From Porphyridium purpureum (lineage: Eukaryota > Rhodophyta > Bangiophyceae > Porphyridiales > Porphyridiaceae): DNA of 64,000 bases. The stretch lies in assembly GCA_008690995.1 (NCBI GenBank), contig VRMN01000001.1, positions 558,001 through 622,000 of the forward strand, read 5' to 3'. The notes below the pieces were generated by a model, which saw nothing but the letters and a program-made list of their open reading frames with translations, searched no databases and was not told the origin of the DNA. Below are positions 1-64,000 of this stretch, in pieces. The position numbers and the translations under genes are program-made. The stretch's first letter is position 1; each line of letters starts with the position of its first letter.

Positions 1-180
1 GTGCGCGGTGCTTTCCGGCTCGGCGACCACATGGCCCAGTGGGGCCACAGCCTTCTTCACGAGCTTCCGAGCCTCGTCCACATTATCGCTGCTCTGCAGT
101 GCAGACTCGCACGCCAGCACTTCTTCAGGCAGCCCATCTGCCGCCACAACAACCCCATCCACCAGCTCCGCGCTCCACAT
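1..180 (-). CDS. Unknown protein, N-terminal 60 codons, cut by window edge
   Basis: On the minus strand an ATG at 180-178 opens a stop-free frame of 60 codons that runs off the left edge. It begins MWSAELVDGVVVAADGLPEE and continues with an acidic, alanine- and valine-rich helix-like stretch. The frame has G/C-ending codons like its neighbours, and its start lies just downstream (in its own sense) of three CTGTAC-core promoter-like motifs at 283-350, which it would share with the divergent copine gene. I do not recognise the protein and give no function. The overlapping plus-strand frames over 1-445 look like shadows of it. Confidence 0.5.
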   Translation of the reverse strand, partial: MWSAELVDGVVVAADGLPEEVLACESALQSSDNVDEARKLVKKAVAPLGHVVAEPESTAH

Positions 181-282
181 GTGCCCGCACCACGTTCGAG
201 CCGTCTCCTCACCCCGTCTCCAGTTCCCTCTCCCCAAGTTCCTCACACTCCGCCGCTCACCACCACCATCAACGGATGGTTC

Positions 283-350
283 ACTGTACCTCACAGGCAC
301 ATCTCTTTTGGTGGCCTTGAACTGTACCTTATCAAATCATTCGCTGTACC
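283..350. promoter_or_regulatory. Three CTGTACC motifs
   Basis: ACTGTACC occurs at 283-290 and 321-328, and GCTGTACC at 343-350, all in the same orientation. The same 8-mer recurs upstream of several other genes in the window, so it is a candidate promoter element; its function is inferred from position only. Confidence 0.45.
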
Positions 351-592
351 TCCGGTCGTGCTCGATCGATGCATTTCTTGGTGCGAGGAAAATCTTGAGC
401 CATCGGAGCTCGCGATTCGAGTGTAGTAAAACAAGGTCGTTTTGATATGCCTGTTGAAGTGTGCGAACAAAAGTGTAACGGCAAGGGGCGGGAATGGGGG
501 GGGGGCAAAGTGCGTTTGCAAGGCGCGGTTCGAATTGAGAAGGTTAGTATTGGGGGACGCAAGCGTCTAGTGGTTGCTCGACATGTGTGGTG

Positions 593-637
593 GCGTTGGC
601 TTTGGCGTTGGCGTTGGCGTTGGCGTTGGCGTTGGCT
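593..637 (+). repeat. (TTGGCG)n hexanucleotide repeat
   Basis: Seven or so imperfect copies of GGCGTT/TTGGCG lie 120-160 bp upstream of the copine ATG, followed by a degenerate TGGCTCTT continuation. It is a simple repeat, probably in the promoter or 5' UTR. Confidence 0.8.
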
Positions 638-756
638 CTTTGGCTCTTTGGCTTGGTGGTGTGGCTTGGTGGAGTGTGTCGGGAGAATCCGCGCCGGTGG
701 TGAAGATTGCGCAGGCGTGATTGTGGCGGTACGTGGAGTGGCACGAGGGCACGAAG

Positions 757-2511
757 ATGTCCGGCTATGGAGCTGCGGCGGGCGCAGCGTCGGCGGCGCA
801 GCAGGCGGCGGCGCGGATGCGCGGCACGATGCCGACGCGCGTGGCGCTGGAGATTCGCGCGGCCGGGCTGAAGAATCGCGACGTGATGAACGTCTCGGAC
901 CCGTTTGTCGTCGCGATGATGCAGGACGCCACCACAGCGGCGCGCCCGGATGGTCAGCAAGTCAGTCGCACGTTGTCCGGCACACCAGTCGAGAACGGCT
1001 TCAAGGAGCTGGGGCGCACGGAGACGCAGAGCAACACGCTCAGTCCCACTTTTGCAACACGCATTGAGTGCGACTATTTCTTCGAGGAACAGCAGGTACT
1101 TGTGCTCGCCGTGTGGGACCGAGACAGTAAGTCGGAAAATCTGTCGCGCCAGCAGTCGCTTGGATACGCCCGTGCTACGCTCGGCGAAATCGTGTCCGAG
1201 GGCAGCCAGTGGAGCAGCCCGCTCCTTAAGCAGCTGCCCCACTCAGTCCCAGGTGACAGCTCCAATGTGTCCACCGCCAATGCCGAGGCAGGAAAGGCAG
1301 CTCCACTCGGAAACATATTTGTCACCGCTCATGAAGTGAACGCAGAGTCCTTTTTCAAAGTATCTGTTGAGAGCTGCGGAAAAGGCCTCGACAAGAAGGA
1401 CCTCTTCGGCAAGTCGGACCCATTCTTCGTGGTTGAAAGCGTATCGACAGGTGGCCGTGCGCAGAAGCTGTATCAATCTGAGGTCGTCAAGAAGACCCTG
1501 GACCCGGTCTGGAAGCCCATGCAACTCAAAGTGCCATCAAGACAGATGAACGAACCCATCCGCATTATCGTGTGGGATCATGACGAAATGTCCAAGCCCG
1601 ATTTGATTGGCTCCTTCGAGACAACGTTCAAGCAGCTCGCCGCTAAAGCAGGCACCGAGTTTGCGATCATCAACACGAAATTGCAGTCGAAGAGAAAATA
1701 TTCAGACTCGGGTAAGTTTGTGGTACGAAGCGCTATGGCTTTTGAGATGCCCACATTCATGCAATATGTTCTCGGAGGCTTGCGCCTGAATTTTTCCGTC
1801 GGCGTCGACTTTACTGCGTCCAACGGTGCCGTGGACGATCCCAAGTCGCTCCACTACACAGGAGACCCGACGTCTCCGAACCAATACATCCAGGTGCTCA
1901 CCGCCGTAGGTCAGGTCCTCCAAGATTACGACTCGGACCGTATGTTCCCAGCGCTGGGCTTTGGTGGGCGCCTGCTTGATGGCACGATTTCTTTCAATTT
2001 TTGTCTCAATGGAACGAGCGACCCTCACTGTTACGGCGTGCGCGGAATCATTGACGCGTATCTACAGGCACTGCATGCCGTTCGGCTTGCCGGACCCACT
2101 AATTTTGCGCCATTGATCCAGCATACCATTGATATTACGCGCCGAGCGCAAGCTGAGCTCGCTGGCGGAATGTTCTACAACGTGCTTATGATTTTGACGG
2201 ACGGTGTCATCACTGACATGCAGCAAACCAAAGATGCCATTGTCGAGGCCGCTGGACTGCCCATGTCGATCGTGATTGTGGGTATCGGGAAATCGAACTT
2301 CAGCGCCATGCAGGTGCTGGACGGTGACACGGAACGCATCACAAGTAGCCGCGGGCAGCTTGCACGACGCGATATTGTCCAATTCGTCCCATTTGCCGAA
2401 TTTGAGTCGATGCCGAACGAACGGCTCGCCGCGCATGTGCTGCAGGAGATTCCCGCGAACGTGGTTGAGTACTTCAGAGAAATCGCCAACGTGTCGCCAG
2501 GTGGCAAGTGA
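757..2511 (+). CDS. Copine family protein (C2A-C2B-vWA)
   Basis: The 584-residue product has the copine layout: two tandem C2 domains (roughly residues 30-165 and 180-310), then a copine-type von Willebrand A domain to about residue 560. Both C2 domains keep the SDPF calcium-binding motif (NVSDPFVV and GKSDPFFVV) and later Asp residues such as WDRD and WDHDE. The vWA domain has GVDFTASNG, the copine variant of the MIDAS motif, and LMILTDGVITD. Copines bind phospholipid membranes in response to calcium and recruit targets through the A domain. The length matches the usual 520-600 residues. The frame is open upstream from a TTG at 721, but the first ATG is at 757. A short Ala/Gln-rich leader precedes C2A. 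Family assignment is firm; the cellular role is not known. Confidence 0.93.
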   Translation: MSGYGAAAGAASAAQQAAARMRGTMPTRVALEIRAAGLKNRDVMNVSDPFVVAMMQDATTAARPDGQQVSRTLSGTPVENGFKELGRTETQSNTLSPTFATRIECDYFFEEQQVLVLAVWDRDSKSENLSRQQSLGYARATLGEIVSEGSQWSSPLLKQLPHSVPGDSSNVSTANAEAGKAAPLGNIFVTAHEVNAESFFKVSVESCGKGLDKKDLFGKSDPFFVVESVSTGGRAQKLYQSEVVKKTLDPVWKPMQLKVPSRQMNEPIRIIVWDHDEMSKPDLIGSFETTFKQLAAKAGTEFAIINTKLQSKRKYSDSGKFVVRSAMAFEMPTFMQYVLGGLRLNFSVGVDFTASNGAVDDPKSLHYTGDPTSPNQYIQVLTAVGQVLQDYDSDRMFPALGFGGRLLDGTISFNFCLNGTSDPHCYGVRGIIDAYLQALHAVRLAGPTNFAPLIQHTIDITRRAQAELAGGMFYNVLMILTDGVITDMQQTKDAIVEAAGLPMSIVIVGIGKSNFSAMQVLDGDTERITSSRGQLARRDIVQFVPFAEFESMPNERLAAHVLQEIPANVVEYFREIANVSPGGK

Positions 2512-3322
2512 AGCTGAGCAAGAAATAACAGCAGTAAATTATGGGCGCTCGTAGAAAGCATTGTAAGTCGTAACATGAGGCAGAGATACGCAAGTCAAAA
2601 TTCTCGGTTGTCCAGACCCTGGCAGCAGAGCGCACGCGGCGTAGCTTTGAGCCATCGTGATAAAGTGTGCCCCGACGACCCGCACGGCGAATCGCAAAAC
2701 TCGAACCCCTTCACCACGCCCATAGCCGGCCGATAGTCGTTCCTGTGGGTTAGCTGTCTCCTACATATTTGCTCTGGCAAGAATCAAAATGCAATCATGC
2801 GGTGATACTTCATGACCACAGAGAGCTCATGTGTCATCCCACATTCGAGGATGCTCATACGGCAAGCTACATGAAAATTCGTCCAAAGGCTATGCCAGTC
2901 TCAAGGTCTCCGAGCATGACACTGTGCGGCCCACGTTTCACTTCACCGCGGCTGAGAAATTTTACCAGGTCGGCATCTTTGTTCCGGATGGATGAGAGCC
3001 ACTTGCTCAAAACCGGGATCCAGGTCGTTAACAAAAATCCTGGGATGGTTCTCGCAATTTGCAAGGTGCCCTGTGGTGCGGACCCTAACCGCTGTGAAGC
3101 GACTTTGCGGTCGAAGGAGCGACATGGCCAGCCCTTCCTGTGTGGCAGAAATGACTGTTGTGCAGATCTTGAAGCTCCGCTCTCCGGTCCAGACCCTCAT
3201 GACGGCGAGTACTGGGCCGGTATTTTCGTTTGCTGGTCCTGAGAGCAAGATGCCGGTCGGGCCACCGTTGGGAAAATTTCGACCGTAACAGTTTTTCCAT
3301 TCACACGTCTTGCGGGAAGCAA
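2512..3322. other. Convergent intergenic region, no supported gene
   Basis: These 811 bp lie between the 3' ends of copine and the GT8 gene. Open frames occur on both strands (for example 2769-3242 plus and 2943-3458 minus), but none resembles a family I know and the minus one overlaps the GT8 coding end. They are probably 3' UTRs plus spacer. Confidence 0.5.
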
Positions 3323-4816
3323 TCAAAATGCGGATGTATTCAAATGTGCCAAAAGTTGCTTGAGAAGCCGAGCGTTCGTGCAGGTCCCGTTGGTCAATTT
3401 GTAAAAGTACGGCCAGTTCTCCTTGTTGAAAATGGGAGACTTGAGGTCTTGCTCCCACGTGCCCATGGCCAGCTCTGAATTCATATTTGACTTGAAAATC
3501 TTGAACACATCACAGCGGGGATTTGACTGGACGGCATGCTCAACAACTGCGATCATCGCGGACAAACATGTATGGACAGAGCATGTCATCAGGCTCTCCC
3601 AGAGCGTTTTGGCCATGCGGATGAATGGCGCCGTCTTCATCGGCCGCGCGCCGTGGATTTTTTCCTCCCGGAACAGGTTCCGATTGCCGTGGAGAATAGA
3701 GATCTTCCCGCCTGGCTGCATGTTATACGAGCAGCCCCACTCAATGATAAAGTCTGTCCTGAAGTTCCAGTTACATGGCAAGTTGAAGCATCGCTTGGTC
3801 CTTGTCTCGAGATCGGTCTCATACGTTGCGCATGCCCGATTGAGGATGTCTTGATCAAAATAGCGAAACGTTTCACCGGACTCGTACAGCTTGCGCGCGA
3901 AGGAGATCAGGTCAAACTTGCGAAGCGCGTCCAGCTGCATGAGCGCAACGCCGTCATTCAGGTAGTTCAGGCCACGAATCTCATAGTCGGATTTTTCCGC
4001 GCTCATTCCAAGCAGCATGTCCGGTGACCGCCAAAGCTTGAAGAGAGACGCCAACTGCCATACATCGTCTAGAAACATGATGTCTGCGTCGAGGTAGATC
4101 AGGCGATTGACCTCGGGTAACGACTCGGTAATAAATAGACGCTGGCCTGCGCACGGTTTGAAGTAGTGCGTCACCTTGTCGGCATAAGATGGGTGCACAA
4201 CCAGCTCAAACGAAAGCGCTGCCAACGTATCAGTTGATAGTAGCGCGTCCGCGAAAGGTGCGAAGTGAGCCACGCTCGCATTCACATCCTGTTCGAGGAC
4301 GAACATGTGGAGCACATAGTGCGTGTCTTGCTGTCGCGCGAACAAAAACATGCTCTTGATCATACCTTCCGCATACGACCACACATACCCGGGCTTGCAG
4401 ACTGCAGTGGCGATGTGGATGTGATCTGCCGGGTCCATCACGTTGCGCTGCCAGATCCAGGCCACCGCGGGCTTGGACGAGTTGTACGGCTCTGGTCGAA
4501 ACTCTACCGTAGGTCGCACGCCTACGCGGACAGTTGCAGCTCTGGGCTCCTTCGCCGTCGCCTCAAGTTTCAAGGCGTCCATTAACGTATTCGCGCCATC
4601 CGTTGGGGTTTCCGGCTCTAGAATAAGGCCTCGCGATATCGGCGCAGCAGGCACCGACACAAACATGAACAGAGCGAACAAGAGGGCCAAACCCGAGAAT
4701 GCAAGTGAGATCAATATGGGCCATCGCATCCCAACGGGCGGCGCCAGTATATTTCGCACGTCTGCATTTTCAGGAGGCTCTGATTCCTGTCGCAAGACAT
4801 TTCGCTGAGCGCACAT
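3323..4816 (-). CDS. GT8 glycosyltransferase, xylosyltransferase-like, type II membrane
   Basis: The 497-residue product resembles family 8 retaining glycosyltransferases of the glucoside xylosyltransferase (GXYLT) type. A short cytoplasmic tail is followed by one hydrophobic signal-anchor (about residues 30-55, WPILISLAFSGLALLFALF), a variable stem, and a lumenal catalytic domain. That domain carries the metal-binding DxD in LIYLDADIMFLDD, the YLNDGVALM stretch, and FDQDILN. The late histidine motif is ISILHGNR. These features predict a Golgi enzyme moving a sugar from a UDP-sugar; donor and acceptor cannot be told from sequence. The first in-frame ATG is at 4816; the frame is open further upstream but only with a TTG. 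It is divergent from the POT1-like gene, sharing a 342-bp spacer. Confidence 0.8.
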   Translation of the reverse strand: MCAQRNVLRQESEPPENADVRNILAPPVGMRWPILISLAFSGLALLFALFMFVSVPAAPISRGLILEPETPTDGANTLMDALKLEATAKEPRAATVRVGVRPTVEFRPEPYNSSKPAVAWIWQRNVMDPADHIHIATAVCKPGYVWSYAEGMIKSMFLFARQQDTHYVLHMFVLEQDVNASVAHFAPFADALLSTDTLAALSFELVVHPSYADKVTHYFKPCAGQRLFITESLPEVNRLIYLDADIMFLDDVWQLASLFKLWRSPDMLLGMSAEKSDYEIRGLNYLNDGVALMQLDALRKFDLISFARKLYESGETFRYFDQDILNRACATYETDLETRTKRCFNLPCNWNFRTDFIIEWGCSYNMQPGGKISILHGNRNLFREEKIHGARPMKTAPFIRMAKTLWESLMTCSVHTCLSAMIAVVEHAVQSNPRCDVFKIFKSNMNSELAMGTWEQDLKSPIFNKENWPYFYKLTNGTCTNARLLKQLLAHLNTSAF

Positions 4817-4931
4817 CTCACTCGCGAATGCATAGGGTCGCGGCACACGCTGCCTGTCGTTGACGACCAGCGAGCACAGAGTCGCGCTCAGGTCCTCCAA
4901 ATGCCCTCTGACCCAACCAAGACCAGCGGAG

Positions 4932-4939
4932 AAACCCTA
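4932..4939 (-). promoter_or_regulatory. Telo-box (TAGGGTTT)
   Basis: The plus strand reads AAACCCTA; in the sense of the GT8 gene this is TAGGGTTT, about 115 bp upstream of its ATG. The same octamer in the same gene-relative orientation precedes the K+ channel and Pol epsilon genes. Confidence 0.45.
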
Positions 4940-4956
4940 GATGACTTGCCGCCAGA

Positions 4957-4983
4957 GGTACAGTCACCGTCGTTCACTGTACC
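4957..4983. promoter_or_regulatory. Inverted pair of CTGTACC motifs
   Basis: GGTACAGT (4957-4964) and ACTGTACC (4976-4983) form an inverted repeat with an 11-bp gap, in the shared GT8/POT1 promoter. Confidence 0.45.
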
Positions 4984-5158
4984 CGGACCGGGGTGTATAG
5001 TGACATAAACAAAAAGATAGAAAATGGATTAACAAATAGGTTTTTTAACATATTTATTTAAGAGTCGCACTTCCTTTTCTGGTCCTCGTTTGGATGCTCA
5101 CACGGTTTCGAATTAAGGAGGCTTTGGCGCGTAAAGCGACAAAACGCGGACAAGGCGC

Positions 5159-7063
5159 ATGCTCAAGTTGGTCTGCGGCTGGACGAGCTGCGTAGCGCTT
5201 GCCCATCTGGAGAGTATGTCGGCTGCTCCTGGCGGCAAAAATGGCGGATGGACGACCACGGAACAGCTGGTGCAGCATATCTTGGTGCACACGCGCGCGA
5301 AGGACGACATCCGGTCTGAGTTGGCCAAACCGGCGTACCAGCGGCGCCGCTTGACGCTGGGTCAGGTCACCAATGTGGAGCTGTATGCCTTTGTGGTGGA
5401 CGCCAAGGCGCCTCTTCACGCGAAGGGAGGGCCAGGCGACTTTCGGTCGTCTTTGCTTCTCCTGGACCGACCACCAGCCAGCGCAGTGTACACAGATCAC
5501 GATTTGTCGGTTAGTTTGTACATGGAGCTCTTCACATTTACTTCAGAGGCGAAAGATGCAATCAAGGTGCGGCGCTTGGGTGACGTCGTCCATATTCGCG
5601 GCGTGACGGCCAGCTTGTACATGACCAAGGACGGCCGAGTGACACTGCAAGGCAAGTTGTGGCCACGCGATGCGGCCGCTGGAGCCGTGGGGTGTTTTGT
5701 AAACTCGCAGACGCTCATGACGGGGCCTATCGAGGCTTGCCTCTATTCTGGAGTGTACACTGCGCATGCCTGGCGAACCGTAGACGCCGAGCGTGTGCGA
5801 AAGATGATGGAGATGGCCACGGATGCGCTTGCATCGTGTGGGCGGACTGAGCTTCGAGTGCAAGACTCTCAGCACATGAAAACACTTCGTGAAGCTGTGG
5901 AAGTTTGCACTGCTTTGGGCGGTGTTCGAGTGAGCTTCAACACCATGGTTGAAATACAAGAAGACATGGATTGGAACGCCGAGCTGAACATGTTCGAGTT
6001 TACTCTCTGGGATGGCACATGCTGGCAAGAAGCAGACAGGCTGTCGTATCTGATGAGATTTCAGCTCGGTCCGCTTGATCTTCGCGAACAGCCTGGGCTT
6101 CTGGCGCTTCGGAATGTGCAGCTGTTACTGAAGAAAGCGATTAGTAGCGTATCCCCGAATAGCGTTCACGGGCTGCAAGCTTTCCTAGAGACGATTCTCG
6201 CCGAAGCGCGGTGGATCAACAACGAACATTTGCTCGACCAGTCCGAGTGCGCTCTCATTCGCAACTTGGTCATCGCTGAAGATGACTCGGCGCGCAGGCG
6301 AACAGTCGTGACGCGCAGCACGCACCGAGAGTTCTTCATTGTGCAGCCTGTGCCGAGCTGGGCCAAGGACTGGAAGGTGCTCCGAGAGAGGGCAGAGCGC
6401 TCCATTCGCCCAGCGTTTCAGCACGATTCATGTGCGCTGATCAGCACCACGCGATTAGCGCGACTGACCGGCGATTTTGATGGTCCTGTGGATCCCGTGC
6501 CATGGATCGGGGAAGCCGAGTTTGAGCGCCTAGACGCGACAGACACGCGCGTTGTGCAGGTCACCTCGCTCCGAGCACGGCACATGGGCTTGAGCAATGA
6601 TGCATCCCAGGATGACCTTTTATCGCGCCACATTGTGCGGTGCGCGCAAGTTATTCACCCACCCTCGATGAGTGCAGGAATCTTTTCGCAAGCGTGCAAG
6701 CATTGCGGTACATTGCAAGAGGCGACGCCAGAGAGTAGTGCGGCATCGCCAAGTCGTCGCGCATGTAGCGCAGGCGGAAACGAACACGATTTTGAGCTGC
6801 AGATCGTGCTGGTCCTCCGTCTCGCGGACGAATCGTTTGAGTGCGACTGCGCACTGTCCGGTGCGGACGCCGAGGAGTTCTTCGGGATGACTGCCGCCGA
6901 GCTGGAGGCTGAACAGGCGGACGCGACCCTTTGGATTCTGTACATGGTGCAGGACCACCACTGGCTCGACGTCGGGCTCGTGTTCAAGTGGAGCAGCGGG
7001 GATGCGTGTATGATTCCGCGGATCTGCAAGACCAGCCTCATCGACCCCGACATGATTTTATAG
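5159..7063 (+). CDS. POT1: POT1-like telomere end-binding protein
   Basis: The 634-residue product resembles Protection of Telomeres 1. Residues about 65-200 look like the first OB fold (Telo_bind): DFRSSLLLLDRP, a LYMELFTF strand, then the characteristic RLGDVVHIRGV and LQGKLWP. The middle is less conserved. The C-terminal part has a CKHCG pair and a later CDC that could coordinate zinc, as in the C-terminal OB/Holliday-junction-resolvase-like region of human POT1. POT1 binds single-stranded G-rich telomeric overhangs and controls telomerase. Human POT1 is also 634 residues. The first ATG is used here; an alternative ATG at 5216 (MSAAPGGK) would remove a 19-residue hydrophobic leader that is odd for a nuclear protein. 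An E2F-like core lies at 5123-5130. Assignment rests on the N-terminal fold. Confidence 0.65.
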   Translation: MLKLVCGWTSCVALAHLESMSAAPGGKNGGWTTTEQLVQHILVHTRAKDDIRSELAKPAYQRRRLTLGQVTNVELYAFVVDAKAPLHAKGGPGDFRSSLLLLDRPPASAVYTDHDLSVSLYMELFTFTSEAKDAIKVRRLGDVVHIRGVTASLYMTKDGRVTLQGKLWPRDAAAGAVGCFVNSQTLMTGPIEACLYSGVYTAHAWRTVDAERVRKMMEMATDALASCGRTELRVQDSQHMKTLREAVEVCTALGGVRVSFNTMVEIQEDMDWNAELNMFEFTLWDGTCWQEADRLSYLMRFQLGPLDLREQPGLLALRNVQLLLKKAISSVSPNSVHGLQAFLETILAEARWINNEHLLDQSECALIRNLVIAEDDSARRRTVVTRSTHREFFIVQPVPSWAKDWKVLRERAERSIRPAFQHDSCALISTTRLARLTGDFDGPVDPVPWIGEAEFERLDATDTRVVQVTSLRARHMGLSNDASQDDLLSRHIVRCAQVIHPPSMSAGIFSQACKHCGTLQEATPESSAASPSRRACSAGGNEHDFELQIVLVLRLADESFECDCALSGADAEEFFGMTAAELEAEQADATLWILYMVQDHHWLDVGLVFKWSSGDACMIPRICKTSLIDPDMIL

Positions 7064-7084
7064 CACGAACGTGGCGAAACGGGA

Positions 7085-7104
7085 ACTGTACAGTGATGTA
7101 CAGT
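7085..7104. promoter_or_regulatory. Two CTGTAC-core motifs, one a perfect palindrome
   Basis: ACTGTACAGT at 7085-7094 is a perfect 10-bp palindrome, immediately followed by GATGTACAGT at 7095-7104. They sit 130-150 bp upstream of the DPH5 ATG. Confidence 0.5.
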
Positions 7105-7231
7105 TACCGAGCAGGATCGATGGAGCGTTTGTCGTCGGGACGCCGTGACGAAAGGTCTGGTGGAATGGGACGAGGCGGCGGAAGTGCGTAGGTAGGTTGT
7201 GGCTGCGCGCAGAGACGGTTCTGCCAGCAGA

Positions 7232-8041
7232 ATGTTGTACGTGGTGGGACTTGGGCTCGGGAATGAGAAGGACGTGAGCGTACGCGGGCTGGAGGCGATC
7301 CGCCGTTGCGCACATGTTTACTTGGAACATTATACGTCTGTGCTGGGCGTGGACTGCGAGGCGCTCGAAGCGTTCTACGGGTGCCGCGTGACGCTCGCCG
7401 ATCGCGAGTTTGTGGAAGAGCGAGTGGACGGCATGCTGCATCAGGCGCGCGAAGCTGACGTGGCGTTTCTGGTGGTTGGCGACCCCTTTGGTGCCACGAC
7501 GCACACGGACTTGTTGCTCCGTGCGCGCGAGGAGCAGGTCGATTACGAGATCGTGCACAACGCAAGTATCATAAACGCGGTGGGCTGCTGCGGACTGCAG
7601 CTGTACAACTTTGGAATGTGCGTGTCGATGGTGTTTTTCACGGACACCTGGAAGCCAGATAGCTTCTATGATAAGCTCGCCGTGAATCGCAGGAACGGGA
7701 TGCACACGCTCGTGCTGCTTGACATCAAAGTCAAAGAACCCAACATGGAGCAGCTGGCGCGAGGGCGAAAAGTCTACGAGCCGGCGCGATTTATGACGGT
7801 AAACGTGGCGCTCGAGCAGATGATGGAAGTCGAGCGTACGCGCGGTGAAGCGCTATACGGTACAGACACTTTTGTGGTGGGCCTTGCGCGGGTCGGACAG
7901 CCGTCGCAGATGATCAAGTACGGCCCGATTTCCGAGCTCGCCCGCCATGAGTTTGGCGCACCGCTGCACTCCCTGATCATTCCAGCGCCAGACCACACAC
8001 TCCACGAGTCGGAGCGGGACATGCTTCGATCATTCCGGTGA
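7232..8041 (+). CDS. DPH5: Diphthine methyl ester synthase (DPH5)
   Basis: The 269-residue protein matches DPH5 over its whole length. It starts MLYVVGLGLGNEKDVSVRG, the canonical N-terminus of the family, and keeps VVGDPFGATTHTDL, HNASIINAVGCCGLQLYNFG and a C-terminal FVVGLARVG. DPH5 transfers methyl groups from S-adenosylmethionine to the modified histidine of elongation factor 2, the second step of diphthamide synthesis, in the cytosol. The length equals the eukaryotic norm (about 270-300). The frame is open upstream to a GTG at 7199, but the ATG at 7232 is the first and matches the family start. Two CTGTAC-core motifs lie upstream at 7085-7104. No oddities. Confidence 0.95.
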   Translation: MLYVVGLGLGNEKDVSVRGLEAIRRCAHVYLEHYTSVLGVDCEALEAFYGCRVTLADREFVEERVDGMLHQAREADVAFLVVGDPFGATTHTDLLLRAREEQVDYEIVHNASIINAVGCCGLQLYNFGMCVSMVFFTDTWKPDSFYDKLAVNRRNGMHTLVLLDIKVKEPNMEQLARGRKVYEPARFMTVNVALEQMMEVERTRGEALYGTDTFVVGLARVGQPSQMIKYGPISELARHEFGAPLHSLIIPAPDHTLHESERDMLRSFR

Positions 8042-8658
8042 AGCAGGGTATTGTTCAAACGTACGTACTCGAAGTTCTCCGTGTCTGTATAAACCTTTAT
8101 CACCAACAAAGCTAACCATTCACTTTGAAATCCGTTTTGCTCGACACGACTTGCGCCCCTAGTTTCGCGAAAACGTGGCGGGAATGCACGACAACACTGC
8201 AATCAAATTCCAAAAGTCTCACTCTGCTGTACACCGCCGAACCCGGACCTGTACTTTTGCTTCTGCCGCAAGACACCAACATCAAAATCAACCAGCCGCT
8301 CGTGAATTTATTGTTGTTTACTTCGTTCTGCCTCAGAAAACAGACCGTTTGGAAGGATGGATTCTTTCGGTGGCTCGCGGAGTGTTCCAGTCGTAAAATC
8401 TAAGCGTTTTAGTATGAAGATTCTTCTGAGTGAATAGTTTCGGCCGGGTGTTCCATAAATAGTGACTCGTATTTCCAACCGGGCGCTAGATGGGAGGTGG
8501 AGAGGTTTGTGCGGAAGGCAGAAGGCAGAAGGGGGAAGGGGGAAGGGCGGTCTTATAGAGTGAGGTGTGAATCGAGAGAGCGTCGTGCGCATAGTCGCGC
8601 AACATAGGACTGGCGGGGAAGTGAGGGGTCAAAGAAGGGGGCAGCGCGCGCGGGTGGA
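8042..8658. other. Intergenic region between DPH5 and unknown TM gene
   Basis: This 617-bp spacer holds two CTGTAC-core motifs (GCTGTAC at 8226-8232 and CCTGTACTTTT at 8248-8258) and a purine-rich stretch around 8490-8550. A 92-codon open frame at 8125-8403 has no recognisable features and I do not call it. Confidence 0.55.
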
Positions 8659-9333
8659 ATGGGTGGAATGGGGCGTGTGCACGAGTGCGAGTTATTGCAG
8701 CGACGGCCCGCGGGCGCGGCGTTGCTGGACTTGAGCGCGGTGCCCAAGTACCGCTCCGCGAGCCACGAGATGCGCAAGCTCAAGTTTTGCGTCCACCGGC
8801 TCGAGGAAGCAAATATGTTTTACGACACAGACAGGTTTTGGTTCCTGAAGCCGCGCAAGGTGTGGCACGCGCTCATGTACGACCCGGAGGAGTACGAAGC
8901 GAACATGACGCCGGTATCGGCCGACGCAGAGGACGAACTTGCGAGCTGTGACTCGGCGCGAAGGCCAGAGACCGTGCGTTCCAAGCACAGCGCCGCGGCC
9001 GTCAGGAACGCCGCGGCGAACGAGGTAAGGATTGAGATGACTCCCGTGCGACCGGGCCAATGGGAGGACGTGTATGCCGCAAAGGCAGGTCAAATGGATG
9101 AGTCATTAGCGGGAACGTATTCATTTCGCGTCATGGGTAGACGCATGGAAGTAAGCCCGTTCGAACTGATCGTGGCGATCTTTCTGCTCAGCATGCTGGT
9201 GTATACCTTCTTCCCAGCGAACGGCTCGGCAGGCGTCGCCTCATTGGTGTCGCGAACGAGCGCGCTTACTCAGTGGGCGACGCGATGGAAGGAGGGTTCG
9301 GAGGGAGTGCTCCGGGCCAGCGCGACCAAGTGA
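8659..9333 (+). CDS. Unknown protein with one C-terminal membrane segment
   Basis: The 224-residue product is not one I recognise. The first 75 residues look folded (KFCVHRLEEANMFYDTDRFWFLKPRKVWHAL, split here as FWFLKPRKVWHAL after aromatic-rich DTDRF). Residues 80-125 are low complexity and Ala/Arg/Glu-rich. A conserved-looking SFRVMGRRMEVSPFEL segment leads into one strong hydrophobic helix at about residues 170-190 (ELIVAIFLLSMLVYTFF), followed by a short tail of about 35 residues. This suggests a protein anchored in a membrane near its C-terminus with the bulk in the cytosol. It ends 157 bp before the convergent GNAT gene. Codon use matches its neighbours, supporting a real gene. Confidence 0.7.
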   Translation: MGGMGRVHECELLQRRPAGAALLDLSAVPKYRSASHEMRKLKFCVHRLEEANMFYDTDRFWFLKPRKVWHALMYDPEEYEANMTPVSADAEDELASCDSARRPETVRSKHSAAAVRNAAANEVRIEMTPVRPGQWEDVYAAKAGQMDESLAGTYSFRVMGRRMEVSPFELIVAIFLLSMLVYTFFPANGSAGVASLVSRTSALTQWATRWKEGSEGVLRASATK

Positions 9334-9490
9334 CCGCCGACGCTCTTTTCTTATTTATACTAATCTTGAAGTTGGCAGAAGAGGTCGCCATTGCGACACG
9401 AGCGGTATTCGTCTGTGTTGTGGCGACAGCTATCACTTCATGCGAGAGGCATGTACAAATATTCGAATAAACAAAAGTTTAAGATCCAGC

Positions 9491-10168
9491 TCACGCAAGC
9501 GCCTTTTCCATGAGGACAAAGTCAAAATCGTGCTCAGTCACGAGCTGCTCGCCCTTATCCATCATGAATTTGCGCGCCGGACGCCGGGCGGTCCCGAGCT
9601 GGTATCCCAGCCGTGTGTACCACGCAATGATGTCAGCGCGCGGTTCGAGAACATCCAGCGCCATGCGATGCAGCCCTAGCTGCTGCCGGCAAAACTGCTC
9701 AGCAAAGAGAACGAGCGCACGCCCGAGGCCCCGACTCTGCAAGACCGGCTCTACAGAAAGCAGCCCGATGTATCCTGCGGGCGCTCGTTCTGGCGGCAGC
9801 GGCCCGATCACAGTGTCACGCACCGCGCCCGTCTTAACACTCGCAACAATCCTGCCCCCCAGCTCACCCACAAACAACACGACATCGCGGTCATCCATGT
9901 ACATCCTCAAGCGCTCGCGAGTCACACGAAGCCCCGCAATCAACTGCGCCTCATGCGTCCAGCTGTCTGTCGACCGGTAACACCGATTCACCAGCGCCGC
10001 CAGCTCGTCCAGCTCCACATCGCTCACGCGCTCAGGATCTAACCGGCGCAACCGCACGCGCTCCTGCCCCGCAGGCAGCTCCACTTCCACCTCCGTTCCC
10101 ATCTTCACATCGTCCCTCCCCACATCCCCTCCCTTCCACCAACCATACGCACGCCCCACCCTCGCCAT
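9491..10168 (-). CDS. GNAT family N-acetyltransferase
   Basis: The 225-residue product has the GCN5-related acetyltransferase signature: GYIGLLSVEPVLQSRGLGRAL is the motif A acetyl-CoA loop (consensus Q/RxxGxG/A), preceded by a VVLFVGELGGRIVASV beta hairpin and followed by MALDVLEPRADIIAWYTRLGYQ, the classic motif B ending in YxRLGY. It would acetylate an amine using acetyl-CoA; the substrate is unknown. The first in-frame ATG is at 10168, but the ATG at 10102 (MGTEVEVELP) is an equally plausible start because the extra 22 residues are poorly structured. It is divergent from the tRNA-Val gene, whose first base lies 81 bp from the longer start. Confidence 0.85.
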   Translation of the reverse strand: MARVGRAYGWWKGGDVGRDDVKMGTEVEVELPAGQERVRLRRLDPERVSDVELDELAALVNRCYRSTDSWTHEAQLIAGLRVTRERLRMYMDDRDVVLFVGELGGRIVASVKTGAVRDTVIGPLPPERAPAGYIGLLSVEPVLQSRGLGRALVLFAEQFCRQQLGLHRMALDVLEPRADIIAWYTRLGYQLGTARRPARKFMMDKGEQLVTEHDFDFVLMEKALA

Positions 10169-10248
10169 CCAAACCGAAAATTGCTTGTATGAATATATAA
10201 TTACATTAAAATTTTCGCTCTCACCACAGCATCGACGTGCTCGAGAAA

Positions 10249-10370
10249 GCCCCTGTGGCGCAGTGGTATGACGCAAACCTTTTGGAACGCCTGAGGGTTT
10301 ACGGTCTTGGTCGCTCTAGCGCAGCAGCTTTACACGCTGAAGGTCATGGGATCGAAACCCATCAGGAGTA
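10249..10370 (+). tRNA. tRNA-Val(UAC) with a probable D-loop intron
   Basis: A tRNA-Val folds from 10249-10370 if about 47 nt inside the D-loop are removed. Acceptor 10249-10255 pairs with 10363-10369 (one C-A mismatch, one G-U); D-stem GCGC 10258-10261 pairs perfectly with GCGC 10319-10322; anticodon stem 10324-10328/10336-10340 (outermost pair G-A mismatched) with loop TTTACAC and anticodon TAC at 10331-10333; variable loop AGGTC; T-stem ATGGG/CCCAT perfect with loop ATCGAAA. Box A (TGGCGCAGTGG) and box B (GGATCGAAAC) both match consensus. There is no intron at the usual 37/38 site. The anticodon arm through variable loop matches eukaryotic tRNA-Val closely. D-loop introns are documented in nuclear tRNAs of Cyanidioschyzon. 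The acceptor mismatch is the main weakness; a pseudogene is possible. Confidence 0.72.
10268..10314 (+). other. Proposed D-loop intron of tRNA-Val
   Basis: Removing roughly these 47 nt leaves a D-loop of normal size (AGTGGT plus TCTA). The segment can form a hairpin, AAACC (10275-10279) with GGTTT (10296-10300). Exact splice points are uncertain by a few bases; I could not derive a clean bulge-helix-bulge by hand. Confidence 0.5.
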
Positions 10371-10420
10371 TGCTTGTTGAAAATGACACCACGCGCACGT
10401 TGGGACTGTGAAAATTTTAA

Positions 10421-10428
10421 TTTTTTTT
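10421..10428 (+). terminator. T8 tract, likely RNA polymerase III terminator
   Basis: A T4 run at 10415-10418 and a T8 run at 10421-10428 follow the tRNA-Val by about 45-50 nt and would stop Pol III. The rest of 10371-10717 holds no gene that I can support. Confidence 0.55.
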
Positions 10429-10717
10429 GGCGTTTGGGAGGAGAAAAAGATAATTTTTTGCGCCGTCGTGCGGGGAGAACTGGGAAAGGTTCGACAGCTT
10501 GAGAATATTGATCGCTCGGTGACTGGACAGCGACGTGTCGTGGTGCACACGCGTGGTGTGGCATGTCGTGGCGCTCGGCGTCGCGGCATCAGTGCGTGTG
10601 GGTGGTTCGGGGATACATACAATTTGGTGCGCGGTCTCCTCTGTCTCAACGCTGTGCAGAGGCTGTTCAGTAAGGACGAGCGTCGTGCGGTGGCGCGGGC
10701 TGGCCAAGGGTCGTGGT

Positions 10718-12691
10718 ATGCGTGGCGGCTGTGGCTGCGTATGGAACGTAAAGAGAGGAGCGTGGCGCGCGTTCGGTGTGGTGGCTGCGGCGGCGGCGCC
10801 GCCGACAGCTTCGGCGGCGTATTCGGCGACCGCGCCGACGACGCGCACGACGGCGGTACACGGCGTCGCCGCTTCGACACGTTCTCATGCGCAGGCTCGT
10901 GTTGGCGCGGCATCCGCCGCGCCGTACACGCAACAGGAGTTCGAGCATGCCATGGTGCGCTTGGACCGCAGAGCACTGCGAGGTCGTCGCAAGGTGGCCG
11001 TTGCTGTGTTGGGAGACGCGCCGTCGGTGGCCATGGCAATGCTGGCGCACCGCATGTGTGCAGCAAGCGGCGCGCCGCCGCCCGTCGCGCTCATTGCGCA
11101 TGCAGGGATCGCCCTGTACGAGCCGCGCGACAACCTGGTCGGTGAGCGCAAGAGGCGTCTGTACATTGACCGCGTTGAAGCATCGCTCGTCGCGGCCAAC
11201 ATCCATGTGCATCGCTTCAGCATACGCAAACATCCTGGCGCTGCGCCGGGATTTGCGCTTGAGCAAGTGTATGCGGCCGAGGCGTATCGGCTCGGCTGCA
11301 GTCGCATCTTGTTCGCCAAGACGGCAGACCGATTTGCGCTGCATTTGCTGCGGCGCTACGCCGACTTCAATCCAGACCTGCGCGACCTCGCGGAGTACCT
11401 CAGTCCAAGCGGCCGCGTTTTGACGGCGCTCGACGAGACGGTCATCGATAAGATGTACCCTTTCTTCGAGGAATGGAACCTCACCTCGCGGTACCCGCAC
11501 ATGTGGAGCCCGCGCGCGCCGTCCCGTTTCGAGTTGTTCTGTGAAAGAGAGGGGCTTTTTTACCACGAGCATGCGAATCTCGTCGACTCTGATTACCTGT
11601 CCGAGCTAGTGGTGCGCGACATCCTAGAGCGCCATTCGCAACATGCCATGGAGCGCACGGTCCAAGCTGCGTGGATCATTCTCAAACACGTGCAGCGAAT
11701 CGAAACTGCCATGCAGACAATGACACGCGACGCCCTAGCGCGTTCCGTGCTTCATACGGATGTGGCAGGCTTCTTTGTGGTAGACGCGAGGTACTTCACG
11801 AGCCGACTGGCCCGCGATCCGGTTCGAGCAGAACACTTGCGCAGAGCATTTGTCACGCCTCGAAACTTTAACGCGCCGTTACGAACGATGGCGATTCGCA
11901 TGCTCACTGATCTCATCCGCACAGTCTCACCCAAAATGTACCCAGTGAAGACGTCCAAGGTCTCTCTGCTGTACGAGTTTCTGTATGAAGGCAAGGCCGG
12001 GACGCGGAACAAGGCCCTGGACGGCAAGGAGCGCAACACTCTCATTGGAAATGCGCGAGTTATCCGACGCTACCGGCCAAACGGTGAAAGATCCGGTAGC
12101 GTGCCATTCGTCATGGCGGACGGCAAAGTCGCGAGCATCCACGACTTACTTATTTGTAGAACGAAACCGTCGATGCACGAGATGAAGCAAAGCGCAAAAC
12201 TTATTGCAGTCAATGACGTTCGCTCATGGGACAATCGCTTTGTTGTGGGCGTGCGCGAGTGCGGCGCGATGCCATTCGCTCCGCACGAGACGGCAGCGGC
12301 CGTCGCGGCACGGTACCTCCAAGCCGACTGGGGTGGCGACCGCAGCAGAGAACTCACTTTCGAGAACGAGGTGGCGCGTGTTCAGCCTGCGCTTGACGCC
12401 AACGAACGCGTGTATCTGGTTCGTTTCTGCATCGATCGGGATCTCCGGGAGCTAGCCAGGCTTGCGCCAGGCTGCCTAAAGTCAAAAATACCGCGCTATG
12501 TGCGGTACACTCTCCCGGTGTTTGTCGAGTACCAAGGATCAGGCTTGAAGTATGGAAGACTGGCCGCTATTCCGCACCTCGGGTACCGCGCAGACCCTGA
12601 AATGGTGTTCTGCTGCTATTCTTACCCTTGGTTTTCGGCAATGCCTCAGGACGCGCTGTTCCCACAACTTCACAATGACGACGACTTGTAG
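10718..12691 (+). CDS. TilS/MesJ-like protein with degenerate PP-loop, probably organellar
   Basis: The 657-residue product follows the order of bacterial tRNA(Ile)-lysidine synthetase (TilS): a Rossmann strand (KVAVAVLGDAPSVAMAML), a HVHRFSI strand, an EQVYAAEAYRLGCSRILFAK block, PSRFELFCEREGLFYHE (TilS: domain with short insert), YLSELVVRDILERH and then a C-terminal part ending VIRRYR. TilS converts C34 of tRNA-Ile(CAU) to lysidine with ATP. Here the ATP-binding SGGxDS motif reads LGDAPS, so synthetase activity looks lost or changed. The first about 60 residues are Ala/Arg/Thr-rich with almost no acids, like a transit peptide. An additional C-terminal region of about 200 residues is unknown. 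The frame is open upstream to a GTG at 10535; the first ATG is at 10718. Confidence 0.55.
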   Translation: MRGGCGCVWNVKRGAWRAFGVVAAAAAPPTASAAYSATAPTTRTTAVHGVAASTRSHAQARVGAASAAPYTQQEFEHAMVRLDRRALRGRRKVAVAVLGDAPSVAMAMLAHRMCAASGAPPPVALIAHAGIALYEPRDNLVGERKRRLYIDRVEASLVAANIHVHRFSIRKHPGAAPGFALEQVYAAEAYRLGCSRILFAKTADRFALHLLRRYADFNPDLRDLAEYLSPSGRVLTALDETVIDKMYPFFEEWNLTSRYPHMWSPRAPSRFELFCEREGLFYHEHANLVDSDYLSELVVRDILERHSQHAMERTVQAAWIILKHVQRIETAMQTMTRDALARSVLHTDVAGFFVVDARYFTSRLARDPVRAEHLRRAFVTPRNFNAPLRTMAIRMLTDLIRTVSPKMYPVKTSKVSLLYEFLYEGKAGTRNKALDGKERNTLIGNARVIRRYRPNGERSGSVPFVMADGKVASIHDLLICRTKPSMHEMKQSAKLIAVNDVRSWDNRFVVGVRECGAMPFAPHETAAAVAARYLQADWGGDRSRELTFENEVARVQPALDANERVYLVRFCIDRDLRELARLAPGCLKSKIPRYVRYTLPVFVEYQGSGLKYGRLAAIPHLGYRADPEMVFCCYSYPWFSAMPQDALFPQLHNDDDL

Positions 12692-12872
12692 CCGTCTGGT
12701 GAATCGACCTGACTGTGCAAGTGCGATGAATGAGACTCTCTGATTAGGATTCACTTTCTTTTCCTTTTATGATTTTGGACAACGGCGCATAGCTCAAGTC
12801 TGTGCTTGCTCGGCCTTTGTGTAGTAGTAAGTGTACAAACGTAGATCTTTCTGTAAAATCATGGTTACATAA

Positions 12873-13886
12873 TTACCTCCTCCTCGGTGCGACCAAAGCT
12901 TCGGGCGGTCTTTCAACGGGTTGAACGATGCCAACGGTCGGCGCAAATACCCTTCGCCGCTTCCTTGCACCAACAAGCAGCGGCACATGAGCTGCTGCTG
13001 CATTGCCTGGACTTTCACTTTCAACTTCCGAATCAGACGACACCCCGTGTAAATGCTGACGCTGATGCTTCTGTATTTGCTTTTTCTTGCGTTTCTGAAG
13101 GTATTCCTTACGCTTCGGGCGTATTGTGCGATCAGCGCGGATACTTTCCAGCTCAGCCTGCTTCACTTGACGCTGAAGTCGCTCGTCAAACTCGTGCAGC
13201 GATTCGGAGGCGCCAATACGTACCGATTTGATGTTTCTTTCTCGAATTTCCTGATGAGCCTTTTCCTTTTCCTTTTCGGTCCGGATAGATGCATCGGATG
13301 CAAGCATTTTTGCCGTTCCTCGGTCAAGGTCTGGCACCCTACTGCTCATACTAAGATGGCCATTGCCGCCTTCACGGTCAGCCGGAGTATTCGTGTTGGG
13401 TCTGCGCTGACTCTGGTTGTTCGATACAAAGTCTGCGTCCTTATCGTGCTGCTTTGCCCACTGAGCTAACTCCATTAAGCGCTGCATCTTGCGCGGCATT
13501 TTTTCAGCGCTGATGTCAAGCCGCCGCGGGTCAAGCTGCTCAACGGGCACCTTCCCGTACACGATGCCCTTGCCGCGACCGTTCACAATATCCAAATCCA
13601 TATCCTGACCTTTCCTTCCCTTCGCGACATGCTGCCGCTTTCGCGCAAAGACAGCATGCTCGTGCTCATACTCGACTTCATTTTCGTCCCTGTCAGACGC
13701 GTCCGCGCCCTGCCCCTGTGGCACTGTGGGTGTCGAGCCGTCACGTCGAGTGTTGCGTGGGTCGCGCGTCTGCCAGTCGGGTTTCCCTCGCTCTCCCCCC
13801 TTTCTATGCGACTTGTTGAGCCCAGACTTCTTGTTCTTCTTGATTCGTCCGCCGCGCGGAAGCCGCCGGTTCACCTTTTTGGGCAT
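12873..13886 (-). CDS. Basic, coiled-coil nucleolar-type protein (CCDC137-like)
   Basis: The 337-residue product is very basic, with an N-terminal KRK-rich segment (MPKKVNRRLPRGG, then KKNKKSG) that looks like a nuclear/nucleolar signal. Residues about 190-290 are helical and charged: EKEKEKAHQEIRERN, ESLHEFDERLQRQVKQ and RPKRKEYLQKRKKKQ. The last two blocks resemble CCDC137-type proteins, in which a 'SxxxFxxRxxxE' helix precedes an arginine/lysine-rich RKxYLxxRK helix; those are nucleolar chromosome-periphery proteins. Assignment is tentative. The first ATG is at 13886 (a GTG at 13904 is upstream). It is divergent from midasin, a ribosome assembly factor, across 304 bp, which fits a nucleolar role but does not prove it. 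Confidence 0.6.
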   Translation of the reverse strand: MPKKVNRRLPRGGRIKKNKKSGLNKSHRKGGERGKPDWQTRDPRNTRRDGSTPTVPQGQGADASDRDENEVEYEHEHAVFARKRQHVAKGRKGQDMDLDIVNGRGKGIVYGKVPVEQLDPRRLDISAEKMPRKMQRLMELAQWAKQHDKDADFVSNNQSQRRPNTNTPADREGGNGHLSMSSRVPDLDRGTAKMLASDASIRTEKEKEKAHQEIRERNIKSVRIGASESLHEFDERLQRQVKQAELESIRADRTIRPKRKEYLQKRKKKQIQKHQRQHLHGVSSDSEVESESPGNAAAAHVPLLVGARKRRRVFAPTVGIVQPVERPPEALVAPRRR

Positions 13887-14190
13887 CGTGCCGCAGACAC
13901 TCACGGCGCAATCGCACCTTCGATACCTCTCTCCTTCGCCTTTGCGGTGTCCTTTCCCCTTCAGCGCCGCAGCACGACCACGCGCGCGCGCCGCACACCG
14001 CGCCGGTTCATTCCACCACTGTACTTTTTATTAGATAAAAACATGTGTTTTATGACCAGTACCGTAAACGGCTAATCGGTTAGTACAAGAACGAAACCGC
14101 TCAAGCGGGACAAAAGCGGCAGCCGAAATCGACGCCGGCGGTTATGGCATTGGTGCTGGTGGTGGTGGAGCTGGTGCATGCACGCGTATC
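13887..14190. other. Shared divergent promoter of CCDC137-like and midasin genes
   Basis: This 304-bp spacer has one ACTGTACTTTTT motif (14018-14029) about 130 bp upstream of the CCDC137-like ATG and 160 bp upstream of midasin, followed by an AT-rich stretch. A pyrimidine/purine GGTGCTGGTGGTGG run precedes the midasin ATG. Confidence 0.55.
14018..14029 (+). promoter_or_regulatory. ACTGTACTTTT motif
   Basis: The second flavour of the window's recurrent CTGTAC element, with a T-run on the 3' side; the same form precedes the K+ channel gene at 33637-33647. Confidence 0.45.
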
Positions 14191-17100
14191 ATGGACGACG
14201 CGGAGCCGGCAGTGGTCTCAGCACTGCGCGAGATATGGCGCGCAGCGAGTGTGCAGGATGTGACGGGTGTGAGCTGGGCGCGCGCTCGTGCGGAGGGCGC
14301 GCACAGCCGAGCGCAGATGGTGGCGTGGCTCGCGCAGCACGTGACGCAGGAGCTCGCCCAGGGCATTGTGCAGCAGCCCGACGCCCCGGTGGAAGAAAAC
14401 CAGAACACGCATGCAGTCCTGCTGGTGCGTAGGTTGTATGAGGTGCTGTGCCACCTGCGCGAAATGGAGATTCTGGCGCTGTGTGCGCACATTCAACAAT
14501 TCGCTCGCGTAGCATTGGTGCGAAGCTCAGTGGCTTCGAGCCATGCGGTTGCTCCTTTGGATGCGTCATCATTTCCTCTTTGGAGACACGTGTGGGCTAT
14601 TCTCGCGCGAGCAGGTGCCGTGCTATCAGGTCTGCCCGCATTCGGCGCCATGGTGCTTGATTTGCTGAGTGTGTTGCACAGAAATAATACTGACTTGGAT
14701 ATTCTGCGCTGCATTGGATTCAGAGAATGCGCGCTACTCGCATTTTCATGCGGCGCGAGGCTGCGCCATCGGCTGCCGTGCGACCTCTTACTTCTCTCCG
14801 CGTCGACTTTCCAGTCGCACGCGCTACACGATCACGCAGCGAACTCGGAGAAAGCGTATTCGCGCATAGCGCTTGGATACATTTGGGGGAATGGCGCCAT
14901 CATGCCAGGATGCCTCGATTCAGACCTTGAACTGGAATCCGTCCACGGTGATTTGGACCCGTGGACGGAATTCTCAGAGGCGGAGAAGTGCCGCGGAACG
15001 GTGCTGGGTCCTCATCCAGACAGTGCGGAAAGCAGCAGCACAATTGATATTCAGCGAGTAGATAGCGATCATGCGTTCCATGAGGAAAGAGAAATCAGGG
15101 AAGCGTATCGGCTTGGCGGGACTCTCGTGGTATCGCATGTGTCCATCCCGCTTCCTCTGCACGCCTTGGTGCTTCCCATGCACGAAGCTTTGCCGGGAGT
15201 GCGGAATGATTCCGGGTCACTTAGCGGCCGGCGTTCGGACGCAAACAAGGCTGCGGCGACTTCTGGTCGTCCCGCAGACACTTTTATTCTGACGGGAGAC
15301 TTTGAACGCGCACTGCAGGGCTTGGTTCAGGCGGCGAGTGTGGGGCGACCTACTTTGCTCTACGGGCCCGCAGGCAGCGGTAAGACTGCCCTGCTCCGGC
15401 ATCTGGATACAGCACGACAACGGCATGGCTTTGCGCCAATGATGAAGCTGCACGTGGACGGCATGTGGTACAATGAGGACGAGATGAAGGCGCTGCTTGG
15501 CGCAGTCGTCCCTGTGGGCGCTGGCAACTTTGAATGGCGCGCAGGCCCCATTGGGCAGGCTATCATGGACGGAAGAGGCTTGGTGCTCGAAGGTGTGAGC
15601 GGGGAGTCTGCGCTGGCGTCGCTCAGTGCGGGCACCCTTTTGTTCCAGCTCACGGAGCTTCGTCCTGGCGGAATGATAATGACCAGCGGCAACGGCGAGT
15701 GGATCACCGCGGCGCAAGGTTTCTTTCTTGTTGTTACGCAAACCATCTCCTCCAGTACTGGCGCAGATGTACTAGTACACAGTCGCCAGGGCAAGAATCA
15801 CACATCAGCGCACGCGCATGCGCTCGCCTACATGCACATGCACCCCATGGGTGGGCGAGTCAGCGCCTTCTCGTGGCTTCCAGTGCCACTTGCTGGCCTG
15901 AGCGACGAACAGACTCGCACGGTCTTGCTGGCGCGGTTCCCGGCACTCGAACCGGCGTTGGATCGTATTCTTGTCAGCGTGCACAATGTGCGAGCCGCAC
16001 TCTGTGGAGCAGCAGTGCGTCTGGAGCGAACAGGTTTGGACAGCTCGGTGCGCGTGCCGGGTATGCGAGAATTGGTGGCGTTGTGTGGCCGTATCGATGC
16101 TCTGCGCCTACAACAACGTCTCGAGCCAGAGCTCGCTGCATGTGAATCGGTGGATGTGCTTTCATGCTGGCCTCTTTCGCCCGAGCTCAGTACGCGCTTA
16201 GTCTCAGCTGTGTGTGACGCATGGAGCCTCCCGCCTGTATTTGCGCGGCAGATAAATTCAACATACAAGCCGTCCATTCTATGCGTGTGCAGTGCTGGTG
16301 GCTCCGGTCCAAGTCTGTATCCAGGTACAGAATCGGATCCGCTTCATGCAGTCGATTCGTCATCAGATCCGAAGCCGCGTTGGGACATGCATGTCGGGCG
16401 CGCGGTGTGCGCTCTTGGTGGCGCCGCACGCGAAGCAGCGGCCACCGCAGCAGCAGAGCTCGATGATGCACAAGCCGCTAGTCTCGGTGAGTGGCTGATG
16501 CTGCATGGAACCACCAAAGCCGGACCAGCTGGTACTGGGTTTTCGTGTACAAGCGCATCCTTGCGACTGCTCGAACGGCTGATGTGCTGCGTACAACACA
16601 AGGAGCCGGCCTTACTCGTGGGTGAGTCCGGCTGCGGCAAGACAACATCGGTCCAAGCGATGGCTCGGCTTTGTGGCGCCGAGCTGGTGGTGCTCAACAT
16701 GTCGCAAAAGACAGACGTTGCCGAATTGGTGGGTGGCTTTCGGCCGGTAGAGCCCGAGCGGGACGTCCACGAACTCGTTGTACTGGCGGAGCCGCTGCTT
16801 GCTGCGTCGCTCAGCGTGCACAAGAATGCCCGCTTTTTTGACGCACTGCGGAAAGCTGTGCGAAAAAAGCAATACGTGCGCGCGGTGCGTTTGCTACAGG
16901 GAGCGCTCGAGCAGCCTCAATTGCAGTCTCAGCTACGTGAATCGCAGGATCCGATCGTCCGACGCAGATTTGCAAGCATTCAGTCCGACTTGCAGGCGCT
17001 CGCGTACCACTTTGGTCCGCAGCTCCAATGGCAGCTGCAAATGGAAGAGCATGAGAAGGGCACTGGCAGCACGGAGGACGCAACCGATGAAAAGGATAGC

Positions 17101-20100
17101 GCACGTGTTGTGAAGCGGCGGCGTACATCAGAAAGCGAGTATCACCAGAGCTCGTCGGAGCGCCGGATTGTATTCAAGTATGCACGTGGCGTGCTTGTCG
17201 ATGCGATGCTGAGTGGCGCGTGGGTATTGCTGGACGAGATAAATCTGGCTTCGATGGAAATGCTGGAGAGCCTGATCGGTTTGCTGGATGAGGGTAGCGT
17301 GCTGCTTCCAGAAGGCGCAGCCACGGACGAGTATGGTAACATCACGGCGGTGCAAGGTCGTCATTCTCAGCGTGCAGGGCTCGCGGAAAAACGATGCGCC
17401 GTGCAAGCTCACCCCGACTTTCGCATTTTTGCAGCTATGAATCCTCCGCTGGACGTCGGTAAGAAGTCGCTTCCTGTCGCGCTGCGCTCGCGCTTCACGG
17501 AGTTCTACGTTCACGACGCCCTGGCGATGCATGATCTTGTGCTCTTTGTCCATGACAAGTACTTTGGGAAAGGCCACACTGAGTCCGGATCTCCTGTGGA
17601 GCGCCAGCAGCGCAAAACCCTCTGCGAGCACGTCGCGCGATTTTTTACGGAGGCACGGGAGCACGCATTGACGAAGCTTTTCAGTGCGGACGGCCGCGCG
17701 CCGCTCTTCAACCTTCGATCACTTTCGCGTGCGCTCGAGTTTGCGCGCGCTCTCATCACGCAAGCGCCGACCATAGCAATTGGCTTGCATGCTGCCGACC
17801 GCATCTTGCTGCACGAGGGCGTTCTCCTGTCGTTCGCGTCACCTCTCCCTCCGACGTCGCGTGAATGGGTGGTAGGATGTTCGACGAAATGGATTCTACT
17901 GGGAGGAGACGGACAAAAGGGGCAAGCTATTCTACGTCTTTCGTCTCGTCCGCTAGCCGGATGGCTACAGCCAAAGGCAGACTCTCGCCATGCATGCATC
18001 CAAGTAGAGGGATTCTGGCTGGACTGCTACACGTTGCCCGAGTCGCTTGATGCGCGTTCGATGTCCACAGACCTGAATACTTCGCGGAAGGAGCCGTTTG
18101 TTGTGACTCCGAGCGTGAGTCGGGTGCTAGGCGACGTGGCAAGGGCGCTGTGTGCAGGCACAGACCGTCTTCCAATCTTACTGCAGGGGCCGACGTCAGC
18201 TGGTAAGACGTCACTCGTGAGGCATCTTGCGACGCTAACGGGACACCGCCTGGTGCGAATCAACAATCACGAGCACACGGACATGTCTGAGTACATCGGA
18301 GGCTACGCGGCGTCGGCGAGCGGCTCCTTGGTTTTCCGCGAGGGTGCCCTACTGCGAGCGGCGCGCCGTGGTGATTGGGTTGTTCTCGATGAGCTCAACC
18401 TTGCGCCATCTGAAATTCTCGAGGCACTTAATCGCTTGTTGGACGATAATCGCGAGCTGCTTGTTCCGGAAACAGGCGAAATGGTGAAGGCACACCCGCG
18501 CTTCGCATTGTTTGCCACGCAGAACCCGCCGGGTCTGTACGGCGGACGAAAGCCTTTGAGCCGTGCGTTTCGCGCTCGTTTCATTGAATTGGAGGTTTTT
18601 GAGCTTCCACATTCAGAGCTTGAGCTCGTACTACAGCAGCGTGCGAATTTGCCGCGTTCATTTTGCGCAGCGATGGTTGCTGTTATGCAGCAATTGCAAC
18701 GCCGCAGGCAGACTTCGCAATTGTTCCAGGGTAAGGATGGCTTCATTACGCCGCGCGATCTATTTCGCTGGGCGAACCGCAGACCAGCATCAAAGCTCGA
18801 GCTGGCCATGCACGGGTTCTTTCTCCTGGCGGAGCGCGCACGCAGCGAATCCGAGCGAGCTCTTGTGCGTGAAGTGCTTGTTTCGACCATGCGAGTGGAT
18901 TCTGCGGATCTGTCAGACTCCGAGCTGTACCGGCTGCACGAGCCACAAGAACCTGACCTGCATGCGCAAGTTCGACCTTATTTAGACCGGCTGCGTGCAC
19001 TGTGCAACAGCATGGGTATTGCGCTTACGTTGCCGATGAGGCGCACGCTGGTGTTGCTCCTTTACGCCACGTTGAACGCTGAGCCAGTTCTATTGGTGGG
19101 CGAGACTGGTACGGGCAAGACAACGGCGTGCAAGTTGATCGCCACGCTGTTGGCACAGACGCGAAGCGAGGCAGATGCGCGACAGCACGACGCCTTGATC
19201 GAGCTGAACTGCCACAAGCACACGGAAGCTGCGGACTTTTTGGGCTGCTATCGCCCGAACAATGCGGCTGGAAGCCGTTCGGAGAGCAAGAGCTTGTTCG
19301 AATGGCACGACGGCGCATTGTTGCGAGCAATGAAGAGCGGCGCTCACTTATTGTTGGACGAGATCAACATGGCTGACGAAGCGGTCGTCGAACGAATGAA
19401 TTCTGTGTTGGAGCCGGGCCGCTCTATCATGGTAACCGAGATGGGAAGTGCTGTCGACACTGATGATGTTCTTGTGGCACATGAGGCTTTCCGCATTTAT
19501 GCCACAATGAATCCTGGTGGTGATTTTGGCAAAAAGGAGCTCTCTCCGGCGCTGCGCAATCGCCTTACCGAGATCTGGGTGGAGCCTGTGCGCTCCGAGC
19601 CCGAACTCGGTGAGATCGTTCGCGAGATTTTAGGCGCAGACAAGACCGACAGTCTGCTCGAAGTCGGAATGTGCATGGCTCGTGTCATGACGCGCATGTG
19701 GTCTCTATCGTCTTCCGCGCAGCTGCCGGAACATGAAGTTCATGCTTCAGAGGCCCGCCATTCAACGTGGGATGCTTCAGCGGCGCTCTTGTTGCCAGTG
19801 CTGACAACGCGCGACCTGCGTGCGTGGCTCGACTTTGTATCTTGTGCGGTTAAGCCGTGCCAGAATGAGAATGGGAGAGGGTTGGACGCTTGGAGCGCTT
19901 TTGCGCACGGCGCTTGTCTTGTGTTTATCGACGCGCTGGTGCCTACAGGAGTTTCACTTGGGGCTGCCAAGGCTCGATTTGCGGTACAACTCGCCTTGGA
20001 TTGTCTCATTGACTGCTTGCCAGCCACAGGTATGGGCGAACACATCCAAGAAAAAGTGCGCACAATTTGCTCACATTCGCTGGGTCCAGCCCTAAAGGAC

Positions 20101-23100
20101 GTTTCGTTTAATGTGGCCGCGGAGTTGGATGCTGCGCAAGATGATACAAACTTGGTCAGAGCGGTTGACTGTGCTGGTGAGCATGGCGCAGAAACGGCTG
20201 CATTACGTTTCGTTTGCGTCGGCCCGTTCCAAATTCAGCAGCGCCATCCGCCTGAAGTCGTTGCTCCTTCCCATGCAGCGGACGAAGCCGAGCTCGAAAG
20301 CGCATCAACGAGAATTTTTTCCCAGGACGACTACTCGCTTTCAGCACCATCCACGCGTGCAAATGTGTTCAAGATTGCTCGCGCGATGGTTCTGGGTCGT
20401 GGTATATTGCTGGAAGGCGCACCTGGTATTGGCAAGACCAGCGTGGTGGTCGCTCTGGCGCGTTTAACGGGCCAAGAACTCTTGCGGGTCAATTTGTCTG
20501 AATTTACGGAAATGAGCGATTTAATCGGTTGTGATGTTCCGGGTGCCAAGCCGGGCATTTTTGATTTCAAGCGTGGCCCCCTACTAACCGCACTGCAGCG
20601 GGACTGCTGGATTCTACTGGACGAACTCAATCTCGCTTCGCAGTCGGTGCTCGAAGGCCTCAATGCACTCCTGGACCACCGCAAGCAGCTGTACATCCCG
20701 GAGCTCAATTCAACAGTTCATGCCGGTGCAAATTTCCGGCTCTTTGCGACCCAGAACCCATCGAGTGACGGTGGCGGTCGCCGCAGTTTGCCAAAGTCGT
20801 TTTTAAACCGATTTACTCGCGTGAGTATGCAAGCGCTGTCTGACCAAGACTGTGAATGCATTTGTAGCGCGCAATTTCCCCACCTTTTGCGCTGCAGCGT
20901 CAGGCTAGGTGGAGCAGACGAGCACTTGCGAGCCGAAGAACCCGCTATTCCATTCCTCGTACGCACCTTTAATGAGCTCAATCTTCAGCTTGGTGACGAT
21001 GGATCGATGGAGCGCTTAAATTTGCGAGATTTGTTGCGATGCTGCAGGTTGCTCGTCACATGGATGCCGCCGCACGTGCCAGCGACGGGCCTGTCTGATA
21101 TGGACGACAGCATGACCTTGAAGAGGACGTTGGAGGTTCGAGATGATTCTGTCTTTGCGGCGTTTGACGTGGTGGTCATGGCACGGTTGGGCAGTGCAGC
21201 GCAGCGAGCTCAAGCGTTCCATGTACTGAGAAACTGCTTGCACTCGCGAATCGATGACGAAGATACCACCGGTTCTGTAAAGCTGCAACCACCTGCACCG
21301 CTAAAGCCAGAAATAATGATTCTCAACGGGTCGCCGCATTTCGTGATTGGCAGGGCCGTACTACCGTGTTCAAGCGCAGGTCGCGAGGTATATGATTCGT
21401 GGAGAGCAATAGAACGGACTTCCGCAGGCTCGCTGGGTAGCCCCGCGCCGCCCCTGCTGAGCCTGACGTCTCAGCGACGTGCGTTGCACGCAGTGGCACT
21501 TGCTGCCCAGCATGGCTGGCCCGCATTGGTTGTAGGTGGTGGCAGTGAAAGTTTTGGGCGGGGGGTCCCGCAGACGCGAAAGAACGGGAAGGCGGCGCTG
21601 ATACGCGCACTAGCTCTTAGTGCCGGACGCGAGTTGCTCGAATTGGCGCTTGGCGTTGGCGGCGTTGATGCCAGCGATTTGCTCGGTGCATACGCACAAG
21701 TCAATGTGCGTTCCGAGCTCTTGAACATTGGTCGCGGACTTTCGTTTCTTATGGATCGCTTTCAGGCGGCCGCACTTTGTCTTGTTGATAACAAAGTCTT
21801 GGAGGATCGGATGATTCCGAGTAGCGAAGAGCCTGTGGAGGTTCTGGCTCGTTTAGAGCGTGAGCTGCGCGTGTTTGTCTTACAGCTTTCTGAGGAAGAC
21901 ACGCTTTCCAAAGACGATAAAGCTGGTACACAGCCTCACGCTTTCCTTGACGAAGCAGCCGAAGAAGTTCTTCTCACTCGGAAAGCCGTGGCGATGGTCC
22001 AGGATGTAGCGAGGCTGTGGCAGAATTTGAAAGGATTCGGCTTTCTAGCTCTTTCAACTGTGCAGCCACGACTTGAAAAGCTGACAGAGCAGAGCGCTCG
22101 CATGCTCCAACTTGTTGGAGCTGCGCCGGGAAGGACCTCGGTTCTTTTTGAGTGGAGGAAAAGTGCGTTGCTGAATGCCGTCGAAAACGGTGATTGGGTC
22201 CTGATTCGACATGTTGACTCTATTCCGCCCGCATCGCTCGATCGCCTCAACCCGCTTCTGGAAGAGCCTGGCGCCGTCGTGCTTTTGCCCGAGGCGCCGC
22301 CGCCGCCGAGACATCAAGACCAGTGCTCAGATACTGACAGGGAGACCAGCACGCGAACAGAAAGTCTGGAACACGCACATGTCAGAATTCATCGTGACTT
22401 TCGGCTCTTCATGACAGCGCGATCAGCCATTGGGCTGTCCAAGGCTCTGCGAAATCGGTGTGTGGAGGTGTGTCCGGACGCCTTTGATGATTACGAGTGC
22501 GGCGACGATGTCCGCTCGAATACTCTAGGACCGTCTAACATTTCTAGCCATCTAGAACTGACCAGTGTCGCTTCAGCGGCTGGTGCTCCATTGCATGCAG
22601 CTCAACAGTTTGAGCTAGTTTCTTCGCGCGTTAGATCAGAAGACGAGGAGGGGGAGGATCAAGCTTTTGACTCGGCAGGACCGATTTTGAGCGGCATGGC
22701 TTGCAGTGCACTGCGTTTGGCCGAAGCCGCCGCGCACGATAGCCGGCTGGTGTATGCACATGGCAATGGGAGCTCAGACAGTGCGCTGCGCTTTGCCTTA
22801 CGCACGTGCAGAGTGAGTGACATGCGTTTGCGCGTCGCTTCGCTTCTCGCGCGATGTACCAATGCGCGTGCTCTGGGCGAGATTTTTAGGCTGCAGCGAT
22901 CAGATGCGCTGCAAAATGGGCACTTCTTCGAGCGACTCAATATGCAGCCAACGTTTCTACGGGATATGTTGTCTTCGTCGTCGAACGAGTATGGACATAC
23001 GACGCGGGGTGTCCAGATGCAAACACTGCAGGTGGCACAGCTCGTGCTGTGCGTTTGGCGGTCGTGGTTGAGATATGGTGCGAAAGACCATGCTCTCGTT

Positions 23101-26100
23101 TGCCAATCGTTGCAGGCCTTGCAAAATGCGCCGGAAAATGAAGACTGCAGGTGTGTGAGCGCGCAATGCGTTTGGTATGATGTGACCGCGATGCTGCTTC
23201 GCATAGCGAGCGCTTTTTCGCACGAACAAGTTGGTCAAGCCCGCATGAGCCTTTTGGTAGACATCATCGTTGATACGGCGCAGGTCGCGGAATTATGTCG
23301 CGCGCTCTCGCGTCGCGACGCAGCGCAAAAGTGGCGCTCCGTGGGTGCTTTTCTCGAAAGGATGACTTTGTGCGCATCTCGCCTGCACACCGGACGATGT
23401 GCGAGCGGCGAGTGTCAAGTGTGTGACGCGGAGCCCGAGCTTGACGGAATGTTTCAGAGCGAAAAGGATTTGGTGCTGCATCGCGATGCCGAAAAGCGAT
23501 TTGCCTACTTGAGCATGCCCAGCAACCCCAGTGGGGAGGGTGCTGACGATGGCGGTGATGATGCCTTGTGCGTGGTGCGCAAATGTAGCGTTGAAAAGTA
23601 TGCAGCGCTACCAGCAGGCGCAACTGACAAGCAGCGACTGGTTCCCATGGAGAGCGAAGGACGCGGTCATGACTGGGAACACGACCAGGCTGTTCAAGCC
23701 CGCATTCGAACTCACATGTTTTATGCTGACGCCGCAGGTTGGTATGTTGTCGAGAACGCATTACTGCTTGTTTCACGAACTGCCGCAGCACTTGACTGGA
23801 GCTCAGGTGCGTCGGAACACGCCGACTGTCTTGTCGCTTCCTGCTTTGTGCACACGAAGATGCCGGGCGACGAAGGTAGCATTCTATCGTACGCGGCTGG
23901 TAAGAACGATGTGATGGACGAGATCTGTGAGCTTTACTTCCCCTCAAAGCCGCGCCTTGCGCTGCGCATTCTCTGGCCGTGGGTACGAGGAGTTGCGAGT
24001 CTGGTATGCGCGCTTATGGAGCTCGCCCACATGTGCAGTGATGGTGCAAAGAACCGCTTTGGGTCATTGGCGCAGCGGAATGCGGACTTTTGCACGGCCT
24101 CATCCAATCGCATGAGCGCTGCAGTAGAGGCTATACTCCAGTCCCTCCCGGAGCTAGTGGCTCTCTTCCGTTTCGCTTTGATTGTGTTTCCCAGTGCAAG
24201 AGTTGCTTCTTTTCGGACCCATGCTCGTCGCAGCCCTTCTGATCTACAGGTGTCACAATCGACTTCACCATCTCTCGCAGAAATGATTGCATCGGTAGTG
24301 CACTTGCATGAGTCGTGGGTACAGCACCCGCTCGTGCATGGAAGAATGCAGGCTCTTTCAGAGGCCAGCGAGTGCGAGGCTTGCCATGACGTAGATCATT
24401 TCTGCAATTCAAGGCGGAGCACAGCTACGCGAGCACTTTTTCAATATACGACGCTTCGCTCGGTGGTGGTATCACTGATGGATGACCTGAAGCTAGTTCT
24501 TTCTGATCTTTTGGAAGCACCAGTATTAGCTTCGCTCCGTACGCGCGAACAAATCAACCCATGGAGCTCAGCGCAAGTGTGCAAGTTTCCAAAAGTGCGT
24601 GACGCGGCAACGATAAGCCTTGAGCGCAGATTCTGGGCGTTGTGTGACAATATGGAGGTGTCCTTGGATTGTCAGGCGGATTCAACCCAATCAGGGCGTG
24701 GACGTGATGCTCCTCGAATGCTCCTTCGCAAGGGCGCGCTGCAGATGCTCATGCAAGCCGCCAGCACGCTTCTCTTTATGCGAACTCCCCGCCCCAGTGA
24801 TCATGGCTCGCTCAGAGTCGCGCAGGAGTCTCTTGCACGGTTGTTGGAACATGTGGAGGCGGCGATACCGTCTTTTGCTCCCCAAGGACCCGACGTTGAG
24901 ACCATGCAGGCTAGCACGACAAGCGCTGTTGTCGTCGCAGCACAGGCTCGACGTTTGAACGCGGCTGGAAGTCCAGAGTCGACACGCAAGCCCATGCTGT
25001 TTGGCCAGCTTGTGCTTCGGTACATTCTGGATTCCCTAATCGCCGGCCATGCGGCCAGCCTCGGCAGCACAGGTGATCAAAGCGATGACGGTGAAAATGG
25101 CGGCGGGAACTCCTTGAATTGGCAGGCTAGCAACCAGCGAAAGACTCTTTTTGTGCAACTGTGCCTGAGCGCGCCAACGTGCGCGCCGATGCGAGAGTTT
25201 CTCGCGGTCCAGCATGCTTTGTGGAGGACTGAGCTGCGAGAAGGAAATGTAAACATCTCGGAACTGGGCAACGATGACGAGGAAGCTCGTGCCGCTTGGA
25301 TGGCAGGCCTACGGACGTGGTTGGTCGGTCAGTCGCATTCACACCCGGAGGAATCAAATGCGCATGCGCACTTGGTCACAGACTTGTTTTGCGTGTCGCG
25401 CGCGAATTTCTGGTTCGGCACCGAGGCGCCATGGATTCGACTGAGCAGCGTGCATCGCTGCTGGACCCTGCTTACATGCGTCCTGGCCCTTTCGGCTGAT
25501 AAGAACCGCATCAGCGGTGGAGCGCACGGCAAGAAATTGCTAGATAGAAAGGCTCGCGCACAGGAAGCGTCACTGCTTTCCTTGGATGCATTCGTGACCG
25601 ACTCCGTTTGGACTTCGACGCTGCTTGCGCTAGGAGCGGACTTTGATCCAGATTGTTGTGGACGTTGGAACGGGCGCGCGAGCGTTGCGGCGCTCTGTCC
25701 AGATGGCCATGAAATGGTTTTGCAGCGACAGCAGCCGCACCACCAGCAGGGCAAGGGCCGTTCAAACGAGGGCTCACCCGCATTCGCAAGCATGTTTATG
25801 ATGGGACGGCATATGTTTTCGGTAGGTATGCGTAGCATGGAAAATTCGATGCCATCGTCTGTGCTTGATGCCAGTAACGTCGCGCTTGCGCTTGCAGAGA
25901 TGAACCATCTGACGGCGGTGCGCCGGCACGTGGCGCGGTGCTTGAACGCTACACTCGCATGCACTGACTCGAACCGTCGCCTTGGAGATCGAGCTTACAA
26001 CTCTAGCGAAGAAGCCGTCGTCGCAAACACATTTTCTGCTGCGTCCGCAATGAGCTCTGCCGCGCAGTGGGCAGCACAATCGCAAGGACGTACTGACGAT

Positions 26101-29100
26101 GAAAGTCAGTATCAAGCTTTTCAAGGAGAATGTGAGCGCATTTTCCGCACATGTCAAAGCCGGGGAATGGCCATTATAGACGGGGTTGCTTCGCTTGTCA
26201 GATCATGTACAGACGGCGATACCGAATCTGACCGACTGCATCAAGCGGCAGTGGCACGATGGGTAGGTCAAGAACAAGGCCTGCAACTCACGCTGAGCAC
26301 AGCGCTCAGTCGCATACAGTCATCGCCTGTGTGGCGCGGCTACAGCGTGAGCTCAAAATTCTTGCAAGCTGCCGAGCAAGTCCGAACGGGTCTGAAGTTG
26401 GCCACGGGCGCGGTTGTGGAGCTTGGATCGTCAGGTAAGCAGCGAGCATCAAACTCGTTGAGTGAACTCAGGGAGCTGGTGCGATTCCTCACGCATGATC
26501 CGAGTCTATTGATCATGGTGAATTCAGGCGCGGCGCGCACTCGGGACCGCCTACTTTTGAGCATGGCAGATGACCGTGGTGGTAGACTTGGACTGCGTGA
26601 TACAGATCGTGCTCCGCTGCTCGTAGCTTTGCTTTCTGCATACGCTGCGTCGCTGCTGTCAGAATCTCATGATAAGGAAAGATACTGCCCACGCGCTTTG
26701 CGCAATGTCTCGCAGCTGTTTAAACGGTTGGTTCTTGCGTGGGACGATGAAGAGCAGTCACGGCGCATCGAGCAGGAAAAGCGCGACGATTTGTACCAGG
26801 CTAGGCGCAGAAGCGCGGCTCAGGGCCCGTCCCGAGATGAATGGAAAGGCAGCATTCAACTAAATGCCCACGACTACCATGCGCAAGAAGATGAGGCCTA
26901 CCTGCAAGAGTTTGGAGCAAACTCGTATGAATACATCGTCCGCTTGGAAATGGATGAAGAATCTCAAGAAGGACTGATGGCCGGTGATTCAAGCGCCGTC
27001 GCGGCGGAGCCGTTGCCGCGCTTTACTGGTGTGGTGGATACTGCCGAGCTTTATCGCCTGTACATGGCTCTTTTCGGACCGCGCAGGAACGATTCACTAT
27101 TCGAGACCGTGCGCGATTCAGCCGTTGTAGTTGCAGACGCACTTCACCACGTGCTTCATCCAGACGGCCCATTCACACGCGCGAAAGTTTTCGCAGAGGA
27201 CTTATGGGATTCCAGCTTGAATAACAGGATGAGTCGCACAGATGCCGCGTCAAACGCTGGAGATGTTGAGAATCTGTGCCGACCATTACTTATTCAGCTG
27301 GCTGCCTCGGAGGTGAGTGTGATGTTGCCGCCGAAACCTGAATTACGTGATGATAGCGATCTTGCAGGCGAAAAATCTTCCGGGAAAGTCGCGTTGAATT
27401 TTTACAAGGATGCAAACGTTCGAGAGATGCACACTGCAGCGCGGAGTTTGGAGGCCCTACTGGCTCGAGTGAATTTGATTTTCAGCGGAATGTCAGGGTC
27501 ACAGCACCCAGTGCTGGAGCGAGTGGCAGCGCTGGCGCAAGCCCTCCTCCGTGCACCGTTCCGCACACCGCTGGGCAGCGTAGTTAGCGCCTTTGAGCTG
27601 CTCCTTCGTGACATGGCTGAGTGGGATAAGAAGTACGGCTCTGCGACAAACGACTCGCGGCTTGACATACCCCGTACCCAGCTCACCCAGCTTGTGATGA
27701 GATGGCGAGGTATTGAGCTTGCATCGTGGAGGCAATTGCTCACAGACCGCGCTGATCAGGCCGAGAAGCGGGGCAAAGACTGGCTTATGCATTTGCTAAA
27801 CACTGTGCTAACCATGGAAAGTGCAGTGGCTTCAGATGATGACAGTGACAGTGAAGACTTATCATTTCCCGTGGCGGCCTCACATGCACGGGAAAATGGT
27901 GACGAAAGCAGAAGCGAAACTGACCTCATTTCAGAGCTCATGGAAACTCTGGATCGCTTTATGTTCTCAAGCCCAGTTGGTGAATTCGAGGTTCGTGTGT
28001 GCGCGCTGGAAGCGTTGTCTGTGCATCTGACTGCATCCTTCTCTACGGATACACATCCGCAGGTTCCGGTGGCGCTGGTAGCGCGGTACGTCGCTGGGCT
28101 GGCACTATACTATCGGCAATTTAGTCATGGTGTGCACGGCGTCCGGCAAATGGCATGGGACGAGGCAACCTCGAAAATGAACGAGTTGGTGAAGTTTGCG
28201 CAGTGGGATCCGGACTCTCAACTGGGTAGCGAGCTGGAAAGTGGAAACATAAGCAGCAATCATCCTGACTACGCAAATCAACGGCAGCTCGAGTACCACC
28301 GCCTGAAAGCACGAGCAGAGAAGAACAAACGGACGCTGCACAAACTCACAAGTGCGTTTGACATTTGCATGCGCCAATCAATCGAGAACGTGGTCAGCGG
28401 TGCTCTGGGGCGCTCGCTTCTTGAGTCCTTCGGCCACGATCGCCACGAGGATACTAAAGCCAACTCAGTGTCGCGCATCGCAGAGAAAACAGCTCGGATA
28501 CAGAAAGGGCATGGTATGCACGGCATCCAGCCAAATACTCTGGTCTGGATGAATTCCGAGGCCTGGCTTGTCGACTTTGACGCAGGCGATCAAGCTGATT
28601 CGACGCAGCAAGCGGAAGACTTGGATCTCAGGCACACAAGGGCGACCGACTTGAGCCGTAAGATTCGCAGAATCGGGATTGGTCTTCATGCGGAACAAAC
28701 ACCAGGGAACGGGCCCCGACTGCTGAGCGTCGCGTTCTCTTGTGCTGAATTGGACGAAGAGATTCACGCACGTGCGGCATTTTTGCGGGACTTAGTTGGT
28801 AACAGTGTCGATCTCAAGCAAAAGGCGCTGAGTGACTTGTTTTCGGCTCTAAAGGCGCTCGGTATATCGCATCATGCCGGGCGGCGCGGTTTCGGCGGGG
28901 AGCAAGCCGACGAGCAGCTGCGCCGTGTACAATGGCTGGCAACGCCGCTTCTTTCGTCGCTCCGTTTCCCGTCGAACGGAAGTTTTTGTTCGGAGAGCGG
29001 TGTTTGTGCGAATTCCCAGAGGCTTCTGGCCATGGACCGTCTTTTTATGACATGCGCGCTCGATTTTCAGAGACTGACGCATGCTGCGCACTCTTCGCAA

Positions 29101-32100
29101 CTGCACTCGGATATTCAGCGTTCCGTTGCAAGCAGGATGTACGGGCACGCGGCGGTGCTGGCTCGCATGATCATGGCCCAGCGCCGTGCGCTTGTTCCAG
29201 CCATGCAACAGCTGCTCAAGTTACAGAAGGCCTCCCGCGAGCTTCAAATGCCTTTGTCATCCAAGGTTTCGATATTGGCGACAGAATCAGCGCGCAAGGC
29301 TTGCACAAAGTATCAGCGCGTGTTGCTTGCGCAGTGTCGTTCACGCCTGCGAATAGTTGCAGCCAGAATGGAATGCGTGCTGAAGGCCCTGCGCGTTCTT
29401 GCTTACGCTGGTAAGTGGATGAGCACAGACAACTTTGGGTCAGGGTTACAAAGCTCCAAGGAGACTGATATGTATCGCGCTCTTGCGCTCATGATTTCGA
29501 AAAATGGCAGGTCGGGTGGCGTCGAAGAGGGGTTGCACGTTGTGATTGCTCAGCTGGTCGACTTGCAAGGCATCGTCTCGGCCGCTCTTCTTAATAGAAA
29601 TGATGCTGGCGCTCTCGAGATCAAAGTTCATGGCAGTGTCGACGATGAAACAGTTCATCAAATGCACGGTGCTCTGATGCGTTCTCGTGAAGCGCTCAAC
29701 CGCTGCCTCGATCAACATGCTTCTGTTGGAACCTCCCGTGCCATTGGAAATGCCAAGTACTTGTTTGTACGTTTTGCGGGCGAGATTCGCTCATTGATCA
29801 GTTCTTACACGGACGAAAAGGAGCGGCACGATGCTTTTGCCATTGACGAGGCGACTCGTGAACGGGTTGAAAACCGAAAGGATCCGGGTCACGCGAAAGA
29901 TTGTGAGCGTTCAGTACGAGAGCAGTGTGAGAGCATTGTTGAGCTTGTGCTCCTGGCTTCCCAAAAGGCGCGCAACTTGTATATGCCTCTCGAAAGTCAT
30001 CATACGGACAGCAGTAACCAAGCGACGATTAAGCCATCTTTTTCGCACACTGGAAATCTTCGCGCCATGCACCAGCAAATTCTGAATGTTTCTTCAGAGC
30101 TGGAGCTCAGTCGCTTGACGGAGCGCCTTCAGGCATTGCGCTTGCGGATGCGTGAGGTATCCCAGTCGGATCTCGCGTCTGCAGTGACACCTGCAGAAAG
30201 TCATAACCACTACGCTTCGATTTGCATGTCTGTCAGGTCAACGGAGCATATTTTGAATCATTTCGTGGGCAGCATTGCCGCTCGCATGCTGGACGGGATG
30301 CTTGCAGCGCACGAAGGTGAGCTGGCTTTGGCTCGGACGCTCATTCGACTGTTCTCAGTGCTTTGTGAAAAGGGCTTTTGTCGCCCGCCGCCAGACGAGG
30401 ACGATGCAACATCCGACAGGCAGGGTGAGGAGGATTGCGAAGGCACCGGTCTGGGAGACGTCGGGGACGGCTCCACAAGAGGTGCAAAGGACATCAGCAA
30501 AGAGATCGAGGATGCTTCTGAATTGCTCGACGCGGACAACCTACAGAAGGATGAAGCGCCGCAGGACGCAGCTGAGACAGGCCGATCGCGACAGCAGGAG
30601 GAAGATGAAAGCAACGCGTCTGAGTCCTCAGGCGTTGAGATGGAGGACGATTTTGAAGGTGACATTGTGGATGAGAAGCAGCGTAAGGATCGCGATCAAG
30701 GCAAAGACGAGGACGACCAGGAAAGCTCCGACGGCGAGGCGGAAAAGCAGTTTGGGCAAGGTAATGCGCTTGAAGAAAAAGTCGACGAAAAGTTTTGGGA
30801 TGGCGACGATGATGCAGATCCTGAAGGTGCTGAGGATTTCGAGGAAGAAAGCGGCACGGCAGATCTTCCCGCTCATGATAATTTGAACAAGGAGCTGGCC
30901 GCAAAATCGCAACACGATACTGAGCGGCAACCTGACAAGATTGGCGACGCGCCAATTTCGGCACCGCGCGATACCAACGATGATCCTAGTGATGGCAAAG
31001 CCGACGACGATGTGGAATCATCTCTCCAATCGAATGATAACATAGACGAAGGCGACGGTGACAACATGAATTCACGTGAGGCGGTGGATGTTGATGGCGA
31101 TGAGGGGATGCCACCTCGCGATGGCGATGCCGATGGTCTTGAAGATGGTGCCATGAGTGAGACGGCTAGTGAAGAGGAAGGAAGTCCGCACGACAAGCTT
31201 GCGAAGGACACTCTGTCAGATTCCGGTAAGCATTCTGACGATGAGGGTGCGCAGGATTCTGACCGACAGGATGAGCAGCAGCCGTTCATGAACCCTGAGT
31301 ATACTCATGAAGGCGAGAAGAGCACGCAAGATCCAGATGACAATAACGAGTCGGAAGACTTCAACATGAATCAAGGAGAAGGGTCTCCGAACGAAGATGG
31401 TGATGTCGACGGCAGTTCTGGATCCTCAGATAGAGGAGGTGACTCCATGCGTGACATGGATGAAGCCGCTGCGGGTGGCGATGAAGGGCTGAGCGAGGAA
31501 CGTGAGCAAAGTGAGCGCAGCTTTTCCGTAGATGGAGATGCTTCGGCGGAGGAGCCACGGGACAGAGCAAACATGGCGCAGGACGCGGCTGGGCGGGCGA
31601 CGACAAACGACGATGTTGCTGGCGGTTCTGGCGTCTGCGAGAGCGGTCTTGGTGCTGATGCTGGTGACGGTGCGCGTGAAAGGGATATGGAAGACGATGA
31701 CACAAATGCAGCTCGCGAAGGTGGCGCTGCAGGTGCGCGCCTTGATGCAGGAGCCGGCAGAAGTGCGCCGTTTGACGCTTCACATAATCATGGGGCCCTT
31801 AATGACCAAGCTGTGTCTGCTGCCGCGCCTAGCGTGGGCGACCGCGGTCATGACTCTGCCACGGAGGAGCAGATACAACCCAGTAAGGAAGAGTCAAACT
31901 ACGTCGACAACCCGAATCCTTTGCGTGTGACAACAGAGCAACTTGGCGAGCTGTGGAAGAAAAAACTGCGCGTTCTCGACGATGATACAGAGGTGACTCC
32001 ACAAGAGAACCGTGGCGGTGACCAGGAGAACACCGCTCCAGGTGAAAGTACAGAAGGACTTGAGGTGGCGTTCGAGCGACACGACAGAGGGGAGTCCGGA

Positions 32101-33504
32101 CCCGATGGCAACGAGAGTGCCTCAACGCACATGGCTCAGCTCGCTGCTGCCATGGACAACCAAACAACTCGCGGTCTGAAGTTACCGGATGATTTGCCAA
32201 CCGAACCACGAGCACCGTCCTTCAATCCCGAGCAGCGTCAGAGTGGAAAGGAGATTGAAAATGAGTTCCCAAATGAGCATGATGCACCCGAGTCAACACG
32301 ACCGGAGCGGGACCTAGGACCAAGTGACAGAAACGAGGATATTTCTAGCGATGCGGACTCGCGTGGCAGCAACCCGGCCACAAGTGAGGACACCCTCGAG
32401 CCCTTGATGTCGCAGAGCCATGTCAGACCACAGTTTGCGCCGCATCCTGGTTCGACCGTTGTAGGTGCGCATGATCTGTCTGTCGATGTGACTGGTGTGC
32501 GCTCCCGTGTAGCCGATTTGATTTTGGACTCGGGCAATGCAAGTGGTCTGGAAGCTACGGCCGCGGCTCGCGAAGTATGGTATGAGCTTCAGCGCGCCAC
32601 TTATACGCATGCAAGCGCCCTGAGTGAACAGTTGCGTCTCGTCCTTGAGCCAACAGTTGCGTCGCGCCTAGGTGGCAGCTTCCGCACGGGTAAGCGACTG
32701 AACATGCGTCGCGTCATTGAATTTATTGCTTCTGATTTCCGCCGTGACCGCATCTGGATGCGCCGCGTCCAGCCAGACAAGCGCTCGTACGACGTCATGA
32801 TTGCGATTGATGACTCAGAGTCCATGCGCCACTCTGGTGCTGGCCCGCTCGCCCTCGAGGCACTTACTCTTCTTACAGCAGCCCTCGCGCGCGTCGAGGC
32901 CGGTCGCGTGGCCGTCGCCAAGTTCGGGCTGGAACCCAGCCTACTGCACACGTTTGATCAACAGCCGCTCGATGACGCTTCTGGCCCTCGTGTCGTGGCG
33001 CAATTTCAATTTAACCAGCAGGGCACACACATCAACAAGCTCTTGGAATTTGCCACTCAGGCGCTGAGCGAAGCGCGGTCGAGCAACCACATCAAGAGCA
33101 GCGACGCGAATGTGTACCAGCTCTTGTTCATCATTTCAGATGGTCGCATCAGTGACCGCGAGCGCGTGCGTCTCCTGGTTCGTAATGCCGTTGAGCAACA
33201 ACAGCTCATAGCATTTATCCTGGTGGACAGCGACGCTCGGCAGGCTCCAGCGGCGGGACCGGGCAGTACGGCAAAGGATAGGGTGTCAGTTTTGCAGATG
33301 CAAAAGGTCGAATACGTATCGGATACCAGCGGCGGCCGCAGTGGTTCGCAGGCGTCAGCGCCCAAGATGCAGCTCTCGCCGTACATGGACGACTTTCCGT
33401 TCAGCTTCTACGCAGTCATCTCGGACGTCGCGACCCTACCGGTGGTCTTGGGAGATGCGCTGCGTCAATGGTTCGAGCTCATGACTCAGCTTTCCCGCGC
33501 ATAA
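14191..33504 (+). CDS. MDN1: Midasin (MDN1/Rea1), AAA ATPase of ribosome assembly
   Basis: One uninterrupted frame encodes 6437 residues. Six AAA modules follow a short N-terminal region: Walker A motifs GPAGSGKT (392-399), GESGCGKT (811-818), GPTSAGKT (1333-1340), GETGTGKT (1637-1644) and GAPGIGKT (2076-2083), and a degenerate sixth near 2446-2471. Walker B motifs such as WVLLDEINLA and WVVLDELNLA are clear. A long alpha-helical linker follows to about 5400, then a Asp/Glu-rich region (about 5410-6070) and a C-terminal MIDAS domain with D6207-x-S6209-x-S6211. Midasin is a dynein-like remodeller that strips Rsa4 and Ytm1 (via MIDAS) from pre-60S particles in the nucleolus and nucleoplasm. Yeast Rea1 has 4910 and human MDN1 5596 residues, so this copy is long, and 19.3 kb without an intron is remarkable. 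The ATG at 14191 is the first in frame. Confidence 0.97.
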   Translation: MDDAEPAVVSALREIWRAASVQDVTGVSWARARAEGAHSRAQMVAWLAQHVTQELAQGIVQQPDAPVEENQNTHAVLLVRRLYEVLCHLREMEILALCAHIQQFARVALVRSSVASSHAVAPLDASSFPLWRHVWAILARAGAVLSGLPAFGAMVLDLLSVLHRNNTDLDILRCIGFRECALLAFSCGARLRHRLPCDLLLLSASTFQSHALHDHAANSEKAYSRIALGYIWGNGAIMPGCLDSDLELESVHGDLDPWTEFSEAEKCRGTVLGPHPDSAESSSTIDIQRVDSDHAFHEEREIREAYRLGGTLVVSHVSIPLPLHALVLPMHEALPGVRNDSGSLSGRRSDANKAAATSGRPADTFILTGDFERALQGLVQAASVGRPTLLYGPAGSGKTALLRHLDTARQRHGFAPMMKLHVDGMWYNEDEMKALLGAVVPVGAGNFEWRAGPIGQAIMDGRGLVLEGVSGESALASLSAGTLLFQLTELRPGGMIMTSGNGEWITAAQGFFLVVTQTISSSTGADVLVHSRQGKNHTSAHAHALAYMHMHPMGGRVSAFSWLPVPLAGLSDEQTRTVLLARFPALEPALDRILVSVHNVRAALCGAAVRLERTGLDSSVRVPGMRELVALCGRIDALRLQQRLEPELAACESVDVLSCWPLSPELSTRLVSAVCDAWSLPPVFARQINSTYKPSILCVCSAGGSGPSLYPGTESDPLHAVDSSSDPKPRWDMHVGRAVCALGGAAREAAATAAAELDDAQAASLGEWLMLHGTTKAGPAGTGFSCTSASLRLLERLMCCVQHKEPALLVGESGCGKTTSVQAMARLCGAELVVLNMSQKTDVAELVGGFRPVEPERDVHELVVLAEPLLAASLSVHKNARFFDALRKAVRKKQYVRAVRLLQGALEQPQLQSQLRESQDPIVRRRFASIQSDLQALAYHFGPQLQWQLQMEEHEKGTGSTEDATDEKDSARVVKRRRTSESEYHQSSSERRIVFKYARGVLVDAMLSGAWVLLDEINLASMEMLESLIGLLDEGSVLLPEGAATDEYGNITAVQGRHSQRAGLAEKRCAVQAHPDFRIFAAMNPPLDVGKKSLPVALRSRFTEFYVHDALAMHDLVLFVHDKYFGKGHTESGSPVERQQRKTLCEHVARFFTEAREHALTKLFSADGRAPLFNLRSLSRALEFARALITQAPTIAIGLHAADRILLHEGVLLSFASPLPPTSREWVVGCSTKWILLGGDGQKGQAILRLSSRPLAGWLQPKADSRHACIQVEGFWLDCYTLPESLDARSMSTDLNTSRKEPFVVTPSVSRVLGDVARALCAGTDRLPILLQGPTSAGKTSLVRHLATLTGHRLVRINNHEHTDMSEYIGGYAASASGSLVFREGALLRAARRGDWVVLDELNLAPSEILEALNRLLDDNRELLVPETGEMVKAHPRFALFATQNPPGLYGGRKPLSRAFRARFIELEVFELPHSELELVLQQRANLPRSFCAAMVAVMQQLQRRRQTSQLFQGKDGFITPRDLFRWANRRPASKLELAMHGFFLLAERARSESERALVREVLVSTMRVDSADLSDSELYRLHEPQEPDLHAQVRPYLDRLRALCNSMGIALTLPMRRTLVLLLYATLNAEPVLLVGETGTGKTTACKLIATLLAQTRSEADARQHDALIELNCHKHTEAADFLGCYRPNNAAGSRSESKSLFEWHDGALLRAMKSGAHLLLDEINMADEAVVERMNSVLEPGRSIMVTEMGSAVDTDDVLVAHEAFRIYATMNPGGDFGKKELSPALRNRLTEIWVEPVRSEPELGEIVREILGADKTDSLLEVGMCMARVMTRMWSLSSSAQLPEHEVHASEARHSTWDASAALLLPVLTTRDLRAWLDFVSCAVKPCQNENGRGLDAWSAFAHGACLVFIDALVPTGVSLGAAKARFAVQLALDCLIDCLPATGMGEHIQEKVRTICSHSLGPALKDVSFNVAAELDAAQDDTNLVRAVDCAGEHGAETAALRFVCVGPFQIQQRHPPEVVAPSHAADEAELESASTRIFSQDDYSLSAPSTRANVFKIARAMVLGRGILLEGAPGIGKTSVVVALARLTGQELLRVNLSEFTEMSDLIGCDVPGAKPGIFDFKRGPLLTALQRDCWILLDELNLASQSVLEGLNALLDHRKQLYIPELNSTVHAGANFRLFATQNPSSDGGGRRSLPKSFLNRFTRVSMQALSDQDCECICSAQFPHLLRCSVRLGGADEHLRAEEPAIPFLVRTFNELNLQLGDDGSMERLNLRDLLRCCRLLVTWMPPHVPATGLSDMDDSMTLKRTLEVRDDSVFAAFDVVVMARLGSAAQRAQAFHVLRNCLHSRIDDEDTTGSVKLQPPAPLKPEIMILNGSPHFVIGRAVLPCSSAGREVYDSWRAIERTSAGSLGSPAPPLLSLTSQRRALHAVALAAQHGWPALVVGGGSESFGRGVPQTRKNGKAALIRALALSAGRELLELALGVGGVDASDLLGAYAQVNVRSELLNIGRGLSFLMDRFQAAALCLVDNKVLEDRMIPSSEEPVEVLARLERELRVFVLQLSEEDTLSKDDKAGTQPHAFLDEAAEEVLLTRKAVAMVQDVARLWQNLKGFGFLALSTVQPRLEKLTEQSARMLQLVGAAPGRTSVLFEWRKSALLNAVENGDWVLIRHVDSIPPASLDRLNPLLEEPGAVVLLPEAPPPPRHQDQCSDTDRETSTRTESLEHAHVRIHRDFRLFMTARSAIGLSKALRNRCVEVCPDAFDDYECGDDVRSNTLGPSNISSHLELTSVASAAGAPLHAAQQFELVSSRVRSEDEEGEDQAFDSAGPILSGMACSALRLAEAAAHDSRLVYAHGNGSSDSALRFALRTCRVSDMRLRVASLLARCTNARALGEIFRLQRSDALQNGHFFERLNMQPTFLRDMLSSSSNEYGHTTRGVQMQTLQVAQLVLCVWRSWLRYGAKDHALVCQSLQALQNAPENEDCRCVSAQCVWYDVTAMLLRIASAFSHEQVGQARMSLLVDIIVDTAQVAELCRALSRRDAAQKWRSVGAFLERMTLCASRLHTGRCASGECQVCDAEPELDGMFQSEKDLVLHRDAEKRFAYLSMPSNPSGEGADDGGDDALCVVRKCSVEKYAALPAGATDKQRLVPMESEGRGHDWEHDQAVQARIRTHMFYADAAGWYVVENALLLVSRTAAALDWSSGASEHADCLVASCFVHTKMPGDEGSILSYAAGKNDVMDEICELYFPSKPRLALRILWPWVRGVASLVCALMELAHMCSDGAKNRFGSLAQRNADFCTASSNRMSAAVEAILQSLPELVALFRFALIVFPSARVASFRTHARRSPSDLQVSQSTSPSLAEMIASVVHLHESWVQHPLVHGRMQALSEASECEACHDVDHFCNSRRSTATRALFQYTTLRSVVVSLMDDLKLVLSDLLEAPVLASLRTREQINPWSSAQVCKFPKVRDAATISLERRFWALCDNMEVSLDCQADSTQSGRGRDAPRMLLRKGALQMLMQAASTLLFMRTPRPSDHGSLRVAQESLARLLEHVEAAIPSFAPQGPDVETMQASTTSAVVVAAQARRLNAAGSPESTRKPMLFGQLVLRYILDSLIAGHAASLGSTGDQSDDGENGGGNSLNWQASNQRKTLFVQLCLSAPTCAPMREFLAVQHALWRTELREGNVNISELGNDDEEARAAWMAGLRTWLVGQSHSHPEESNAHAHLVTDLFCVSRANFWFGTEAPWIRLSSVHRCWTLLTCVLALSADKNRISGGAHGKKLLDRKARAQEASLLSLDAFVTDSVWTSTLLALGADFDPDCCGRWNGRASVAALCPDGHEMVLQRQQPHHQQGKGRSNEGSPAFASMFMMGRHMFSVGMRSMENSMPSSVLDASNVALALAEMNHLTAVRRHVARCLNATLACTDSNRRLGDRAYNSSEEAVVANTFSAASAMSSAAQWAAQSQGRTDDESQYQAFQGECERIFRTCQSRGMAIIDGVASLVRSCTDGDTESDRLHQAAVARWVGQEQGLQLTLSTALSRIQSSPVWRGYSVSSKFLQAAEQVRTGLKLATGAVVELGSSGKQRASNSLSELRELVRFLTHDPSLLIMVNSGAARTRDRLLLSMADDRGGRLGLRDTDRAPLLVALLSAYAASLLSESHDKERYCPRALRNVSQLFKRLVLAWDDEEQSRRIEQEKRDDLYQARRRSAAQGPSRDEWKGSIQLNAHDYHAQEDEAYLQEFGANSYEYIVRLEMDEESQEGLMAGDSSAVAAEPLPRFTGVVDTAELYRLYMALFGPRRNDSLFETVRDSAVVVADALHHVLHPDGPFTRAKVFAEDLWDSSLNNRMSRTDAASNAGDVENLCRPLLIQLAASEVSVMLPPKPELRDDSDLAGEKSSGKVALNFYKDANVREMHTAARSLEALLARVNLIFSGMSGSQHPVLERVAALAQALLRAPFRTPLGSVVSAFELLLRDMAEWDKKYGSATNDSRLDIPRTQLTQLVMRWRGIELASWRQLLTDRADQAEKRGKDWLMHLLNTVLTMESAVASDDDSDSEDLSFPVAASHARENGDESRSETDLISELMETLDRFMFSSPVGEFEVRVCALEALSVHLTASFSTDTHPQVPVALVARYVAGLALYYRQFSHGVHGVRQMAWDEATSKMNELVKFAQWDPDSQLGSELESGNISSNHPDYANQRQLEYHRLKARAEKNKRTLHKLTSAFDICMRQSIENVVSGALGRSLLESFGHDRHEDTKANSVSRIAEKTARIQKGHGMHGIQPNTLVWMNSEAWLVDFDAGDQADSTQQAEDLDLRHTRATDLSRKIRRIGIGLHAEQTPGNGPRLLSVAFSCAELDEEIHARAAFLRDLVGNSVDLKQKALSDLFSALKALGISHHAGRRGFGGEQADEQLRRVQWLATPLLSSLRFPSNGSFCSESGVCANSQRLLAMDRLFMTCALDFQRLTHAAHSSQLHSDIQRSVASRMYGHAAVLARMIMAQRRALVPAMQQLLKLQKASRELQMPLSSKVSILATESARKACTKYQRVLLAQCRSRLRIVAARMECVLKALRVLAYAGKWMSTDNFGSGLQSSKETDMYRALALMISKNGRSGGVEEGLHVVIAQLVDLQGIVSAALLNRNDAGALEIKVHGSVDDETVHQMHGALMRSREALNRCLDQHASVGTSRAIGNAKYLFVRFAGEIRSLISSYTDEKERHDAFAIDEATRERVENRKDPGHAKDCERSVREQCESIVELVLLASQKARNLYMPLESHHTDSSNQATIKPSFSHTGNLRAMHQQILNVSSELELSRLTERLQALRLRMREVSQSDLASAVTPAESHNHYASICMSVRSTEHILNHFVGSIAARMLDGMLAAHEGELALARTLIRLFSVLCEKGFCRPPPDEDDATSDRQGEEDCEGTGLGDVGDGSTRGAKDISKEIEDASELLDADNLQKDEAPQDAAETGRSRQQEEDESNASESSGVEMEDDFEGDIVDEKQRKDRDQGKDEDDQESSDGEAEKQFGQGNALEEKVDEKFWDGDDDADPEGAEDFEEESGTADLPAHDNLNKELAAKSQHDTERQPDKIGDAPISAPRDTNDDPSDGKADDDVESSLQSNDNIDEGDGDNMNSREAVDVDGDEGMPPRDGDADGLEDGAMSETASEEEGSPHDKLAKDTLSDSGKHSDDEGAQDSDRQDEQQPFMNPEYTHEGEKSTQDPDDNNESEDFNMNQGEGSPNEDGDVDGSSGSSDRGGDSMRDMDEAAAGGDEGLSEEREQSERSFSVDGDASAEEPRDRANMAQDAAGRATTNDDVAGGSGVCESGLGADAGDGARERDMEDDDTNAAREGGAAGARLDAGAGRSAPFDASHNHGALNDQAVSAAAPSVGDRGHDSATEEQIQPSKEESNYVDNPNPLRVTTEQLGELWKKKLRVLDDDTEVTPQENRGGDQENTAPGESTEGLEVAFERHDRGESGPDGNESASTHMAQLAAAMDNQTTRGLKLPDDLPTEPRAPSFNPEQRQSGKEIENEFPNEHDAPESTRPERDLGPSDRNEDISSDADSRGSNPATSEDTLEPLMSQSHVRPQFAPHPGSTVVGAHDLSVDVTGVRSRVADLILDSGNASGLEATAAAREVWYELQRATYTHASALSEQLRLVLEPTVASRLGGSFRTGKRLNMRRVIEFIASDFRRDRIWMRRVQPDKRSYDVMIAIDDSESMRHSGAGPLALEALTLLTAALARVEAGRVAVAKFGLEPSLLHTFDQQPLDDASGPRVVAQFQFNQQGTHINKLLEFATQALSEARSSNHIKSSDANVYQLLFIISDGRISDRERVRLLVRNAVEQQQLIAFILVDSDARQAPAAGPGSTAKDRVSVLQMQKVEYVSDTSGGRSGSQASAPKMQLSPYMDDFPFSFYAVISDVATLPVVLGDALRQWFELMTQLSRA

Positions 33505-33585
33505 AGCAACCGCTCACGAGCATAGCCCTGCTCCTCACAGCAGCCACCACAGCTTGCTGCCAGGCCAAAACTGGCTTGCGCCGAT

Positions 33586-33593
33586 TAGGGTTT
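33586..33593 (+). promoter_or_regulatory. Telo-box (TAGGGTTT)
   Basis: TTAGGGTTT at 33585-33593 lies 193 bp upstream of the K+ channel ATG, in sense orientation, within the 281-bp spacer after midasin. Confidence 0.45.
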
Positions 33594-33636
33594 CTAGACT
33601 TTAGTAAAAATGCATGTTTTAACACAAAACGAACGC

Positions 33637-33647
33637 ACTGTACTTTT
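33637..33647 (+). promoter_or_regulatory. ACTGTACTTTT motif
   Basis: This copy lies 139 bp upstream of the K+ channel ATG and 43 bp after the telo-box. Confidence 0.45.
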
Positions 33648-33785
33648 GTTGCTGAACCGCGCGAGCGTTGAAGTGCGAAGCCCGCGTGCTAGCGTGCCGT
33701 GGCGTGAGTGGCGCTGCAACCGAGGCGCGGTGGGCAAGGCGCGCGAACCGCTTGGCTGGGCTTACCAGCGACACGTCGTGCCGAC

Positions 33786-36700
33786 ATGGCCTCCTCGCCG
33801 CCTGGCCCCACGTGGGCGTCGTTATGGTACTTGATTCAAATCGGGTTGTACACTTGGGCAGGCGTGCTCGGCGTGGGCTTGGTTCACGTCGCAGTCGACT
33901 TTGTGCGGCTTACGCGTCGCTTGATGGCCTCTGAGCGTGAGCGTGGACGCTCAAGGCACTGCGTGCGAGTGGCTCTGTATAAGAGCATTGTCATTTCGCT
34001 ATCTAGTGTCACAGCCGCCAGCTTTGCGGGGAGAAACACGCACCGCCGCCGCCGCAGTGCAAAGTCGACGCGTAGTCGAGGTACGGCGCCCATGCACAGC
34101 GGAGCAGAACGAGATGTGTATGAGATCGACGAGTACGAACTCGACTTGATGTATGCTGAATTTGACACGAGGCCGTTGGACTGGCTTCAGAAAGCGCGAC
34201 GAAGATGTGCGAGCTGGCTTTTGCGCAAGAATGTCAATTTCTATAATTCGGTCATGCTGTTCACATGTGGATGGACCATGACGGGACTTTATATTACTGG
34301 TACGTATCTGGTGCTTCTTCCAACATGGCTGAGTAGCCTCCAGCTTGCATTAGGTATTGTGTTCGTGGTCGAATTCTTGCTGCGCTTGTTTGTCTCGGAC
34401 AGCCCCATTCGATTCGCGCTGAACTTTCGATCCTTTTGTGAAGTCATGGCTTTCACATCCGCAATCTTTGCCGGTAGGGAGCATTCGCAAAATTTCTCTT
34501 ACCTGGCGAGCTATGCCGCATTTCGGCAGTTCCTCGATATTGAAAAACGCTTGCTGGGAAATGTGGACCCCAAGCCCATGCTGCTGATTCGCATCGGCAT
34601 GCATACCTTTGTTGCTGTTATGATCTTGTCATCGACCATCACGCTCATTGAGACATTGGGGCCTCTGAATTCAGATGCTTCAGTCCCAAATGACTCGCCG
34701 TTTTTCCTCTTCACGGGTATTCGCCTGCGGGACGACTGGTCTTGGTTCAATTCGTTTTATTTTATGGTCGTTACGCTGACGACTGTTGGCTATGGTGACT
34801 TCTTCCCGGTGACAGAACTGGGCCGCGCCTTTGTTGTTGTTGCCATCATCATGGGCGGCTTTATTCTAGGAAGCATTTTGCGAGAGCTTCCAGATGTGGT
34901 CAGCGGTGGGGTCGATATTGGAACGTATAGGAAGACTCCGCACCGCGACCATCTCGTGGTCTATGGTGAGTGCCTTGACTTGGCCATGGTAAAGGAGTTT
35001 GTGGTCGAATTCTACTCAGACTGGAGAAACGAGTCGTTTGACCTTCTCTTTGTATCCGACACGCCTCAGTGGACGTTGCAAGAATGGTCGTCCTTTGTGG
35101 TTCTCGATCCGCGTTACGAGCGCTTCACATGCTATCTCAAGGGCTCGCTTGCGAACGAAGACGAGTTTGACAGGGCATACGGGAGCTTGGCGCTAGCGTT
35201 CTTTGTATTTTCCTCTTCAGTAGGGGTAAGTCCAACCCAGAGTGACGCAAACGCTGTGCTCGTAGTCTCCGCTATTCGAGCGAGAGCACCAGATGCACCC
35301 CTTTACAGTATAATGCAGCGACGCGAGACGGTTCGGCAAGCAAAGTATGTTTCGAGTCGGAGATTAGGTGCGTCCGGGAAGGTGGACAGCAGCAGACGCC
35401 TCCAACGCTATTTTCACGCTTCGGCCAATACCATGGAGCAGCTATCACGCGAAGAAGGGAATGACACGTTCGAGCTGAGGCGCGTGGGCAATGATGTCTT
35501 GTCTCTCACGGAGTTTCAGACTGCGCTTATGGCAGAATCGCTGCGAACGAACGGACTGAGCGCTCTGATTTCAGATCTACTTCTGTACACAAACCGCGCC
35601 ATCCATTGCGACCTCGATACCTTTCCATGGGCGCGCGAATACTCGATGGGCTCTGCCGTGTACATAACGTCCAAGAAACTCCCTGATGTGTGGAAGGACA
35701 AGACGGTGGCAGATGTCGCTCTGCCTTTGTTTGAGGCTGGCATCGTTCCGCTCGGCTTCAGAACAGACTCGCTGTGCCTCATCAGCGCGGCATCTCCAGA
35801 CGTGAGGCTTGAACCCAATCAAACTTGCTTGCTGATGACGTTTCTGAGTGACGAGGTGCTGGACAAGGTACTAGAAAGCCTTGCTGAGCTGGCTATAGAG
35901 TCAATTCAAACATACCGATTTCTCCCGGATGATCATGTGACAGAGCGTCAAAACGCAGAAGAACACGCAGAGCATAAATGCGATCTGGACGATGAGAAAC
36001 GAGACCCCAGTAGGTTGCATTCATCCGCTGTGGATTTCAAGTTCTCGGAGGCTGACCTGGGGGAATCATATGATGATGATGATGGTGATGATGACGGGGT
36101 GGTTCCATTCATGCTTACCTCCTTAGATGACCTATTTCAACCACCAGGGACAGACCGGAAACAAAAAGTGCTGGATCGGGGGGTCGCCAATGAAACCAGC
36201 CTCGAACGAAAAGAAGAGGCGAACACAGAGATGAGTTCTCACAGAGAAACTGGCCGGACCGAAGTTCGAGTTTCGATCAGCTCCACCGCACTGCGGGAGG
36301 CTAGACTTGAAAATCATGTGATTGTGTGCATTAGCAGTGCGAGTCAGCTCTATATGCTGGATGACTTTCTTCTGGCTTTCTGGAGACATTGCCCCATTGC
36401 CCCATTGCCCAGCGTACTCCTGTGGTCGTTTTGTGGACCAAGAGCACGATTGCGAACTCGCATTTGCCTCCAAAGTATTTCAGTGTGAGTGGGTTATGGT
36501 GGACGCATGGCCACGACCACTCGCACCGGTCATGGAATGATGTTGGGTTGCCAAATGCCGCAGCGGTTGTAGTATTTTCAAATTCTGCGCACGACAGTTC
36601 CTCGGATTCGCAAACTTTGATTACATTGCTGACACTGGAAATGTTTAGTTCTGGCAACCCGCAGGTCTTCTTCTGTGTCGAGATTCAGGAAGATAAGTCC

Positions 36701-37861
36701 TTGCATCTGATGAATCCAAAAGGCCGCACACGTCGGCGGGGCCTTCAGCTTGGCGTATCGCCGTGCGGCCAGCGTATCCTTGAGATTGCGCAAGGCAGTC
36801 AATCAGTTGCCACCGCGTTGAGCAATTCAAGTTCAGCGGCTGAGAGTGGCTTGCGCAATACTGTAAATGGGAAGCTTGGTAGTATACAGTCCGTGAGGAA
36901 CATTAGCTCGCTCATGCGCCTAACTAGCCTCGAACCTGGATCGCTCGGCCTCGTGGGCAGCTCGTGGAGCATGTCTGCAGAAGCTTCATTTGCCTCCGGA
37001 GAGTTCGTGGTGCGCTGGACGTCTTACATCCTGCTCCTTCGTGCGATGCACGAGCCTGGTTTGACAGACTTTGTCCTCGGATTGCTTGGCATTCGAGGCT
37101 CTGAACTGGGGACGTCAACAGATGTGTCCCGCTCATTCGGGCAAAGCTCGTTTGATAGGAAAGCGCGTGCCGGATGGGGAAATTGTTCGAGTATTTTGCT
37201 CACTCCTGTCCCGGAAGCTTGGCTTGCGAAAACGAATCCTGACGAAAGAACCTTTCGTAGTTTGTATGCCTTTGTCGTTACCGAGCTGCGGTGGATACCT
37301 TTGGGCCTGTATCGATCGGGAGAAAGTCCTATTTGCTACCCCCGCTTTGACCGAAGCCAGCGCAACCCATTTGCTGGACTCAAGGGTGGGTGGGGCCGGC
37401 GACACGGGGCCGGACGTGAGGACAACAGGGAGATGGGAATCATCCGATTGGGTAGCACGGAACCCACCGAGCAGTGGCGCGCCGTGTCCCCAAAGCCTTC
37501 TTTCACGCACACGACCACTCGGCACACGTATGCTCTACCGACACTCGGAACGGAGATCAGTTACTCTCAGATATCTGCATCCTCTAGGGAGCTTGCATAT
37601 TTGCGAGGACAGACCACACTGAGCCCGTCGTCTGGACGCTTGCGAGGCACATTCTCGGGCAACAGCAGAAAGGACCACCCTCATGCGGCGAGACCAGCAT
37701 GGGCACCAGCAGGAGGACTGTTCCCTCCCAAGACAACTACCGCGGCGGCCGCCGCCGCGGCCAACAATGAGTTGCCGTATGTCTACACGCTTCCCGAGCC
37801 GTACGCATTGGTGCACGAGAACGATGCTGTCTTTGCGTTCAACTGCCGCTGCGACCACTGA
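33786..37861 (+). CDS. BK (Slo)-type potassium channel, coding frame broken once
   Basis: The product is a Slo-family K+ channel: an N-terminal hydrophobic segment like BK S0, a six-helix core, selectivity filter TTVGYGD (TVGYG at 333-337), then the RCK1 domain starting HLVVYGECLDLA. RCK2 starts NHVIVCISSASQLYMLDDFL, where the frame breaks. From 36389 the next frame continues RCK2 (PVVVLWTKSTI, AAAVVVFSNSA) and the BK C-terminal part (LGLYRSGE) to PEPYALVHENDAVFAFN before the stop at 37861; human BK ends similarly. In the first frame translation stops at 36488 after 900 residues (from 33786). The break lies on three tandem copies of ATTGCCCC (36388-36411), a net change of 8 bp relative to two copies. 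A charged loop between the RCKs has an Asp run. First ATG 33786 (GTG at 33708). Confidence 0.85.
36388..36411 (+). repeat. Three tandem 8-bp units at the channel frame break
   Basis: ATTGCCCC, ATTGCCCC, ATTGCCCA run head to tail. With two units the upstream and downstream channel frames would be continuous; with three they differ. This is the signature of a slippage duplication, a polymorphism, or an assembly artefact. Confidence 0.85.
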
Positions 37862-37899
37862 GCTTTGTCGACCCGGGCAGAAAATACATCCCCAACCAG

Positions 37900-37957
37900 A
37901 AAAGTACAGCGGCGTTGACATGGAAGGTACAGTGGCGAACGCGCAGGAAGTACTTTT
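37900..37957. promoter_or_regulatory. Cluster of GTAC-core motifs
   Basis: AAAAGTACAGC (37900-37910) is the exact reverse of GCTGTACTTTT; GGTACAGT (37926-37933) is the reverse of ACTGTACC; AAGTACTTTT (37948-37957) is a half-related copy. Confidence 0.45.
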
Positions 37958-37971
37958 AAAGATGTACCCGC

Positions 37972-37979
37972 TAGGGTTT
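37972..37979 (+). promoter_or_regulatory. Telo-box (TAGGGTTT)
   Basis: Sense-strand TAGGGTTT about 200 bp upstream of the Pol epsilon ATG, next to the GTAC cluster and the E2F-like sites. Confidence 0.5.
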
Positions 37980-37987
37980 CGAGAGAC

Positions 37988-38016
37988 GCGCGCCAAACAC
38001 CGATTTTGGCGCGAAA
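37988..38016 (+). promoter_or_regulatory. Two E2F-like sites, one matching consensus exactly
   Basis: TTTGGCGCGAAA at 38005-38016 matches the E2F/DP consensus TTTSGCGCSAAA at every position, and GCGCGCCAAA at 37988-37997 is an inverted half-match 7 bp upstream. Pol epsilon is a classic S-phase gene, so E2F control is expected; binding itself is inferred. Confidence 0.6.
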
Positions 38017-38177
38017 CGCGGGCAGGCAAAGGTGGCGAAGCGGCCTTGACTGTGGATTGTGTTGAGCGTGCGCGTGGGGTGGACGGGACAGGTAAACGAG
38101 CGGCGACCAGGATTGAGACTTGTTCCGTGTAGGAGGCCGTGCGCGCCGCACTGCGTTGCCCGTGAAGCAGTCGCATC

Positions 38178-41100
38178 ATGAGGAAGCAATTTGGGAATGG
38201 GAACAGTCGGTATCGGCAGGCATTTGGAGGAGGCAGTGGCGCTCAATATGGTGGGTTCGGGGCATCACGCGACTCGGACGCGCCTGCATCCGTCAAGGCG
38301 AGTGGCGAGGCGCGTCCTGAGGACGCGCAGGATTTTCAGTGGGCCGGCAGCGTGTCGGCCGCAGAGCAACGCGCAGAGCTGGACGCGGTGGATGCGCGGA
38401 GTGGGTACGAGCTCCTGCCATCGGAGGCCGCGCCTAGGCTCGGCTGGCTCCTTAATATGGTGCCCAGCACTGTCCAGGAGCCCGCGTCGCGCAAGAAAAT
38501 GGACGTAGTGGATCTGTTTTTCTTGGGTGCCGACGGGCGCGACTTTCGTGCCACACTCGTTGCCCACCCATACTTTTACCTTGCGGCGGAAAATGATCAG
38601 CTGGTTGATGTGGAAGCGGCGCTGCGCAGGAGCTATGCAGAGCTCATTGTGAACCTATCTCACGTCGAACTTAACGATCTATCGCAGTTGAACCACCTCG
38701 CGTCGGAATCGTCGCGGGCGTTCCTGAAAGTGGAACTGCGCAGCAGCCGAGACCTGACGATGCTCAAGCGCAAATTGATGCCATATGCCAATGCGCACAA
38801 GCAGCGCCAGTCATACTCTTCCTCGAGTGCGGGTGCCGGGTCATCGCTTGCCGTGACACTTAACCAGCGGTCCAGCTCAGGTGTAACCTCGGGAGTGGCG
38901 CAGCACAATCATGCCCTATCGCTCATTTGCGATATTCGTGAGCACGACGTGGCGCCCGTGAACCGCGTTGCGATCGACCTTAACGTGCGTGCGGGCTACT
39001 GGTACAACGTACTGGTGCAGCCGTTCGCCGGTGCAGGAGGGAACAGCTCCGCAGTGAATGATTCACCATTGTCGCTGTTGCACCGTGGAGACACCAGCGC
39101 TGAGCACATGAACACAAACTTCAAGCGACAGCAACAGCAGCAGCTGCTTACGTGCTCCCTGTTGGAGCGCGTACCATCGATACTGCAGCGTGCGGTGCCG
39201 ACCGTTTTAGCATATGATATTGAAACGTCAAAAGCTCCGCTCAAATTTCCTGATGCGCACAGTGGCGATCAAGTCGTCATGATATCATGGATGACAGATG
39301 GCCAGGGCTACTTGGGCGTGAACCGAGCGCTCGTAAGCGCAGACATTGCTGATTTTGAGTACAGTCCTTCAGAGACGTTCCGGGGAGAGTTTGAATGTTT
39401 CAATGAACGCGACGAGAAGGCGCTTTTAGAGCGCTTTTTCGCGAGCGTGCGAGCGTGCGCGCCGCGCATATTCGTCACCTACAATGGTGATTCTTTCGAT
39501 TGGCCGTTTGTGCAAGCACGAGCAGGGGCACACGGCTTGAGCATGTGGGACCAAATTGGCATGGTTGTCGATGAAGCCTCGGGTGAGTGTCGCGGGCGCG
39601 GCGCCTTGCATCTCGATTGCTTCCACTGGGTGAATCGCGACTCATACCTCCCTCAGGGCTCGCGAGGTCTTAAGGCAGTGACGCGCACGCTACTGGGATA
39701 CGACCCACTCGAGCTCGACCCCGAGGAAATGATGCCCGCGGCGCGTGAGCGCCCGCAGCTTTTGGCGTCTTACTCTGTCTCAGATGCCGTCTGCACGTAC
39801 TATCTTTTCACCAAGTACGTTCAACCGTTTGTGTTTTCGCTCGCGAACATCATCCCGCTGTGTCCGGACGACGTGCTGCGCAAGGGTTCCGGCACGCTCT
39901 GTGAGAGCCTTCTGATGAGTGAGGCAAGAGAGCGATGCATAGTGGCCCCGGACAAGGTCGTTGTGTCGGGGCTTAAGCAAACGCACGACGGTGCGCTTCT
40001 CGAGAGCGAGACCTACATTGGCGGTCACGTCGAGGCCCTGCAGTGTGGCATCTTCCGCTCTGACTTACCCATGGCTTTTGAGATGGATCCAGAAGCCATT
40101 GCAGAGCTCGAAGCCAGCGTGGACGAGTTGCTAGCATTCTTTGTTCGCACTGAGGCGCGGTGGGAATTAAGCGACGTGAGCAACTATGCTGATGTGAGGG
40201 CGCAGATTCTGAATGAGCTTCAGGGGCAGCGCGAGCGCCCCGTGCGCACTGAGCTGCCGCTTATCTATCATCTTGATGTGGGTGCCATGTACCCGAACAT
40301 CATTCTGACCAACCGGCTGCAACCCAACGCCATGGTCACAGACGAGCACTGTGCTGCTTGCGACTTTAATGGCATGTCGGACTGTCAGCGCAGCATGGCG
40401 TGGACTTGGCGCGGTGAGACGTATCCCGTATCACGCGGTGAGTTGGAAATGGTGTACCGCACGATGGCAAACGATTCCAGCGTGCCTGCGGACGCCTCGC
40501 CGGCGCAGCGCGAGGATATTCTACGTTCGCGTCTGAAGGAGTATTCACGGCGAGTGTACAAGCGCGCTCTGATGACATCTACGGAGGCTCGCGAGTCAAC
40601 GGTCTGCCAACGTGAAAATCCATTTTACGTCGACACGGTTCGTGCCTTCCGGGACCGCCGGTACGAGTACAAGGAATTGCTGAAGCAGTGGAAAAAGAAG
40701 CTCGCTTTAGCTCAGCAGGAGGCGGCCGGCGAGTCAGAAGGGACGACAGCTGTTGCTGCAGCACTGCAAGAAGCTCGGAGCATGGTCGTGCTGTATGACT
40801 CGATGCAGCTCGCACACAAAGCCATCTTGAATTCGTTCTATGGGTATGTCATGCGAAAGGGAGCGCGGTGGTACTCCATGGAGATGGCGGGCATCGTGAC
40901 GCTGACGGGTGCGCAGATCATTAAGCAAGCCCGCGAGCTTATTGAACGTATTGGCGTAGCGCTCGAGCTCGATACAGACGGTATCTGGTGCACAATACCA
41001 GCGTCATTCCCGGACAGCTTTGAGTTGACGCACGCCACGTCCGGCAAAAAGTGCACGATGAGCTTTTTGTGCACCGTTTTTAATTATCGTGTCAACCAGC

Positions 41101-44100
41101 AGTTCAGTAATCACCAGTACCAGACACTGGCGGAGAATGGCAAGTACAAAGTTTCCTCCGAGTGCTCAATCTACTTTGAAGTGGACGGTCCCTACCGCGC
41201 TATGGTGCTCCCGGCATCCAAGGAGGAAGGGAAGAGCATTAAGAAGCGATACGCGGTCTTCAACGCCGATGGCTCGTTGGCTGAACTTAAAGGATTTGAG
41301 ATCAAGCGCCGCGGGGAGCTTAAGCTCATCAAGATTTTCCAGGGTGATATCTTTGGTAGCTTTCTGGCCGGTACGGATCTCACCGAGTGCTACGCAAGCG
41401 TCGCCACACTAGCTAACCGATGGCTAGATGTGCTCGACCAACACGGCGCCATGCTGACTGACGACGAACTGCTCGAACTTTTGGTAGAGCAGAATAACAT
41501 GAGTCGCGCACTGCACGAATACATTAAGGAGCAGCAAAAGTCGTGCGCGATCACCTGTGCCAAGCGCATTGCGGACTTTCTTGGCGACGACATGGTCAAG
41601 GACAAAGGGTTGGCGTGCAAGTACGTGATTGCAAAGCGGCCATTCGGCACGCAGGTGACAGAGCGGCCGGTTCCAGTAGACATCTTCAAGGCGTCACCCG
41701 CCGTGCGCGCTCGCTTCCTGAAGCGCTGGCTGCGGACTCATGATGAACAGGATACCGAACTGCGTGAGCTAATCGATTGGGACTACTACCGTGTACGCCT
41801 GGGCTCGGCTATCCTCAAAATTATTTCTATTCCAGCTGTGCTGCAGGGTGTAGCGAACCCTGTACCACGTGTCGCGCTCCCGGACTGGCTTATTCGTCGT
41901 CAGCGCGAGCTTGAATCGTCGCACAAGCAGGCCACGCTTGACACCTTCCTTGTGCGCAAGCTCTGCGCTCCGAAACTCAAGCCACTTGCGGATGTTCCCG
42001 TGTCATCGGCACCAGGCCTTGCCGACATGGAAGATCTCGGCGCCAGAAACCACTCTACTTCGCCGGGCTTCAAGGTGGCAGTTGTGTCCAAGTTACAGAG
42101 CAAGCGCGTAAACTTTCATCCCAGCGAGGATCCTTGCAGCAACGAAAACACGGATAACTGCGTACCCGGAGCTCCGGAGCAGATCCGAAAAAATCACATC
42201 GATCCGGATATCAGTGACTACTCGGCATGGCTTCAGGTCGCCAAACAGAAATGGCTGGCGGGCTCAAATGCTACGATAAGTCCAAGGATGATCGGTGTCG
42301 CAAGTGCGAAAGGCACTGGGCGCGTGAATGCTGCATCGTCTCGCAAACGGGCGCGCGAGCTCGCGTTTAATCCTGTCAGTGTTTCTGAGGATGGAATCCC
42401 TGACACGAGAAAGCGGAGGCTGAAAGGACTTAGCCTCTATTTCTCGCATGCCGGAAATCATCACCAGCAGCAGCAAGGTCCAAATGGATATGAACCTTTC
42501 AGCAGCAACGCTGGGGAGCCAACCAAATCTACATTTGGTTTGCTCAGAACCGGAAGCGCGTCGGCAACGCACAATAACCTGCTCTCTAGCAGTCGAACAA
42601 GCAACACGCTGATGTCTCTGAGTGAGACAAGGCAGTGCCTGTTGTCGTGTAAATGGCATGTGATCAAAGTCGAGCCTGCTAGCGCAGGCGTCTTGAAGTA
42701 CTGGGTGCTCCCTTATCTAGCCACGAACACGGCAAAAAATAGTTTCCGTGTGGGCACTCTGACCGCACTCAGCGTCGCAGTGCCCAGAGTATTGTACGTC
42801 AACTGTTTCCAAGAGCAAGACCACGCGTTCATTTCACAGCTAGAAAGGTTGGGAATAGGCCGCAGCGCGGCAGAAGGACATGTCAAGTGCGAACTGTCGG
42901 ACTTTGAGCTACCCCGAAGTCGGACTCGGCATTTCTTGTACCGCATCGAGCTTTCGGAGGCGATCTACCAAGAAATGCCACTTTTGCTCGCGGACTGGAT
43001 GCGCGGGACAAGTTCTGGCGGTGCTATCGAAGGCGTCTATGGGCGCGGCAGCACAATGATTGATCAAGCTATTTTGCGGCTGGGCGGTGTGATTGCGCCG
43101 CGACATGCAGCACTTCTACAGCGCAAACAGAAAGGAGTATTGAATGGTAGCCCTGTGCTACAACCAACGGTGTGGGACTTGAATGAGCTGGACGACGCCA
43201 GTTTTGTCCAAGCAGAGGGCAGAGGCAAGAGCGGTGCATCATCCTCATTTTTCGGCTCAGCGTCTTGCGCAACTGACTGGCAGAAAAAGGGGGGGTGGTG
43301 GAGCGGCGACGCTAAGTTATTTGTTCAAGTCGCGCTCGTTTTTGCAGTACGTCCACGTACTGGAGCACTGGGCAGACGACCAGTCCGGCCGAGGTGCTGT
43401 AGTATTCATGCATGAGCCAACCCAGTCAGCCGTGGTGATCATGGCCGGAGCGTCGCAAGGTATGCACCAGACTACGATCGAGCCGGTTGCGCTGTTCCAG
43501 AACGCGCTTTTTGCGCACAAGAACGGACGCGCTGGTGGTGATGGTGGGCGGAACAGCACTGAGGCCCTTGAACAAACGGACGCGGCAGGGTGGAAAGTTG
43601 AATTGGAAATCGCGAAGAGTGTGGCGGAGGCTAAGAAATCGTTGGCTTCACGTCTGTTTTCGCTTATAGGTGAGAGGGATCGTTCACAGAATGTCTCTGA
43701 TGCTAGACGCACAATACTGTGCGTGCACTCGCGGCGGAGTGCGGAGGATGTGAAAGCAGACTTTAGCGCGTTGCGCAGCTTTCCTATTGTGCATATGTCG
43801 TTGCCGGTGCGGTCGTCGGCCGGCTCGTTACAGCTGCCAGCGCTGCGGTGGGAGTCTCCCTTGGTTTCGACCCTATTTGCACAATACTTTGCGCGGAGCA
43901 CGCACCTCCAGGAAAGTGTGCCACTTGCACGACTCGCAGGCATCCCGCTTGCTAACCTTGGCGAGCAGCATGATGATGTTCACGTGCATGCGCTTGATAC
44001 AATGTATGCGCGCCAGCTCCACCTTCGAAAGTTGGTGCCGTGGACGTCCCGCACGCGGCGGCCTGATCTTGCCGGGTACGAGGGATCGGAGATGAGCGGT

Positions 44101-46047
44101 GCATCTGAGCAGGCGGACGCCCAGGCTTTACACTACGCCAAGCCGGGTATGTATCGCACTGTTTGCTTTGACGTGGAGGTGCAAAACCTTGTTGTGACCG
44201 CGATCACGAGGAGCGCGCAGTTTGGAGATCTACACTGCCTCGAATTAGAGCACGCGCGCGCAAAGGCCGCCGCGAAAGCGAGCGGCAGGGCCCCAGCACA
44301 ACAGCATCGCAAACCTTCCTTTTCAGTGGATTCTCTATGTAGTAGTGCTGAAGGCAAAAGTGGCGGCGGTCGGGTGAACCTGAGACCGCTGGATACCCCA
44401 GCAATCGAGGACTTGAGTGCATCGCTGCCAAGCTTCCTGGTGCTCCGCGAGATGGTGAGTGCAATGGAGAATGGCGCTGACTGTGCAAGTGACGACCACA
44501 GCGGCCGTGGCAGCGCTGCGTCATCAACGGCCAGCGCGCTGCTCCAGCACGTGGCGCGTTGGGTGAATTCCACGCATGCGCTCATGTACGAGCCCGGTGT
44601 CGTATACTTCGTGCGTTCACTCCAAAAGCGCGTTTTTGCGCTATTAGTAGCCGAGTTTTCGCGACTCGGAGCCAGTGTGGTGTTTGCCACGTCTCGCCGT
44701 CTGATGTTAGCGACGCGAAAGACAAGCGTCAGCGACGCCGTCAAGTATGTGGGCTTTTTGGAACGCACAGTACGCGCGCATAACGTTCTTAGTAAGCTGC
44801 GCTTTGCACCTATTCTCGGCGTGTATGTGTCTCTGGCGTTTGCCGATCCTTTGAACTATGTGGCGTTGCCAGCCAACGAACAGGAGCGAATTTGCTCGGG
44901 TGACGTCGCTGGCGTACATCAGGAGCAGCATCAGGAGCATCTTAAGCACGCAGTCCGGGATGGTGCGGACGGCATCGTCAGAGACCTGTCCAAGGAGGTT
45001 GGCGAAGTCGCAATGACCGCCAAGTCGCTCTTTCTGCAAAAGTATGTGCGAGATATGCCCTCCTGCACATTTATTTGGCAGCATGGCGGCGCACTCGCTC
45101 TTGGCACGTATGGGGCGGCAGCAAGCGCAAGGCGCGAATGGATGAAGGTGGCAAATTATATGCTACGCCAGCCGCTTGTGCTCCACTACGCCAGCCAAGC
45201 CGCGATGCCATGTGACGTTGAAACAAGTCGCGACGAAGGCGGTGCGCCTCCACGTCAAGTCAAGTTTGGCGGGCTTGGGTTGGTTCCAGAAGCCAGACAA
45301 GTATTTGGAGAACTGGCTCCGTTGGTGGTTGAAAGCGTGTCTGCTCTTCTGAAGTGTGGCGGTCAGCACCGTCCCGGACGAGATGCGTCAGAGAACGAAG
45401 AAGAAGCCGTTGGTGACTCCCTCGAGGACGCGTCATCGTCTGCGCGACGGCTGAAGCTTGCCTTGGATTTTATTTTGGACGTGTGTCGTTTGTTCGAGTT
45501 GGACTCGTCACTTGAAGCAGAAACGTCGACCCTAAGGAGGCATTTACTCAGTCTTGTGGGGGCACGTGAATTCAGCTTGGACGATCATAGAAGAGATCAC
45601 TTGGCGTCATCGGCAGCGCTTGCTGGAGCAGTTTATCTTGAGGATGTTCTGTGTCTGCAGTGTGGGGAGCTTACAGACCTGTATTTGGCATGCGACGCAT
45701 CGGATCTGGCAAAGTCTGGTCGTGAGCGAGACGCAGAATTTACCTGCTCGTGGTGCCGAGCCCCGTTTCGCACAGAGGCATTGGAGATGCGACTACTTGG
45801 CATTGTTCGCGGTATGCTTCAGCGCTTTTTCATCCAGGATGTGCGGTGCGAGAAATGTGGCCTGGTGTCTCGCGACAGCATGAACATCTGCTGCTCAACG
45901 AGCTGCGCCGGTGCGCTTAGGCTGGGCGAGGATTATGTTGCGAACCAGAAAGTCCTTCTGAAAATTCACTCACTTGCGCGAACTGTAGGCATGCGAGTCC
46001 TCGAAAGCTTACTCGACTTTCACTGTGCGTCGATGGTGGTGGAATAG
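38178..46047 (+). CDS. POLE: DNA polymerase epsilon catalytic subunit, coding frame broken once
   Basis: The gene encodes the leading-strand replicative polymerase. The first frame (1745 residues, to 43415) holds the exonuclease motif with D347-I-E349, polymerase motif A LDVGAMYPN (D700), motif B ILNSFYGYVMRKGARW and motif C DTDG (D932, D934). A second frame continues from the 43.28-kb region through the inactive polymerase-like half to 46047, ending in two cysteine modules: CLQCGELTDLYLAC with CSWC, and CEKCGLVSRDSMNICC. The switch needs one base fewer and falls at AAAAAGGGGGGG (43284-43295). Together the parts span about 2,620 codons; human POLE has 2286. An essential gene is unlikely to be broken, so a homopolymer sequence error is the simplest reading; +1 frameshifting or an unusual intron are alternatives. 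Start 38178 is the first ATG. E2F sites lie upstream. Confidence 0.93.
43284..43295 (+). repeat. A5G7 homopolymer run at the Pol epsilon frame break
   Basis: Five A followed by seven G. With six G the upstream and downstream frames would be continuous. Confidence 0.85.
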
Positions 46048-46693
46048 ACTTTGCTCTCGAGTACTTTTTGAACAGTTGGATTAATTCGCTTCATGGCCGG
46101 CAGACGTGAACCAATACTGTTTCGTGCCTTGGAGAACTGCCATTGGTCATGAGTTACTTGTTGATCAAACATCTCACCAAGTTATCGTAACGCAGCACAG
46201 TTTGAGTCCTTGCGCTACTCAAATAATAAAGCTTCCGTCAGAACGCAAATTCTATCCGCACGAGATCTTTCCTGCTGCGCACCGGCACCAAGTCCGTACG
46301 TGCGTGAATCCGCACTTTTCCTCTTTGACTGAGTACCAGCACTCACGCTAAAATTTTCCAAACACCGGCACACTGCGCTTCACGCCCGATGTTTGAGGCG
46401 GCAAGTATGATCCAGGTTTTACGAGGGAAAGGATGCCTTTGAAAATGCTTCGGGTTCGCCAGCTTGCCAAGGATAAAAGTACGGCATGCTTAATTACAAG
46501 ACGATACCGCGAAGTAGTTTGGGTTTCTCCAAGATTTGGGTAGCCAGTGACTTAGCCTAAATTTACATGGGCCATTGACACCTCGCTTGCCTGAAAAGAA
46601 GCGTGCTTGGCGTGGAAGACAAGAACTTCAAAATAACTTGCGAGAGATCATCAGCAAAAGCTTCACGTGCGAGACCTGTGACCGACTGCATGT
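46048..46693. other. Convergent intergenic region, Pol epsilon/SIN3
   Basis: This 646-bp spacer lies between two 3' ends. I see no gene, tRNA arm or repeat in it; AATAATAAA near 46222 is a possible polyadenylation-type signal for Pol epsilon. Confidence 0.5.
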
Positions 46694-49600
46694 CTAACGA
46701 CTAGCGGGCACGTCGGGCACGCACACGTCGGGCACGGGCACGTCGGGCACGGGCACGTCGGGCACGGGCACATCGGGCACGGGCTCGCTCGAGTCATTCG
46801 GATTCTTTGCCCCATCCTCTGCGGTTTGCGCCTCGTCCTCTCGTTTTGATTCCGTACCGGTTCCAACGGCAGCGACCGCTTCATTATCGGCCGGACCTTC
46901 CGCAGCTTTGGTCGATTCCGAGGAAAGCTTGGAAATCCATGCAAAGAACTTTTCCTTTCGCGTCTTGGATAGAACGCCGCGCTTGGAAGTTGCGCAGAGT
47001 TTGCTCTGTCTCCACAAAAAGTCCTCATTGCCATCTACGAAAAAAAGACGCCGCGCCCGAACGCACAGTCGACTCTCCTGTGAATTCACAATGACCGCAT
47101 CGGACTCTGGCTGCGCTTCATCGCAGATGTCCATTGACATTTCAGTTGTCGACGGAGTTCTCCCGCGAACCATGCACTTTCTTCTCACGCGGGCGATCTG
47201 CTTTTCCAGAATTTTTCCTGACGGAGCAACTGCGAACCCTTCTTCGGCGTTTTCACCCACAGTCTTGTCACCTCCGTGTTCGTCATGTTCCCCATCATCG
47301 TCACCTTGCTCGTCTTCTGTGTCAGGTGGAAGCGTATCAAACCCAAGTATCTTGCTCAGAAGCCACTTCGCGTCGAGCATTTCTTCCATCTCACTTGCCG
47401 CGCTCGAGATTGCGTGAAAAGTAATCACGTTGAATACATCCGAACTATCGGCTTTGGCAGGGCCCATGACAACAGACGCAGGGCGCGGACCCGGAATCAA
47501 TTGTACACGGAAAAGATGAGACGGCGGTTGCGATCGCTCGGACACAACCGTACTTTTCGCAAACTCGAGATAAACTTCTTCCGGTATTGAAGGAGGCATC
47601 GCTTTTCTCTGACGGCTCGGAGCAGGCGCACGGTTCACACTTGTGGCGCAAAACAGATCGATCAGCTTCATCGAACATGTATTGGCCGCGCCGCCTCCAA
47701 AGCAAGCCAAGACCAAGCGGACAAACTTGGTCATCAGCTTATCAATCGTGTACAAAACGTAGGATTCTGGGCCTAAAATCTCGCGACATGCATCTTCGTA
47801 CTTAGCTGCGTCCACCGACCCGGACAGAAAGCCGTAAAGTAAATCCATGTACTGTTCGAAGAGCACGGATGCGTCGGCAGACCGCCTCTGATGCATTCGA
47901 GACTCAATGGGGCGCTGTGCTTGAACATGCGCTCGTTCACCATCTTTGTTGACGGCTGTAGCAACCACAGTACTAGCAGCAGCATCATCCGAGAGCTCGG
48001 AAAAGCCAGCGTGGTCACTGAGAGCCGACGGCGCAAAAACCAAATCTGCAGGAGGGACAACAGCTCCGCTTTGATTATTCCCGCCGCGTTCACGATCGCT
48101 CTCTATGCGTCGCTGTTCCTTTTCAGCCACTTCACGGGCAAGTTTTCGAGCGTATGTGATACGCTCAAGCATGCACCGATACAATCTCAGGAACAAGTAC
48201 ACATTCTCGTCTCCATACAGCACCGCCGATAAGATATTTCCGCTCGGGCTCTGGCAATCCGTGCTGCCCAAAGCATCGGCTGACTTTGCTCCTTTCCCAT
48301 CGTACGTCGGTGTTTCGTCTGAGCTTTCAATGTCCGCAGCAGTCCCAAAGGACATCTCCGGGAAGACAAAGCTGCCGTCCTCTTCCATAATGCAGTCTAC
48401 ACATTGGTCACGTCCTGATCCTGAGGAAACAGCGCTTCCGTCACCATCATCATCATCGCCGCCCCCCGACCCCGAAGCATTTCCCGCAGCTGCAGCTACA
48501 GCCGCCTGCACTTCCGGCCCATCGTGTTGCTCGGCACCCGGATCGTCCCCTTCCTGTCCACAGCCAGAATGACGGCCAAAGCCACGGAACCACTTGCCCA
48601 TCGTCATCATGCGAAGTTTCACGCCGAAAAATAGCGTCACAAAGTGACTAAGCTTGCTCGCCACACGCGTTTGCTCATGCGCAGTCGATAGCTCATACTG
48701 AAGCGCAAACACTAGCAAATCATAAAGCACTTGGTGCGACGCAGGCTCGTCGCGCGACAAAAAGAGCAGTGCACGGCTTGACTCTGCCCATGCGGCACAA
48801 AATCGAACAAAGTCGAGACTGGAAGTGCTGATCGAGGAACCGCTAGCCTTTTCCAATTGCTCCGCGAGGGTATTCTCAACAGAGTTCAGACACGTCACGA
48901 GTGAATGATTCACATCTCTGTCGTCGCCACCCGCAGCGGCGGCGGCAGCGGCAGCGGCAGCGGCGGCGGCGGCGGCCGCCGCACCAGAACCAATGCGCGC
49001 AGATGCTGCGTTGGACCCGTTCAGCAGAGTCGGGTGTACATCGATTGTCGGTGAGCCACGTGGGAGCATGGCAACCCGAGACAGTCGAGCCGTTTTAGCT
49101 GCCTGTTCATCGAGCACCTCAGCGAGCAGCACTTTTGAACTCCACTCCTTCTTGTCAGCCTGCTTGAACTGGAAAGAGCGGTGATCAAGCGACTTGAGAT
49201 AATTTTTTTCACACACCTCACGCCAAATCTTGTTCATTTCGAGCCGCGCGCGTCGCCAGTGCTCGTCCTTTTGCTTAAGACGTGTCAGCACGACAGGTAT
49301 AGCGACGGCTGGGTTCACCTTGACCTGCTCAACAACATCGGCGCCGTGGTCTCCGTAAATTCGCTCTATTGCGCGCAGGTGGACCGGGGACAGCGCACCG
49401 TTTGCTAGCGCATGACGTTTCTTGTCGTCCGGTGATAGCTTGCCGATGGTTGCCGCGATCGGCTCAAGCCGTGCAATGGTGGCGGAATTCGTTTCAATGA
49501 CCATGTCGAGCTCGTATCTGTCGTCCTCACAGCGAAACAAGTTCTCCTCGTACTGATTTTTTCGTAGATGTTTGTTCGAGTAGTCCTCAGAGCCCGTGGG

Positions 49601-51467
49601 CACCGATACCCACACATCATTCAAAGATTTGCGTTCCATCTCCGACTTGCCCGAACAAACCGGCATAGGGAAGTCCGGAGGTAGCTTCTTGTAAGACTCC
49701 GTCGCCTTGATGTTTGACTCTGCCGCGATTTCAGACATCGGCCTGGATCGCATGGCATGCAGCTTGGACATCAATCCGGGATCATTCACATTCATGGCAG
49801 CGTGTGCGTCTACCTCCATCGCATCATGGGCATGTCCGTGCATTTGAAACTCGCCCGCACCGCCCATCATTCCTTCGGCGCGCGATGCGGGCAGCCCATG
49901 TCCTACAGAAGACGAGGATGCGAGCGAAGAGGATAGGGCTGTTGTCCCGCCGAGCGCGTGCACAGCGTCTTGAATGCCCACCCCGGTAGGTCCGGCGGCA
50001 TTCAGGGTCATATCTCCTGACATTTGGTGATGACGGTGTGCTTGCTGCTGCGGCATACCTATGCCCATGACCATACCCTCGCCGCTTTGACCAACACCGT
50101 GCTGTTGCTCACTCTGCAAGAGCATGAGCGCCGAGTTTGCGCCCGTTGATGTTTTGCCAAAGCCATCCAGGAAGGCAATGAACGCCTTGTAAAGCGACGG
50201 CCAGCGTCCAAAAAGCTCCTCGGCCAGCATGGCCAGCTCCTGTTTTGAAATAATCTCTTGAGAAAATAAGCTCAGACACTTGATGAACTCAGAATATAGC
50301 TGGTGCCCTTGAGGTGTCTGGCCTAGTCGTGCACGAATTTGTTCGAAGAAGTGCAGATCAGGTCGCGATGCCAGGGACACGTTCGGTCCACTAGTCGCTT
50401 GACCGGCACCCACACCCAATGGAATGGCGACACCGCCTACATTGATATTGCCAACTCCTCCTGTTCCCACCGAAACCCCGCCACCATGCGCAGCTGCTCC
50501 CGCACTGTGTCCCTTCTTGCCGCTTTCACCCTTCTTCTTTTTCTCTGTGGCTCCAGGTTGGCCCTGGTGCGCTGTCGCAACGGCGCTTCCTGGAAACGTC
50601 CCGCTGCCCATCGTGTTCATGCTGCTGAACACGCCACCGCCTTGATCCATGCGGGCACCCGCGGGTTGCGGTATTCCCCTCTTTGATGATCCTTTGACAG
50701 TGCGTGCGACTTTCGTCGCTGGCATCCCTCCCACCCCGCTTCCGCTGGCAAGTGGTCTCTTGGTACCACTGGGCTGCTGCGCTACTCCCGACCCCTTGCC
50801 GGCGCTGCCCACCCCAGGCTTCCCTGCTACCGCACTACCCCCCAACTTCCCAGCGCCCTGATTCGAAGCTTGTTGCATAGCCACAGGCTGCGAAGCTGGC
50901 AAAAACTGCGTGAACTCATGGAGCAAGTCAGGCTGATCATGGAACAACTCAGCAACCTGCTCATACACCTCCTTGATGGAACGCTGCTCCTTCTGGTATG
51001 TGTGCAGGATTTCAAGAAAATTCCGGTACACCCACTCGCGGCCTATGAAGCGAGTCTTAATTTTGTTCACATAATTGATGGCTTGATTGAACTCGATCAC
51101 TTTGTTGCTTGCCGGATCGCCTGGTGCTCCCATGCCGGTGCCATCACCGCCGGCCGCACCCGCCATGTGCAAGGGTACGGGACCCGCGGATGGCATGTTC
51201 ATCCCTATGATTGGCTGCTGGAATGGATGTTGCTGCATCACATGCTGTTGCGGCATCTCATGCGTCGATGCGGTCTGCTGCAGCTGCTGTTGCGGTTGCT
51301 GCGACTGCATTCGTCCCGCAGCGACGGGAGCATGCGAGCGAATGTTTGCCGGAGTCATGGGAAGAGGCGGCATGTACATTCCCATACTGCTGTGCTCACC
51401 CGGTCGCATTTCATGTGTGATCGAGTGCTCCGGTGGTGGACCGAGTCCACCTGCTTCATGTAGCGGT

Positions 51468-51499
<32 letters not shown>

Positions 51500-51508
51500 T
51501 TGTTGTTG

Positions 51509-51550
<42 letters not shown>

Positions 51551-53626
51551 CCCTCGCGGTTGAGCATGCGACGGCGCCTGTGCTTGCACCTGTGCCTGCG
51601 ACAAATTCATATTCGCGCCGGGAGCCGGCCCGGTTGTATTGTATAACGTCGACAGCGAAGAAAACCCAGACGGTCCTGAAAAGCCCGTTGTTGTCATACC
51701 CGTTGACGTGTCCTCGCGCACCTCAATCTTATACCCAGGCGGCAGAAATGTGTTGAAGCCAAGAATCAAATTCTTGTGTCCTTTGAAAAGCTGCGACACT
51801 CGCCGAATCACCTCAATGGTGCCAATCGTTTGCGCCTTGAATTCTTTCATGATGTCGAGAAATTGGTTGTAGACATGTGGTTGACCACTGAACTGTGACT
51901 TGACTTGCTCTAGGTATGCAAGCGCGTCCTCCACCTTTAACTGGCGATAACCGGACGCAGCCTGCGCTAAACCTGCCGGCGCTGCAGAGCCTGAACCGAC
52001 AACGGAGCTCGCCGTCCCGAGAGAAGGACCTGACGCGGCAGCCACAGCACTGGTTGTTGGCAGTAACGGCAAACCCATTGCTGAGACACCTTCCGCATGC
52101 TGCATGTGCATTTGCTGCGAGCGCTGATGTTGCTGTGAAAGTGATGCCGCAGCTCTACCAGGACCCAGCACATTCGCATTCCCACTGCCGTTTGCACTTG
52201 ATTTTGCACTTGAGTTCAGCGGGCCATTGTCACCGAACGAAGCATGCGTCTGGAAGCTTGAAGCAACTTCATCACGTACAGGCCGTGTTTTGCGTGCTTT
52301 CGTCGTCGCTCCCGCAGGCCTGGCCAATTCATCTCCAGGTATTTGTTGAAGCTGGCGTTGGGAATATTGTTCTTGTTGTTGCTGCTGATGCTGCTGCTGC
52401 TGCTGTTGCTTTTGAGCATTGGTAAGTTGTGCTGGCACTGCACCTTCAATAGAGACCCCTCCGGCTGGCACTGGTGCCTGCGCTTGGACTGGATTGCTTC
52501 TGAGAGGCGCAGAGGTTTCGGATCCAGTTTCTAGGATCCGACCTGAAACGTTCTGGCCCAGATTCGGGCCTCCTCGTGTATCCGGCGGAGCAAAGGTAGC
52601 GGCAGAGGCCTCGGCAGGCTCGCTCGGTGGCCGCTCGTGGCCGGCCTCTCCGCCTACCACTGTTGAAGCTGGCTGTGAGCTGCCGGGGGCTGGCGGCTGT
52701 GAAGCGACCTTGGACCCATCCTGAGACTGGCTGAGACCCGTGGGTCCTGTGTAGGGTGGGAACACTGTGACGGAACCCGTGCGGCTTTCTGCACCAACCG
52801 GAACTGCACTTTTAACGCCCGCACCTGCATTTCCAGTCGACAAAGGATATTCGATTCCCGCATGCGGCGCTGAGTCCGGAGTACTAATGCGACGCGGAAC
52901 GGACGGCTGCTTTTGTCGCATCGGAATTCCAGCCTGCTCAACCTTTTCTGAGTTTGGCAAGCCGTACGTAGACGGCGTCGAAGTCTTTGTGCCCGCCATT
53001 TTCAACGGCGCCTTGGACGGCTTCACATCTTTCATCGCCCGCGCCTGCCCAAGCGGCTGGTGACTCGGTTTTATCGAGGCTCCGTTCTCGCCGTCCGCAG
53101 CGCCACCCGACGCGGCGCGCTCTTGATTCTGGGCCAGCTGTGATGGTGGGGCAGATGGAGGTAAGGCGGGCAACTGCGGGGGCGCGATGTTTTGAACAGC
53201 AGCTCCTTCACTCTGCAATACTGGAGCAGGTACCTGCGATTTTCCAGCTTGCACGAATGCTTTCAAAGGCATCTTTCCGTCGCCATGAGGGGCCCTTCCA
53301 CTCTTGGCGTTTATCGCTGCCAAGCTGCTTGCGCCGGAGCCCTGAGGGGGTGGCTCTACCACATTGCTTGACCCTTGCGATTCGATCACTGGAGTCAGCT
53401 CTGGACTTTGTTCAGGCTGGACGGGCGCCTGTCCATGCGATGTTTCTGCCGGAGCCGTTGGGGCAGCAGCGACGTGCGCCCCACCGAGCGGCGGTGAGCT
53501 CTCCGGCGCTCGATTTTGCGTCGATGTGTCCTCACTTGGGGAGATTATCCGCGGTTTGACCTGTAGGGGCGTTCCCACGGGCGGGTCGCCTGGTGGCGCG
53601 GCACCGTCTTCGCTCGGAGTCTGCAT
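46694..53626 (-). CDS. SIN3: SIN3 family transcriptional corepressor
   Basis: The 2310-residue product has three paired amphipathic helix domains: PAH1 (about 560-635, VEDALAYLEQVKSQF), PAH2 (about 840-910, FNQAINYVNKIKTRF) and PAH3 (about 1090-1160, FFEQIRARLG). The Sin3 HDAC-interaction domain follows (about 1295-1490, SYKKLPPDFPMPVCSGK and SLNDVWVSVPTGSEDYS), then the conserved C-terminal Sin3 region with VLYGDENVYLFLRLY. SIN3 is a nuclear scaffold that brings class I histone deacetylases to DNA-bound repressors. Yeast Sin3 has 1536 and mammalian SIN3A about 1270 residues; the excess here is a 550-residue low-complexity N-terminus, a run of 27 Gln, a run of 17 Ala and a C-terminal VPDVP repeat. 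First ATG is at 53626; the GTG at 53698 is not used. The 1.78-kb divergent spacer to the subtilase gene is the longest in the window. Confidence 0.95.
46707..46786 (-). repeat. 15-bp tandem repeat encoding VPDVP units
   Basis: About five copies of a 15-bp unit encode VPDVP (one VPDVC) at the extreme C-terminus of SIN3, ending PASR then stop. Confidence 0.85.
48932..48982 (-). repeat. Poly-alanine run (17 codons) in SIN3
   Basis: Mixed GCN codons encode 17 consecutive Ala, flanked by Gly, in the linker after the HDAC-interaction domain. Confidence 0.85.
51467..51547 (-). repeat. Poly-glutamine run (27 codons) in SIN3
   Basis: Interspersed CAG and CAA codons encode 27 consecutive Gln between PAH1 and PAH2. 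The longest pure CAG part is on the PAH1 side. Confidence 0.9.
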
Positions 53627-53934
53627 GCGGAGATCCGCCGACCTACACTTCTCTGCCCACTCAGTGCTCAACCCCGCCAAACAAACACAAACACACACTT
53701 ACACGCTTTCCACACGACTGCCTCTCTCTTTCTCACAGGCCTACGTGTCGTTCTTGCGACCGGTGTCGGGCCTCACAAGCGCACGGCTCTGCGCCGTCAC
53801 ACGCGTCTCCCGTGCGTCTAACACCCACGCACACTCTCTTCCTCGCAGATCGCGAGATCCCATCCACACCTCCTCTTCCTCCCACCACACACCACCAGCT
53901 CGAATCGCCACTCCCCGTCACCACCCATACATCT

Positions 53935-53959
53935 CCCTCTCTCTCTCTCTCTCTCTCTT
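53935..53959. repeat. (CT)n microsatellite
   Basis: About 12 CT units, reading GA in the sense of SIN3, roughly 310-330 bp upstream of its ATG. Confidence 0.9.
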
Positions 53960-54182
53960 CTCCCCACCATGCACTCCCTCCCTCCCCCCCTCGTCCCCGC
54001 AATAAACGACGCGCTCAACCCCCCCCCCTCCCGCCTTCAAGTCTTCTCGCAACTCGCCTTCCAAGCACACCCAAGAAACAAAAACAGCCGCCATGCGCGT
54101 TTCTCCTATTCAAAACACGCAAACCGTATAGCAAAACCGACTCGCTTCAAAATCTCCGTTCGGTCTCTTCCCCTTTCGTGCA

Positions 54183-54224
54183 ACTGTACACTACTGCGTG
54201 TCTTTGCTGGGGCACGCACTGTAC
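54183..54224 (+). promoter_or_regulatory. Two ACTGTAC motifs
   Basis: ACTGTACACT (54183-54192) and ACTGTACTCG (54218-54227 region) lie in the SIN3/subtilase divergent spacer. Confidence 0.4.
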
Positions 54225-54439
54225 TCGTGCCATGCGCCGCACGACGGTTTGGGGGGTGTCAACGTGCAAACCGGTGGAACCAAACGCGTTGGGCAGTTTG
54301 TGTGAAACGTGACATACGGACATTCGTTTTTGCATAGACGCCCCCCGGCAAGACCTTTGCAGAACGCCGGCTTGGAGCCCGACAAACAACGAACGACGCG
54401 AGACAGTCGTGGCGTCGGCGCGCGAGACCTGATGGACGG

Positions 54440-54471
54440 AGAAGGAGAAGAAGAAGAAGAAGAAGAAGAAC
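54440..54471 (+). repeat. (GAA)n microsatellite
   Basis: An imperfect GGAGAA start leads into about eight GAA units. Confidence 0.85.
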
Positions 54472-54735
54472 CAGGATGACGAACGCCAGGCTGGCCGGTT
54501 TGCGTGTTGGCGCGGCGCGCGAGGATAGCGCGTGGTGGAAATGAGGGCCGCGTGTCGCCGCGACACACACGCAACTGGCGAGCAGACGCAGAAATTGAGA
54601 AGCGCTTTGGCGTGGAAAGTGGCGCTCGGCAAGCTCGAGCCAAGCTCGAGCGTTTGTTCCAACGACTTTACCGCCCTACCATCAAGTTGCTCTTTGTCAC
54701 ACACCATCACAGGAAGCAACGGACTTACATTTCTC

Positions 54736-54788
54736 ACTGTACCCTCACTTTTTATGCCTCGGATGTGGCGCTTGTGTTTACCTGTACC
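54736..54788 (+). promoter_or_regulatory. Two CTGTACC motifs
   Basis: ACTGTACC (54736-54743) and CCTGTACC (54781-54788), same orientation, 620-670 bp upstream of the subtilase ATG. Confidence 0.4.
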
Positions 54789-55405
54789 TCGAGCCTGAGA
54801 TGACTGACAGTTTCTGCCGATGATGACGCCGGCATAGTGAAACGTGCTTGTTTGTCAAGAAGGAGCCTGAAACGTTCGGCGCGTGCGCGGATTGAGAGGA
54901 ACAAGCCGCAGCGAGCCGCAGGATACGCTCTATTGTATGCAGGTGGAGACCCGAAGATACAAGCACGACGCGCAGATGCATGGACACGGCATTTAGCTGA
55001 CGCAGGGCACCGATGACGACGTACGTGTGTGGAGACAAGAGACATTTAGCGGAAGTAGAGACTTGCATTCGGACATACACAGATTCAGCCTGACTTGTGT
55101 GCACCTGTACATATCTATGGCAGAGTGTAAGGCTGTGTGTCGCATCTGGATGCTGAATGAGTATTTGAGACACACCGCTATACGCCTGCTGAAGTTGGCG
55201 TGCCGCACATCGTGCGTTTTCTCGCTCGCTGCCGCGCTGCTCGTCCATGCGAACCCGAGCGCGCAGGTTGAATCGTAAAAGACGTTCAAAGGAGAAAGGC
55301 GGAAAGGAGCTTCTCAGCAGGTCGAGCAGGTTATGCGCCGCAAACCATTCGGTACTTTTGTTCGCTGACTGATCCACGCCATCCTGTGGCTCCGAAAGGA
55401 ACTGA

Positions 55406-57988
55406 ATGGAGCAGAGCAGCGTTCCGCCAACCAGGACTGGGCACCGGCAAGGCCTTGCGCACGCCGCGGCGGGCGTTCTGGGTTTTGTTCTTACATGCGT
55501 GATCTTGCAGAAAGGTGCGTTAGTACACGCCCAGGACCAGAGCAACGTAATCGTGCTTGAGTCTGGCGTGCCGTACTCTGGCAGGTTTACCGCTTTCACT
55601 TTGGATGACTACTGGGAAAACCCAGACGCAAGCTTTCGGGGCCCGCAAATCATTTTCGAGATCGAGCCGACAAGTTTATTGCCTGCCAACATCGTCATCA
55701 CCACGTGCGGCAGCGAGCCCGCAAGCTCCATTAACTTTGGGGTTCATGCCACTGCGTTTCTGGTGGACCTAGACCCGCTCACAGCTAACGTCGAGCCCAC
55801 GCTCATCGAATTTTCGCGGGAGGACCACTACTGCTTTGGCAATGCCAATGTGCAGACTACGCTGGTGTATCAAGTTTCGAACCAGCGCGCATACTACTTG
55901 GTGCTGCAGCTGGCTGAACCGCTTGATGCAGGGCAGGTCGACTTTACTCTGCGGTATACGCGTGAGAATATACCCGCGCGGGCCCTTTCATGGGCGTTGG
56001 ACCGCATTGACCAACGAAACTTGCCCTTAAACGGCCAGGACACGGTATCGAGTGGCGGTTCTGGCACATTCATCTACGTTCTTGACACCGGGATACGAAT
56101 AGACCACGAGCAGTTTACTGGCGGGCGCGCAGAGTATGGGCGCAACTTTGTGGATCCCCATGATGGTGAGGATTATAACTCCGAGGACTGCAACGGACAC
56201 GGCACGCATGTTGCGTCCCTGGCGGCCGGTGCCACTGTCGGGGTCGCGTACGATGCCACTGTAATTGGCGTTCGCGTACTCAACTGCAACAATACAGGCT
56301 TGCTGCAAGACGTGCTCGATGGAATGGCGTGGGTTATTCAGAATGTTACGTCCATGAATCGGTACCCGGCGGTGCTGACTGCTTCAATCAGCTCGCGCGA
56401 CAGCGTGGTTGATGCGATCAACGAAATGGTTGTGGCACTCGAGGAAAATGGCATCTCGTTTGTAGGCTCTGCCGGCAACGATGGAGGTGATTCGTGCACC
56501 CGCTCGCCTGCTTCAGCCGTGCTCACGTCGAGTGCAACGTCGGTAGGTGCTACAAATATACAGGACGAACGCTACGAATTCTCCAACAGTGGCCGCTGCA
56601 CCACCATCTGGGCCCCAGGCGTCAACGTGACGGGAGCAGACATCTTTGGTGCTAGCTCGTATTCGCAGCGCACGGGCACGAGCTTTGCCGCGCCTCTCGT
56701 TGCAGGCACGCTCGCAATCTTCTACAGTCTGAACCCGACAAGCACGCCGCAGGAGGCGCGGAATACACTAACATATACGTCGACGCCTGGCGTCGTCAGC
56801 GGACTGCAAGATGACGACTTCAGTCGCTTTCTTTACGTTCGAAGCGTGCCGGTGCTTGACCTTGGCCCGCCGCCGTCCGGCCAGGTGTTCATTTACAGCG
56901 TCACGAGATACCGCCCGGACATGGTGCAGTGCACAAATGACGCCCAGCTGAGGCAGCTTGCGGATGGTCTGGCACAAAGTATTGCGTTTACACCCAATAG
57001 CAACATGAAGACTCCGCTGTGCGGAACAAATGTGACCGGTCTGAGTGGCCTCCTGGAGGTCGTCTTCCAGCTTCTCGACTCGGAATTGTCGGCTGCGTTA
57101 TCCTTTGAAGCGCTTGAAGCTGCGTACGAGGATGGCAGTGCTGAGTCAGCCATGGGCGTGCCGTACGTGAGTTACATTAGTCCCTGGGTGGTGGACTCGA
57201 ATGGAAACACCTATTGGGCGCCCCCGCGCTTCGAAAACTCCGAGCAGTCTGGGGGACTTAGTGGAGGTGCCATTGCAGGTATTGTGATTGGCGCTGTTGC
57301 TGGCGCGTTATTGCTAGTGGGTGCAGCGTATCTGGCTTACCTTCGAACGCGTCCTGCGCCGGAATCCAAACTTGAAGGCATGTATGGCACAGCTGAACCA
57401 CTGGATGAAGACATTGAGTTCCACGACGAAGCGGCAGGTGGTCCGGCCTTGAGCTCAATTTTCTCCGGTCGATTAAAAGGCCTGGGCTCCGGAAAATTAT
57501 TCTCTCCAAGAGGTCAGAACGCAGGGGCCAGTGGTGGCCTTATCTCGCCCAGGGGAACCAAGAAGGCGGGTGGATCCCGGAACGATCTCAAGTCTCCCCG
57601 CGGTATGCGCAGTCGTGGCGCCGGATCAGAAGAAGAGGAGCAGACGCATCGGATTTTATCTATGGGTGGTGAAGCGTTTGCGCATGCGCTTCGGTCTGCA
57701 AATCTTGACAGGCCTCCGGCCAACGGACATGCCGTAACAGAGAGCGGCGCGAACGGCATATTTGGCACTGACTCTGTGCCGGATCCTTCAACAGAAGCCG
57801 GGCATTCTGACTCAGGACGTGACTCATCGCTTGATCCAGAGCTGCTGTTGCGTGCGATGAACAGCTTTGCTGCATCTGATCCCGCCGCGAATGCTTCTTC
57901 GGTAACACCCATAGCATTGCCGTCCGCGGATGCGGACGGCCTTGTTACAATTCCCCTCAGCCCACGCGGTGCGGACATGAATAGCTAG
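55406..57988 (+). CDS. Membrane-anchored subtilisin-like protease (S8, proteinase K type)
   Basis: The 860-residue product has a hydrophobic signal region (about residues 20-42, ending ALVHAQ), a 150-residue N-terminal domain, then an S8 protease domain with the full triad: D227 in VLDTGIR, H265 in NGHGTHVAS and S426 in GTSFAAPLVAG; the oxyanion Asn is in GSAGND. This arrangement is closest to proteinase K/cerevisin-like subtilases. After an approximately 150-residue juxtamembrane domain, a transmembrane helix (about 625-650, AIAGIVIGAVAGALLLVGAAY) leads to a cytosolic tail of about 210 residues. The tail carries four SPRG motifs (FSPRG, ISPRG, KSPRG, LSPRG). The enzyme should face the cell exterior or a secretory/vacuolar lumen. 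Whether an N-terminal propeptide is cleaved is not clear. The ATG at 55406 is the first in frame. Confidence 0.92.
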   Translation: MEQSSVPPTRTGHRQGLAHAAAGVLGFVLTCVILQKGALVHAQDQSNVIVLESGVPYSGRFTAFTLDDYWENPDASFRGPQIIFEIEPTSLLPANIVITTCGSEPASSINFGVHATAFLVDLDPLTANVEPTLIEFSREDHYCFGNANVQTTLVYQVSNQRAYYLVLQLAEPLDAGQVDFTLRYTRENIPARALSWALDRIDQRNLPLNGQDTVSSGGSGTFIYVLDTGIRIDHEQFTGGRAEYGRNFVDPHDGEDYNSEDCNGHGTHVASLAAGATVGVAYDATVIGVRVLNCNNTGLLQDVLDGMAWVIQNVTSMNRYPAVLTASISSRDSVVDAINEMVVALEENGISFVGSAGNDGGDSCTRSPASAVLTSSATSVGATNIQDERYEFSNSGRCTTIWAPGVNVTGADIFGASSYSQRTGTSFAAPLVAGTLAIFYSLNPTSTPQEARNTLTYTSTPGVVSGLQDDDFSRFLYVRSVPVLDLGPPPSGQVFIYSVTRYRPDMVQCTNDAQLRQLADGLAQSIAFTPNSNMKTPLCGTNVTGLSGLLEVVFQLLDSELSAALSFEALEAAYEDGSAESAMGVPYVSYISPWVVDSNGNTYWAPPRFENSEQSGGLSGGAIAGIVIGAVAGALLLVGAAYLAYLRTRPAPESKLEGMYGTAEPLDEDIEFHDEAAGGPALSSIFSGRLKGLGSGKLFSPRGQNAGASGGLISPRGTKKAGGSRNDLKSPRGMRSRGAGSEEEEQTHRILSMGGEAFAHALRSANLDRPPANGHAVTESGANGIFGTDSVPDPSTEAGHSDSGRDSSLDPELLLRAMNSFAASDPAANASSVTPIALPSADADGLVTIPLSPRGADMNS

Positions 57989-58806
57989 CCTTTACTGCAT
58001 GAGGCACATCGGCTCGAATCTGGTGCTTGGTAGGCGTGGCTATGGAGCGACTTTACTTTTCACATTGAAATGATCCGTCTTTTGCCGTATATGTTTTGCT
58101 ATTGCAATGGGTGTCTTGTAGCACGGTATCGTTTCGGGATCGTGTGCCCGGTGGTGTTTGCTGCAATTCAAACGCGGGCGAATGCATCTGACCGGGAACG
58201 AGCGGCGGAATCCGGCTGGAGCATTTTGTGTCGGCATCGTAATGGAAGAGCATCGTCGCTTTCCACAATGAGCCTGCTTGAAGGATGTCACCACTGATCC
58301 CGTAGGTGTGGCGTAGTGTTCAACGGGATAAGGACCGGTATCGTGAAATATCCAGTGCGAAATTAATAACACGAGCATGTCAAAGAAGCCAAATGCGTGC
58401 AATTGCGACTTTCATACAAGGGCCGTGTGCGTCAAACGTGCAATCCATGCGTGCGGCGCGTATGGAGCACTTCTTTATTAAGGGGGCAAGACGAGGCCAA
58501 GTGCAAAACGTAATCGGTGCGAGAAGGAGGTCATGCCGTCCGATGAGCCATCCAGAGCCGGGTCCACGGTAGGCCGTTGTCATGACGAGCAACTTGGTCC
58601 GTGTTTGATGGGGGAACAAGTCACTGGTCTGGTGCGCTTCGCCAGGATATTTTTCCGTGCCAAGCTTAAACACGGCTGTTCGACAATACAGACTCGAACG
58701 ATATCAAAGCGCAATCTAAAACGGGGTCGTTTACTCACGGCACACCGGATTTCTACTTGCTCTACCGCGCCAGCGCAATGCGAGCTTGGTCGCATGCGGG
58801 TCTGGC
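57989..58806. other. Convergent intergenic region, subtilase/unknown membrane gene
   Basis: This 818-bp spacer lies between two 3' ends. Short frames such as 58040-58402 (minus) show no features. I see no RNA gene. Confidence 0.5.
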
Positions 58807-61800
58807 TCAGATCTGCATCGGGGACCTGATATCTGGAAATGCAGTAGAATACAGCCCGACCAGACTCTTTGCCACTGCATGCGCGAAGCGCACTTGGGCA
58901 CGGAGGCGAAATGGCAAGCCCGTGTACGGAATTTGGTCGCTCGTCATGAATGCCGCCTGGTATAGACCGACCGGGTAGCCGAGCACCAGCATCAGACGCA
59001 GGACATCTCCAGTCTCAAATATGTCTTGATCCTCCGAGATTTGCTCCTCGACAAGTCCGCGCGATGCCATGAATCGCACCAGCATGTCTGTCACCACCCA
59101 AACCAGGAAGTGCTGGCGTGTTGTCAGGAGCAAATTTTCCATGCGCAACTGCGCGTTCCGACCGGGCGGCGCGATGAGTGACAAGATTCGATACCCCTGG
59201 CCGTGCTGCTCGCAGCCCGCAAAGTACTTCTGCAATAGCTTCTTCATTGGCGCTACGCACGTTTCCTCCGTCTTGGCGAATGCAGCTTCCTCTGCCTGTT
59301 CGTCGTCTCGAGAACGCTCACATGTACCCAGCCCGCAAAACTGCAAGGCAGGAATAAGCAATGGTTCAAGTTCATCCTCAGTCGCTGCAGGAGAATGAAA
59401 CTCGCCCGGTAGGATGAGCTGCTTCCAAGAAGCCAGGATGATAAAAGCCTCACTAACAATGGCTAGCCCGCCAATGCCTGGACCGCGAAACACAGATTTT
59501 TTGGAGACGTTGCGCCCTCGCAAAACGCGCTGCAATCGCTCACTCTGCTCCGCGCCTAGCGCACGTTCCACAATGGACGTAAAAGTGTAATCAAGCCCCA
59601 ATATGGTGCAGATCGGGACCCCGTACGGATTCGGCAGCATGGACTTTCGCTCATTTTCGCTCGACTTAGAGCCACTGGTACGTGGCGAGAACGGGACGTA
59701 CTGGGGTTCGAAAAAGTCACGGGGCCCCCGAGCTATAGCTTCTGGACCGGCCTCACTTGCAAGCTCTTGTAGCACGTAGTAACCCTGCACAACTTTGAAC
59801 CTTCGAAAACGGTCAGCGTGCATGACGGCTTCAACTTTGGAGGACCGCATGGCGGCCAGGTGCACAATTTCCAAGCCCGTTAAACGACTTGCGGCCATCA
59901 TCAGAGCATTCTGCCATGCAGAAGGATCTTGTGCTCGCCGATGTCCTTGCTTGCTCTTTCTCTTGCGCAAAAGACGAAATATCGCTTTCGGCTCGTTCCC
60001 GGAGAAGCAAAGTGGTGCGTCTTTTCCGCTGAAAAGGGCCGGACTCGGGTCCAAGACTGTCACTTGAGGAGGTTCGTGCGGTGGTTTCTCCAGATTAGCG
60101 TACACAATATTCCAGCGCGGATCACTCACATCGCCCGCAAGCGCTAGAAACGATGCCATGAACAAACCGCGGGCGACGTGGTGCTTCAGCTCAGCATGCT
60201 TGACATTATCTGGCAGGCCTCCGTTGGGCAGTGACACATCTCCATTTCCGCATCCATAGGTGACCTGCCGTAACCAGGCGTAAGCGGCAAATTCGTATTC
60301 TTCAGTGTTTGTTGAAACAGCCGTCGAAAACCCAAAGGCCGGCATGGGACCAGGCACGCTGCGGCACTTAATCTCTAGCGCTTCTAGCTGACGGCGAAGT
60401 CGCTTCGTTGTGGCATATGAGAGGCGCACAGTTGGATTGTCGGTGGATAGCAGATTCCATTCCACAAGCTTCTGTATGCGCTTTGATAGACCCAACTCAG
60501 ACAGGAATGTCGGCTCGGACTCCCGCAGCTCGATGCAACCGCAGTGACCCATTCCTGGGCCGTCCGCCGATTCTGAGTAAGTCCGCGTCGAATTGCGCAC
60601 AGCCAGTCGCCGTTGAATTATGTTGCGCTGATGCTCATTCAAGCCGAGCGCGGTGTCATTCGATAAAAGAGCAAGGTAAGACATCGAGCGCGCCGCGTGA
60701 GCAAGTACTCGGCACATGCAAGTGAGTCTGTGATATTGGCGAAAACTAGCCAAAGCGTCTTTAAGCGACTCGTCGCCGTATACAACATCACCCTTAAAGC
60801 GTCGCGGCATAAAGCGCTTGGCAGATACCTGTCCCGTTCTGGTACACACACTCAGCAGAGAGCCGAGACCTGTTAGCCACGTCGCATGTCTAAAGTAACG
60901 CTCTGACGATAAAAGCGCGTAAATGCAGGTGATAGCTTGCTCAGTCACGACCGGAAAGCTGATCCACAGATCTTGTACCCGCCACAAAAAGTATTCGATT
61001 TGATTCTGTAGAGAGCTGAGCTCATCAAAATCGACCGAGGTTCCAAACACGGGCACAGAATGAAGCTGCTCTGCTTCCATAGCTGTCGCGAGCGCGCTGC
61101 TGGAGCCATCACAGTCGACGAATTCGCTGTCGCCGAAGAAGCGTTTGTAGCTTGCCTTGCGGCTGAGCTCTTCATCTTTGTGATGTCGGAACAGCGACAC
61201 GACGAATCGCTTAAACTGGCGCATGCGCTCGCGCGCGGACACACGCTGGGTCTTGGCCGCGAGCGAGTCACTTCCCGGCATAGCCTCGCTGAAATCGCGG
61301 TACCTGGTCGAATCGACGACCACGTCGATGGCCTTGTACATGGGTACATACTCAGAGTACCTGTAGCCAATCCCGAAAAGAAAGAAGGCAAAAAACGGAA
61401 TGGCGTCGTACAACGTGTGCGACACGACGGCAACCGCCAGTTCGAGCCAGTACCAGAAGGACTTGCCGAAATGCCTCTGCTCTTTACGGTGGGCGTCTGG
61501 CTTGTGCTTGGCCATAATGACCGTAAACAATGCAAAGATTGACAACCCGCTCCAATTTTGAAGCACGCTGATGAATCCCGCCACAAAATCGACCACAATC
61601 AGCACGATGCGCCAGCCGAGCGACAGGTTCTTATTGAACCACGCGGCAGTGATGAAAAGGATGGGCACGCCGAACATGAGCAAGAAGCACCAGGTCGTGT
61701 ACCCGGCCAGAACGGGCAAACTCTCGGAAAGTCGATTAAACACGAGCGGCGAAAAGTGGATTCCGACGCCGCGGGACAGGTTGAAGAAGGTCGGATACCA

Positions 61801-61896
61801 TAGCGAGATGCTAATAACATTTCCAAACACATTAATCACAATTGCTTGCAGCTCACCGCGGAGCTGCTGCGCAATACTCATCCCGTCCGATTCCAT
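58807..61896 (-). CDS. Unknown multi-spanning membrane protein, 1029 residues
   Basis: I do not recognise this protein. About four hydrophobic segments lie in the first 190 residues (for example VLAGYTTWCFLLMFGVPILF, IVLIVVDFVAGFISVL and YDAIPFFAFFLFGIGY). A long, mostly soluble region of about 800 residues follows, with basic patches (MRQFKRFVVSLFRHHKD, FRLLRKRKSKQGHRR) and, near residues 950-985, a moderately hydrophobic stretch (FLVWVVTDMLVRFM). It has no obvious enzyme motif. The frame is long, uninterrupted and in the codon style of the neighbours, so the gene is real. The ATG at 61896 is the first; a (CT)n tract lies 35-70 bp upstream. The layout suggests a membrane platform with a large cytosolic domain; function unknown. 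Confidence 0.85.
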   Translation of the reverse strand: MESDGMSIAQQLRGELQAIVINVFGNVISISLWYPTFFNLSRGVGIHFSPLVFNRLSESLPVLAGYTTWCFLLMFGVPILFITAAWFNKNLSLGWRIVLIVVDFVAGFISVLQNWSGLSIFALFTVIMAKHKPDAHRKEQRHFGKSFWYWLELAVAVVSHTLYDAIPFFAFFLFGIGYRYSEYVPMYKAIDVVVDSTRYRDFSEAMPGSDSLAAKTQRVSARERMRQFKRFVVSLFRHHKDEELSRKASYKRFFGDSEFVDCDGSSSALATAMEAEQLHSVPVFGTSVDFDELSSLQNQIEYFLWRVQDLWISFPVVTEQAITCIYALLSSERYFRHATWLTGLGSLLSVCTRTGQVSAKRFMPRRFKGDVVYGDESLKDALASFRQYHRLTCMCRVLAHAARSMSYLALLSNDTALGLNEHQRNIIQRRLAVRNSTRTYSESADGPGMGHCGCIELRESEPTFLSELGLSKRIQKLVEWNLLSTDNPTVRLSYATTKRLRRQLEALEIKCRSVPGPMPAFGFSTAVSTNTEEYEFAAYAWLRQVTYGCGNGDVSLPNGGLPDNVKHAELKHHVARGLFMASFLALAGDVSDPRWNIVYANLEKPPHEPPQVTVLDPSPALFSGKDAPLCFSGNEPKAIFRLLRKRKSKQGHRRAQDPSAWQNALMMAASRLTGLEIVHLAAMRSSKVEAVMHADRFRRFKVVQGYYVLQELASEAGPEAIARGPRDFFEPQYVPFSPRTSGSKSSENERKSMLPNPYGVPICTILGLDYTFTSIVERALGAEQSERLQRVLRGRNVSKKSVFRGPGIGGLAIVSEAFIILASWKQLILPGEFHSPAATEDELEPLLIPALQFCGLGTCERSRDDEQAEEAAFAKTEETCVAPMKKLLQKYFAGCEQHGQGYRILSLIAPPGRNAQLRMENLLLTTRQHFLVWVVTDMLVRFMASRGLVEEQISEDQDIFETGDVLRLMLVLGYPVGLYQAAFMTSDQIPYTGLPFRLRAQVRFAHAVAKSLVGLYSTAFPDIRSPMQI

Positions 61897-61929
61897 ACAC
61901 CCACCAGCTCAACGCCGACTCGCGACCCT

Positions 61930-61966
61930 CCTCTCTCTCTTTCTCTCTCTCTCTCTTTCTCTCTCT
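61930..61966. repeat. (CT)n microsatellite
   Basis: Imperfect CT/TTCT repeat 35-70 bp upstream of the membrane-protein ATG (GA in its sense strand), as also seen upstream of SIN3. Confidence 0.9.
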
Positions 61967-62382
61967 GCGCGTCACCTGCTCTGCTTCCTCCACTTCTTCT
62001 TCCCTAGTACCGCCGCGCTGTTCGTCCACTTCGTTCAACCCTACATCCACTGACACGAAACAGTGCCCTCTCCTTCTGCGGCGCAGCTGCGCGCTCCCCG
62101 CTCCGTCCATTCACTTCGCAGTCGCAGTCAGCCACGACGTGCTTACACTGGTGCGGCTGTCCCACCTTCTGCTTCCGAGTCTGCGCGCACTCCGCCATTG
62201 CACCTCATCCTCCCAAACCCCACCCACCTGCTCACAACATGACACGCAGCCACCACCACCACCACCGCCACTGCTGAACCAGCCAATCAGTGCGCGAAAC
62301 CCCCTGTTCCCCAATGCGCGCACTCAACGTGGAAACATCCTCCGCCTCAGGAAAAAATAGCCCTCGGGGTCAACAATGACCA

Positions 62383-62390
62383 ACTGTACC
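62383..62390 (+). promoter_or_regulatory. ACTGTACC motif
   Basis: A single copy about 390 bp upstream of the small PKL-repeat protein and 490 bp upstream of the membrane-protein gene. Confidence 0.4.
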
Positions 62391-62780
62391 TCGTGTAAGC
62401 GCGCACCCCTCAGCGCCGCCTGCCCAACACTGCGCAGCAATAACGGTTTATTGGTTATCGGTTCTCGGTTCATGTCGCCGTTGTGGACGGGTGGCCGTGT
62501 GAGATGACAAAGAAATGGCAACGTTGTCGTGTCTGAAGCGCGGATCTCCGCTGTTCGCCCACGCCTCGAGAGGCAACTGCGAGGTATCTAATAAAATGAG
62601 GTGGTTTTATAGGCGTGCGGGTTTTCCCCGGCTCGGTTGAAGGCGCCACATAGATCAGAGGAGGGCAAGGTTGGATGACTTGGCTGGGTTGACAAAGGCG
62701 TGCGTGTGTGAGAAGGATCGTCGAGACGGAGAGAGGGGAGGAGAAGGGCGACGGCGCTGTTGTGCGGGAGCGGGAGCAGA

Positions 62781-63269
62781 ATGGTTGTGGTGTGCGCCAG
62801 CAGAAAGAGCGGCCGCGCGGTCGTGCCGGCCATGGTGCCGGCGCTGCGCGTGGAGCTCGTCGTGTCAAAGCAGATGGTCATGGGCCTCGCCGCCTTGTTC
62901 TTCCAGGTCCAGCGCACCGCGCTCATGGCAAAGCTGGAGCTGCCAAAGTTCTCCATGCCGTCCATGCCATCCATGCCAAAGCTCACGGTCCCCAAGCTTC
63001 AGATGCCAAAGTTGGGCGGCGGTGAGAAGAAGGACAAGGCCGCCAAGCCCTCGCCGTCGGCACCAAAGACTACCATCCGACCGTCCGGTGGTGTCAAGGT
63101 GCGCGCGGCCGTCGGGAACAAGTCGAACGTGGACGCGCCAAGCTTCAAGGGATCGAACATGGAGCTCGCAGACTCTGGTGCCGACTACAAAGCCTTCCCA
63201 AAGCGAAGGATGCCGGGTGCCAACATGCAGGGTTTCCTTGACATGGCAAAGGGCATGAAGCCAAAGTAA
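62781..63269 (+). CDS. Small basic protein with PKL/SMP repeats, unknown
   Basis: The 162-residue product is unrecognised. A 50-residue N-terminus lacks acids and is rich in Val, Ala and Arg (MVVVCASRKSGRAVVPAMVP), which could be an organelle-targeting sequence. Residues 50-80 are a run of short Met-Pro and Pro-Lys-Leu units (LPKFSMPSMP, SMPKLTVPKL, QMPKLGGG). A Lys/Pro/Ser-rich linker follows and then a small folded-looking C-terminus (SGADYKAFPKRRMPGANMQGF). The first ATG is at 62781; an internal ATG at about 62925 (MAKLELPKF) is possible. It converges with the thioredoxin reductase gene 183 bp away. Reading-frame length and style are modest support. Confidence 0.6.
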   Translation: MVVVCASRKSGRAVVPAMVPALRVELVVSKQMVMGLAALFFQVQRTALMAKLELPKFSMPSMPSMPKLTVPKLQMPKLGGGEKKDKAAKPSPSAPKTTIRPSGGVKVRAAVGNKSNVDAPSFKGSNMELADSGADYKAFPKRRMPGANMQGFLDMAKGMKPK

Positions 63270-63452
63270 ATAGGCTGTACATCCATTCGGAAAAGTATCG
63301 GGTCGCAGTCGCTGTCATAATCTCGGTCATTAGCGTAGGCTGAATAAAATAGTCGAAAAGCATGCGGTGTGCTCACGTTCTCTGACCAAAGTGCGGCGGA
63401 AACAAGCCAGCAAACTCGGATTTGGCAAATTCTTCACGAGCGAGAACCTTGC

Positions 63453-64000
63453 TCAAGCGTCTGCCAGCTCGTTCAGATAATGCTCGACGTCGATCGCAGC
63501 CATGCATCCTGTGCCTGCGGCTGTAATAGCTTGTCGATACTTTTTGTCTTGGCAATCACCGGCCGCAAAGACGCCGCGGCGGCTGGTACTCGTAGTGCCC
63601 GGTTTCGTCACAATGTAGCCGGCTTCGTCCAGCGCGAGCTGCCCGCCAAGAAAATCTGTATTCGGCTTGTGGCCTATAGCAAAGAACATGCCGCCAGCGT
63701 CCATCACCTGCTCATTGCCGGTCTTGAGGTCTTTGACGGAAACATGAGTTACGACGTTTCCGTCACCAATCACGCTCGAGACTGCGGCCGAGTACAATAC
63801 ACGAATCTTCGGATGCTCGACTGCGCGCCGCTGCATGATTTTGCTCGCACGGAGCTCATCGCGACGGTGCACAATAAACACCATACTCGCGTATTTGGTC
63901 AGAAAGACGGCCTCCTCCATTGCGCTATCTCCTCCGCCGATAACGAACAGATTCTTGTCACGGAATAGGGGCGCTGCACCGTCGCAAACTGCGCAGGCAC
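63453..64000 (-). CDS. NADPH-thioredoxin reductase, C-terminal part, cut by window edge
   Basis: The 182 visible codons are the NADPH domain and C-terminal FAD portion of a low-molecular-weight thioredoxin reductase. The redox-active CAVCDG motif is at 63980-63995, followed by [14 protein letters not shown] (NADPH loop), [14 protein letters not shown] (NADPH 2'-phosphate binding), [11 protein letters not shown] and [15 protein letters not shown] (FAD binding). The enzyme reduces thioredoxin with NADPH through FAD and the Cys pair. The protein stops soon after [12 protein letters not shown], so there is no fused thioredoxin domain as in plastid NTRC. The 5' end with the FAD-binding N-terminus lies outside the window. 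Confidence 0.95.

Follow-up and report, generated by a model that had tools for sequence, protein, structure and literature searches.

The question raised by positions 10249–10370 of the stretch of Porphyridium purpureum DNA analysed here (the window, 64,000 nt) is whether they hold a working tRNA gene interrupted in an unusual place or only the remains of one. Read from the sequence, the segment encodes a tRNA-Val(UAC) whose D-loop is interrupted by an insert of about 50 nt, all parts of the gene lying on the forward strand. The first exon (10249–10267) carries the 5' strand of the acceptor stem followed by UG, the 5' strand of the D-stem (GCGC) and AGUGGU, thus including box A and the D-loop up to U20. 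The insert, a putative intron of 50 nt (10268–10317), is best placed between positions 20 and 21, and the second exon (10318–10370) provides A21, the 3' strand of the D-stem (GCGC), A26, the anticodon arm with the anticodon UAC at 10331–10333 (read from the sequence and by ARAGORN on the spliced form), a variable loop of 5 nt, the T-arm, the 3' strand of the acceptor stem and A73. A run of eight T at 10421–10428, judged by eye, is a probable RNA polymerase III terminator.

The earlier note on this DNA had located the insert correctly and given it a smaller extent (about 10268–10314, 47 nt), and its claim that the GCGC halves of the D-stem pair across the insert holds in full (10258–10261 with 10319–10322, 4/4). 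The arms had been described as intact, which is true of the T-arm with box B (ATGGG-ATCGAAA-CCCAT, 10346–10362, 5/5) and less so of the anticodon stem, where 4/5 positions pair and a G27.A43 mismatch had gone unmentioned. The acceptor stem pairs at 6/7 positions, C3.A70 being the mismatch and G1-U72 one of the pairs, and position 54 is A instead of U. All 12 scored conserved positions and all pairs of the D- and T-stems are kept in the spliced form. The anticodon loop, UUUACAC, is uninterrupted, and the insert lies between the strands of the D-stem, away from the canonical intron site at 37/38. The exons are colinear, with the 5' half upstream of the 3' half, so the gene is not circularly permuted.

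In order to place the insert, 86 possible cuts were scored out of 33 points, 21 of them for the stems and 12 for conserved positions. The best spliced form reached 31/33, a score shared by 17 of the 86 cuts, in which the last base of exon 1 lies between 10265 and 10271; the junction 10267/10318 is among them. Since structure alone cannot fix the junction when so many cuts share the top score, 10267/10318 was picked by the so-called 6|1 loop geometry, at which all four central pairs form. In a control with 4000 random 122-mers from the same window, taken from both strands and given the same cutting freedom, the maximum was 23/33 and none reached 31.

A different placement, in which the tRNA is real and its D-arm is already complete in exon 1 (GCG-CAGUGGUAUGA-CGC), so that the insert would separate the D-arm from the anticodon stem, is allowed by a near-repeat around the insert (GACGCA at 10270–10275 and AGCGCA at 10318–10323). 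This form scores 29/33, well above the random maximum, and in another valine gene of the genome, Val(AAC), the insert does sit in the anticodon stem. It leaves, nevertheless, a D-stem of only 3 bp and a G at position 21, whereas the D-loop cuts reach their higher score with a 4-bp stem and A21, and the tRNA-Tyr gene, which also has an AGUGGU loop, permits a D-loop cut as in Val. The probability of this placement is considered very low, and the D-loop junction is used in what follows.

Standard tools taken alone miss the gene, because both ARAGORN and Rfam at its gathering score are silent, reporting no tRNA within the window. Rfam covers only the 3' part of the gene (23.9 bits, under the cut-off of 29), and ARAGORN passes over the unspliced gene but recognises Val(tac) once the insert is removed. 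Elsewhere in the window, positions 14191–33504 form an uninterrupted single open frame of 6437 aa, presumably midasin.

Additional evidence comes from the region upstream. The tRNA and 5S rRNA genes of this genome have in common a TATA-like promoter block, consisting of TATATATA followed by TTTTAATTTTCC and pyrimidines, which ends 5 to 48 nt before the gene. The block was drawn from the upstream regions of 17 tRNA loci, including two (L011 and L017) that were not resolved as genes, and a position-weight matrix was built from the 16 loci other than Val; there is a small leak, as the alignment register came from a motif search in which the Val locus was included. With this matrix, the block ahead of the Val gene (10185–10224, forward strand) scored 23.3 bits and ranked first of 127,922 window positions, the next unrelated site having 11.6. 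The control on spliced structures thus rules out a chance origin of the Val(UAC) structure, as does the promoter scan independently of it, and the D-loop interruption of the gene is confirmed as real. Three 5S rRNA genes (L059, L116 and L123) also have this block upstream, which fits RNA polymerase III, and the Val gene is probably transcribed by this polymerase from the upstream TATA-like motif. Strong promoters of the tRNA type also stand before DNA without an Rfam match at gathering score at L052, L053 and L058, the last of which looks by eye like a U6 snRNA; L052 and L058 were, together with L097, among the other promoter-like places for which Rfam gave no match at that score.

A promoter ranked first in the window, together with the conserved positions and the D- and T-stem pairs kept in full, argues against the reading of the locus as a decayed, unprocessed tRNA-Val pseudogene whose D-loop acquired some 50 nt. 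This reading draws on the C3.A70 and G27.A43 mismatches and on the weak bulge-helix-bulge support at the D-loop, and the earlier note had left room for it on account of the acceptor mismatch, which is indeed present. However, a pseudogene would be expected beside extra copies or an intact parent gene, and the searches made found neither. By DNA similarity the gene is single copy in the genome (22,164,627 bases in 46 contigs; 22.16 Mb), with no second copy found. The earlier note had also proposed asking whether another tRNA-Val(UAC) exists, and two patterns were used for this. The first, which looked for a Val anticodon loop of any kind suitably spaced from a T-loop, gave 21 matches (19 in the control), all of which were checked for stems with their flanks, the only tRNAs being the window gene and Val(AAC). 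The second, restricted to UAC and open to T-loop inserts, gave 12 matches (25 in the control); inspected with flanks, these were the window gene, three already checked under the first pattern, one that was read and seven newly checked. None of the 11 other matches was tRNA-like, the ten that were scored having at most 3/5 anticodon-stem pairs each. Within the reach of these two patterns no other Val(UAC), intact or otherwise, was seen; both patterns would pass over a gene with an insert between anticodon and T-loop or with its permutation point at the anticodon, and a further Val(UAC) of such a kind could have been missed, the tRNA catalogue being incomplete. As the source of the insert, group I introns and mobile elements were discounted, given its length of about 50 nt and its single copy, the argument from length against a group I intron being one of general background.

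The pseudogene reading is further weakened by the genome-wide pattern, since Val(UAC) is one of many disrupted tRNA genes and no isolated oddity. By hand, 24 such genes were resolved, 7 from the list of Rfam matches and 17 from pattern searches: 16 keep the colinear order and carry between one and four inserts each, and the other 8 are circularly permuted. Curation was by eye, and the table is limited to genes that could be resolved, which L011, L016, L017 and L053 could not. Inserts in the D-arm occur in eight genes (Val-UAC, Tyr, Asn, Leu-UAA, Leu-UAG, Ser-GCU, Ala-UGC and Pro-UGG) and in the T-loop in 12 of the 24; the insert of Val(AAC) (L032) is the one in the anticodon stem mentioned above, and a canonical 37/38 intron is the sole insert in Arg(UCU) and Ser(CGA) only. 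Three or more inserts are found in Asn(GUU) (L111, C44:366983), where the fourth, in the variable loop, is tentative, in Tyr(GUA) (L057, C20:199720), in Leu(UAG) (L079, C2:1104095) and in Pro(UGG) (L050, C11:132488). The permuted genes are those for Lys(UUU) (L012), Arg(CCU) (L124), Thr(CGU) (L125), Cys(GCA) (L051), Trp(CCA) (L060), Glu(UUC) (L082), Thr(UGU) (L015) and Leu(AAG) (L089).

After removal of the inserts or reordering of the halves in silico, ARAGORN named 24/24 genes with the expected anticodon, whereas 22/24 were not called when unprocessed and with introns off. The exceptions were Ala(UGC), called with an undefined anticodon, and Arg(CCU), called as colinear, for which reason the permuted reading of the latter is less certain; its colinear T-stem is weak and its promoter lies near the upstream 3' half. 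When introns were allowed, ARAGORN gave L005 as Lys(ctt) with a 21-nt intron, which was read instead as Arg(UCU) with a 39-nt intron, and assigned L017 to Gly(tcc), taking 123 nt as its intron, a reading that was not accepted and received no replacement. Single A.C pairs are the only acceptor-stem mismatches among the 24 genes, and are found in Val(AAC) and Cys(GCA) as well as in Val(UAC), which speaks against taking C3.A70 as a sign of decay; such pairs are perhaps tolerated or edited. The G1-U72 pair is present in 6/24 genes.

As regards the searches behind this set, the Rfam tRNA family gave at least 12 matches at E 0.001, all above the gathering score, and at least 17 up to E 10, these counts being lower bounds because 63 of the 475 first-look candidates were scored. 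The 17 matches comprised 7 ordinary genes, 7 disrupted ones and 3 that were left out (L011, L016 and L017). The promoter patterns gave 82, 168 and 326 matches (41, 99 and 279 in the respective controls); in the set of 82, 70 places were scanned and 4 were duplicates or already known, while from the sets of 168 and 326, 13 were read among the matches listed. One locus, L007 (C43:2065560), is an intact selenocysteine tRNA gene. Taking the copy number, the promoter, the preserved structure and the genome-wide pattern together, a decayed Val pseudogene is regarded as very improbable.

The next point is whether the inserts could be recognised for excision. The layout of the bulge-helix-bulge is general background, and the 6|1 geometry corresponds to that of the canonical anticodon intron: six loop bases, a cut, the intron, a second cut and one loop base. 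Applied unchanged in each arm, it covered 27 of the roughly 33 inserts in the 24 genes, the rest being in stems, in the variable loop or in longer D-loops. Among 22 loop inserts, 8 had a central helix of 4/4 pairs at this geometry against 0.7 expected from shuffled introns, with a nominal p of 1.5e-7 that flatters the result, because the rule had been spotted by eye on some of the inserts beforehand. By arm, the count was 5/10 in the T-loop, 2/4 in the D-loop and 1/8 in the anticodon loop. Five further loop inserts, scored later (one of them seen by eye earlier), gave 3/5 against 0.22 expected. The T-loop inserts show a striking motif, in which TTCG finds its partner, CGAA or TGAA, within the insert. 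When the D-loop junctions were left free, by contrast, their central helices were no better than those of shuffled introns (7 genes, Fisher 0.78), and the case for the Val intron is not rested on this test, since it gave no support. Bulge-helix-bulge support is, in short, good for T-loop inserts and weak for D-loop inserts.

In the Val gene itself, the loop AGUGGU (10262–10267) can pair with GUCGCU in the intron (10310–10315, forward strand) over six consecutive base pairs including G-U, a candidate central helix reached by 1.1% of shuffled introns; at the fixed 6|1 geometry, the 4/4 helix is reached by 3.8% of shuffles. The D-loop insert of Tyr has a central helix of 8 bp (0.26% of shuffles). 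A constrained fold of the Val precursor holding the cloverleaf, the central helix and the intron hairpin has an energy of -37.0 kcal/mol, and the best unconstrained fold, of -39.7 kcal/mol, has another shape and no cloverleaf; the hairpin that the earlier note had seen in the insert can form when the cloverleaf is kept. The fold energy of the raw precursor is ordinary for its base composition (z -0.29) and uninformative either way. A bulge-helix-bulge at the D-loop insert of Val is thus plausible on these models, and not proven.

The machinery that such a structure would require is encoded in the genome, with two splicing-endonuclease subunits carrying the catalytic domain PF01974 (284 and 505 aa) and one Sen54-like protein (PF12928). 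tRNA endonucleases of known kind recognise the bulge-helix-bulge (PMC3978253). In the mechanism proposed, RNA polymerase III would transcribe the Val gene from the upstream TATA-like promoter, and in the precursor the D-stem would serve as outer helix, with the 3' end of the intron paired to the opening bases of the loop, so that a bulge-helix-bulge results. The Sen2/Sen34-type endonuclease, whose genes are present, would cut at both bulges, and a ligase would then join the exons. Val(UAC) is, in all, very probably a functional nuclear gene of P. purpureum whose D-loop holds an intron of about 50 nt, one that most likely separates U20 from A21 and would be removed by splicing. For the disrupted genes as a whole, the most likely reading is that they are functional and that the tRNA endonuclease would splice their transcripts, the situation known from Cyanidioschyzon merolae.

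The significance of these genes lies in where they were found. Nuclear D-/T-arm introns and permuted tRNA genes of red algae have been discussed mainly for C. merolae, a hot-spring specialist, while P. purpureum, as the earlier note had envisaged for its host, is a red alga outside the Cyanidiophyceae. A 498-residue protein of the present genome (L043) matches chain LRC3 of the P. purpureum phycobilisome entry 6kgx along its full length (1111 bits). In the open-access literature, taken without the 2013 genome paper and Soma 2013, no report of disrupted tRNA genes in Porphyridium was found. A 2023 study that included P. purpureum counted 22–26 tRNA genes in unicellular red algae and 82 in Galdieria, using tRNAscan-SE with default settings, and compared codon usage with the resulting tRNA set; as far as its consulted sections go, it gives the counts with no mention of disrupted genes (PMC10496412). 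If interrupted genes were missed there, as ARAGORN misses them in P. purpureum, the published counts would be too low. With the suite now seen in Porphyridium, one can test if the trait goes back to the origin of red algae, and at what point the endonuclease ceased to be bound to the 37/38 rule. In this respect, we see the chances as evenly balanced that disrupted tRNA genes, including Lys-UUU and Arg-CCU broken in the T-loop and Thr-CGU broken in the anticodon loop, date back to the common ancestor of the Cyanidiophyceae and the mesophilic red algae, as an ancestral state linked with Pol III transcription from TATA-like promoters and with a splicing endonuclease of broad specificity rather than an adaptation to hot acid springs.

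Among known systems, the canonical eukaryotic intron at 37/38 shares with the Val insert the endonuclease family and the 6|1 loop geometry, the Val insert lying in the D-loop instead. Crenarchaeal tRNA introns have a bulge-helix-bulge in the D-, T- and anticodon arms and are cut by an endonuclease that reads it (PMC3978253, PMC6379350); their non-canonical members resemble the present inserts in the arms concerned and in the candidate bulge-helix-bulge, whereas the archaeal enzyme and genome differ. The earlier note had held D-loop introns to be known mainly from Cyanidioschyzon and archaea, a view that is too narrow, since non-canonical D-/T-arm introns, with excision confirmed by RT-PCR, are already described in the nucleomorph of Guillardia theta (PMC4090602). 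The inserts of P. purpureum lie, as there, at non-canonical places of the D- and T-arms, but those of G. theta measure 3 to 24 nt in a relict nucleus, and that of Val about 50 nt in the nuclear genome of a free-living alga.

The closest comparison is with C. merolae, which lives in hot springs, unlike the mesophilic P. purpureum with its larger genome. Introns occur in more than 62% of C. merolae tRNA genes, three of which have three introns (PMC9602550), and Soma 2014 describes ectopic introns, permuted genes whose junctions fall at 20/21, 37/38, 50/51 and 59/60, tRNA genes preceded by TATA-like sequences and followed by T-runs, and homologues of Sen2, Sen34 and Sen54 (PMC3978253). As far as tested, P. 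purpureum is alike in having introns in the D-arm, the anticodon arm and the T-arm (as many as three in one gene in C. merolae), permuted genes with anticodon- and T-loop junctions, a TATA-like element upstream and a T-run downstream, candidate bulge-helix-bulge junctions of varied strictness, and Sen2/Sen34-type and Sen54-like proteins. Most of the permuted isoacceptors found in P. purpureum differ from those reported for C. merolae, and over all genes the overlap is not significant (p 0.24). Nevertheless, Lys(UUU) and, less certainly, Arg(CCU) are permuted at the matching place in the T-loop in both algae, and Thr(CGU) in the anticodon loop, the overlap of the T-loop-permuted pair having a p of 0.003 on the assumption of 45 isoacceptors and with Arg(CCU) counted.
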